Positions 1-37,552 of a stretch of 37,552 bases of DNA are shown here, piece by piece. Each line of letters starts with the position of its first letter. Within the stretch, counting starts at the first letter, position 1. The DNA is from Acidiphilium iwatense. Lineage in GTDB: Bacteria; Pseudomonadota; Alphaproteobacteria; Acetobacterales; Acetobacteraceae. The stretch is from contig NZ_JAKGBZ010000037.1 in NCBI RefSeq assembly GCF_021556475.1, positions 1 through 37,552 of the forward strand. The letters are read 5' to 3'. Below the pieces are notes generated by a model. That model had not been told where the DNA came from. It ran no database searches and was given only the letters and a program-made list of their open reading frames with translations. Position numbers and translations under genes: made by a program.

Positions 1-118
1 GTATCGGTTCAATCGCCGATATGACCTCGCCAGCATGATCCCGCGCCTCGGCTGGGCCGCCGCCCAGACTCCTCCAATGCCGTATCGCCTCCTAAAATTG
101 GCTGAAGTTCATGGGTAA
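1..118 (+). pseudogene. IS1595-like (ISXO2-type) transposase, C-terminal remnant
   Basis: The frame beginning at base 2 reads into the window and ends at TAA 116-118. Its 38 residues contain FNRRYDL, MIPRLGWAA and TPPMPYRLLKLAE, which I recognise as the typical tail of IS1595/ISXO2-like DDE transposases (from memory of the family). Only the tail is inside the window, so I cannot tell whether the upstream part is intact. The reading frame runs directly into the MFS remnant at about 106-130 with no room for a normal terminal inverted repeat. This suggests a deletion or recombination at the junction and not a clean insertion. Confidence 0.6.
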
Positions 119-402
119 ACAATATCGCTTATGAGTGGGCAGTTGGAATCGTCTATGTTACCGAAATTTTCCCGACCGAAATCCGCGCAAGCGGCTTTGG
201 CTGGAGTGCAGGATTAGCGAGAATTGTGTCTATTGCGGCACCTGTTATGACTCAAGTGTTGGCCGGCGCTCTGGGAGTTGCCCATGCAATTCAGGTTTCT
301 GCCGTAATTTGGCTTTCGCTCATTGTCGGATATCTAATTTCTCATGAAACGCGCGGCACTGAGTTGGCCGATAAGATCGGGAGTCTAGTCCATAAACAGT
401 GA
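106..402 (+). pseudogene. MFS transporter, C-terminal remnant
   Basis: An open frame from 106 to TGA 400-402 encodes about 98 residues with no start codon in a sensible place. It carries the motif TEIFPTEIRASGFGWSAG, typical of the sugar or aromatic-acid/H+ symporter branch of the major facilitator superfamily near its C-terminal half. Two hydrophobic stretches and a charged tail follow. About three quarters of a normal 400-450 residue transporter is missing. The frame overlaps the end of the IS remnant, so the gene was probably destroyed by that element. AT content is higher than in the monooxygenase genes. The substrate cannot be inferred. Confidence 0.75.
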
Positions 403-436
403 TATTTGGAGTGACGTTTTGTAATTGTTATGCAAA

Positions 437-464
437 GCGGGCCCGCCGACGTCGACGTGCCCGC
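437..464. other. GC-rich inverted repeat after the MFS remnant
   Basis: Arms GCGGGC (437-442) and GCCCGC (459-464) enclose a 16-base interval that itself holds the palindrome ACGTCGACGT. It could end transcription from the broken MFS gene, but no T-run follows on either strand. The rest of 403-510 shows nothing I can name. Confidence 0.3.
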
Positions 465-510
465 GTCATAGAGATCAGAGATCGAGAGTGTAGCACGAGG
501 ATTTGAATGC

Positions 511-538
511 TTGACATCATTTTTGTCTGATATAAGAT
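511..538 (+). promoter_or_regulatory. Sigma70-type promoter for the DUF3311-symporter pair
   Basis: A perfect -35 box TTGACA (511-516) is followed after 16 bases by TAAGAT (533-538), a 4/6 match to TATAAT, in a locally AT-rich stretch. Initiation near 545 would give a leader of about 25 bases with the strong ribosome site AAAGGAGG at 557-564. Spacing and context fit a constitutive-type promoter. No obvious operator is seen. Confidence 0.6.
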
Positions 539-569
539 ATAAAAAATCAGTTTTCCAAAGGAGGATGCC

Positions 570-803
570 ATGCGCCTATCCATGTTCGCCTGGCTCGTCG
601 GTCTCGTCCTCATCGTCCTGCTTTATACGGTTGGGCCGGCGATCGGCTTCAATCACGCCACGCCGCCGATCCTGGGGATGCCGCCACTTTATTTCTGGTT
701 CGTGCTCGTCCCGCTGCTCAACCCGGTCATTCTCGGCGCGGTTTATCTGATCGACCGGGACGAGGGCCGCAAAGAGGGTGTTATCGGCGACGGGGAGGTC
801 TGA
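570..803 (+). CDS. DUF3311 small membrane protein
   Basis: The protein has 77 residues. Start ATG 570 lies 5 bases after the Shine-Dalgarno AAAGGAGG (557-564). There are two hydrophobic segments, about residues 5-24 and 38-62, separated by a short loop. The second contains PPLYFWFVLVPLLNP, which is the signature of DUF3311 proteins, and the tail is charged (DRDEG). DUF3311 genes characteristically sit directly before a sodium:solute symporter gene, as here: the stop at 803 is 4 bases before the symporter start. It is probably an accessory subunit or assembly partner of that transporter, by analogy with the small YhdT/YhjC-type proteins paired with SSS permeases. Its molecular role is not established. 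Confidence 0.85.
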   Translation: MRLSMFAWLVGLVLIVLLYTVGPAIGFNHATPPILGMPPLYFWFVLVPLLNPVILGAVYLIDRDEGRKEGVIGDGEV

Positions 804-807
804 CCTC

Positions 808-2310
808 ATGGCGTCGCTCTATGAGGTTCTCGGCTTTGTCGCGCTCAGCCTTTTGCTTATCACATGGCTCGGCATCCGCTCCGGCCGCCGGACATCCGCA
901 ACGCTGACCGGATGGATGGTCGACGATCGCTCGATGGGGCCGCTGTTGACCTGGTTTTTGCTTGGCACGGAGATCTATACGGCATTCACTTTTCTCGGCC
1001 TCGCGGGTTTCGCCTATGCCAAGGGCGCTGGTATATTCTACAATGTCGGGACAAACGATGTCGGATATGCGCTGGGGTTCTTCATCTTGCCCGCGATCGG
1101 GATGATCGGCCGCCGATTTGGTCATGTCACCCAGTCCGACTTCATTGCCGACCGCTATCAAAGCAAAGGCCTCGGGATCATCGTCGCTTTTTCCACCGCG
1201 ATCATTTTGATTGCCTATATCGATCTCAACATCGTCGGCCTGGGTGCGATCCTTGCCGTCCTGACCAACCACCGCCTGAACCTACTGAGCGCGGACACCA
1301 TCGGCTTTGCCGTGCTGACGCTCGCTGTGTTTTTCGGCGGAATTCGCGGCAACGCATGGCAATCGATGGTCAAGGACATCCTGATGTTCATCGCGATCGG
1401 CGCTTTGTTCTTCATGGTTCCATTCCGGTTTTTCGGTGGATTCGGCTCGATGTTCCACCGCATGGCGACAGAAATTCCAAAGCACATCACGATGCCGGGG
1501 CCGAGCGGCAAGCTTGGCCTTGGGTGGTTCGCCACTACGATCCTGCTAACCGGGTTCGGCCAGTGGATGTGGCCGCAATGGTTCAATGTCGCCTATACCG
1601 CCCGCGGCGGACGAACCTTGAAGCTGCAAGCGGTCTTCATGCCGCTCTACCAATTGGTCAAGATCGCGGTCATTACCGTCGGCTTCGCGGCCGTATTGAT
1701 CTTCGCGGGCCATAAAGTCGCGGGCAACGACGTGGTGATGCTGATTGCGAAACAGATTTTTCCGGTGTGGTTTCTGGCGGTATTCGCGCTGGCGGCGGTG
1801 CTCTCCGCCATCGTGCCGGCAGGACCGATCATCATGATGTCCTGCACTCTGCTCGCTCACAATGTCTTTGCCAAGCTCAGGCCCGGCATATCGCCGCAAA
1901 CCATATTTGGTCTTTCGCGTTGGCTCGTGTTTGCGGTCACTCTGGCAGCGTTGATCCTTGCGATTGTCGCCCATGCTCTGATCGTCGTCATCCTGCTCGT
2001 CGCCTATGATTTCATCGCCCAGTTGCTGCCGGGCATCGTGATCGGCGGCCTGTTCTGGCGGCGCGCCACCTTGGCGGGAACCGCCGCTGGACTCGCGGCG
2101 GGCTGGGGGCTTTCGCTCGCCTTTCTTCTCACCGGACATGGCCAGATATGGCACATGAATTCGGGATTTGTCGCTCTTGTGGCAAACATTATTGTATTTG
2201 TTCTCGTTAGTTTGGTGACGAAACCAGTTCCTGCCGAACAACTTGAGCCATTTTTTGCGGCCGCCAATCCATGGCGTCGACCATCGGCAATGCCTGTTGC
2301 AGCCGAATGA
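808..2310 (+). CDS. Sodium:solute symporter (SSS) family permease
   Basis: The protein has 500 residues and a very hydrophobic profile, with about 12-13 membrane segments in the LeuT-fold SSS pattern. I chose ATG 808 because GGGGAGG at 792-798 sits 9 bases upstream. An alternative start at 778 would overlap the DUF3311 gene by 26 bases with no better ribosome site. Visible landmarks are TEIYTAFTFLGLAGFAYAKG near residue 50, FADRY-like SDFIADRYQSKGLG near 112-125, FFGGIRGNAWQSMVKD near 170, and the late SAIVPAGPIIMM segment. It forms an operon with the DUF3311 gene. Members transport monocarboxylates, amino acids or similar solutes. Uptake or recapture of an organic acid from alkane oxidation is an attractive guess from the neighbouring locus only. 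Confidence 0.9.
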   Translation: MASLYEVLGFVALSLLLITWLGIRSGRRTSATLTGWMVDDRSMGPLLTWFLLGTEIYTAFTFLGLAGFAYAKGAGIFYNVGTNDVGYALGFFILPAIGMIGRRFGHVTQSDFIADRYQSKGLGIIVAFSTAIILIAYIDLNIVGLGAILAVLTNHRLNLLSADTIGFAVLTLAVFFGGIRGNAWQSMVKDILMFIAIGALFFMVPFRFFGGFGSMFHRMATEIPKHITMPGPSGKLGLGWFATTILLTGFGQWMWPQWFNVAYTARGGRTLKLQAVFMPLYQLVKIAVITVGFAAVLIFAGHKVAGNDVVMLIAKQIFPVWFLAVFALAAVLSAIVPAGPIIMMSCTLLAHNVFAKLRPGISPQTIFGLSRWLVFAVTLAALILAIVAHALIVVILLVAYDFIAQLLPGIVIGGLFWRRATLAGTAAGLAAGWGLSLAFLLTGHGQIWHMNSGFVALVANIIVFVLVSLVTKPVPAEQLEPFFAAANPWRRPSAMPVAAE

Positions 2311-2373
2311 ACGGTTTGGGTGACATGCGGTATGCATCTTATACCAACCGCCCTGGACAATGACCCATCACCC

Positions 2374-2409
2374 GTCATTGCGAGCCGGCGTCGGCCGGCT
2401 CGCAATGAC
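2374..2409. repeat. REP-like palindrome / bidirectional terminator candidate
   Basis: A perfect 16-bp inverted repeat, GTCATTGCGAGCCGGC (2374-2389) with its complement at 2394-2409, encloses a 4-base loop. It lies in the 219-bp gap between the convergent symporter and sigma54-activator genes. Palindromes built on GTCATTGCGAG are common interspersed repeats in bacterial genomes. It can serve both as a REP-type repeat and as a transcript 3' end protector. There is no T-run, so pure intrinsic termination is uncertain. Nothing else is recognised in 2311-2529. Confidence 0.75.
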
Positions 2410-2529
2410 AAATTCGCATCGGCATGTGTCACAGATTGAGGCCGCTGGTATTATATAAATTACATGAACAAGCGGCATTGGCTTACTGTTTTTCGCCTAT
2501 CTCGGTGGGCGTGTTTGTAACGCGCATAA

Positions 2530-4488
2530 TCACCGACTCTTCATTCTGCGATGGAGCGTGCTGCGTGAAATACCCAATTGTCGCGCCGCCTGGGACAGAT
2601 TACCCTGGGCCTCCTCGATCGCGCGCGCTATCGCACTCTGTTTGACGTCCGCGAGCCGGACAGACCCGGTGGTAACGTTGGTAAAGTCAGTCGCCAAAAT
2701 CAGCGAAATTTCCTCGACACTGACGTCTGGACTACCGCTCGCGAGCAATAATCCCTCGACCAGATTACGCAACTCGCGCACATTTCCCGGCCAGTGATAG
2801 GCGCGCAGCCGCGCCATAATGTCCGACCCGAACAGCCGCATCGCGACACCGTGCCGCTCCGCCACGGTGCGGTTGAAATGCGCGACCAACAAGTCGATAT
2901 CTCCCGGTCGGCTGCGCAGCGGGGGCACGATGATGCTGGTCACGTTGATACGATAAAACAAGTCGCGACGGAAGCGACCCGCCGCGACCTCGTCACGCAA
3001 ATCCCGGTTGGTCATCGCCACGAGCTGGACCGAAACACGCCGCGGCGTGGTATCGCCCAGCCGATAGATCACGCCTTCTTCCAAAGCCCGCAACAGGATC
3101 GGCTGCAGATCGAGCGGCAATTCGCCGATTTCATCAAGACAGAGCGTGCCGCCATCGGCGAGTTCGAAGCGTCCTGGCCGCCCATCAGCCGTCGCTCCGG
3201 TAAACGCACCTTTGACATGGCCGAACAATTCGGCGCCGACCAATTCTTTAGAAACCGCGCCACAGTTGAACACGACGAATGGGGCATTGAAATCGAACTC
3301 GCCATGCATTGCCCGTGCAAACAGTTCCTTGCCGACGCCGGTTTCCCCGTGGATCAGTACCGGGACCCGGTGTTTGGCCAATTGCCTGGCGCGTTTGACC
3401 GTCTCAAGTACCGGTTGGCTGACGCCGACGATGTGAGAAAACGCGCTGCGGGCGACATCGGCCTCCGATCCCGACGGTACGCCGCGCGCGGGCAGACGCG
3501 CTCGGTCCGGGGTAACGAGCATTGCGCCGATCGGTCTTCCATCGAGCATCACAGGATCAAAGCCATCGACCCGGAGCGATTCGGGGATGTGATCGAGCCA
3601 CGCTTCCATCGGTCGATGCGGGTCAAAGCCGGGCATGCGCTGGCCCAGAGCCGCGGGCGTATCCATATGCCCGTTCATGTAAACGATGCGGCCGGCGCGA
3701 TCGATAACGAGAATGCCGCCGGTCGCGGGCATCCGCTGCAGGCATGTCTCTAACAGGCGCACCCGTTCGAGGCTTGCGCGTTGCGCCAATGCTGTTTCGA
3801 TCTGGCGCGCAGCCGCCACCGCAAGCGAGAGGTTGCTGCGTTGATAAGTCGATGGCGGGCCGGAAATATCGACGACGCCCAGGATCGCACCGGTGCCCGG
3901 TTCATGAATGGGTGCCGCAGCGCAGGTCCAGCTTTTGATCCCTTCGCAGAAATGCTCGGTGGCGTGAACCTGCGCGGGACGCCCGGTCGCGAGCGCGGTG
4001 CCGATCCCGTTGGTGCCGATGACATCCTCGCGCCAGTGGCCGCCACCCACCAGATGGATGCGTTCGCCCTCGGCGATGGTAGTGTTGTCACCAACCGTTT
4101 CCAGCACGACCCCGTCAGGGTCGGTGAGCAGCATCATGCAGCGGGAGTCGGCGATCATCTCGTTGAGGCGGAGAAAAATATCGGCCGCCGCTGCAAGCAG
4201 TTCGGTGTTCCGATGGCGCAAATGGCGCAAATTATCGCCAATCGCTGCGAGCGGCGCATGGCGGGACGCGGGATTGACGCCCTGCGCAAGGCTGCGTTGC
4301 CAGGACGAGACGACAAAGTTGCCGAGCGGCATTGTGGCTTCCGGCTCGCCGACCAGAAACCGTTCCCACGCCCGCATGGTATCCCGATCGGCTGACGCTG
4401 GTGCTTGTTGGCGCCACCCCCGATAGGGTTCAACCAGGAATTTCACGTTCGTCGATTCGAGTGGTTTCGAATAGGATCGCTTTACCAT
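2530..4488 (-). CDS. Sigma54-dependent activator, AcoR/MimR-like (GAF-AAA+-Fis)
   Basis: The protein has 652 residues; start ATG 4488 follows GGGAGG. The N-terminal sensing part carries a GAF-like domain (about 95-240) with the AcoR-type stretch VIGTNGIGTALATG. A PAS-like linker (about 255-330) follows, then the AAA+ domain with Walker A GETGVGKE (381-388), the sigma54-contact loop GAFTGA (427-432) and Walker B GGTLCLDE (446-453). A Fis-type helix-turn-helix at about 628-647 ends in RSTLHRRMK. All parts needed to open a sigma54 promoter are present. It is the last gene on this strand after groEL, 86 bases away, and probably controls the monooxygenase promoters. Actinobacterial mim/prm clusters carry a related AcoR-type regulator (MimR). 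The inducer is unknown but should be the substrate or its alcohol/ketone product. Confidence 0.9.
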   Translation of the reverse strand: MVKRSYSKPLESTNVKFLVEPYRGWRQQAPASADRDTMRAWERFLVGEPEATMPLGNFVVSSWQRSLAQGVNPASRHAPLAAIGDNLRHLRHRNTELLAAAADIFLRLNEMIADSRCMMLLTDPDGVVLETVGDNTTIAEGERIHLVGGGHWREDVIGTNGIGTALATGRPAQVHATEHFCEGIKSWTCAAAPIHEPGTGAILGVVDISGPPSTYQRSNLSLAVAAARQIETALAQRASLERVRLLETCLQRMPATGGILVIDRAGRIVYMNGHMDTPAALGQRMPGFDPHRPMEAWLDHIPESLRVDGFDPVMLDGRPIGAMLVTPDRARLPARGVPSGSEADVARSAFSHIVGVSQPVLETVKRARQLAKHRVPVLIHGETGVGKELFARAMHGEFDFNAPFVVFNCGAVSKELVGAELFGHVKGAFTGATADGRPGRFELADGGTLCLDEIGELPLDLQPILLRALEEGVIYRLGDTTPRRVSVQLVAMTNRDLRDEVAAGRFRRDLFYRINVTSIIVPPLRSRPGDIDLLVAHFNRTVAERHGVAMRLFGSDIMARLRAYHWPGNVRELRNLVEGLLLASGSPDVSVEEISLILATDFTNVTTGSVRLADVKQSAIARAIEEAQGNLSQAARQLGISRSTLHRRMKSR

Positions 4489-4574
4489 GATCCCTCCCGC
4501 AGCATGGCGATCGCGTCAGCAGGCCATGGCCGTGCCGATCATATAGATGTGATGCAGCGCACTTTCCACCGGAA

Positions 4575-6209
4575 TCAGCTTCGGCCAAGTTTTTCAGCAC
4601 CACCGCCGAGAGCCGGGCCGGCTGTGGGATCGACATAATCCGGCCGGTCGGCGATCAGCGTATGGGTGGTCAAAATCAACGACGCGACCGACACCGCATT
4701 GCGCAAGGCGCTCACGCTCACCTTGACCGGATCGATGATCCCGGCTTCATCCATCACCACCATCGCACCCGACCGCGCATCCAGCCCGGTGCCCGACGGA
4801 GCCGCGGAAACCTGCGCCACCATCGCCTCGGCGTCAAACCCGCTATTGGTCGCGATCGCGGCAAGCGGCGCGATCAGCGCGTCGCGCAGCAGAAGTGCCC
4901 CAACCCGTGCGCCATTGAGCAGCCGATCCGCGCTTTCTTCGAGCTCCGGCGCAATCTGCGCCAGCGCGGTGCCACCGCCCGGCACCACGCCTTCGGCGAT
5001 CGCGGCACGTGCCGCGGCCAGTGCATCCTCGATCAATTGAGCGTGGCGCTTCTGCGCCACTGGCGTCGCCCCGCCAGCCAGTATCGTCGCGGTGCCGCCC
5101 GACAATTTCGCCAGTCTTTGTTCGAGCTTGTCGCGGTCGATATCGTTGGGCGCAAGATCGAGTTGGCGCCGCACCTGTTCGCGCCGCGCCGCGATCGCCG
5201 CGACATCGCCGTCACCACCGGAAATCAACGTCATGTTGGCGCCGATCCGCACCTGCCGCGCGCTACCCAGATCGGCACGCGCCGCCGCCTCGATCCGCCC
5301 ACCAAGATCGCGCGCGATCACCCGCCCGCCGGTGATGATCGCGATGTCTTCCAGCATCGCCTTGCGCCAATGCCCGTATTCTGGAGGATGGATTGCCGCC
5401 ACTGGCAGACCGCCCTCACGCCCGGCGAGCAACGCGGCCACAGCCGCCGGAGCGACCTCCTCGGCGATCACCAGCAATGGCTGATTGCTCGCCCCCACCA
5501 GTGCTCTGATCTGGCCAATCTCCGCCGCCGTCGTGATCTTCAGATCGGTCATCAGGATCAGCGGATCGTCCAGCACCACCTGCATCCGCTCCACATCGGT
5601 TACCATGTGATGGGAAATATAACCCCGATCGAAACTCATGCCGTCGGTCACGTCGAGCAGCGTCTCCACCGTGGCGCTGTTCTCCACCGTCACCATGCCC
5701 TGCGGCCCGGCCCGCTCGATCGCCTCGGCGACCAGCGCCCCGGTCGCGGCATCGTTGGCGGCGATGCTCGCGACTGCACGAATTTCGGCGGCGTCGCGTA
5801 GCGGCCGCGCACGGGCCCGCAATAAGGTGATTACCGCCTCGGCCGCCGCCTCCATGCCAGCCACGAGTTCGACCGGGCTGTCCCCGGCCGCCATCCGCGC
5901 CAGCCCCTTCTGCACCAGCGCATCGGCCAGCACCGTCGCGGTCGTGGTGCCATCGCCGGCGGTCAGGTTGGTCTGCATCGACACCTCGCGCAAAATTTGC
6001 GCACCCATATTCTCGAACCGACAGGCCAGTTCGATCTCGGCTGCGATCGATACCCCATCGCGCGAGACCATTGGCGTGCCGATCGGCCGATCGATGATCG
6101 CGTTCATGCCACGTGGCCCCAGCGTGCCGCGCACCGCGCGGGCAAGCTGCGCCACGCCCCGGCCAAGGGCCGCGCGCGCAGCTTCGTCATGAAGCATCAT
6201 CTTGGGCAT
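4575..6209 (-). CDS. groEL: Divergent chaperonin GroEL, MimG-like
   Basis: The protein has 544 residues, the usual length. ATP-site motifs are kept: GPRGMN near 31, SRDGVS near 49 and GDGTTTATVLA at 85-95 with the catalytic Asp at 86. The late VEDAL-type motif is present as LIEDAL, followed by EGVVPGGGTAL. It differs from housekeeping GroEL in many places and lacks the C-terminal Gly-Gly-Met tail, ending in PALGGGAEKLGRS. No groES lies beside it. In actinobacterial propane/binuclear iron monooxygenase clusters a similar GroEL (MimG) is needed to fold the hydroxylase alpha subunit, and the position right after prmD supports the same dedicated role here. The start follows GGGAAA. A strong hairpin lies upstream. 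Confidence 0.92.
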   Translation of the reverse strand: MPKMMLHDEAARAALGRGVAQLARAVRGTLGPRGMNAIIDRPIGTPMVSRDGVSIAAEIELACRFENMGAQILREVSMQTNLTAGDGTTTATVLADALVQKGLARMAAGDSPVELVAGMEAAAEAVITLLRARARPLRDAAEIRAVASIAANDAATGALVAEAIERAGPQGMVTVENSATVETLLDVTDGMSFDRGYISHHMVTDVERMQVVLDDPLILMTDLKITTAAEIGQIRALVGASNQPLLVIAEEVAPAAVAALLAGREGGLPVAAIHPPEYGHWRKAMLEDIAIITGGRVIARDLGGRIEAAARADLGSARQVRIGANMTLISGGDGDVAAIAARREQVRRQLDLAPNDIDRDKLEQRLAKLSGGTATILAGGATPVAQKRHAQLIEDALAAARAAIAEGVVPGGGTALAQIAPELEESADRLLNGARVGALLLRDALIAPLAAIATNSGFDAEAMVAQVSAAPSGTGLDARSGAMVVMDEAGIIDPVKVSVSALRNAVSVASLILTTHTLIADRPDYVDPTAGPALGGGAEKLGRS

Positions 6210-6268
6210 GCTGTTTCCCGATTCTCGTTCGTCAAGGTTTCTGGTTCAAAGATTTCGTGATAGCGGAG

Positions 6269-6297
6269 CCGCGCACCGCCCTCCGGGCAGAGCGCGG
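6269..6297 (-). other. Stable mRNA hairpin between prmD and groEL
   Basis: On the - strand CCGCGC pairs with GCGCGG (6292-6297 with 6269-6274). Inside this, CTGCCC pairs with GGGCGG (one G-U pair) around a GGA loop, with a single T-T mismatch between the two stems. A flanking GAG/CTC adds further pairing around a bulged A. No U-run follows, so it is better read as an RNA processing or stabilising structure than as a terminator. It would separate the monooxygenase mRNA from groEL. Confidence 0.5.
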
Positions 6298-6307
6298 TCT
6301 CACTGGA

Positions 6308-6679
6308 TCACCGGTCGGCGTATTTTATATATTCCATCGCCTCGTCCATATCGCCGAACAGCACCACTGTATTGTCATCGACCATCACCATCCGCCCGTA
6401 ATGGGTCGATGTCGAAATCTCGAACAGATGCGGCGTCATCGTCCGTCCGAGGGATTCCGAAATTTCATCCATCTTGAAGGTGATCTTGCCCTCGCCGTCG
6501 ATGCGGATCAGCGCCGGCTGATAGGTAACCGTGATGCCTTCCTTCGTGGCCATCACGTCGGCGATCGCGCGCGCCTCGACGCTGTCGTTCATCGTAACAC
6601 CGCACTGGTGAGAAATCGTGTCCTCGAAGCGGACATCCTTCATCGACTTGAAAATGGTAGCGGGATGAGCCTGTGTCAT
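6308..6679 (-). CDS. prmD: Propane monooxygenase coupling (regulatory) protein
   Basis: The protein has 123 residues, in the MmoB/DmpM effector family. I chose ATG 6679, which has AAGGAAA just upstream; a longer reading back to 6808 would overlap prmC. The sequence shows the family pattern: CGVTMNDSVEARAIADVMA in the first half, then ITVTYQPALIRIDGEGKITF and an acidic C-terminal part. Such small cofactor-free proteins bind the hydroxylase, alter access to its di-iron site, and match electron delivery to substrate hydroxylation. It is the fourth structural gene, 46 bases after prmC, and completes the A-B-C-D order typical of propane monooxygenases. Confidence 0.93.
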   Translation of the reverse strand: MTQAHPATIFKSMKDVRFEDTISHQCGVTMNDSVEARAIADVMATKEGITVTYQPALIRIDGEGKITFKMDEISESLGRTMTPHLFEISTSTHYGRMVMVDDNTVVLFGDMDEAMEYIKYADR

Positions 6680-6725
6680 GGGTGTTTCCTTTTGTTGCCT
6701 TGATCGGGATCCGGCGGTTTTGCGG

Positions 6726-7808
6726 TCACTGGTCCAGCGTGGCGCGCACGTCGAAGCCGATTTCGGCGGCGATCGCGCGAGCGCGGTTCTTCGCGAGGTC
6801 GAGGACATCGGTGAACTGCGCCGCTTTCACCCGTGGTTGCGACCAGATCGGCTGCAACTGATGCGCCGCCAACAGAGCAAGCGCGCCATGCTTGTTCATC
6901 CAGGAGATCAGCAGTTTCCGGTTGTGCTCGCCATGAGTTTCGTCAAGCACCAGCAGGTGGAACAGTTCGACCGCATTGGCGAGGTTGCGTTCATAATCAC
7001 CCTCGGCCGCGGAAACCACCGCCGGCGTCATGAAATCGTTCTGGGCCGCGGCCATCTGCATGATGAAGCCGCTGCGGAACAACTCACCCACCAACGGCTC
7101 GAACACGATGTTGGTGACGAAATATTGTTCGAGGAAATCGCTCGTCCCCATGACCGTCTCGATCGCCTGGCGCGTGCCCTGCCAGACCGGATCTTCCAGC
7201 CAATGCTGTTTGCCGGCCTCCTGGTCGAACCCTTCGATATCGAGTGCCAATTCCCCGAGGTAGAGTGTCAGATCCTGGGAAAACCGCAGCTTATAGGAGG
7301 AATTGGTCAGGATCGCATTGTTGATCATCTGGGTATAGCCATAGCGCTGCGCCTGCATGGTCGCGGTGCCCAGGCCGAATTCGGCATGTTTGTAGGCGCC
7401 AAGATGATCAGTCAGAACCTTCACCCATGCCCGATCGAACCGGCCCGGCGCGCCGGACCGGCGGCCATTCTCGATCACGTTGCTGATCATGCCGACAATG
7501 GTTGACTGGCGCTGGTAATGGGTGCGTTCCCACTCCTGGTCAATCGCGCGGAACTGATGCCAGTTGGACGATTTCAGCGCGGTCCAGGTTTTGTCGTAGG
7601 TCGGCGTGCCGTCGGCAAAATTGATGATCCAATCCTGCAGCAGATACCGCTCCGGATCGGGCTGGACATCGACCGTCATGTCCTCGTAGTGGCTCGCCTT
7701 GCGGCCTTTGGGTTCGAAATAGTTATACTTGCGGCTGTCGGACCCGGCGAATTTCGCGGACCCGGCGGCGCCTGACTTCTGAATAGTCTGTGTTTCCGTC
7801 ACGCTCAT
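6726..7808 (-). CDS. prmC: Propane monooxygenase hydroxylase, beta subunit
   Basis: The protein has 360 residues, in the ferritin-like hydroxylase beta family (MmoY/TomA1-like). The start ATG 7808 follows GGGAGAG. An N-terminal segment rich in Ser/Thr/Gly leads into RKYNYFEPKGRKASHYEDMT, the region that wraps around the alpha subunit in this family. A helical body includes DFLEQYFVTNIVFEPLVGELFRSGF (given here by its ends, about residues 220-245) and an HGEHN motif near 298-302. It keeps the fold of alpha but lacks paired ExxH metal ligands, as expected for beta. It assembles with PrmA as an (alpha-beta)2 hydroxylase, and its position between the reductase and coupling genes fits group-5 di-iron monooxygenases. 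Confidence 0.93.
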   Translation of the reverse strand: MSVTETQTIQKSGAAGSAKFAGSDSRKYNYFEPKGRKASHYEDMTVDVQPDPERYLLQDWIINFADGTPTYDKTWTALKSSNWHQFRAIDQEWERTHYQRQSTIVGMISNVIENGRRSGAPGRFDRAWVKVLTDHLGAYKHAEFGLGTATMQAQRYGYTQMINNAILTNSSYKLRFSQDLTLYLGELALDIEGFDQEAGKQHWLEDPVWQGTRQAIETVMGTSDFLEQYFVTNIVFEPLVGELFRSGFIMQMAAAQNDFMTPAVVSAAEGDYERNLANAVELFHLLVLDETHGEHNRKLLISWMNKHGALALLAAHQLQPIWSQPRVKAAQFTDVLDLAKNRARAIAAEIGFDVRATLDQ

Positions 7809-7864
7809 CTTATCTCTCCCGATTTATGGTTCAGTGGGTTGGGCGGCTCGGTTCCGCGCGGCGA

Positions 7865-8905
7865 TTACCGTACCGCGGTGGTGAACTTGTCGAAGTAGAT
7901 GTGCTCGGGTTCGACCCCGGCCATCTGCAGCACCGGCAACACCGCATCGATCATCGGCGGTGGGCCGCAGGAATAGGCGTCTATTTCGCCTTCGAAACCT
8001 TCGCTGCGCAGGTGCTGGGCCAGAACCTCGTGGATGAACCCGGTTGCGCCGGTCCAACCATCGCCGTCTTCGGCGTTCGACAAAGCCGGGATGAATTTGA
8101 AATCCGGCAACGCCGCTTCCAGCTTTGCAAAATCATCGAGCAGGAACAGATCAGCTTGAGTGCGCGCGCCATAGAAAAACCGCACGGGGCGGCGCTCGCC
8201 GCTTTCCACGTGATCCTGCAAGATCGACTTCAACGGCGACATACCAGACCCGCCGCCGATCAGCAGCATCGGGCCAGGCCGCTCCTCGCGCCGAAAACAG
8301 GTTCCGTAGGGTCCTTTGGCGGTGAGTTTGTCGCCCGGCTTCAGTGCGTCATCAAGAGCTGCTGAAAAGGCACCCAGCGGATATTTTTTGATGATGAACG
8401 AGAGTTTGTTTGGTTCGCTCGGCGGATTGGCCATTGAAAACGACCGCGTAACCACCCCGTCCGGGAGCGTAATATCGACATATTGCCCCGCCCAGAACCG
8501 CAACGGCTGGCCGAGCTCGATTTCCAGCAGCCGAATGTCGTGAGTGAGCTTCTCGATCCGCGTCAGCCTCGCCTCATAGGATTTCACCGGAATTGACCGG
8601 CGCATCAAGTCCTCGTCGTAATTCAGCAGCTCGATCTCAAGGTCACTGTAGGCGTGGGTCTTGCACAGAAGGATGTGCCCGGAATCGCGCTCGTAATCCG
8701 GCAAGGCAAAGGTCGAATATTTCAGCAGTTCGATATCGCCATTGACCAAAAGAGATTTGCAACTGCTGCACTGGCCTTCCTTGCAGCCATGCATCACCGA
8801 AATGCCCTGGCGGAACGCCGCGTCGAGCACGGTCTCGCCTTCCTCGACCTCCATTTCGATGCCGACCGGCTCGAACCGGACCTTGTGCGTCGCGATATCC
8901 GACAT
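7865..8905 (-). CDS. prmB: Propane monooxygenase NADH reductase (2Fe-2S, FAD)
   Basis: The protein has 346 residues. The N-terminal plant-type ferredoxin domain has the cluster ligands C41, C46, C49 and C81 (HGCKEGQCSSCK and later LLCKTH). A ferredoxin-NADP reductase-like FAD domain follows with RSFSMANPP, then an NAD domain with LLIGGGSGMSPLKS and the terminal YSCGPPPMIDAV. It carries electrons from NADH through FAD and the 2Fe-2S centre to the di-iron hydroxylase. The start ATG 8905 has GGGAAACG upstream. It lies 86 bases after prmA, and that gap holds a terminator-like hairpin, so it may be expressed at a lower level than the hydroxylase alpha subunit. Confidence 0.94.
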   Translation of the reverse strand: MSDIATHKVRFEPVGIEMEVEEGETVLDAAFRQGISVMHGCKEGQCSSCKSLLVNGDIELLKYSTFALPDYERDSGHILLCKTHAYSDLEIELLNYDEDLMRRSIPVKSYEARLTRIEKLTHDIRLLEIELGQPLRFWAGQYVDITLPDGVVTRSFSMANPPSEPNKLSFIIKKYPLGAFSAALDDALKPGDKLTAKGPYGTCFRREERPGPMLLIGGGSGMSPLKSILQDHVESGERRPVRFFYGARTQADLFLLDDFAKLEAALPDFKFIPALSNAEDGDGWTGATGFIHEVLAQHLRSEGFEGEIDAYSCGPPPMIDAVLPVLQMAGVEPEHIYFDKFTTAVR

Positions 8906-8947
8906 TACGTTTCCCGTTGGTGTTATTCAGGCGAAGCCAGAGAAAAA

Positions 8948-8975
8948 TCCGGACGCCGTGTGAGCGACGTCCGGA
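8948..8975 (-). terminator. Intrinsic-terminator-like hairpin between prmA and prmB
   Basis: Read on the - strand, TCCGGACGTCG pairs with CGGCGTCCGGA (11 bp, one G-T pair) around the 6-base loop CTCACA. TTTTT (8943-8947) follows at once. This is a textbook rho-independent terminator shape, beginning 16 bases after the prmA stop. Because prmB, C and D must still be transcribed, I read it as a partial (leaky) terminator or an mRNA 3' stabiliser that sets a high ratio of prmA mRNA. Confidence 0.8.
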
Positions 8976-8991
8976 GGAGCGGAGCTGAAAA

Positions 8992-10662
8992 TCAGTTCAG
9001 GGCATTGATCACGAAGCCCTTGCGGTATTCCGCAGCGGCTTTTTCCTTCTCCTCCACGGAAAGCTTGCGGAAATTCATGAGCGGGCTGCCCAGCGTGTGA
9101 CCACGCACATCATCGAGCGTCCACATCTTGCTGTCGTCAAAATGCAGATGCGGTTGCGGGACGAGGGTTTTGCCGTCGTTGCGCACGAAGCCGAGATCGG
9201 TGATCGCATCGGCAAGATCCCAACCATCGTAGCACGACTCCCACTCGCGCCGGCCGCTGAAGCGACCCATCGCCGGCGTCGGCCGCCCTTCATATTCGGC
9301 GGCGAACGCAACCTTGTGGGTCCAGCGGCAAGTTTCCGAACAATAGGTGTAAGTCTTGCCGTCAACCTCATCGTAGCAGAAGTCTTCACGAATCAGGCAC
9401 GGCACCATGCAGCTCCAGCAACGGTGCGGATAGACATATCCCGTATCGGTATTGAACAGGATGTTGGTCTCGCCCTTGTGGCTCAGTTTGGCATACCATT
9501 TCCAATATTCACCGAACTTGGTATACCAGCCGGGATATTTGTGCTCGAACCACTCAAAATCGCGGTCGGTCTGCGCTTCGATGCGCCAGAAATTCACCGG
9601 CCAACCGACCGAGAAGAATTGGGCAGTGTAGTGGACGTAGTGGTTCTTGACGATTCGGTCCCACGCCGCCGCGACATCGTCGTGATGGATCTTGATGCCG
9701 TATTTTTCGAGCGGCAACATGTAGGTCCGGTAATAGTCCTCGTAGATCCAGCGATGCCACAGCTCGGCATAGCTTTCCTTGTTCCTGTCACGATTGGTCG
9801 TACCGTATTCGACGAAAGTGCCGATCGCGGCATCGACGATCGCGTGGTTCTGCCAGAACGCATATTTCAGATCACGTTCGAGCAGCAGATGATTATCCGG
9901 GTCGTTGATCAAGGACATCAGCAATGAATGGCCGTTGCCGATATGCCGGCTTTCGTCGGACTGAACCGACAGGAACACCGTCGGCAGCGCATAGTCACCA
10001 TTGCGTGCCGCCTCTGACGGCATCGCGACAAACAAAGTGTTCGTGAACGCGGTTTCCGCTACCACGGTAAGATAGATATTCGCCGAGGTGATCGCGTCAC
10101 CGGTCACAAAGCCTTCCGCGAATTGCCGGCCGATGGTCGAGGCATAGCATTTGCCGAACGCGGCTTCGGTGATGTCGAACCCTGCCGGATCGATGTAGTT
10201 CTCCATATACCACTTCTTCAGGTTCATCTGAATCGTGGAATGACGGAATTCGTCGACCATCTGCATCGCAAAGCCGGTACGCAGTTCTTCTCCCGGCGCC
10301 AGGCGTCCCACCATCGCCATCGACCGCGCGGCGGAAATTTCTGGGAACGGAATGATCGCCAAGAACAGCTTCATCCACTCGACCCAGCGCGGTTCGACAT
10401 TGCGGAACATGTCGCCGCGCAACGCCGCGTCGAGCGCGCCATAGACGCGATTGTCCTTTTCCTCCTGCATCGGGAAATACGACCGTAAAACCTGCTTCAT
10501 CGGGTCGCGCGGAGTTTTCTTGATCTTATAGTCGGTGGGAAAGGTCATCGCTTCCTGCACGTAACTCGGCGTCCAGCCGAGATCGGCGACGCGACGCGTG
10601 GCCTCGTTGATACTCATACCGCGCTGGGCGGTAATCTTGTTGAGCGTTAAACTGTCAGGCAT
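8992..10662 (-). CDS. prmA: Propane monooxygenase hydroxylase, alpha (di-iron) subunit
   Basis: The protein has 556 residues from ATG 10662, which has GGGAG 8 bases upstream; an in-frame ATG at 10683 has no such site. The six di-iron ligands are readable: E108 (in PFPEIS), E138 and H141 (DEFRH), E203 (AETAF), E237 and H240 (DESRH). The spacings of 30, 3, 65, 34 and 3 residues are those of MmoX of soluble methane monooxygenase (E114, E144, H147, E209, E243, H246). The C-terminal third has the Cys-rich HRCWSCMVPC and YCSETC motifs typical of PrmA. It oxidises short alkanes or related compounds with O2 at the active site. It is preceded by its own sigma54-type promoter and is the first gene of the A-B-C-D set. 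Confidence 0.96.
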   Translation of the reverse strand: MPDSLTLNKITAQRGMSINEATRRVADLGWTPSYVQEAMTFPTDYKIKKTPRDPMKQVLRSYFPMQEEKDNRVYGALDAALRGDMFRNVEPRWVEWMKLFLAIIPFPEISAARSMAMVGRLAPGEELRTGFAMQMVDEFRHSTIQMNLKKWYMENYIDPAGFDITEAAFGKCYASTIGRQFAEGFVTGDAITSANIYLTVVAETAFTNTLFVAMPSEAARNGDYALPTVFLSVQSDESRHIGNGHSLLMSLINDPDNHLLLERDLKYAFWQNHAIVDAAIGTFVEYGTTNRDRNKESYAELWHRWIYEDYYRTYMLPLEKYGIKIHHDDVAAAWDRIVKNHYVHYTAQFFSVGWPVNFWRIEAQTDRDFEWFEHKYPGWYTKFGEYWKWYAKLSHKGETNILFNTDTGYVYPHRCWSCMVPCLIREDFCYDEVDGKTYTYCSETCRWTHKVAFAAEYEGRPTPAMGRFSGRREWESCYDGWDLADAITDLGFVRNDGKTLVPQPHLHFDDSKMWTLDDVRGHTLGSPLMNFRKLSVEEKEKAAAEYRKGFVINALN

Positions 10663-10755
10663 CTTGGATTCTCCCGATATCATTGCAAAACTGTCGCCGT
10701 GTCGGCAATGCGAAACGCGAAGTCACGGCAATTGCCATTGGCGCAGAGAATTTTA

Positions 10756-10771
10756 AGCATAAATCGTGCCA
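10756..10771 (-). promoter_or_regulatory. Sigma54 (-24/-12) promoter for prmABCD
   Basis: The - strand reads TGGCACGATTTATGCT. The -24 half TGGCACG is perfect, and the -12 half ATGCT differs by one base from TTGCT. The invariant GG and GC are 10 bases apart as required. Transcription should begin near 10744, giving a leader of about 80 bases before prmA. It lies in the 259-bp gap between the 58-residue gene and prmA. Sigma54 control matches the two sigma54 activators of this locus. Confidence 0.85.
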
Positions 10772-10867
10772 TTGAATTAATCACGCTGAATGGCAGGAGA
10801 TTTGCGATACTCCGCGTCGCGATCAACGATTGCACTATCGCAGAATGCGCCGATCGTGCATCGCGCA

Positions 10868-10884
10868 TGTCGCAGGATGCGACA
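10868..10884. promoter_or_regulatory. Probable sigma54-activator binding site (UAS) upstream of prmA
   Basis: A perfect inverted repeat TGTCGCA-GGA-TGCGACA (7-3-7) lies 96 bases upstream of the -24 element, the usual place for an enhancer bound by a Fis-type activator. The same 7-3-7 layout with TGT...ACA ends is seen before adh at 15186-15202. Further GC-rich half-repeats (ATGCGC...GCGCAT, about 10843-10868) lie beside it. Confidence 0.6.
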
Positions 10885-10921
10885 GATGCGATCTCGACCA
10901 GCAAGAAATGGTCTTGCCATA

Positions 10922-11098
10922 TCACGACATCGCACCATCGTCGGGCGGCTCGGTGAAGCTCTTGCCTTCGGCGATCCAGCGCGCGGCCAGAACAAGAACG
11001 CCCATCGCAAAATCCTTGCCGTGGGCCGCGATCATTTCATCGGCTATAGCGCCCACGCGCACAAAGAATGCGTCCTTGGACGTCTGTTCGTCTTTCAT
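10922..11098 (-). CDS. 58-residue protein, translationally coupled to the WD40 gene
   Basis: The start ATG 11098 overlaps the stop of the WD40 gene in an ATGA (11095-11098), a strong sign of coupled translation. The product begins MKDEQTSKDAFFVRV and continues with IADEMIAAHGKDFAMG and VLVLAARWIAEGKSF, ending in an acidic PPDDGAMS tail. It reads as one or two amphipathic helices without a signal peptide or Cys. I do not recognise a family. Its position as last gene of the accessory block, before the prmA promoter, suggests it works with the DUF59/WD40 pair or the hydroxylase, possibly as a small subunit or adaptor. The start codon and coding frame are well supported by context; the function is unknown. 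Confidence 0.7.
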   Translation of the reverse strand: MKDEQTSKDAFFVRVGAIADEMIAAHGKDFAMGVLVLAARWIAEGKSFTEPPDDGAMS

Positions 11099-12204
11099 GA
11101 GCGTATTCCTGTTCGAAACAGAATATCTGGCAGAGCGACAACACCGGCTTCGTTATCGTCGGTGGCAAAGACCAGGGACTCACCATCGGGCGCATAAGCG
11201 AGATGGCGGATCGCGGCGCCCTCCGCACGAACCTTCATGCGACCAGGAATTTGCGGTTGGCACAGAAAAATCGTGCCCAGTGCATCGCCATAAGCGATGA
11301 TCGGGCGGCGCGGATTGCACGCCAAGGCCGTGACGCCGGCCGATTGTGCAACACAGACTATAGGCTTGTCGCCATTGCCTTGGGGCCAGCATAAAATGGT
11401 GCCGTCGATCGCCGCGATCAGTGTGCCTTCGGCACTGAAGCCGATCGCGGCCGGTGTGCATGGCTGCGCCATCCGGCGCGGCAACGCGGCGGTGTCGATG
11501 CACGATATCTCGATTGCATTCCCGGTGGCCCGATGAGCGAGCATGGTACCATCGGGACTCCAGGCAAACCGCCCTGCCGCTTCGGCTGAACCAATTGATC
11601 GGACCCGGCGAACACCAGCTATGGCGAGCATGACGCCCTCGCCATGGCCGATAGCGAGGTTCAGGCCAGGGGGATCATAGGCCAGCGCTCTGACTGAAGT
11701 TGGCATCGCGATGCGGCGGGCGTCCGGCCCGAACATATCCACTTGACGGCCTGCCACCATGGCGCAACGGCCGCCGCGACCGGCCCCGACATGGGTAATT
11801 GTTTTGCGAGGATGGTCGGCGATGGTCTTGATCTCGCCATTGGCGATGTGCAGAAATCGTCCGTCCGCACCGCCGGAGACGATCCCGCCCGAAGGCAGGC
11901 TGGCCAACGACAATACCGCATCCCGATGGGCGGCGATGATGGTGGGCGGTGGCGGTGGCGCCTCGCCGGCCCTGATTTCGACTCCACCGCCTGGCCGATG
12001 CGCCAGGGTTGGTGCGCCGGGCCATCGCGCGTGCAGCATGACAATCGCACCATCGGCCAGCCCCAGGCACGCGACCGAACCATCCCAGGCCAGGGTATTG
12101 ATCGGGGAAGTGAACACGAAGCTCGCACCTAGAAGATCGAGCAAAGACGGCGGCTGAACCCTGGTACGCTTTAAGGCATGCTCTACGGCATTCCGGGGGC
12201 TCAC
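11095..12204 (-). CDS. WD40-like beta-propeller protein in the monooxygenase operon
   Basis: The protein has 369 residues from GTG 12204, which has GGAGG 8 bases upstream and lies 2 bases after the DUF59 stop. A longer frame back to 12336 would overlap that gene. The sequence is a series of beta-rich repeats of about 40 residues, with turns such as AWSPDGTMLAHRATG, FSAEGTLIAAIDG, YAPDGESLVFATDD and SGGADGRFLHI, as in WD40/quinoprotein-like propellers. There is no signal peptide, so it should be cytosolic. Propellers are protein-binding platforms. Because it directly follows a DUF59/MIP18 gene, a joint role in loading iron or Fe-S into PrmA or PrmB is my main hypothesis; it could instead be a general assembly scaffold. 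The family call is good, the function inferred. Confidence 0.8.
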   Translation of the reverse strand: MSPRNAVEHALKRTRVQPPSLLDLLGASFVFTSPINTLAWDGSVACLGLADGAIVMLHARWPGAPTLAHRPGGGVEIRAGEAPPPPPTIIAAHRDAVLSLASLPSGGIVSGGADGRFLHIANGEIKTIADHPRKTITHVGAGRGGRCAMVAGRQVDMFGPDARRIAMPTSVRALAYDPPGLNLAIGHGEGVMLAIAGVRRVRSIGSAEAAGRFAWSPDGTMLAHRATGNAIEISCIDTAALPRRMAQPCTPAAIGFSAEGTLIAAIDGTILCWPQGNGDKPIVCVAQSAGVTALACNPRRPIIAYGDALGTIFLCQPQIPGRMKVRAEGAAIRHLAYAPDGESLVFATDDNEAGVVALPDILFRTGIRS

Positions 12205-12206
12205 AG

Positions 12207-12995
12207 TTATCGCCTCCGTATGTCGGTGCCGTGCGGCCGCGGCGCTTGGCCCTGCCGCATGAAATCCGCAAGTCCCGGTTCCGGCGGCAAGGCGGCGGAT
12301 GTGGTGCCGTAGCGGGCAGCAAGCAGCCCACGGCAAAGCGCTCCGTTGAACTCCGCGTTCAGCCCGACTCGGCGGATGTGGCGGAGATAGACATGCAGCG
12401 TCTCCGGCATGATCGGCTCGCCGGCGCGGGTGACAAAGGCGCTTGGCAAGCCGTGCGTTAGAGGACGACGTACGAGATAGCGCATACGCAAGACGATACC
12501 CTCGTCATCAAAAGCGAGGCGTTCGAGCCCGGACACATCGAGGTCAAGAATTGCAACGGGATCATGTCCAAGCGACAACATGTGGCGTAGCAAGGCTTCC
12601 TGTCGCCGTTCGAAGGATTTCAGGCCAAAGTGAAGGCGGATGCTGGCCAGATCGTCGCTTGCCTCGGTGGGAAACGCCTCGGCGAAATCCTTGCCTTGTG
12701 CGATCCCATCGTTGATTTCAGCGATGAACATATGCTCGTCGAGCCGGATACTCGCACGTGTTACCCAGGGCAGCGACAAGACGGCATCGCGCATATCGGC
12801 CGCCATGAGATAGGAGAAATTCGCCGCACACCAATAGGTCGGCAGACGGAAATCCACGTTCACGCCATCGTCGTCCGTAATATCGATCGCGATGACGAAG
12901 CCGAGTTCGACCACGCTCTCGTCGAGTTCCGGATCGGTCACCTGATCGAGAGCGGCGCGCACCGCATCGATGCGCACCTGTCCTCGATCGGTCAC
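12207..12995 (-). CDS. DUF59/MIP18-family (metal-sulfur assembly) protein with C-terminal extension
   Basis: The protein has 262 residues and starts at GTG 12995, overlapping the amidohydrolase stop (GTGA). Residues 8-95 match the DUF59/MIP18 domain: DPELDESVVELGFV (21-34) corresponds to the DPE...LG.V motif, and LPTYWCAANF (51-60) holds the conserved reactive Cys, here C56. The family includes SufT, PaaD and eukaryotic CIAO2, all linked to Fe-S or metal-centre maturation. About 165 extra residues follow that I do not recognise, ending in a basic RPHGTDIRRR tail. DUF59 genes also occur, as I recall, in actinobacterial mim/prm clusters. It is encoded between the amidohydrolase and the WD40 propeller, suggesting a maturation module for the monooxygenase. 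Confidence 0.85.
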   Translation of the reverse strand: MTDRGQVRIDAVRAALDQVTDPELDESVVELGFVIAIDITDDDGVNVDFRLPTYWCAANFSYLMAADMRDAVLSLPWVTRASIRLDEHMFIAEINDGIAQGKDFAEAFPTEASDDLASIRLHFGLKSFERRQEALLRHMLSLGHDPVAILDLDVSGLERLAFDDEGIVLRMRYLVRRPLTHGLPSAFVTRAGEPIMPETLHVYLRHIRRVGLNAEFNGALCRGLLAARYGTTSAALPPEPGLADFMRQGQAPRPHGTDIRRR

Positions 12996-14008
12996 GCGAC
13001 CTTCGCCTCCATACGGCTAAGCTTCGTTTTCTGGGCCGCGATATCCACCCCGTAGAGGCGCGCCGCGTTTTCACCGAGGATTTTTTTCTTGGCGGTGAGC
13101 GTCAGTTCCTTACCGGTCTCCTTCATCACCTCGTCCGGCAGTTCGAACGCCATGAACTTTTCCACCAGCCATTGCGGCGTCCAGATACCGTAATCCGAGC
13201 CGAACAGGATACGGTCCTCACCCAACCAGAACAGCAGCTCGGAAATTACCTTCGCGAAGTATCCTGGCCGCGAGTGGATGAACGGCAACACAACCGCGAG
13301 ACCACCATAGACGTTCGCTTCCTGGACCGCGATCCAGCAGAAATCATCGAGGCGCGGCAGGCCACAATGCTCGACGATGAAGTTCAGATTCGGGAAATCC
13401 GTTGCACAATGGTCGATGTCGGCGACATCGAAAGCGTCGCGGTCGAGCGGGATGATCGTCGGCCCTTTGTGGACGTGGATGTTCTTGATCCCGAGCTTCT
13501 CGCAGCGTTCCAGATATTTATACGCTGCTGGCTCGGAAAGCTTATAGCCCCGGCTGTCGCCTTTCCATTCGGCGGTATACAGTTTCACGCCTTTGATCTT
13601 GTGAACCTCGGCCATCGCATCCAGCGCATCGAGCCCGCCTTCGCCATCGCGCGGGTCGAATGCGCCGTTGAGAATGAACCGGTCGGGGTAGCGCGTCTTC
13701 AGAATGGCGTTCTGCTCCAGCGTGTTGAAGCCGTTCTTGTAGAAATCCTTGAGATAGGTCGGCTGGAAGATCGCCATATCATCCGGCCCGTCGATGAATA
13801 AATCCCGCACCATCTGCTCGGCGCCGTATTTGGCGAATTTCTCTGGCGCCCATAGCTGTTCGGCCGGCGAAAGCGAGGCGTGATAGCCATAGAAACAGTC
13901 GATGAACTGTTTACCGTGGATGTTCCTGATGTTCTCCGGGCTCGCATCCCACAGATGCACATGCCCGTCGATGATGAAGATTTCCGATCCGTCTTTCGCC
14001 TTATACAT
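12992..14008 (-). CDS. Amidohydrolase-2 family protein of the monooxygenase cluster
   Basis: The protein has 338 residues in a TIM-barrel metal-dependent hydrolase fold. The N-terminal metal motif HVHLW gives H16 and H18. Further likely ligands are H178/H180 (HVHKGP), H214 (VEHCGLP) and D272 (FGSDYG), the order expected for the amidohydrolase-2/ACMSD-like group. The start ATG 14008 has GAGGAAG upstream, 37 bases after adh. An amidohydrolase of this type is a standing member of propane/mim monooxygenase clusters in actinobacteria, where its reaction is not settled; hydrolysis or decarboxylation of a product is possible. The end overlaps the DUF59 gene by four bases. Confidence 0.88.
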   Translation of the reverse strand: MYKAKDGSEIFIIDGHVHLWDASPENIRNIHGKQFIDCFYGYHASLSPAEQLWAPEKFAKYGAEQMVRDLFIDGPDDMAIFQPTYLKDFYKNGFNTLEQNAILKTRYPDRFILNGAFDPRDGEGGLDALDAMAEVHKIKGVKLYTAEWKGDSRGYKLSEPAAYKYLERCEKLGIKNIHVHKGPTIIPLDRDAFDVADIDHCATDFPNLNFIVEHCGLPRLDDFCWIAVQEANVYGGLAVVLPFIHSRPGYFAKVISELLFWLGEDRILFGSDYGIWTPQWLVEKFMAFELPDEVMKETGKELTLTAKKKILGENAARLYGVDIAAQKTKLSRMEAKVA

Positions 14009-14045
14009 TTTTGTTCCGCTTCCTCAGTTGTGGTTGATCACAATG

Positions 14046-15089
14046 TTACGGGATCAGCACGGCACGGCCACGAACGCGGCCGTTGTGGAGATCGTGTAGT
14101 GCGGTATTTGCATCTTCGAGCTTGTATTCGCGGGTCGCCAGCGTGACTTTTCCCTGGTCCGCCAATGCCATCAGCTCAATCAACTCGGCATAGGTGCCGA
14201 CCAGATTGCCGACGATGGTTTTCTCCGTAGTGATCATATCGATCGTAGGAATATCGATCTTTCCGCCATAACCAACGATGTAATAGAAACCAGCGTTGCG
14301 CGTCATCGCCAATCCCTTGGCGATCGCATCGCCCTCGCCGACAAAATCGATCACCGCCTCCGCGCCCTTACCTTTGGTGATCCGTAAGACCTCGTCGACC
14401 TCCGACCCATCGGCCTTCACCGCGAAATCGGCGCCGCATTCCTGCGCGAGTTTCAGCGCCATATCGGCGCGGTCGACAATAATGATTTGTGCGGCGCACA
14501 AGGCGCGCAGCACCTGGATGCCGATATGGCCGAGGCCGCCCGCCCCGATGACCACGGCATATTCGCCAGGCAGCAGGTGCCGTGATGCCTTCTTGGCCGC
14601 GCGATAGGCGGTCAATCCTGCGTCGGTATGCGGGGCGACATCCTTGGGGGCCAGAGTTGTCGGCAGCTTGATGATCGAGCGCGCGCCGGTACGCAGATAC
14701 TGCGCGTAGCCGCCATTAGCATTGATGCCCGGAAATTCACTCTCCTCGGCGTGCATATCCTCGCCGCGCCGGCACGCGAGGCAATGACCCGAGGTGATCA
14801 GCGGATGGCAGATCACCGGGTCGCCAACCTTCAGATGCGTCACGCCGGACCCGATCTCCTCGATCCAGCCAGCGTTTTCGTGGCCCATGATATGCGGCAG
14901 CGCCACCTCGACCTTGGAACGCCAGATCCCCTCGATGATGTGCAGATCGGTCCGGCACACCCCGGCGCCACCGATGCGCACGATCACATCATTGGTGCCC
15001 TTGATCGCAGGGTCCGCCACATCCTCATAGGTCACGAAGACCGGCTTCTCCAATCTCTCGTCGTATTCGTGCAGCACGGCTGCCTTCAT
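14046..15089 (-). CDS. adh: Zinc-type alcohol dehydrogenase (propanol oxidation)
   Basis: The protein has 347 residues; start ATG 15089 follows AAGGAAA. It is a medium-chain NAD(P)-dependent dehydrogenase. Catalytic zinc ligands are C45 (GVCRTDLH), H70-E71 (GHENAG) and probably D156 (HTDAGLTAY). The Rossmann motif VIGAGGLGHIG is present. The structural-zinc loop is degenerate: C103 and C106 remain, but the expected positions 100 and 114 are Ser and Ala, so the second zinc is probably not held by four cysteines. As first gene after the upstream sigma54 promoter it likely oxidises the alcohol made by the monooxygenase, such as 1- or 2-propanol. Exact substrate and cofactor preference cannot be read from sequence. 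Confidence 0.92.
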   Translation of the reverse strand: MKAAVLHEYDERLEKPVFVTYEDVADPAIKGTNDVIVRIGGAGVCRTDLHIIEGIWRSKVEVALPHIMGHENAGWIEEIGSGVTHLKVGDPVICHPLITSGHCLACRRGEDMHAEESEFPGINANGGYAQYLRTGARSIIKLPTTLAPKDVAPHTDAGLTAYRAAKKASRHLLPGEYAVVIGAGGLGHIGIQVLRALCAAQIIIVDRADMALKLAQECGADFAVKADGSEVDEVLRITKGKGAEAVIDFVGEGDAIAKGLAMTRNAGFYYIVGYGGKIDIPTIDMITTEKTIVGNLVGTYAELIELMALADQGKVTLATREYKLEDANTALHDLHNGRVRGRAVLIP

Positions 15090-15127
15090 GGCGCGGTTTC
15101 CTTGTTTCTTGGTCTGAGTCCTATCCA

Positions 15128-15143
15128 TGCATCGGCCATGCCA
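15128..15143 (-). promoter_or_regulatory. Sigma54 (-24/-12) promoter for adh and following genes
   Basis: The - strand reads TGGCATGGCCGATGCA. The invariant GG and GC are 10 bases apart, and the sequence differs from TGGCACG-N4-TTGCA at two positions. Initiation near 15116 would give a leader of about 27 bases to the adh start. It sits between the divergent adh and activator genes. Confidence 0.75.
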
Positions 15144-15185
15144 AAGCCGCAGCAGACTGGAATCCGTGGGCGACGAGCGGCAAGC

Positions 15186-15202
15186 TGTTCCGTTTCGCAA
15201 CA
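15186..15202. promoter_or_regulatory. Probable activator sites between adh and its divergent regulator
   Basis: TGTTCCG-TTT-CGCAACA is a 7-3-7 inverted repeat with one mismatched pair, 42 bases upstream of the adh -24 element. The half-site TGTTCCGT recurs at 15219-15226, 33 bases on (about three helical turns), and CACAA-ATA-TTGTG lies at 15247-15259. Such spacing suits cooperative binding by a sigma54 activator, and these sites would also lie over the promoter of the divergent regulator, allowing autoregulation. Confidence 0.5.
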
Positions 15203-15341
15203 ACTATGAAAAAGACTTGTTCCGTCGCGCGCCAATGGCGTGTATCCACAAATATTGTGCGTAGCAGACACACCCGGCACAGATCGGGGCGCCGCGCCAA
15301 AGCACGTAAGAAGATTGCTCGCACACGCAGTCGGAGGAAAC

Positions 15342-17213
15342 ATGCTGCCCCAACGCGAGACCGTTGCGCGCCTGAGCCAAGCGCGTGCCTTGATGGAACG
15401 AGACCGCGCTATCCCGCCGGGCCTGGTGCCCGCAGCTATCGCCGAAAGCTGGCGACGCTGCATCGCGGTCGGGCTCGATCCACGCCACCCTCCGAAAATC
15501 GCTCGGCTTTCGGCGACAGCTCTCAATCGTTCTCGCGCTGCACATGAAACAGTGTACCACCTTGCCCGCGCCGAGATGCAGGCGCTGCACCGGCAACTCG
15601 GTGCCCACAGCTTCGTCCTCGCCTTCGCCGCGCCTGATGGTGTGCTACTCGATACGCTAATGGTCCCCTCATGCCGGGCCGACATCGAGGCGTTCGGGAT
15701 CATCCCCGGCACGCTGTGGCACGAGGACAAGCAGGGCACCAACGCGCTGGGTACTGCGATGACAAATAGTCAGCGTATCGCAGTGCGTGGTGCCGAACAT
15801 TTCTTTGCCGATCATAATCGGCTGAGCTGTATTGCCGCGCCCATTTTCGGCCCCGATCACACGCTCGCGGGCGTGCTCGATGCGTCCTGCACTGCCGCGG
15901 CCTATGCGCCGCACGCGCGCGCGATGGTCGCACTCGCCGCTGCCCAGATCGAGGCCCACCTGTTCCGCATCACTCATGCCGGGCAACGGGTACTGACGCT
16001 GCATGGCCGTACGGAATTTCTCGATACCGCCTATGCCGCCCTGCTGGCGATCGATGAGGGAGATCGGGTGATCGCCGCCAACGACCAGGCGCGGTTCATG
16101 CTGGCTGGCCTGCCTGAACCGACGGGTGCCCCGCTGTCTGCTCTGTTCGAACCGGGGAGCGCCACGGCGTCCCGCGGACTGATCATCATGCTGACCGACC
16201 GGACCGGCCGGGTGTTCCGTGCAAAGTCGGATGGGACGCGGCTCGGTGGCACGCGGGCGCGGGGCGTGGCATCAACGCGGCCGGCCCCGCACCAACGCGC
16301 CCCAGGTGAGCCCGTCGCGGACGATCCAACCACCCGTGCCGCGCTCGATATGGCCGGGCGCGCAGCACTTCGCGGCATGCCAGTGCTGATCCGTGGCGAG
16401 ACCGGCACAGGTAAGGAGGTCGCGGCGCGTTACGCCCATCACGCCTCGGGCCGGAGCGGAAAGTTCGTCGCCATGAACTGCGGCGCGATCCCGCCCGATC
16501 TGCTCGCCGCAGAATTATTCGGCCACGCCGAGGGTGCGTTTACCGGCGCCCGACGGGGCGGCGCGCAAGGTCTAGCTGCGGAGGCCGATGGCGGCACGCT
16601 GTTTCTCGACGAGATCGCCGATCTGCCGCCCGGCGTGCAAGTCGCGCTCCTGCGGTTTCTCGACGATTTCTCGGTGCGGCCGCTGGGTGGCGGTGCGCCG
16701 CGCGTGGTCGATGCACTGCTGCTTGCCGCGACCAATGCCAATCTCGCTGGGGCAGTCGCCGAAGGACGGTTCCGCGCCGATCTCTATTACCGGCTTGCGA
16801 TCGTCGAAATTCTGCTCCCGCCGCTGCGCGAGCGAACAGATTTCGCCGCCCTGGCGCGCACGCTGCTCGCTGCCCTGGACCCGGCGTTGCATCTGTCCGA
16901 TGCGGCGATCACCTGCCTCGCCCGGCACAGCTGGCCCGGCAATATCCGCGAGTTGCGCAACATGTTGTCGCGCCTCGCCCTTACCGGGCCGGACCACATC
17001 GACGAAGACGCGGTCGCGGCCCTGCTGGTGCAGACCTCGAGCGAGCCGGTCATGGAGCATTCGGCGCTGCGTGACCTTCAGACGCGACAGATCACGGACG
17101 CGGTGCGCGTGGCGGGCGGGAATGTCAGTGCCGCCGCGCGGCGTCTCGGCGTGTCCCGCAACACAATCTATCGCGCACTCGACCGAAATCCTGGGTCGGC
17201 GATGCGTCGCTGA
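15342..17213 (+). CDS. Second sigma54-dependent activator, AcoR-like (GAF-AAA+-Fis)
   Basis: The protein has 623 residues. I chose ATG 15342 because GGAGG is at 15333-15337 and the protein then begins like other family members. It has a GAF-like sensing region (about 65-210) with LWHEDKQGTNALGTAM, and a PAS-like part (about 220-300). The AAA+ domain has Walker A GETGTGKE (352-359), GAFTGA (398-403) and Walker B GGTLFLDE (417-424). The Fis-type helix-turn-helix near the end contains AAARRLGVSRNTIYRAL. It is divergent from adh and next to the sigma54 promoter, so it is the most direct candidate to activate it. Having two activators of the same architecture bracket one operon is unusual; they may sense different effectors or one may control the other. 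Confidence 0.9.
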   Translation: MLPQRETVARLSQARALMERDRAIPPGLVPAAIAESWRRCIAVGLDPRHPPKIARLSATALNRSRAAHETVYHLARAEMQALHRQLGAHSFVLAFAAPDGVLLDTLMVPSCRADIEAFGIIPGTLWHEDKQGTNALGTAMTNSQRIAVRGAEHFFADHNRLSCIAAPIFGPDHTLAGVLDASCTAAAYAPHARAMVALAAAQIEAHLFRITHAGQRVLTLHGRTEFLDTAYAALLAIDEGDRVIAANDQARFMLAGLPEPTGAPLSALFEPGSATASRGLIIMLTDRTGRVFRAKSDGTRLGGTRARGVASTRPAPHQRAPGEPVADDPTTRAALDMAGRAALRGMPVLIRGETGTGKEVAARYAHHASGRSGKFVAMNCGAIPPDLLAAELFGHAEGAFTGARRGGAQGLAAEADGGTLFLDEIADLPPGVQVALLRFLDDFSVRPLGGGAPRVVDALLLAATNANLAGAVAEGRFRADLYYRLAIVEILLPPLRERTDFAALARTLLAALDPALHLSDAAITCLARHSWPGNIRELRNMLSRLALTGPDHIDEDAVAALLVQTSSEPVMEHSALRDLQTRQITDAVRVAGGNVSAAARRLGVSRNTIYRALDRNPGSAMRR

Positions 17214-17398
17214 ACGTCGGCCGAAATCGGCTGAGCGTTCGATTATGGAAATCCCGTCTGAATCCCAACGTATGGCCCGCCCCGTCTGCAAGTAGTTTTT
17301 TGTCAGATGAACCGTGTAGTCTGCGTCAACGTATCCGGCCTCGGAGTAAGCTCCCGGCCACGATGGAGATCCGCGCGCTCTGGTTCTCATAACTTCGA
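17214..17398. other. Non-coding gap between the activator and the IS110 element
   Basis: I see no gene here. A short near-palindrome GCCGAAATCGGC (17220-17231) just after the activator stop may be part of its transcript end, but no T-run follows. The region has no recognisable IS3 or monooxygenase-related sequence. It ends in the CATAACTTCGA copy that brackets the IS element. Confidence 0.4.
17388..17398. repeat. 11-bp direct repeat bracketing the IS110 element (left copy)
   Basis: CATAACTTCGA occurs here and again at 18643-18653 in the same orientation, either side of the transposase and its flanks. It may mark the recombination core or target/donor identity used on insertion. Exact ends cannot be fixed without a comparison element. 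Confidence 0.5.
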
Positions 17399-17488
17399 CG
17401 GCGTCAAGTCCGCCATTGGGTCTAGCAGATTTCCAGAATACCGATCGACTGTCAGGCCATCTTTCTTCCACCACCCGCAAACATCATG

Positions 17489-17522
17489 GACCGGTTAGCC
17501 GATCATCATATCAGCACCGGTC
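17489..17522 (-). other. Stem-loop in the IS110 downstream flank (bridge-RNA candidate)
   Basis: A perfect 7-bp inverted repeat GACCGGT / ACCGGTC encloses a 20-base loop within the non-coding end of the element. IS110-family elements encode a structured bridge RNA in a non-coding flank. This stem is the only clear structure there, so the assignment is tentative. Confidence 0.3.
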
Positions 17523-17530
17523 GATTTCGG

Positions 17531-18578
17531 TCACGCCGTCACACCAACGGCTTTCGCGTCAAATTTGTCGCCGTGGCGTAGGACGGCCCACGCAATCCGC
17601 GCCAGCTTGTTGGCCAATGCGACGACCGCGGCGTTCTTGTGCACCCTGGCCATCAACCCCCGCAGCCAGCCGCCCAGTGGTGTAGCACTGGTCAGCAGAC
17701 CTGGCAGGGCGGAGCGCGCGCCATGGATCAACTGCTTGCGCAGATATCTGTTGCCGCGCTTGCTGATCCCGGCAAGCCGGGGCCGCCCGCCCGTCGTGAT
17801 CTGACGCGGTACCAACCCCAGCCAGGCCGCGAGATCCCGACCCCGCGAAAACGTCTCGCCCTTGCCGATCGCAGCGATCAGTGCGGTGGCGTTGATCGGG
17901 GCCGATACCGGGGATCGAAAGCAGCCTGCAGGCCGCCTCGTCGTCGCGGGCACGGGCAACAAATTCGTCGTCGAAAGCACCGATCCGGTGATCCAGTTCG
18001 CGCCATTCGTCCCGCATGTCCCCGATGAGAGCCTGCATTCGTGGGGTCAACGCGATGCTATCCTCGTCGTTCTGATCGAACCGTGCCACCAGGTAATGCT
18101 CGAGCTTGCGCCGTCCCTTCGGCACGGTAATCCCCCGTTCGAGAAGGATCGCACGCAGCTGGTTGATCAGCGCCGTCCGTTCACCGACCAATCGGTCCCG
18201 CGCCCGATGCAACGTCTGTAGGTCGAGCTGCTCCTCGCTTTTGAGTTCCACAAAGCGCATCGTCGGTCGGGTCGCCGCTTCCGCGATCGCCTCGGCATCC
18301 CGATCATCGTTCTTCTGCGCCTTCACATACGGGCGCACATATTCCGGCGACATCAGCCGGACCGTGTGACCCTGAGCCGCCAACAGCCGCCCGAGATAAT
18401 GGGCGCCACAGCACGCCTCCATGGCGATCACACACGCCGGGATCTTCGCCGTGAATACCGTCACGCTGTCCGGCCGCATCCGGCGCCGCTTCACCACGGC
18501 GCCGCTCGCATCCAACCCCGCGAGGCTGCAGCTGTTCTTGCCCAGATCGATCCCCAATACCGCAAGCTCTTTCGCCAT
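17531..18578 (-). pseudogene. IS110-family transposase with a frameshift
   Basis: The start ATG 18578 (AAGGAAAGG upstream) begins MAKELAVLGIDLGKNS. The N-terminal RuvC-like DEDD domain is visible: D in GIDLGK, E in AMEACCGAHY and the Asp pair in KNDDRDAEAI. After LLSIPGIG the frame shifts: a run of four C on the coding strand (17898-17901) replaces the expected three. The C-terminal domain continues in another frame with INATALIAAIGKG, FSRGRDLAAWLGLVPRQ and GISKRGNRYLRKQL, which includes the probable catalytic Ser, ending at 17531. The gene is therefore broken, unless the extra C is a sequencing error or is bypassed by ribosomal slippage. Confidence 0.88.
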
Positions 18579-18659
18579 GGCACATTCCTTTCCTTCCGGT
18601 GGCCCCCGCAGACTACGCCGCGGGGAAAGGGGCGGGCCATTCCATAACTTCGATCCCAG

Positions 18660-18788
18660 CGCCTTCCACTTGTAGAACGTCGCCTCGCTCACGCCGTGCT
18701 TGCGGCACACGTCTGCCGTCTTCGCCCCCGCCTCCTGCTCGCGCAGGATCCCAATGATCTGCTCCTCGGTAAAACGCGATCCCTTCAT
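18660..18788 (-). pseudogene. IS3-family orfA remnant interrupted by the IS110 element
   Basis: From ATG 18788 (AGGAGG upstream) the 43 residues include FTEEQIIGILREQEAGAK and GVSEATFYKWK, the classic IS3 orfA helix-turn-helix start. Homology stops at about 18660, where the IS110 element begins; by chance the frame stays open into the next gene. The IS3 end is probably near 18844, where the - strand starts TGAGCCCCTGAAACTCC. No orfB or other IS3 end is seen on the far side of the IS110 element, so the rest has been deleted. Confidence 0.8.
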
Positions 18789-18844
18789 CTCCGCCTCCTG
18801 CTCAGGCGGACTCTACCTAAAATCGGAGGAGTTTCAGGGGCTCA

Positions 18845-19137
18845 GGTCAACCCCGCCATCGGGGTGCCAGAGGATCACAGTCGATAGACATTCGAGCACC
18901 CCGCCCATCCTCAGATTTGGATTTCGAGTGAGTTATAATGAAAGTGGTTGCGGGGAACCGCAGCCATCATGACTTGCGCGGACTTCAGGGACTCGCGCGG
19001 GAGATCAAACTGGTCGCCGGCGAAGAATTTCAGCAGGACTTGCTTTTCCGGGCGGCAGCTTGATCCGTGGATGTTGAAGTGCCGACGCAAACCGAGGATG
19101 CAATCTCGGTTTGATTGCAAGTTTTTTCGCATTGACC
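18845..19137. other. Unassigned spacer between IS remnants and the trb cluster
   Basis: No gene is supported. A 73-residue frame on the - strand (18911-19132) has no ribosome site and no family I know. At 19089-19112 AAACCGAG pairs with CTCGGTTT. The overlapping pair TGCAATC (19099-19105) and GATTGCA (19113-19119) is followed two bases later by TTTTTT (19122-19127). The two hairpins exclude each other on the + strand. Confidence 0.4.
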
Positions 19138-19446
19138 CTAAATTGTAGGATGATTTTTCGTACTCGTATCGCCGGGTGTCTCGCCACGCTTCGAGCCGGA
19201 CTGATTGACCGTCTCTGACAAGCCCACCGCTTTCTTCTTCCGGCTCCGGAAACCCCTATCGGTCGTGATGAACCGCTCGACGATCAAGGGCACGAGTTTC
19301 TCGACCAGTGGGGCATCCGCCAAACTGTCCTGGGCGGCGATCGCGGCGGCATAGTCGCGCAGCAGATTATCCTGCGCGGCGGTGAAGGTAATGGTCCGTT
19401 TTACCGGCCGGTCGTCTGGCAGTGCACCGATACGAAGTTTTGCCAT
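19138..19446 (-). CDS. DUF2274 protein, last gene of the trb cluster
   Basis: The protein has 102 residues and begins MAKLRIGALPDDRPVKRTI, the hallmark start of DUF2274 proteins, which regularly follow trbI in Trb-type conjugation clusters. The middle (NLLRDYAAAIAAQDSL, then VPLIVERFITTDRGFRSRKK) is helical and ends in a basic stretch. The C-terminal 30 residues are polar and look disordered. A role in regulation or DNA binding has been suspected for the family by its ribbon-helix-helix look, but nothing is established. It starts 19 bases after trbI. Confidence 0.85.
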   Translation of the reverse strand: MAKLRIGALPDDRPVKRTITFTAAQDNLLRDYAAAIAAQDSLADAPLVEKLVPLIVERFITTDRGFRSRKKKAVGLSETVNQSGSKRGETPGDTSTKNHPTI

Positions 19447-19465
19447 TCTTTTGCTCCCTTCCCTC

Positions 19466-20749
19466 TCACGACCCTGTGTAGGGTCGGAATACGATGTCGC
19501 GGTTGACCATCACGTCGAACGGGAATCCCGGACGAACGGTGAGGGTCGGCTGCACGCCAAGGTCATGCGAGACGATCTGCTGGCCCGCCTGGTTGGTCGC
19601 CTGGTCGCCACTCTGACCGAGCGAGATGATCAGATTGCCGGAACTGTTGCCACCAACGACGTTGTTGGTCGCGAGCGCGCTGGAGACGCCGAGCAAGGAT
19701 GACAGCACGACGCCGCGCAGCAGCTTCCAGAAATGATAATCCACGCCGTCCTTGAGCCCCGCATATCCCTGGGTGTCGGCTGCGGGCAGATTGTCGAGCA
19801 CGATCGAACTGCCATCCGGCATGATGAGGCGCGTCCAGATCAGCAGCACGCGCGATTGGCCGTAGGCGACGACGCTGTCATATTTGCCGATCAGCTTGGC
19901 GCCTTGGGGGACCAGCAGATAGCGGCCGGTGACGCTGTCGTAGACGTCCTGGGTTACCTGGGCAATCACCGGGCCGGGCAGATCGGAATTCAGGCCGGTG
20001 ATCAGCGCGGCCGGAATGACGCTCCCGGCCATCAGCTCGTAGGGACTGATGGGTTTTTGCAGGCGGTCCGGCGAATAGACCGAGCGATCGACCGGGCTGT
20101 TCAGGAAGGCTTGTTTTTCTCCCTGCCCAGAATGGGTTTGTCTCGCGGCCAGTGTTGCACGCCGAGGATAGAATTGATCCGCTGGTCCACCGGGGGATGG
20201 ATTTGCCGGTGCGCTGTTCGATACTGCTCCAGTCGAAGCGTCCTCACCGCCGGGGTTCGTGGTCATGGTGAAGAACACTCCGGCAAGGGCAGCCTGGTCA
20301 TGGAGCCGGGCGGCTGCCTGTTCTGATGGATTGGTCGGCGCCGGCGCAAGATCGGGCGGTGAGGCCTGACCCAGCATTGGCGATCCGAGATCGCCCTGCA
20401 GCGGCGGTCCCAGTTGGGGAACCTTTGCAGGAGTGGGTGTCGACGTTGGCTTCGGCTTGGTCAGGCCAGCATAGCCCTTCGGCAAGCCATTCATTGCCTG
20501 GGCCGAAGGCCGAACATCGGTGTTGTAGAGCTGCTTGCCCGTGGTGATCCGAAAACTGTGCAGCGCGAACGCCCACCAAACCGCGCCGCCAATGCAGAGC
20601 GCGAGGCTACCGGCGGCGATAATCAGCGCCCGGCGCGACAGCCGGGTCACAGCGCGCGGCTGGGCGCGGATCGCAAACGATGCCGGATCAGCTTTCGGCG
20701 GCGGTGCCGAGGGGGGCACGGGCGCCTGGTTGTTCTCCGGGCCCGTCAT
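19466..20749 (-). CDS. trbI: Conjugal transfer protein TrbI (VirB10-type)
   Basis: The protein has 427 residues. After a short Pro-rich cytoplasmic N-terminus there is a single membrane segment (about residues 40-62) and a long Pro/Thr/Ala-rich periplasmic linker. The conserved VirB10 C-terminal domain follows, with SPYELMAGSVIPAALITGLN, TGRYLLVPQGAKLIGKYDS and IMPDGSSIVLDNLPAAD. It spans inner and outer membranes and forms the core complex with TrbG. Its start overlaps the trbG stop by four bases. Length and order are normal for Trb systems. Confidence 0.95.
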   Translation of the reverse strand: MTGPENNQAPVPPSAPPPKADPASFAIRAQPRAVTRLSRRALIIAAGSLALCIGGAVWWAFALHSFRITTGKQLYNTDVRPSAQAMNGLPKGYAGLTKPKPTSTPTPAKVPQLGPPLQGDLGSPMLGQASPPDLAPAPTNPSEQAAARLHDQAALAGVFFTMTTNPGGEDASTGAVSNSAPANPSPGGPADQFYPRRATLAARQTHSGQGEKQAFLNSPVDRSVYSPDRLQKPISPYELMAGSVIPAALITGLNSDLPGPVIAQVTQDVYDSVTGRYLLVPQGAKLIGKYDSVVAYGQSRVLLIWTRLIMPDGSSIVLDNLPAADTQGYAGLKDGVDYHFWKLLRGVVLSSLLGVSSALATNNVVGGNSSGNLIISLGQSGDQATNQAGQQIVSHDLGVQPTLTVRPGFPFDVMVNRDIVFRPYTGS

Positions 20750-21729
20750 CCGCTGCTGCCATCGGTGCGAGTGATCCGCACGATCTGCTGCGGCCCGGCG
20801 CCGAGGCGGAGCTCTGCTCCGGCGAACAGCCGATCGACGATCATCGTATTACCGCGCACCCGATAGTTGACGATCTCTGCCTTGCCGCCGGATGCGCCGA
20901 GGATGAACAGCGGCGGCATGTCGCCCTGGGCGATGCCGGGCGGGAACTGGATGTAGACCTTTGATCCGTCATCGAACACCTGCACGGGCCGCCACGGCGG
21001 GTGATCGCCGCTGATCCGGTACCGGAAATGTAAATCGGCAAGATCGACGTCACTCGCCGCGACGGTGCTGGCGTAATCGGTGGCGGCGGTGTTCTGCGCC
21101 TTGAGTGCCAGCAGATCATCCTGCGGGTAATTCCAGGACACCGCCGCCATGTAGGTCTGCTTCGTGGGATGGATCTCGAGGTGGTAGGCGCGCCGATTGG
21201 TCATGATGACGATGTTGTTCATCGGCAGATCGGCCGAGATCGGCTTGACTAGAACATGGACCTGCGTGGTCGGCCCGGACCCGCTGGTGGTATTGCCGAT
21301 CTTCCATTGCACGGTATCGCCGGCGGCGATCGAGATCAGGCGCTCGCCGGGCTGCAGCGCGATATCGGTGACGTGCAGCGGTGAGGCGTAGATTTCATAG
21401 AGCGCGCCGGTCGACCAGGGGAACACCTGCATGGCGTTGATGTAGCCGTCGCGCGTCGGGTTGATCCGTGCGGCTGCATTGGCTGCAGCCACGCGCGCGA
21501 CCGGGTTCGCTGGCTGCGCTGGTTGCCGATACGCCATAGCCGGGGGGAGTTTCTTCAACTGATCCGGCAAGGGCAGCGGTTCCGGCAGCTTCACCAGGCG
21601 AACGGGCGGCGGGGGCGGTGCAATCAGATGGGCCGGTTGCGGATCGCCATAGGCGATTTTCGGCACTTGCTGCGCGCAGGCGGAGAGTGCCAAGGCGCCG
21701 GCGACCGGGAGCAGGAGCAAAAATCTCAT
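20746..21729 (-). CDS. trbG: Conjugal transfer protein TrbG (VirB9-type)
   Basis: The protein has 327 residues from ATG 21729, which overlaps the trbF stop as ATGA. A long open frame continues upstream across trbF but has no homology. The N-terminus is a lipoprotein-type signal with LSACAQ, so Cys18 is probably lipidated. A Pro-rich spacer is followed by the VirB9 beta-sandwich, with PGERLISIAAGDTVQWKIG, NIVIMTNRRAYHLEIHPT and a terminal NYRVRGNTMIVDRLF. It builds the outer-membrane part of the core complex with TrbI. Confidence 0.95.
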   Translation of the reverse strand: MRFLLLLPVAGALALSACAQQVPKIAYGDPQPAHLIAPPPPPVRLVKLPEPLPLPDQLKKLPPAMAYRQPAQPANPVARVAAANAAARINPTRDGYINAMQVFPWSTGALYEIYASPLHVTDIALQPGERLISIAAGDTVQWKIGNTTSGSGPTTQVHVLVKPISADLPMNNIVIMTNRRAYHLEIHPTKQTYMAAVSWNYPQDDLLALKAQNTAATDYASTVAASDVDLADLHFRYRISGDHPPWRPVQVFDDGSKVYIQFPPGIAQGDMPPLFILGASGGKAEIVNYRVRGNTMIVDRLFAGAELRLGAGPQQIVRITRTDGSSG

Positions 21730-22436
21730 GGGGTGGATCCTTCGGTCTGGACGGTATTCACCTCGCGGGCCCAGCTGATCGCGTCGATGTAGATGCCGAG
21801 CGGATTCTGGCGCAGCGCCGCTTCGGTATGCGGGGTCTGGATCACCACGGTGAGGATGGCGGTCCAATGTTGGGCCGGCAAAGCGCTGCCATCCTGGTAG
21901 GGATGTTCCACCCAGGCGACGCGGAAGGAACTCGGACTTGCGCGGACGACGCTGGTGACATCGACGGTAATGGCGCGCTTGCCGATCCGTCCGAACGGAT
22001 CGGCCCGGCGGGCATAGGCATCGAGCATCGGTTTGGCGTGGCTGGTAATCTGCGCGTAGGCATCGAGCCAGGCCTTGCGGACCACGACAGGATCGACCGA
22101 AAGGCCACGCACCCGCTCGATGAACTGTGCCAGAAAGTAAGTGATCTCGGTGTCGGTTGGCTGTACCTCGGTCTGCGCCGGCGCGACCGCCTGCACGGCA
22201 CCCAGGTGGTTCACTTCGACGACGAAGGGCGTGACCATGGCGCGCGAATGGGTGCGAATATCGTCGGCGGTGACGACGGCCGTTAGGGCGAGGCATCCAA
22301 AAGCCATCAGCCGCCAGTTCGCGGCCTGAACCCGGGCGGAACCGATCCGCTGATCCCAGAGCTGCCCGGCACGCTGATAGGCTGTGGCCGGGGTTTCGGT
22401 CTCGGACATCCGCGCGGAGAATCGCCGCCATCTCAT
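21726..22436 (-). CDS. trbF: Conjugal transfer protein TrbF (VirB8-type)
   Basis: The protein has 236 residues. The short N-terminus (TPATAYQRAGQLWDQRIGSA) matches the TrbF consensus. One membrane helix (about 43-58) and a periplasmic NTF2-like domain follow, with FVVEVNHLGAV, TDTEITYFLAQFIERVRG and a terminal NPLGIYIDAISWARE. It is an inner-membrane assembly factor that joins the channel to the core complex. Start and stop both overlap neighbours by four bases (ATGA), fitting one polycistronic message. Confidence 0.94.
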   Translation of the reverse strand: MRWRRFSARMSETETPATAYQRAGQLWDQRIGSARVQAANWRLMAFGCLALTAVVTADDIRTHSRAMVTPFVVEVNHLGAVQAVAPAQTEVQPTDTEITYFLAQFIERVRGLSVDPVVVRKAWLDAYAQITSHAKPMLDAYARRADPFGRIGKRAITVDVTSVVRASPSSFRVAWVEHPYQDGSALPAQHWTAILTVVIQTPHTEAALRQNPLGIYIDAISWAREVNTVQTEGSTP

Positions 22437-23779
22437 GTCCGGTCTCCTCGCAGATTGGGCCGCATCCCGCCGCCACCGGCTTCGCCCTCGCGGATAATTT
22501 GCTCCGCCGTCCGATAGGCTTGACGCCGCCGCAGATTTTCGGCCCAGGCTGGCGCGCCGGATCGAGCGGGAGTCCCCGCGGCGCCTGGCGACGATGCGGG
22601 TTCGGCACCGCTGCCTGAATCACCACCACCCGAACCACCATCACCGGAGCCGCTGCCGCCGGTCGCCGCCCAGCCGGCACGCTGACCTGCGGCAAAGCGA
22701 TCGCGCAATCCCGACGTAGCGTTCAGGGCGATGCCGCGTAATCCGCTGCCAGCCACACCGGCGGCACCACGGGCGACGCCGCCAAGGCCGGCCGAGACTG
22801 AGCCGCCACCAGCGACGCTGCCCGAGGCGTAGGCACCGCTGGCACCGCCAGCGAGGGACGTTGCGCCGCCGATGCCGGAGGCCGCGGCGCGGACCGCCGC
22901 GATTCCGCCTGTTCCGGCCAACGTGACAACACCGGCAGCGGCACCGCCCGCTGCAGCAGCACTGCCAAGGCCAAGCTGCGGCGCGCCGGAGGTGATACCG
23001 GCCGCGAGGCGGTTCGCCGAGAAGGCGAGACCGGCGATGGTCATGGATGCCAGCAGGATGGTGAGCGCGTCCTGCAGCGACAGTACCGCCGACGGGTTGC
23101 TCGGCAGGATCTGACTGAACAACTGGGTGCCGATGCCGGTCACCACGGCAAACACCAGAACACGGACCCCAGAGGTGACGATCTGGCCGAGCACCGGCTC
23201 GGCGATGAAGGCGGTGCCGCGCCAGAGGGCGAAAGGAACGAGGATGAAGCCTTTGAGGGTCGTGAGCTTGAATTCGATAATGGCCAGGAACAGCAGGATC
23301 GCCAGCACGAAGAAGCCGAGCAGCGTGACGATCCAGGACAGACCCATGACCAGGATCTCGCCGAGGTTCCAGAAGATGTTCGGAAACCCGGCGAGGCGCT
23401 GGATTTGCGAGAGCAGGACATCGGCGCCTTGCACCCCGGCTTGGGCGAGCAGGCCGGGATGGAGGAATTGGGCATAGGTAAGGGACGATCCGGTTGCCTT
23501 CAGACCGAGCCCGGCAAAGCTGTTGAAGACGATCTCTGCCAGAAGCTGCCAGTTGTTCAGGATGAATGCAAAAAAGCCGACATACAGGACTTTCTTAGCG
23601 AAGGCTTGGATGACGTTGTCCTCGCCGAGAGCCCAGGCAAGCCCAGCCAGTGTCGCATCGATACCGATCAGAACAACGACCAGGAAGCCGACATCGGGCG
23701 AGATGAGCCCAAACCCAGAATTGATGTACTGACTGAAAACATTCAGAAAGTGGTCGATGATGGACGGATTACTACCCAT
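22433..23779 (-). CDS. trbL: Conjugal transfer protein TrbL (VirB6-type)
   Basis: The protein has 448 residues. The first 270 contain about six to seven membrane helices and the TrbL landmarks FGLISPDVGFLVVVLIGIDA and KGFILVPFALWRGTAF. The last 180 residues are a low-complexity Gly/Ala/Ser-rich tail (GGASGAYASGS, GSGDGGSGGGDSGSG) ending in a basic segment; such tails are common in TrbL and probably disordered. It forms the inner-membrane channel. It overlaps the preceding small gene by 8 bases. Confidence 0.94.
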   Translation of the reverse strand: MGSNPSIIDHFLNVFSQYINSGFGLISPDVGFLVVVLIGIDATLAGLAWALGEDNVIQAFAKKVLYVGFFAFILNNWQLLAEIVFNSFAGLGLKATGSSLTYAQFLHPGLLAQAGVQGADVLLSQIQRLAGFPNIFWNLGEILVMGLSWIVTLLGFFVLAILLFLAIIEFKLTTLKGFILVPFALWRGTAFIAEPVLGQIVTSGVRVLVFAVVTGIGTQLFSQILPSNPSAVLSLQDALTILLASMTIAGLAFSANRLAAGITSGAPQLGLGSAAAAGGAAAGVVTLAGTGGIAAVRAAASGIGGATSLAGGASGAYASGSVAGGGSVSAGLGGVARGAAGVAGSGLRGIALNATSGLRDRFAAGQRAGWAATGGSGSGDGGSGGGDSGSGAEPASSPGAAGTPARSGAPAWAENLRRRQAYRTAEQIIREGEAGGGGMRPNLRGDRT

Positions 23780-24110
23780 GCGGCGCTCCAGCCGCTAGTG
23801 GTGAAATTGCATGTTCATGTTCAGATGGAACGAACTTGTTTGGGGTATTTTTGAAGAGATTGACCGGCTTCTGCGTATAGGTCGGGGTATGACCGAAGAA
23901 CCGCTTGTTCTCGGCCTGCCACGCGGTGTGGCAGCGCGCATCGGTATTGGCCGCCATGCCGAGCTGCTTGCAGCGATCGAGTTCGGCGGTAAGCATTTTG
24001 GGGTTGGCGACGAGTTGATCGATCGTCGGGGCGTTCGCCCATGCCGGCGCAGACAGACTGGGCAGACCGACAACGACAAATGAAATAGCGACAAGGGTTT
24101 TGACGTTCAT
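23772..24110 (-). CDS. trbK: TrbK-like small periplasmic protein (entry-exclusion candidate)
   Basis: The protein has 112 residues from ATG 24110, overlapping the trbJ stop (ATGA). A signal peptide covers about residues 1-26 (cleavage after AWA). The mature part has two Cys in ELDRCKQLG and ARCHTAWQAENKRFFG, the pattern of the alternative TrbK proteins found at this position in Trb clusters. A polar, His-containing tail follows. In RP4 TrbK blocks entry of a second copy of the element; the same role is inferred here from position and pattern only. Confidence 0.75.
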   Translation of the reverse strand: MNVKTLVAISFVVVGLPSLSAPAWANAPTIDQLVANPKMLTAELDRCKQLGMAANTDARCHTAWQAENKRFFGHTPTYTQKPVNLFKNTPNKFVPSEHEHAISPLAAGAPHG

Positions 24111-24889
24111 GGTGCTGATCCTCCGAACAGATTGACCGGAGCAAAAGTATAGCCGACGCCGTTGCCGTAGAAGCGTTGCCATTCGGCTTGCGCGGCCGAT
24201 CGGACCTCGGCATTTTGCATGGCATTCGCGGCCTGGGCACGGGCATCCGCGGCGATCAGGTCCTGGGTCGCGGAAAGCTGGCGCGATTGCAGGGCGAGCA
24301 GCTGATTGCTGGACTGGATCGCCTGCAGCGCACCCACCGCGCCCTGGCTCGCGGTGACCAAGGATGAAAGATCGGCCTGATCGGCGGGGATCGCGGCGAC
24401 GATCTGGCTTTGTACGTCCATCGTCTGTTGGAAGGTGTTGATCGAGGCCTGCCAGCGCGCATTGGCATCGGCCAGCAGGCTGGCCTGGGTGACATTGCCC
24501 TGGAATCCTGCCGATTGGTAGTTCGGATAGAGGGTGCGGAACTGTTGCTGCACCTGCTGGACGCTATAGGCAAGGCTTTGTGCCTGCCCCATCAGCTGGT
24601 TGATCTGCCCCATCGAGGATTGCAACTGGGACAGAACCGAGAACGGCAATGCGGTCAAATTACGCGCCTGATTCTCCAGCATGGAGATGCCTTGCTGGAG
24701 CTGGGCGATCTGGTTGTTGACCTCGTCCAGCGTCCGCGCGGCTGTCAGCACGTTCTGGGTCAGGTTCGAAAAATCGATTACCGGGATGGCGGCTTGCGTC
24801 GCGATCGGGACGGCGATCGCTAACACGGCGATCAACCCCATGCTGACGATCTTCTTCTGTCGGTGCCTAGACCGGGCGGGGCGATTCAT
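24107..24889 (-). CDS. trbJ: Conjugal transfer protein TrbJ (VirB5-type)
   Basis: The protein has 260 residues. A signal peptide at about 14-35 ends in TQAA, followed by IPVIDFSNLTQNVLTAARTL, the typical mature TrbJ start. The body is Gln-rich long helices with coiled-coil character (INQLMGQAQSLAYSVQQVQQQ) and ends EWQRFYGNGVGY. TrbJ/VirB5 proteins are minor pilus components at the tip that help contact recipient cells. Its start overlaps trbE by four bases. Confidence 0.93.
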   Translation of the reverse strand: MNRPARSRHRQKKIVSMGLIAVLAIAVPIATQAAIPVIDFSNLTQNVLTAARTLDEVNNQIAQLQQGISMLENQARNLTALPFSVLSQLQSSMGQINQLMGQAQSLAYSVQQVQQQFRTLYPNYQSAGFQGNVTQASLLADANARWQASINTFQQTMDVQSQIVAAIPADQADLSSLVTASQGAVGALQAIQSSNQLLALQSRQLSATQDLIAADARAQAANAMQNAEVRSAAQAEWQRFYGNGVGYTFAPVNLFGGSAP

Positions 24890-27582
24890 GATGGGACCTC
24901 CATCGGGGGAGTGGTGCGCATGTTGGATTCGTGTTGCGCTTCGACATCATCGTCGAAAGGGAGATGCGGGTGCTGCAGGGGAGGCTCGACGCCGGCATCA
25001 AGCTGCAATCGATAACGAGTTTTTGCGCCGCCATTCGAATGATCCGAAGCCACGGGGCGTGAGGCTGGTAGAAGCTCCGCCGCCCAAGCGAGACCGCGCT
25101 CACGCAGCCAAGCCCCCGGAAAATCATCAGGTCCGTGGGTGGCCATTACCCGGTCGATCGCGGCGAGGTCTTCCGCCCGGCTGGCGCCGCAGAACGCCAG
25201 CGTGATGTCGCCGAGGCCGAGTTCGAATAGCCGGCAACCGGCGGCCGACTGGAACCAGTATTCGCGTTTGGGGACCGCGCGCGCGATGGTCTCGATCTGC
25301 CGGTCATTGAGGCCGAGACGCGCATAGGCGTCCCGGCTCTCCGGTTCGATCGCGCGTGCATTTGGCAGGAAGATGCGCGACAGGCAGCTTTCGATCACGG
25401 CAGGGGCGACCGGCGAGCGGGTGATATCGGCAAGGCTCTGGGTCGAGAACAGCACCGAGGCATTCTTGCGCCGGAGCGTCTTGAGCCATTCACGCAGTTT
25501 TGGCGCAAAGACCAGATCATCCAGGGCGAACCACGCCTCGTCGACCGCGATCAGGGTCGGCCGGCCGTCGAGCCCGGCTTCAATCCGGTGAAATAGATAG
25601 GTCAGCACGGCGCGCGCCGCGTGTTTCGAGCCGAGCAGATCCTCGGTCTCGAAGGCGAGTACGTCGGTGGTGCCGATGCTCTCCTGCTCGGCATCGAGCA
25701 GCCGGCCGAACGGTCCGGCGATCGTATAGGGCTCCAGCGCCGCCTTGAGCCGGTTGGCCTGCAACAACGCGGCAAAACCCGATAGTGTGCGCTCCGGCCA
25801 TGGCGCCGTCGCCAGCGAACCGAGCGCTGACCAGATGGCACCGCGAACCTCGGGCGTGAGTTCGATGCTCTCCTGGACGAACAGGGTGGCGATCCAGTCC
25901 GCTGCCCAGGCCCGCTCGGCGGCATCATCGATCCGCGCCAGCGGCTGGAAGGCGACGGCGTGATCATGCTGGTGCGAGACATCACCGCCAAGCGCGAGAT
26001 CGTGGAATGCCCCGCCCATGCCAAGCACGGTCGCCTTGGAGGATCGTCCCTTGTCGAAGATCACCACGCGCGCGCCGGGATAGTGGCGGAACTGCAGCGC
26101 GATCAGCGCCAGAAGTACGCTCTTGCCGGCGCCGGTGGGGCCGACGATCAGCGTGTGCCCCACGTCCCCCTGGTGCAACACCAAGCGGAACGGCGTCGAT
26201 CCGGCGGTATGGGCGATCAGCAGCGGCGGACCGTCGAGATGCGTGTTGCGCTCCGGTCCCGCCCAGACCGCCGAGAGCGGCAGCAGGTGGACGAGGTTGA
26301 GCGAGGAGACCAGCGGCTGGCGGATATTGGCGTAGCACTGGCCGGGCAGGCTGCCGAGCCAGGCTTCCACCGCGTTCAGGGTTTCTTCGACGGCGACGAA
26401 ACCCTGCGCGCGCATCGCGCGACCGACCTGGCGGATCTTTTCGGCGACCGCTGCTTCGTCGGTATCCCAGACCGTCACCGTCGCGGTGAAATAGCCGAAG
26501 CTGACGGCATCGGAGCCGAGTTCCTGGAGTGCGAGATCGGCGTCGAGCGATTGGTTCTCAGCGTCGGTATCGAGCAGTCGGGTCTCCTGCTGCCAGATCA
26601 CCTCGCGCAGCAGGGCGGCGATGCCCTTGCGCTTGGCCCACCAATGCCGGCGCTTCTTGCCCAACTCCTTCTGCGCCTCGGGTTTTTCCAGGGGTAGCCA
26701 GCGCGCGACCCAGCGGTATTCGAGAGGCAGGCGGTTGAGTTCGTCCAACAATCCCGGCCAGGTCCGGTCCGGCAAGCCACGAAGCGTGATGGTACGGAGA
26801 TGGCACTGCCCGAGCATCGGCGCGACGCCCGGCGTCAGATCGCAGTCAGGCAGCAGCCCGTCGAGATAGAACGGTATCTCCGGCACGGCGACCGGATGGT
26901 GCCCGTTGGCCGAAATCGTGGCATGCAGATAGGCCAATGTCTCGGCGTCACCGAGCCATGTGCAATCCGGCATGAGAGAGGCGAGCAAATCGAGCACGCG
27001 GTCGGTCTCGGCGGCGAATCCGTCCAGAATGCCGCGCCAGTCGATCTCGCTGGACTCGCCCTGCCTTCGTCCTCGGCCTTGTACTGCGTGTTGGTCTTGG
27101 TCGTGGTTGTGGGCCTGCCCTTGGGGCTGGCGTTGTCGCTGATCCGGTTGATGGCCCCGCTCGTAGAGCAGCCGGTTGGTGCGCTCGGCGCGTTCCGGTG
27201 GCGCGAGATAGCAGAACGTCAGATAATACCGGCTCTCGAAATGCGCCCCCTCCTCCTCGAAGCCGTGCCGGCGCTCTTCATCGACCAGCCACGACACCGG
27301 ATCGGGGAATGAACTCGCCGGATAGCCCGGAGCGGCGGATCGTGCGGCCTCGACAAAGATCGCCCAGCCTTCACCGAGCCGCTTGAGCGCGTTATTTACC
27401 CGCGCGGTCACCGCGATCAATTCGGCTGCGGTGCTGGAATCGAGATCAGGACCGCGGAATTGCGCGGTACGCTGGAAGGCACCGTCCTTGTTCAGCACGA
27501 AGCCCGGACCGACCAGCCCCGCCCAAGGCAGAAAGTCGGCGAGTTCCCTGCGTCTGGTTTGATATTCCCGAAGGTCGAGCAT
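24886..27582 (-). CDS. trbE: Conjugal transfer ATPase TrbE (VirB4-type)
   Basis: The protein has 898 residues; the family is usually about 810-850. It has an N-terminal CagE/TrbE domain, then the ATPase domain with Walker A VGPTGAGKS (about 488-496) and Walker B TLIAVDEAW, followed by the FSTQSLADI motif. It powers pilus assembly and substrate transfer at the inner membrane. Odd feature: after LLYERG, at about residues 143-178, there is a Gln/His/Arg/Asp-rich insert where relatives pass straight to the IDWRG region, encoded by quasi-repeated DNA at about 27060-27155. The C-terminal tail beyond about 840 is also longer than usual. Confidence 0.95.
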   Translation of the reverse strand: MLDLREYQTRRRELADFLPWAGLVGPGFVLNKDGAFQRTAQFRGPDLDSSTAAELIAVTARVNNALKRLGEGWAIFVEAARSAAPGYPASSFPDPVSWLVDEERRHGFEEEGAHFESRYYLTFCYLAPPERAERTNRLLYERGHQPDQRQRQPQGQAHNHDQDQHAVQGRGRRQGESSEIDWRGILDGFAAETDRVLDLLASLMPDCTWLGDAETLAYLHATISANGHHPVAVPEIPFYLDGLLPDCDLTPGVAPMLGQCHLRTITLRGLPDRTWPGLLDELNRLPLEYRWVARWLPLEKPEAQKELGKKRRHWWAKRKGIAALLREVIWQQETRLLDTDAENQSLDADLALQELGSDAVSFGYFTATVTVWDTDEAAVAEKIRQVGRAMRAQGFVAVEETLNAVEAWLGSLPGQCYANIRQPLVSSLNLVHLLPLSAVWAGPERNTHLDGPPLLIAHTAGSTPFRLVLHQGDVGHTLIVGPTGAGKSVLLALIALQFRHYPGARVVIFDKGRSSKATVLGMGGAFHDLALGGDVSHQHDHAVAFQPLARIDDAAERAWAADWIATLFVQESIELTPEVRGAIWSALGSLATAPWPERTLSGFAALLQANRLKAALEPYTIAGPFGRLLDAEQESIGTTDVLAFETEDLLGSKHAARAVLTYLFHRIEAGLDGRPTLIAVDEAWFALDDLVFAPKLREWLKTLRRKNASVLFSTQSLADITRSPVAPAVIESCLSRIFLPNARAIEPESRDAYARLGLNDRQIETIARAVPKREYWFQSAAGCRLFELGLGDITLAFCGASRAEDLAAIDRVMATHGPDDFPGAWLRERGLAWAAELLPASRPVASDHSNGGAKTRYRLQLDAGVEPPLQHPHLPFDDDVEAQHESNMRTTPPMEVPS

Positions 27583-27600
27583 CTCCCGTTCCGCTCCTGG

Positions 27601-27873
27601 TCAGGTGTCGAGATGATGCCGCGCGGCGCGCAGATGCCGCGCGAAGACCGGCCCGAATTGCGGGTCCTGGCGGGTCAGGAACAACGCTGCGGTATGGCCG
27701 ATCAGATAGATCGCGATCCCCGCCAGCCAGAGCTGCAGTCCGAGTCCGATCGCCGCCGCCAGCGTGCCGATCGCGATCGCCATGCCGCGCGGGATGCCCG
27801 CGAGCAGGATCGGCTCGGTCAGGCTGCGATGCAGCGGCACCGACCAGCCGGGGATGTCTGCCGGGTTGCTCAT
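27601..27873 (-). CDS. trbD: Conjugal transfer protein TrbD (VirB3-type)
   Basis: The protein has 90 residues from ATG 27873, overlapping the trbC stop (ATGA). PGWSVPLHRSLTEPILLAG is the TrbD/VirB3 signature. A hydrophobic hairpin of two helices (about 29-66) follows, and the protein ends HLRAARHHLDT. It is a small inner-membrane partner of TrbE in pilus assembly. The gap to trbE is 18 bases. Confidence 0.93.
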   Translation of the reverse strand: MSNPADIPGWSVPLHRSLTEPILLAGIPRGMAIAIGTLAAAIGLGLQLWLAGIAIYLIGHTAALFLTRQDPQFGPVFARHLRAARHHLDT

Positions 27874-28274
27874 CCGACCAACGCCCCGCCGGAGAAATTG
27901 AAGAAGGTCAGGAAGAAACTCGCAGCGGCGAAGGCGATCGACAGGCCGAAGACGATCTGGATCAGACGGCGCATGCCACCGGAGCTTTCGCCAAAGGCGA
28001 GACCAAGGCCGGTGCCGATAATGATCAGCACGGCGATGATTTTTGCCACCGGCCCCTCGATCGAATTCAGGATTTGTTGGAGCGGCTGCTCCCACGGCAT
28101 ATTTGATCCAGCCGCCAGGGCGGAGGCCGGCCACAACATCGCGCCGGCCAGAATGGCGATCAGGTTCGGCTGCCAAGGATGGACCGGGGTCGTCAAATGC
28201 TTGGAAGGTCCGGGCGTTTTGGGCGCCTTGAGTGCATCGGACGTTTTAAGTTTCTGGAGCGATTTGAGTGTCAT
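27870..28274 (-). CDS. trbC: Conjugative pilin TrbC (VirB2-type)
   Basis: The protein has 134 residues, with an unusually long polar N-terminus (about 35 residues, KTPGPSKHLTTP) before the signal helix. That helix ends near ASALAAG, with cleavage after ALA expected. Two hydrophobic segments (KIIAVLIIIGTGLGLAFGE and IQIVFGLSIAFAAASFF) are typical of VirB2/TrbC pilins, with GGMRR between them. It is processed and polymerised, possibly cyclised, to make the pilus. The start overlaps the trbB stop. Confidence 0.92.
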   Translation of the reverse strand: MTLKSLQKLKTSDALKAPKTPGPSKHLTTPVHPWQPNLIAILAGAMLWPASALAAGSNMPWEQPLQQILNSIEGPVAKIIAVLIIIGTGLGLAFGESSGGMRRLIQIVFGLSIAFAAASFFLTFFNFSGGALVG

Positions 28275-29278
28275 GGATGGCTCCCGGGCTGGAGGAGAAA
28301 AACATTGGAATCTGGGGCCGACCCGATCTCGGCGAGAGCGTAGTCGCCGGCGGTCAGCGTCTTGGCGACCTGCCAGAGTCCAGCGAGGCGGCGGTGCCGG
28401 CCGCGGCCGTGCAGAACGGCGATCAGGTCGATGGTCTCGGCGATCAGCGGGCGCGGCACGTTGACCACCGTCTCCTGGATCAGCTGCTCCAGCCGGCGCA
28501 GCGCGCCGAGGGCAGAGCCCGCATGGATCGTACCGATCCCGCCGGGATGGCCGGTGCCCCAGGCCTTCAGCAGGTCGAGCGCCTCTGCTCCGCGGACTTC
28601 GCCGATCGGAATCCGATCGGGCCGCAGGCGCAGGCTGGAGCGGACCAGATCGGCGAGCGAACAGACGCCATCCTTGGTGCGGAGTGCAACAAGGTTCGGT
28701 GCTTCGACCTGGAGTTCACGGGTATCCTCGATCACCACGACGCGATCGCCGGTGTCGGTGACCTCCTTGAGCAGCGCATTGGCGAGCGTGGTCTTGCCGG
28801 TCGAGGTGCCCCCGGCGACCAGAATGTTCCAGCGTTCGGTGATGGCGGTGCGCAGCAGGGCTGCCTGACCCGGCAGCATGATCCCGGCCGCGGCGTAATC
28901 GTCCAGCGAGAACACCGCGATGGCGGGTTTGCGGATGGCGAACGTCGGGCCTGCCACGACCGGTGGCAGCAGACCCTCGAAGCGTTCGCCGGTCTCGGGC
29001 AGTTCGGCCGAGATGCGCGGATTACTCGGGTGAGCCTCAAGCCCGACATGATGGGCGACCAGGCGGATGATCCGTTCGCCATTGGCGGGCTGCATGATCA
29101 GGCCGGTATTGGCGAGGCCTGTGCCGAGCCGGTCCACCCAGAGTTTGCCGTCCGGGTTGAGCATCACCTCGACGATCTCCGGGTCCGCCAGCAGCGCCGC
29201 GATGGCCGGACCCAGTGCGGTGCGCAGCATGCCCACCGAGCGGGTCAGCAAGACCCCTACCCCATCAGAGCCCGACAT
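28271..29278 (-). CDS. trbB: Conjugal transfer ATPase TrbB (VirB11-type)
   Basis: The protein has 335 residues from ATG 29278, with GGAGG 7 bases upstream inside the end of the preceding gene (14-base overlap). The N-terminal domain carries [20 protein letters not shown]. Walker A is [11 protein letters not shown], the Asp box is [10 protein letters not shown], Walker B is GEVRGAEAL, and the His box is [15 protein letters not shown]. This hexameric ring ATPase switches the secretion system between pilus building and DNA transfer. All motor motifs are intact. Confidence 0.95.
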
Positions 29279-29780
29279 TTTTGTCCTCCATCCCGGCCAG
29301 GACCGCGTCATGGTCGTCCGTGTTACCGCTGGCGCCGGTGCTGGTGCCCGCCGCCACATTGTCCCGCCCATTGAATTCGGGAGTAATCTCTTTGCTGATC
29401 TCGCGGACCAGGGAGTCGCTGCGCTGGAGCCGTTTGGCCAAAATCTCGATGAAACCCTGGTAACGGCTCGCGCCGCGGGCCTTGGCGGCATCCTGCTGGT
29501 CGGGCGGGATCGGTGGTGAGGCTGACAGCCAGAACCGCACGAACTGGGCCTGCACCTCGATGGCGATGGTCAGGTCGCGCTCGATCCGCTCCATGTGCCG
29601 CGATAGGCGATCCAGCCGGCGGACAAAGGCGGCTTCGCGGCGATCCAGCGCGTCGGGCGAGAGGAACGCCATGACCGCCGCCTCGACCAGTTGCGAGCGA
29701 TGGATACCCTGGCGCAGCGCAAAAGTGGTGAGCTGGTCGGCGAGTTTGGGATCGAAGTAGCAGTTGAGGCGGCTCTTCAT
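29265..29780 (-). CDS. CopG-family (ribbon-helix-helix) protein of the trb cluster
   Basis: The protein has 171 residues and begins MKSRLNCYFDPKLADQLTTF, with RQGIHRSQLVEAAVMAFLS, an N-terminal ribbon-helix-helix DNA-binding fold. A helical region (RREAAFVRRLDRLSRHMERIERD) follows, then a polar tail. A CopG-like gene between traG and trbB is standard in this type of element and may repress the transfer operon. It starts 3 bases after traG ends and overlaps trbB. Confidence 0.88.
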   Translation of the reverse strand: MKSRLNCYFDPKLADQLTTFALRQGIHRSQLVEAAVMAFLSPDALDRREAAFVRRLDRLSRHMERIERDLTIAIEVQAQFVRFWLSASPPIPPDQQDAAKARGASRYQGFIEILAKRLQRSDSLVREISKEITPEFNGRDNVAAGTSTGASGNTDDHDAVLAGMEDKNVGL

Positions 29781-29783
29781 GAT

Positions 29784-31811
29784 CTACATGTCCAGTCCCA
29801 GGCCATCGTCGTGATCCATCGCAACGGCGCGCACGGCTTGCCGTTGCAGCGCCGCCAGGGTCCGCTGGCGCTGCGGCTCGTCGTCCGGGTCATCCTCCGG
29901 GAAATCGAATTCGTGAGCCGGCTCGCGCATCGGAACGACGGACTCGTGCGCCGGGAGTTCCGGCTCCTGGCGAATGCCGCCATTGGCCGGATCGGCAGGT
30001 GCTTCGTCTGCCTTGCTGAATTCGAAGCCGCGGGTTCCGATCGCGGCTATTCCGGTCCAGTCATCGCCGCGCGATGGCGGGCGATCACCATAGCCGTGTT
30101 CCGACAGCACTGGCGCAGGCAGCATCCGGTCCCGGAACGCTGGTTCCTCATAGTATCGCAGCTTCTTGGCCCGGATCGGCGGCAGGCCGGCGATCATGAT
30201 GATCTCGTCGGTCGGCGGCAGCTGCATCACCTCGCCAGGCGTCAGCAGCGGTCGCGCCGTCTCCTGGCGACTGACCATCAGATGCGACAGCCATGGTGCC
30301 AGCCGATGGCCGGCGTAATTCTTCATGGCGCGGAGTTCGGTCGCGGTGCCGAGCGCGTCGGACACACGCTTGGCGGTCCGTTCGTCGTTGGTCGCGAAGC
30401 AGACCCGGACATGGCAATTATCCAGGATCGCGTCGTGCTCGCCATAGGCTTTCTGGATCTGGTTAAGCGACTGCGCGATCAGAAAGGCGCGAATGCCATA
30501 GCCAGCCATGAAGGCGAGCGTGGACTCGAAGAAGTCCAGCCTTCCCAATGCCGGGAATTCATCGAGCATCAAGAGCAACCGCGATGAATTTGCCCTGGCG
30601 GCGCGCCGCATGGGGTCGTCCAGCGTCTCGGTAAGACGCCGGCCGATCTGGTTGAGCACCAGGCGGATCAACGGCTTGGTGCGCGAGATATCCGAAGGTG
30701 GCACGACGAGATAGAGCGAGACCGGGCGTTCCACCGACGCCAGATCGGCGATTCGCCAATCGGAGTGGGAGGTGACCTTCGCCACCACCGGGTCGCGATA
30801 GAGACCGAGGAACGACATCGCCGTGCTGAGCACGCCGGAACGCTCGTTCTCCGATTTGTTCAGGAGTTCGCGTGCCGACTGCGCGATGACCGGATGCACG
30901 CCGCCCGCACCCAGATGCCGTGTGGTCATCATCGCGCGCAGCGTCCGCTCGATCGGCCGCGTCGGGTCGGAGAGGAAGGTGGCGACACCGGCCAGGGTCT
31001 TGTCCGGCTCGGCGTAGAGCACGTGCAGGATCGCGCCGACCAGCAGCGAGTGGCTGGTTTTCTCCCAATGGTTGCGCCGCTCCAGCGCGCCCTCGGGATC
31101 GACCAGCACATCGGCGATGTTCTGCACATCCCGCACCTCCGATTCGCCGCGGCGAACTTCGAGCAGCGGGTTGTAGGCGGCGGAGCGCGGGTTGGTCGGG
31201 TCGAACAACAGACAGTGGCTGAACTGGGCACGCCAGCCGGCGGTCAGGGTCCAGTTCTCGCCTTTGATGTCGTGGACGATCACGCTGCCGGTCCATGACA
31301 GCAATGTCGGCACGACTAGGCCGACGCCCTTGCCCGAACGGGTGGGGGCGAAGCACAGCACGTGCTCCGGCCCGTCGTGATGGAGCGTGTGCGCGCTCAT
31401 CCGCCCGAGATGGACACCGGTGCCACGGAACAAGCCCGCTGTTTCGATATCGCGCTTATCCGCCCAGCGGGCGGAGCCGTAGGTGGTGACGTGGCGGGCG
31501 TGCCGCGCGCGGAGCACCGAAGCCGCAATCGCCAGCAGCGCCGCGCCAAGACCGCCAGCGGACGCGATCACCGCTCCCTTGGCAAAAACTCCGGGCGCAT
31601 AGACATCAAAATGGTACCACCAGGCGAAGAACAGTTGCGGCTGGTAGAGCCTGGTAGATCCAAGGCGGAGCCAGGGCACCCCGAGCGCAGGCTGAAAGCC
31701 AAGCCGCCAGGCGGTCCACTCCGTCGCCACCCAACAGCCGAGCAGCACGATCGCCAGCGCTCCCAGCATCTGGCCCCAGAGAATTTTCGTTCCGCTCATC
31801 AACCCGCTCAT
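29784..31811 (-). CDS. traG: Type IV coupling protein TraG (VirD4-type)
   Basis: The protein has 675 residues. Two N-terminal membrane segments (about 11-30 and 78-100) are followed by YGSARWADKRDIETAGL. Walker A is APTRSGKGVG and Walker B is LLLMLDEFPALGR. IAQSLNQIQKAYG and an acidic C-terminus (EDDPDDEPQR) also fit. It recruits the relaxase-DNA complex to the channel. The start at 31811 has no clear ribosome site, and an ATG at 31799 is equally possible. In related elements the relaxase gene lies just before traG, but here a two-component system occupies that place. Confidence 0.95.
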   Translation of the reverse strand: MSGLMSGTKILWGQMLGALAIVLLGCWVATEWTAWRLGFQPALGVPWLRLGSTRLYQPQLFFAWWYHFDVYAPGVFAKGAVIASAGGLGAALLAIAASVLRARHARHVTTYGSARWADKRDIETAGLFRGTGVHLGRMSAHTLHHDGPEHVLCFAPTRSGKGVGLVVPTLLSWTGSVIVHDIKGENWTLTAGWRAQFSHCLLFDPTNPRSAAYNPLLEVRRGESEVRDVQNIADVLVDPEGALERRNHWEKTSHSLLVGAILHVLYAEPDKTLAGVATFLSDPTRPIERTLRAMMTTRHLGAGGVHPVIAQSARELLNKSENERSGVLSTAMSFLGLYRDPVVAKVTSHSDWRIADLASVERPVSLYLVVPPSDISRTKPLIRLVLNQIGRRLTETLDDPMRRAARANSSRLLLMLDEFPALGRLDFFESTLAFMAGYGIRAFLIAQSLNQIQKAYGEHDAILDNCHVRVCFATNDERTAKRVSDALGTATELRAMKNYAGHRLAPWLSHLMVSRQETARPLLTPGEVMQLPPTDEIIMIAGLPPIRAKKLRYYEEPAFRDRMLPAPVLSEHGYGDRPPSRGDDWTGIAAIGTRGFEFSKADEAPADPANGGIRQEPELPAHESVVPMREPAHEFDFPEDDPDDEPQRQRTLAALQRQAVRAVAMDHDDGLGLDM

Positions 31812-31916
31812 GGATAAGAACGGGCATAGATAGAGAGCCAGAAAATCAGCCGCGCAACAGGAAAAACTCTTTGTCGTAAAAGATCGAAGAAATAGAAACG
31901 GACGGCGGCGTGCTTG

Positions 31917-31929
31917 ATAACTACGTTAT
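31917..31929. promoter_or_regulatory. Possible operator upstream of traG
   Basis: ATAAC-TAC-GTTAT is a short AT-rich inverted repeat about 105 bases before traG, within the 179-bp gap 31812-31990. It could bind the CopG-like protein or another regulator. No convincing -35/-10 pair is visible, and nothing else is recognised in the gap. Confidence 0.25.
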
Positions 31930-31990
31930 GTCACATGTTGGGGTCGCGCGAAGAATCCGCGGCCGGGGAGAATTCCCACACATCCCATGC

Positions 31991-33418
31991 TTATCGCGGC
32001 AGGGTTACTCGGACCGAGAGGCCGCCGCTGGAGCGGTTCGCGAGTTGGATCGTGCCACCATGTGCCTCGACAACGGCCAACGCGATGGCGAGACCGAGGC
32101 CACTGCCGCCGGTCTCTCGGCTGCGCGATTCCTCGATCCGGTAGAACGGCTCGAAGACCTTGGAAAGCTCGGCAGCGGGAATGCCCGGTCCATGATCATC
32201 GATCGTGACCGTCACCGTATGCCGATCGGACGCGATTGCCACATCCGCCGACCCACCATATTTGACGGCATTATCAAGCAGGTTAACAAACGCACGACGC
32301 AGCGCGACTGGCTGGCAGCTCATCGTGACCGGTGCGGCCGGTGCCATTGCCACGTTCAAACCGGCATCGGCCAGATCATCGACGATCGCAACCAGCAGTG
32401 CTGCCAGATCGATGCGCCGGAGCGGTTCGACTGCTGCGTCATCGCGGGCGAAAGCGAGTGTCGCTTCAATCATCTGGTTCATCGACGCGATGGCCGCCAC
32501 CATGCGTTCGCGTTCCTCGACTTCCTGCACATCCTCAACGCGCAACTGCAGCAAGGTGAGCGGGGTGCGGAGATCGTGTGAGAGCGCCGCCAGCATGCGG
32601 GTGCGGCTTTCCACCAATTGCCGCAGACGGGCCTGCATCAAGTTGAACGCATGCGCCGCCTGGCGCGTCTCCGTACTGCCGATCTCGGCAAGTGGCGGTG
32701 CTGCAACATCGCGACCCAGCCGCTCGGCCGCCTCGGCCAGCGTCCTGAGTGGCGCGGTGACCCGCCGCACCGCCCATACGGAAGCCGGGACGACGATCAT
32801 GCCCATCGCTACCAAAGCGATCAGGAATGGCCAGGAGAGCCCAAACCCGCTTGGGGGGAGCACAACGGCGAAAGTGACCCACGGTCCGCTGGGAAGCCTC
32901 ACCGCCGCCCGCATGCGACGCCCAGCCATCATGCCCGGCATCCCTGAACGATCCATCATCGGCATGCCCCGCAACGATGGCTGGTGCATCATCGCCATCA
33001 TGCCATGCGGCGCGGTCAGCGCCCGAAGCGACGCGGTTCCAACGGTGACGTGCAAGCTGTTCGTCAGGTTCGGCGGCAACTGGCGGGCCAGGAACGCGTG
33101 AATCGTCCGCGCCCCCGCGCCCGTTGCCCGAATCTTCGCCCAGGATGGGCGGTGGGTCGATAACGTGATCTGTAGCGTCTCGCCACTTGCCGCCCTGACG
33201 AGCCGGCCGCCCCAATCGGCCGGCACGTCATCGATCAGGCGCGCCAGATTAACGATCCGCTGGGTGGCCGCGAAGGCACCCATTTCGCGCACGACCGTCG
33301 CTTGGTTGAAGGCAAGGATCGAGATCCCGAGCAGGGCCGAGAACACCAGCCCGGCCAGCAGGATCAGTACGGTCTGGCCGAACAACGTGGCTGGAGCCAA
33401 ACGGGGCATCCGCGACAT
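31991..33418 (-). CDS. Sensor histidine kinase with Met-rich periplasmic domain
   Basis: The protein has 475 residues from ATG 33418, which overlaps the response-regulator stop (TGATG). Membrane helices lie at about 15-38 and 190-215. The loop between them carries a segment with 11 Met in about 30 residues (140-169, e.g. PHGMMAMMHQP and GMPGMMAGRRM). A HAMP-type linker (about 217-270), the phospho-acceptor H281 in LSHDLRTPL, and ATPase boxes (LLDNAVKYG, DHGPGIP, GGSGLGLAI) follow. Clustered Met in an exported sensor loop suggests Cu(I) or Ag(I) binding. It is cotranscribed with, and should phosphorylate, the OmpR-type regulator. Confidence 0.9.
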   Translation of the reverse strand: MSRMPRLAPATLFGQTVLILLAGLVFSALLGISILAFNQATVVREMGAFAATQRIVNLARLIDDVPADWGGRLVRAASGETLQITLSTHRPSWAKIRATGAGARTIHAFLARQLPPNLTNSLHVTVGTASLRALTAPHGMMAMMHQPSLRGMPMMDRSGMPGMMAGRRMRAAVRLPSGPWVTFAVVLPPSGFGLSWPFLIALVAMGMIVVPASVWAVRRVTAPLRTLAEAAERLGRDVAAPPLAEIGSTETRQAAHAFNLMQARLRQLVESRTRMLAALSHDLRTPLTLLQLRVEDVQEVEERERMVAAIASMNQMIEATLAFARDDAAVEPLRRIDLAALLVAIVDDLADAGLNVAMAPAAPVTMSCQPVALRRAFVNLLDNAVKYGGSADVAIASDRHTVTVTIDDHGPGIPAAELSKVFEPFYRIEESRSRETGGSGLGLAIALAVVEAHGGTIQLANRSSGGLSVRVTLPR

Positions 33419-34143
33419 CAATCGCCCCGCCGGAGCGGCTCGGCCGCGGGTGTGAACATGTAGCCGCTGCCCCAGATCGTCTTGATCAGTTGCGGCTCGG
33501 AGACGTCCCGCTCGATCTTGCGGCGCAACCGGCTGATTTGGGTATCGATGCTGCGATCGAGCGGGGCAGCATTGCGCCCACGCGCCAGATCGAGCAATTG
33601 TTCGCGGCTCAGGACATGCTGGGGCCGTTCGACCAACACCAGAAGCAGGTCGAACTCGCCGGAACTCAGGGGCACGCTTACACCGTCCTCGCCCAATAAT
33701 TCCCGGCGTTCGACATCCAGCACCCAACGATCGAAGCGGTATCGCCCGGCTTGCCGCCCAGGCTCGCTGACAAACGGGGCGCGACGCAAGACCGCCCGGA
33801 TCCGGGCGATCAGCTCACGGCTGCCAAACGGCTTCGGCAGATAGTCATCAGCGCCCATCTCTAAGCCGATGACCCGATCGACCTCTTCGCCCTTGGCCGT
33901 CAGCATGATGATCGGCACGCGGCTTTCCGTGCGCACCGAGCGACAGAGCGACAGCCCATCCTCGCCCGGCAGCATGAGGTCGAGCAGGATCAGGTCGATC
34001 CGGTTGTCGGCCAGCAGTTTGCGCATGGCGCGGCCGTCGGCCGCCAGACTGACCCGGAACCCTTCGCGTTGCAGCACCCGCTGCACCAGATCGCGAATTT
34101 CGCGATGGTCTTCGACGAGCAGGATATGTGGGGCTTCGTTCAT
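33418..34143 (-). CDS. OmpR-family response regulator
   Basis: The protein has 241 residues. The receiver domain has the acidic pair E11-D12, phospho-acceptor D55 (LILLDLMLPG) and the KPF motif. The winged-helix output domain contains LSSGEFDLLLVLVE, DRSIDTQISRLRRKIE and IKTIWGSGYMF. It is divergent from the Met-rich secreted protein, whose promoter region contains several direct and inverted repeats suited to OmpR-type dimers, so it likely controls that gene and itself. The kinase gene follows with overlapping codons. Confidence 0.93.
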   Translation of the reverse strand: MNEAPHILLVEDHREIRDLVQRVLQREGFRVSLAADGRAMRKLLADNRIDLILLDLMLPGEDGLSLCRSVRTESRVPIIMLTAKGEEVDRVIGLEMGADDYLPKPFGSRELIARIRAVLRRAPFVSEPGRQAGRYRFDRWVLDVERRELLGEDGVSVPLSSGEFDLLLVLVERPQHVLSREQLLDLARGRNAAPLDRSIDTQISRLRRKIERDVSEPQLIKTIWGSGYMFTPAAEPLRRGD

Positions 34144-34187
34144 GTTCGTGATCTAGCCGGGCACAGCAGAACATGCCTCAACAAATA

Positions 34188-34266
34188 TGTGTCAGGTTGT
34201 GTCGGATGCCCGGCGTGGCAGGAATTGTCACAGCTTTGCCTCCCGCTGACAATCTTCGGTGACAAA
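34188..34266. promoter_or_regulatory. Repeated operator-like sites between the regulator and the Met-rich gene
   Basis: TGTGTCAGGT and TGTGTCGGAT are adjacent 10-bp repeats (34188-34207), the period expected for tandem OmpR-family binding. ATTGTCA (34224-34230) and TGACAAT (34247-34253) form a perfect 7-bp inverted pair, and TGACAAA recurs at 34260-34266. The sites lie upstream of both divergent genes. Which ones are used cannot be told from sequence. Confidence 0.5.
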
Positions 34267-34378
34267 TGATCCGTATATTGCTTCTCGGCGGGCAAGGTTC
34301 TGCCGTTGCGGCAGACGGGGGATATCCGTTGGATCGCGACGAGCCCCTTTGCCTGCGCCAGGAAGAAGGAAAAATGCC

Positions 34379-34720
34379 ATGAAGATTCTGTCCGCTATGC
34401 TGCTCTCGGTGGCTGTGGTCGCGACGGCGGTCCCGGCTCTGGCCGCAACCACGCCCCCGACACCGCCCGTGTCTGCATCCCAGTCCAACCGCGCCGGGAC
34501 CATGCCGCGGTGGAATGGCATGTCGGGTGGCTGGATGATGGGAGGCAGGATGATGTCCTATCGGGGTGGCCAGAGCGGGATAATGGGTCCCATGATGGTC
34601 ATGATGCGGATGATGACCACGGTGCGCGGAACCTCGAACCGGGCGGGTTCTATGCCGGGCTATTCGATGATGGGCAGACCGCCGGCCAGACCGGCCGGGA
34701 CGCAGTCCCAGTCGCATTAA
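34379..34720 (+). CDS. Met-rich secreted protein (metal-binding candidate)
   Basis: The protein has 113 residues from ATG 34379, with AAGAAGGA upstream. A signal peptide (about 1-23, ending PALA) is followed by a short TP-rich stretch. The next segment of about 60 residues has 16 Met, many in pairs (GWMMGGRMMSY, VMMRMMT, YSMMG), plus Trp and Gly. There is no Cys and only one His, at the C-terminus. Such Met clusters are known to bind Cu(I)/Ag(I) in periplasmic metal-handling proteins. I do not recognise a named family. The Met-rich sensor encoded divergently supports a common metal signal. Confidence 0.75.
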   Translation: MKILSAMLLSVAVVATAVPALAATTPPTPPVSASQSNRAGTMPRWNGMSGGWMMGGRMMSYRGGQSGIMGPMMVMMRMMTTVRGTSNRAGSMPGYSMMGRPPARPAGTQSQSH

Positions 34721-34826
34721 CGACCCGAAATGGTGGTCAAACGCTGCGGAGAGTCCTCGACTGGCTTGACCACAGGTGGTCAGGCCAGTCCGAGGAGCCT
34801 GCAACGAACCATGGGAAAGTAAGACA

Positions 34827-34967
34827 ATGATGGGCGCCGGCATGATGAATGGTTGGGGATGGGGCATGATGGGAGGTGCCAGCCTGGTTTGGCTCCTGAT
34901 CGTGATCCTCGTCATTCTCGCAATCGTCGCGTTGGCTAAATACGTCTTTTCGGGACGACGCGACTGA
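34827..34967 (+). CDS. 46-residue membrane protein with Met/Gly/Trp-rich N-terminus
   Basis: The product begins MMGAGMMNGWGWGMMGG, then has one strong membrane helix (about residues 20-39, LVWLLIVILVILAIVALAKY) and ends SGRRD. ATG 34827 has GGGAAAG upstream; 34830 is an alternative. It resembles the short SHOCT-like or metal-stress membrane peptides often encoded beside copper systems, but it is too short for a firm family call. It probably shares the transcript of the Met-rich gene 106 bases upstream. Confidence 0.65.
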   Translation: MMGAGMMNGWGWGMMGGASLVWLLIVILVILAIVALAKYVFSGRRD

Positions 34968-34984
34968 TCCACGGGTTGGCGTGA

Positions 34985-37420
34985 CCGTTCGATCATGGCG
35001 GGCGCCAGCGACTGGATCTGTCGGCAGACGAAAAACAGCGTTTCCGCCCCGACGTCGACCGGGAGACGCGCGCAGACAAATCCGCTTGGCGCACCACGCC
35101 GGCCATCAGCATCGCCTTCGCCAAGCGCTCCGGGTCCAACGCCGTCGTCATCGCGCACACGATCCGCGAACGCCTCACCTCGCTGCGCGGAAGATTGATC
35201 CCGCGCGATGTTGCGGTCACGATCACCCGCGACGATGGTCGCAGCGCCAACGCCAAGGTCAACGACCTATTGTTCCATCTGGCGCTGGCTACCGCTTCGA
35301 TTGTGCTGCTGATCGCCTTCACCATCGGCTGGCGCGCGGCGGCGGTGACCGGGGTGGTGATTCCCACCACCGTGCTGCTGACCATCTTCGCGTCCTGGAT
35401 CCTCGGTTTCTCGATCAACCGCGTCAGCCTGTTCGCGCTGATCTTTGCGATTGGCATCCTGGTGGATGACGCCATCGTGGTGATCGAGAACATCTCCCGC
35501 CACTGGGAGATGCGCGACGAGCGGACGCGCCTGCAATCGGCGATCGAAGCGGTTGCCGAGGTTGGCAACCCAACCATCATCGCGACATTGACGGTGATCA
35601 CCGCGCTGCTGCCGATGCTGTTCGTCTCCGGCTTGATGTGCCCCTATATGGCGCCGATTCCGATCAATGCCTCGATAGCGATGGCATTTTCGTTCTTCAT
35701 GGCGACGATCGCGGTGCCCTGGATGATACTGAAACTCGCACCACGCAATCGGCATGCTGGGTCACATCCTCATGCAGTCCGCAATAGCCTTGCGGGATGG
35801 TATTGGCGCATCGCCGAGCCGATGATCCGAACCCGCGGGCGCGCCCTGATCTTTCTGCTCGGCGTCGGTTTCGCCACGCTCGCAGCGCTCTCGCTGTTCT
35901 ATTTCGATGTGGTGACGGTGAAGCTGCTACCGTTCGGCAACAACTCGCATCTGACGGTGGTCCTCGATCTGCCGGCCGGCGCATCGCTCGAAGCCACTGA
36001 GCAAACCCTGTTCGCGCTGGCGCGCCGCGCCGAGACCGTCCATGATGTCAGATCCGTTACGGCCTATGCCGGCACTGCCGGCCCGTTCGACTTCAACGGC
36101 CTGGTGCGGCACTACTACGCGCGGCAGGCACCAAACCAGGGCGAGTTGCACATCCTGCTGAAGCCACGCGACGAGCGTGACGAACTCACGAACACCATCG
36201 CCGGGCATCTGCGCAGGGCGGTGCGTACGGTCACCCTGCCGCCGGGGGCGACCCTGCAGATCGTCCAGTCGCCGCCCGGCCCGCCGGTGCTCGCTCCGCT
36301 GGTCGCCGAGATCTACGCGCCGAACGCCAAGCTCCGGCTTGCCGAGGCGCGCGAAGTCAAGCGTCTCTTCGCGCGCGTGCCCTATATCGCCGACATCCAT
36401 GATTCCTGGGGCTACCGGCGGCCACAGCTCGACATCACCGTTGATCAGAGCAAGCTCAATTTCTACAAGGTCGAGCAGTCGGATGTGAATGCGACGATCC
36501 GTGACCTGCTCGGCGGGGTCGCGGTCGGCTACGCGTATCGCGGAGCGGAGCACCTGCCGGTCGACATCACCGTGGGTCTGCCGAATGACGGCCGCTCCTG
36601 GAACGACACGCTGGCGGCGACACCGATCCCGGCCAGTGCGATTCCCGGCGCGACATCCGTCGTCGAACTCGGCCAGATTGTCACCGCAAAACAATCGCAA
36701 GGCTCCTATTCGATCTATCGGCGCGACGGCCAGTTCGCCGACATGATCGAAGCCGATCTCGCGGGAAAATTCCAGGCGCCAATCTACGCGATTTTCGCGG
36801 TCGATCATCTGATCGCGCAGCATCATTGGACCAAGGCACTACCGAAACCAGCAATCGGCCTTGCCGGTGCACCACTGAATGACGCGACGCCGACACTGCG
36901 CTGGGCCGGCGAGTGGCGCGTTACCTATGTCACCTTCCGCGACATGGGGGCTGCGTTCATCGTCGCCCTGCTCGGAATCTATGTCCTTGTCGTCGGCCAG
37001 TTCCGCAGCTTCAAGATCCCGCTGGTGATCCTGACTCCGGTGCCGCTCACGCTGATCGGCATCATGCTTGGCCACTGGCTGCTCGGAGCGTATTTCACCG
37101 CGACTTCGATGATCGGCTTCATCGCGCTCGCCGGGATTATTGTGCGCAATTCGATCCTGCTCGTCGATTTTATCCGTCGCGGCCAGGACGGAGTCACTCC
37201 GCTACGTCGCGTGCTGCTGGACGCCGGCGCAATCCGTGCGAAGCCGATCCTGCTGACGGCACTTTCGGCGATGATCGGCGCGGCGGCCATCCTGCCCGAT
37301 CCGATCTTCCAGGGCCTGGGGATCTCTCTGCTGTTCGGCTTGGCATCCTCGACGCTGCTGACCCTGTTGGTGATCCCGGCGATCTACGTGGTGCTGCGCG
37401 ATGACGGCAAGCCGGCTTAA
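34985..37420 (+). pseudogene. RND efflux permease, N-terminally truncated
   Basis: The frame is open from 34985 (after TGA) to TAA 37418-37420. RND homology begins near 35093 with TPAISIAFAKRSGSNAVV, which is normally about 270 residues into a roughly 1050-residue permease, so the first helix and part of the porter domain are gone. The remainder holds the AcrB-type TM4 ILVDDAIVVIENISR with the proton-relay Asp pair, the second porter half, and the C-terminal helices (GFIALAGIIVRNSILLVDF). A TTG at 35195 is the first plausible start, with no good ribosome site. The 36 residues before 35093 (RLDLSADEKQRFRPDVD region) do not look like RND and come from another sequence. A working pump is unlikely. 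Confidence 0.82.
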
Positions 37421-37473
37421 GTCGCACCGACTAGTACCCTCCGTCATTGATTTTGCGGCGGACCTTCGATTCG

Positions 37474-37552
37474 ATGACTCCGCAACGACGGAGATGGTTC
37501 GTGACCGCGAAACAAAGTGCCGTAAAGAAGTATGTGGTGAAGCTCAGCCTCG
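37474..37552 (+). CDS. IS630-family transposase, N-terminal part (runs off the window)
   Basis: ATG 37474 opens a frame giving VTAKQSAVKKYVVKLSL near its start, which I recognise as the usual IS630 transposase beginning; GTG 37501 is an alternative start. Only 26 residues are visible. The terminal repeat should lie between 37421 and 37473 (a TAG/TA-containing stretch near 37431), but it cannot be defined without the other end. Confidence 0.6.
   Translation, partial: MTPQRRRWFVTAKQSAVKKYVVKLSL

Follow-up and report, generated by a model that had tools for sequence, protein, structure and literature searches.

A WD40 gene in a prm-type di-iron monooxygenase operon of Acidiphilium and its relation to COG0523 GTPases

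The WD40 gene in the di-iron monooxygenase operon of the window (the whole stretch analysed here, 37,552 nucleotides from Acidiphilium iwatense) belongs with the WD40 genes that follow genes of COG0523 GTPases of the CobW type, as judged by profile and by tree placement. Many proteobacterial prm clusters have the typical order alcohol dehydrogenase (ADH) - (105-aa protein) - GTPase - WD40 - 58-aa protein - prmA. In the window the gene directly 5' of WD40 encodes a DUF59/MIP18 protein and not a GTPase, and a profile search detected no prm-type GTPase in the window's own genome. With a probability of about one half, we consider the window WD40 to be a derived member of a GTPase-WD40-58-aa module that would help to metallate or assemble the hydroxylase, the DUF59 protein being a separate matter. 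The evidence is best read as leading to a more general object, the GTPase-WD40-small-protein module of prm clusters, of which the window would hold a reduced form.

Gene content of the operon and predicted folds

The genes of Table 1 form a minus-strand operon in the order ADH, amidohydrolase, DUF59, WD40, 58-aa protein, hydroxylase large subunit, reductase, hydroxylase small subunit, coupling protein and GroEL-like chaperonin. One gene matching the sigma-54-type activator profile of the cluster is present on either side. The label prm/mim, for a propane-monooxygenase-like operon, is given by resemblance, because the best NCBIfam match of the coupling protein, MimD (113 bits), falls below its cut-off of 150. 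A 4-bp overlap joins the amidohydrolase and DUF59 genes. The DUF59 stop is separated by 2 bp from the WD40 GTG, with a GGAGG located 8 nt 5' of this GTG, within the last DUF59 codons, and the WD40 and 58-aa genes overlap by 4 bp at the WD40 stop. Re-examination of the open reading frames and profile matches showed that the sequence-only reading had given correct coordinates and domains for the DUF59, WD40 and 58-aa genes, and that a DUF59 protein with intact DPE and C56 is indeed encoded just before WD40 inside a di-iron monooxygenase operon.

Table 1. Genes of the monooxygenase operon in the window
Feature	Coordinates	Strand	Remarks
Zinc-type alcohol dehydrogenase	14046..15203	-	Listed from the most upstream start, a TTG; true start uncertain
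Amidohydrolase_2 gene	12992..14008	-	Conserved partner of the DUF59 gene
DUF59/MIP18 protein, 262 aa	12207..12995	-	GTG start; PF01883; helical C-terminal region; DPE 21-23, Cys56
WD40 propeller, 369 aa	11095..12204	-	GTG start; PF00400; eight blades predicted; belongs to the COG0523-linked WD40 family (prm type)
58-aa protein, unnamed family	10922..11098	-	Neighbour of WD40 in surveyed prmA loci
Hydroxylase large subunit (PrmA-like)	8992..10683	-	Likely client
Fer2/FAD/NAD reductase (PrmB-like)	7865..8905	-	Profile matches
Hydroxylase small subunit (PrmC-like)	6726..7808	-	Profile matches
Coupling protein (MmoB/DmpM family, MimD-like)	6308..6808	-	Real start probably 3' of the listed ATG
GroEL-like chaperonin of the cluster	4575..6209	-	Profile matches

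The DUF59 protein matches PF01883 with 59 bits (cut-off 23.5) over residues 10-82. D21-P22-E23 and C56, which we take to be the DPE motif and the reactive cysteine, are invariant in all 40 aligned DUF59 proteins of the clusters (39 of the 64 extracted, plus the window). Identity with SufT or the SUF-associated proteins was rejected on the NCBIfam cut-offs (TIGR02945, 27.5 against 143.4 bits; TIGR03406, 20.3 against 202.6 bits), as was identity with PaaD (NF041868, 28.8 against 180 bits, for a haloarchaeal equivalog model; no bacterial PaaD model was among the matches). In the AF2 model (pLDDT 90.6) the first domain is predicted to resemble TM0487-like proteins and CIAO2B, the latter being found in CIAO1-CIAO2B structures at ranks 6, 7, 12 and 14 among the fold matches listed. 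From about residue 87 onward the model is largely helical, and this C-terminal region had no convincing PDB match among the best 50 matches listed.

The WD40 protein matches PF00400 with 36.4 bits (cut-off 27). Its AF2 model (pLDDT 93.1, pTM 0.90) has eight four-stranded blades, the last of which is closed by the N-terminal strand (strands were counted in the DSSP list). Among the best 50 of 1,992 structural matches, model-normalised TM-scores range from 0.64 to 0.75 for TBLR1, Notchless/Rsa4, ODA16 and the designed Tako8, which we take to be eight-bladed, versus 0.54-0.58 for entries titled seven-bladed. CIAO1, a seven-bladed WD40 protein, is absent from these 50. The sequence profile does find CIAO1 in the PDB (rank 14 of 691, E 2.6e-23), outranked by bacterial and designed WD40 proteins. 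The window WD40 is predicted to be eight-bladed, unlike the seven-bladed CIAO1-like type.

Distribution of WD40 and DUF59 genes in prmA loci

The survey of prmA loci comprises the best 80 of 451 relatives, 82-95% identical to the query, and its counts hold for that close group; several loci end early. The profiles used to score open frames were derived for the most part from window sequences and from those of a few plasmid clusters. The genes found among the 80 loci are distributed as follows: 58-aa gene 74, amidohydrolase 66, DUF59 64, WD40 46 and COG0523-type GTPase 28. Joint presence and absence were tabulated for the 67 loci with room on both sides, 13 of the 80 being left out for lack of room. 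The alignments used 38 of 44 extracted members (A5), 39 of 64 (A6, DUF59), 33 of 74 (A7) and 18 of 28 (A8), each plus the window except A8. The WD40 tree and the identity and signature comparisons used 60 WD40s after dropping duplicate or short ones. Some loci have identical WD40s (L018/L097, L017/L100, L022/L102, L023/L108 and L039/L109) or identical GTPases (L029/L103, L071/L104 and L028/L107); such pairs are probably the same genomes, and the list of overlaps in couples holds both members. Four of the genomes used (G012, G024, G046 and G086) are only 82-87% complete.

The presence of WD40 in 46 of the 80 loci rules out that the gene is unique to the window genome, an outcome that the sequence-only reading had named as telling against its proposal. 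Immediately 5' of these 46 genes we observed the GTPase in 27 cases, ADH in 6, the 105-aa gene in 3, DUF59 in 1, and other genes or contig ends in 9. Seen from the GTPase, WD40 is the next downstream gene in 27 of 28 loci, and each of the 27 GTPase-bearing loci with room on both sides contains WD40. The 58-aa gene directly follows WD40 in 45 of the 46 loci, and WD40 is in this sense tied to it. Profile searches matched this small protein to no named family.

The association with DUF59 has a different outcome. The DUF59 gene directly precedes WD40 in one of the 46 WD40-bearing loci (L018, with L097 probably the same genome), plus the window. Among the 67 loci with room, 34 contain both genes, 27 DUF59 only and 6 WD40 only. 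Prm-type DUF59 was absent at E 1e-10 from six whole genomes with a prm WD40 (L083, L084, L091, L094, L095 and G038). When 15 of the 27 DUF59-only loci were searched as whole genomes, a prm WD40 was found in 3 (L085, L088 and L090, beside the 58-aa gene and slightly outside the surveyed flank). The 12 others had none: ten contained non-prm WD40s only, and L052 and L075 gave weak partial matches only. A prm WD40 was also not found near the clusters of Azospirillum, Skermanella and Methylocella and two clusters of Rhodococcus, within the stretches covered. With these and the 12 of 15 DUF59-bearing genomes in which no prm WD40 was found, the module is not essential to the enzyme class.

DUF59 has a much more constant neighbour, as it lies directly after the amidohydrolase gene in 63 of the 64 DUF59-bearing loci; it precedes GroEL in 59 of them. 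Amidohydrolase and DUF59 are jointly present in 61 and jointly absent in 6 of the 67 loci with room. On plasmids of Peribacillus and Halorarius the two genes occur with no monooxygenase in the stretch seen. On the best reading, DUF59 and the amidohydrolase form a unit separate from WD40, and the adjacency of DUF59 to WD40 is a local arrangement. Most likely, DUF59 with its invariant C56 would serve Fe-S or metal handling together with the amidohydrolase.

These distributions bear on the proposal from which the work started, namely that DUF59 and WD40 form a bacterial pair comparable to the eukaryotic CIA targeting complex CIAO1-CIAO2, which would supply PrmA or PrmB with iron or a 2Fe-2S cluster. 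The short spacing with a Shine-Dalgarno sequence inside the DUF59 end, the DUF59 fold shared with the CIAO2B of CIAO1-CIAO2B structures, the CIAO1 match of the WD40 profile and the second adjacency in L018 all speak for such a pair. We nevertheless consider it very unlikely. The survey of WD40 next to DUF59 suggested in the sequence-only reading returned a single adjacency among 46 loci, and each gene comes and goes without the other; the best structural matches of the propeller are of the type taken as eight-bladed, and by sequence bacterial and designed proteins come before CIAO1. The window DUF59 is 67% identical to that of L021, which is not adjacent to WD40, and 69% to that of L018, which is; these values are similar, so WD40 linkage left no visible mark on DUF59. 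The CIA client tripeptide [LIM][DES][WF], looser pattern included, does not occur at any of the 456 C-termini examined for six proteins of the cluster (81, 80, 79, 76, 73 and 67), some of which may be cut by contig ends; according to the available part of PMC10623007, only part of CIA clients carry it. Natural fusions were absent, no open frame of the surveyed loci being matched by two of the seven cluster profiles. Compared with CIAO1-CIAO2, the window shares a DUF59 fold and a WD40 propeller but differs in propeller size (in the model), in the lack of conserved pairing and in the lack of the tripeptide on these proteins. A conserved CIA-like pair is not upheld. The broader idea of a role in metal-centre maturation is better motivated than before, through a COG0523 GTPase rather than through DUF59.

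The GTPase-WD40 couple and its proposed reduced form in the window

The prm GTPases (32 rows, 29 distinct) form a single clade with support 98/99, and Walker A and GCxCC are intact in every one of the rows. Compared with solved structures at E 1e-10, they match YjiA only. In 26 of 41 GTPase-WD40 couples, prm and non-prm taken together and a few genomes counted twice, the two genes overlap by 4 bp, which is the commonest junction. The non-prm WD40s form one clade (support 100/100), and the annotated ones that were examined lie beside COG0523 GTPases. Couples on Devosia and Gemmobacter plasmids are accompanied by zinc or metal ABC transporters and Fur-family regulators (zinc ABC-transporter genes at L008, metal ABC-transporter genes at L009); around the Lichenicola couple no such neighbours are in view.

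A GTPase gene beside a WD40 gene was already described by Haas et al. in 2009, who reported, in the part of the article available, WD40 genes beside COG0523 subfamily 5 GTPases with znuABC and Zur sites (PMC2770081). The couple has thus been known in zinc-uptake loci since 2009. Its setting in prm clusters is apparently unreported: no report of a GTPase-WD40 couple in a monooxygenase cluster was found in the open-licence literature searched. Our non-prm couples may belong to subfamily 5. They share with the prm couples the gene order, often the 4-bp overlap, the ENALHGWR-type WD40 residues and the GCxCC of the GTPase. The prm couples differ from the zinc-linked one by the separate clades of their GTPases and WD40s, the monooxygenase operon and the 58-aa partner. 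The window copy differs further, as it has neither the GTPase nor the shared WD40 residues.

In the tree, the WD40s of Acidiphilium, Acidocella and L018 fall together with that of the window, and none of them has a GTPase alongside. Three strong COG0523 matches were found in the window's own genome, the best of which reaches 423 bits with the profile of the prm GTPases. Nine further relatives with WD40 but without prm GTPase have best matches of 396-446 bits, versus 549-566 bits for three genomes possessing the prm GTPase; G046 (82% complete) gave no match to this profile. The best COG0523 GTPase of the window genome is followed by its own WD40 (L116). No zinc context is evident around this pair from the first 45 residues of nearby frames, read without family search, and its WD40 type is named non-prm for that reason.

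The WD40 proteins of GTPase-less loci are more divergent than those of loci with the GTPase. At 84-88% PrmA identity, mean WD40 identity is 55.1% among loci with the GTPase (113 pairs) versus 35.5% among loci without it (37 pairs). A 14-residue signature which includes the ENALHGWR stretch, its positions picked post hoc once the groups had been seen, gives mean match counts of 13.8 for the 9 non-prm WD40s, 13.6 for the 29 prm WD40s of GTPase-bearing loci and 3.4 for the 22 prm WD40s of GTPase-less loci; the window matches 1 of 14. Exceptions are the GTPase-less L006 (11), L068 (11), L106 (12) and L023 (8), and L094 with GTPase (7). In a less circular count, positions defined on the nine non-prm WD40s alone are kept at 69% with the GTPase versus 48% without. 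On a tree built without the shared columns, 4 GTPase changes and 2 motif changes suffice, and the co-loss of GTPase and signature is not significant, the 4 independent pairs giving no power. Lost positions cluster in 223-254 (10 of 18 lost versus 1 of 40 kept, Fisher 7.8e-6), a weak result because the region was chosen after looking and neighbouring positions are not independent. The window is best read as a derived, reduced GTPase-WD40-58-aa module, in which the absence of the GTPase would represent a loss.

The same divergence could mean that the window WD40 is a relic drifting without its GTPase and kept only by its operon position. The low identity, the nearly erased signature and the several prm clusters that manage without WD40 agree with this, but the frame is open, its propeller model is confident and it retains the 4 bp overlap with the 58-aa gene. 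In addition, several related genomes, of the same genus and family as the window, also have the gene, and a number of family-wide WD40 residues are still conserved. We hold a relic to be quite unlikely. It is very improbable that the WD40, after losing the GTPase and the corresponding surface, exchanged partners and became translationally coupled to DUF59, so that a CIA-like pair arose anew; if this had happened, it would be a second, bacterial origin of a WD40-DUF59 targeting pair, from metallochaperone parts.

A candidate role in hydroxylase assembly

To our knowledge, the iron supply of soluble di-iron monooxygenases is poorly understood. These enzymes can need helper proteins for heterologous expression (PMC6849523, available in part). 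A full GTPase-WD40-58-aa module might bring a metal, presumably iron, to the hydroxylase, or keep the hydroxylase open, during assembly. The GTPase would act as metal carrier and switch, with the metal bound at GCxCC and released to the client by GTP hydrolysis as in other G3E systems. The propeller would be a scaffold on which GTPase and client dock, and the 58-aa protein, whose gene adjoins prmA, may be the factor that engages the hydroxylase. Because the prm GTPase step is missing in the window, WD40 and the 58-aa protein would there serve as a folding or assembly scaffold without GTPase, or borrow a COG0523 GTPase encoded elsewhere in the genome.

In view of the di-iron client and of a precedent, Nha3/P47K, the COG0523 activator of Fe-type nitrile hydratase (PMC2770081, available in part), the cargo is likely to be iron; it could be zinc instead. 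Nha3/P47K resembles the prm GTPase in that both are COG0523 proteins whose genes accompany those of a single non-haem iron enzyme, and that each apparently serves this enzyme alone. Nha3/P47K differs by its client, the available text of PMC2770081 names no WD40 partner for it, and the likeness is drawn at the level of COG0523 as a whole. The same text indicates that co-expression of GroESL rendered even Nha3 dispensable, an effect that would be in keeping with GTPase loss where the cluster encodes a GroEL-like protein of its own. In the available part of PMC6849523 the GroEL-like chaperone is cited as a requirement for producing the Mycobacterium enzyme in a heterologous host. Both statements also speak against the module reading.

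The propeller could instead have a general scaffolding role, unrelated to metal delivery, in the multi-component monooxygenase or in a metabolon of ADH, hydroxylase and reductase, the job of the GTPase lying elsewhere. WD40 proteins are involved in scaffolding (PMC6689063, available in part), and many loci have the WD40 gene placed between ADH and prmA. However, the WD40-GTPase couple is also found in metal-uptake loci where no monooxygenase is in view, and in prm clusters with room on both sides the GTPase was never found without WD40. Such a scaffold appears unlikely to us. If the metallation module is real, a zinc-linked COG0523-WD40 couple was recruited for another metalloenzyme, and the set would be a named, deletable candidate for iron loading of the hydroxylase, parallel to Nha3. 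The GTPase-less lineages, including the window, would then be natural experiments on the division of labour in the module.

The actinobacterial prm/mim clusters of Gordonia, Rhodococcus and Mycobacterium, as described in the available parts of PMC4428276 and PMC6849523, have in common with the window prmABCD, a metal-dependent hydrolase, a metal-sulfur cluster biosynthetic protein, ADH and GroEL; no WD40 is named in these parts of the descriptions. WD40, 58-aa and prm GTPase genes were all absent from the two Rhodococcus stretches examined; in one of them (L012) the reductase, small-subunit and coupling profiles also had no match. In Rhodobacterales (L123, L127) and Aminobacter (L126), WD40 and the 58-aa gene are present as a separate unit near prmA.

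Separate gene units and clusters in other genomes

The WD40 and 58-aa genes form a separate unit in four of the compared genome stretches, lying a few kb away from prmA (the hydroxylase large subunit gene) and divergent in some; annotations of its WD40 member vary between WD40 repeat protein, hypothetical and 'Hat/HatR'. The amidohydrolase and a long DUF59 gene make up another two-gene unit in Peribacillus and a haloarchaeon, and no monooxygenase gene is present within the stretches seen around them. In the Azospirillum, Skermanella and Methylocella clusters (L121, L122 and L124), WD40, DUF59 and amidohydrolase genes were not found within 9 kb on either side of prmA. The GroEL-like gene is retained in all three over the same span, in pieces in L124, and L122 carries a 58-aa-like gene downstream of GroEL.

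The product of the ~105-aa protein gene of L049 and L053 is coiled-coil-looking. In loci of the Bradyrhizobium type, weak matches to it, possibly due to chance, precede the 58-aa gene.

Coordinates of the features (L-numbers, stretches of other genomes; no L-number, the window)
Feature	Location	Strand	Remark
WD40 + 58-aa genes	L007:7155-8500
WD40 + 58-aa genes	L123:4526-6149
WD40 + 58-aa genes	L126:5989-7652
WD40 + 58-aa genes	L127:5836-7468
Amidohydrolase + long DUF59 gene	L011:6882-8696		Peribacillus
Amidohydrolase + long DUF59 gene	L014:6879-8759		haloarchaeon
~105-aa protein gene	L049:6862-7176		directly upstream of prm (COG0523) GTPase
~105-aa protein gene	L053:8211-8528		directly upstream of WD40
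Sigma-54-like site	10756-10771	-	TGGCAC-N5-ATGCT, one mismatch
IS110-type transposase + Trb/VirB-like conjugation genes	17559-31811		adjoin prm operon; recognised from translations

Promoter and surroundings of the operon

The sigma-54-like site falls in the ~240-bp gap upstream of prmA, which suggests a separate promoter for prmA onward; across the whole window this pattern gives 23 matches for 17.4 expected, no excess over chance. Because IS110-type transposase and Trb/VirB-like genes stand beside the operon, the prm cluster may be located on a plasmid or an integrative element.
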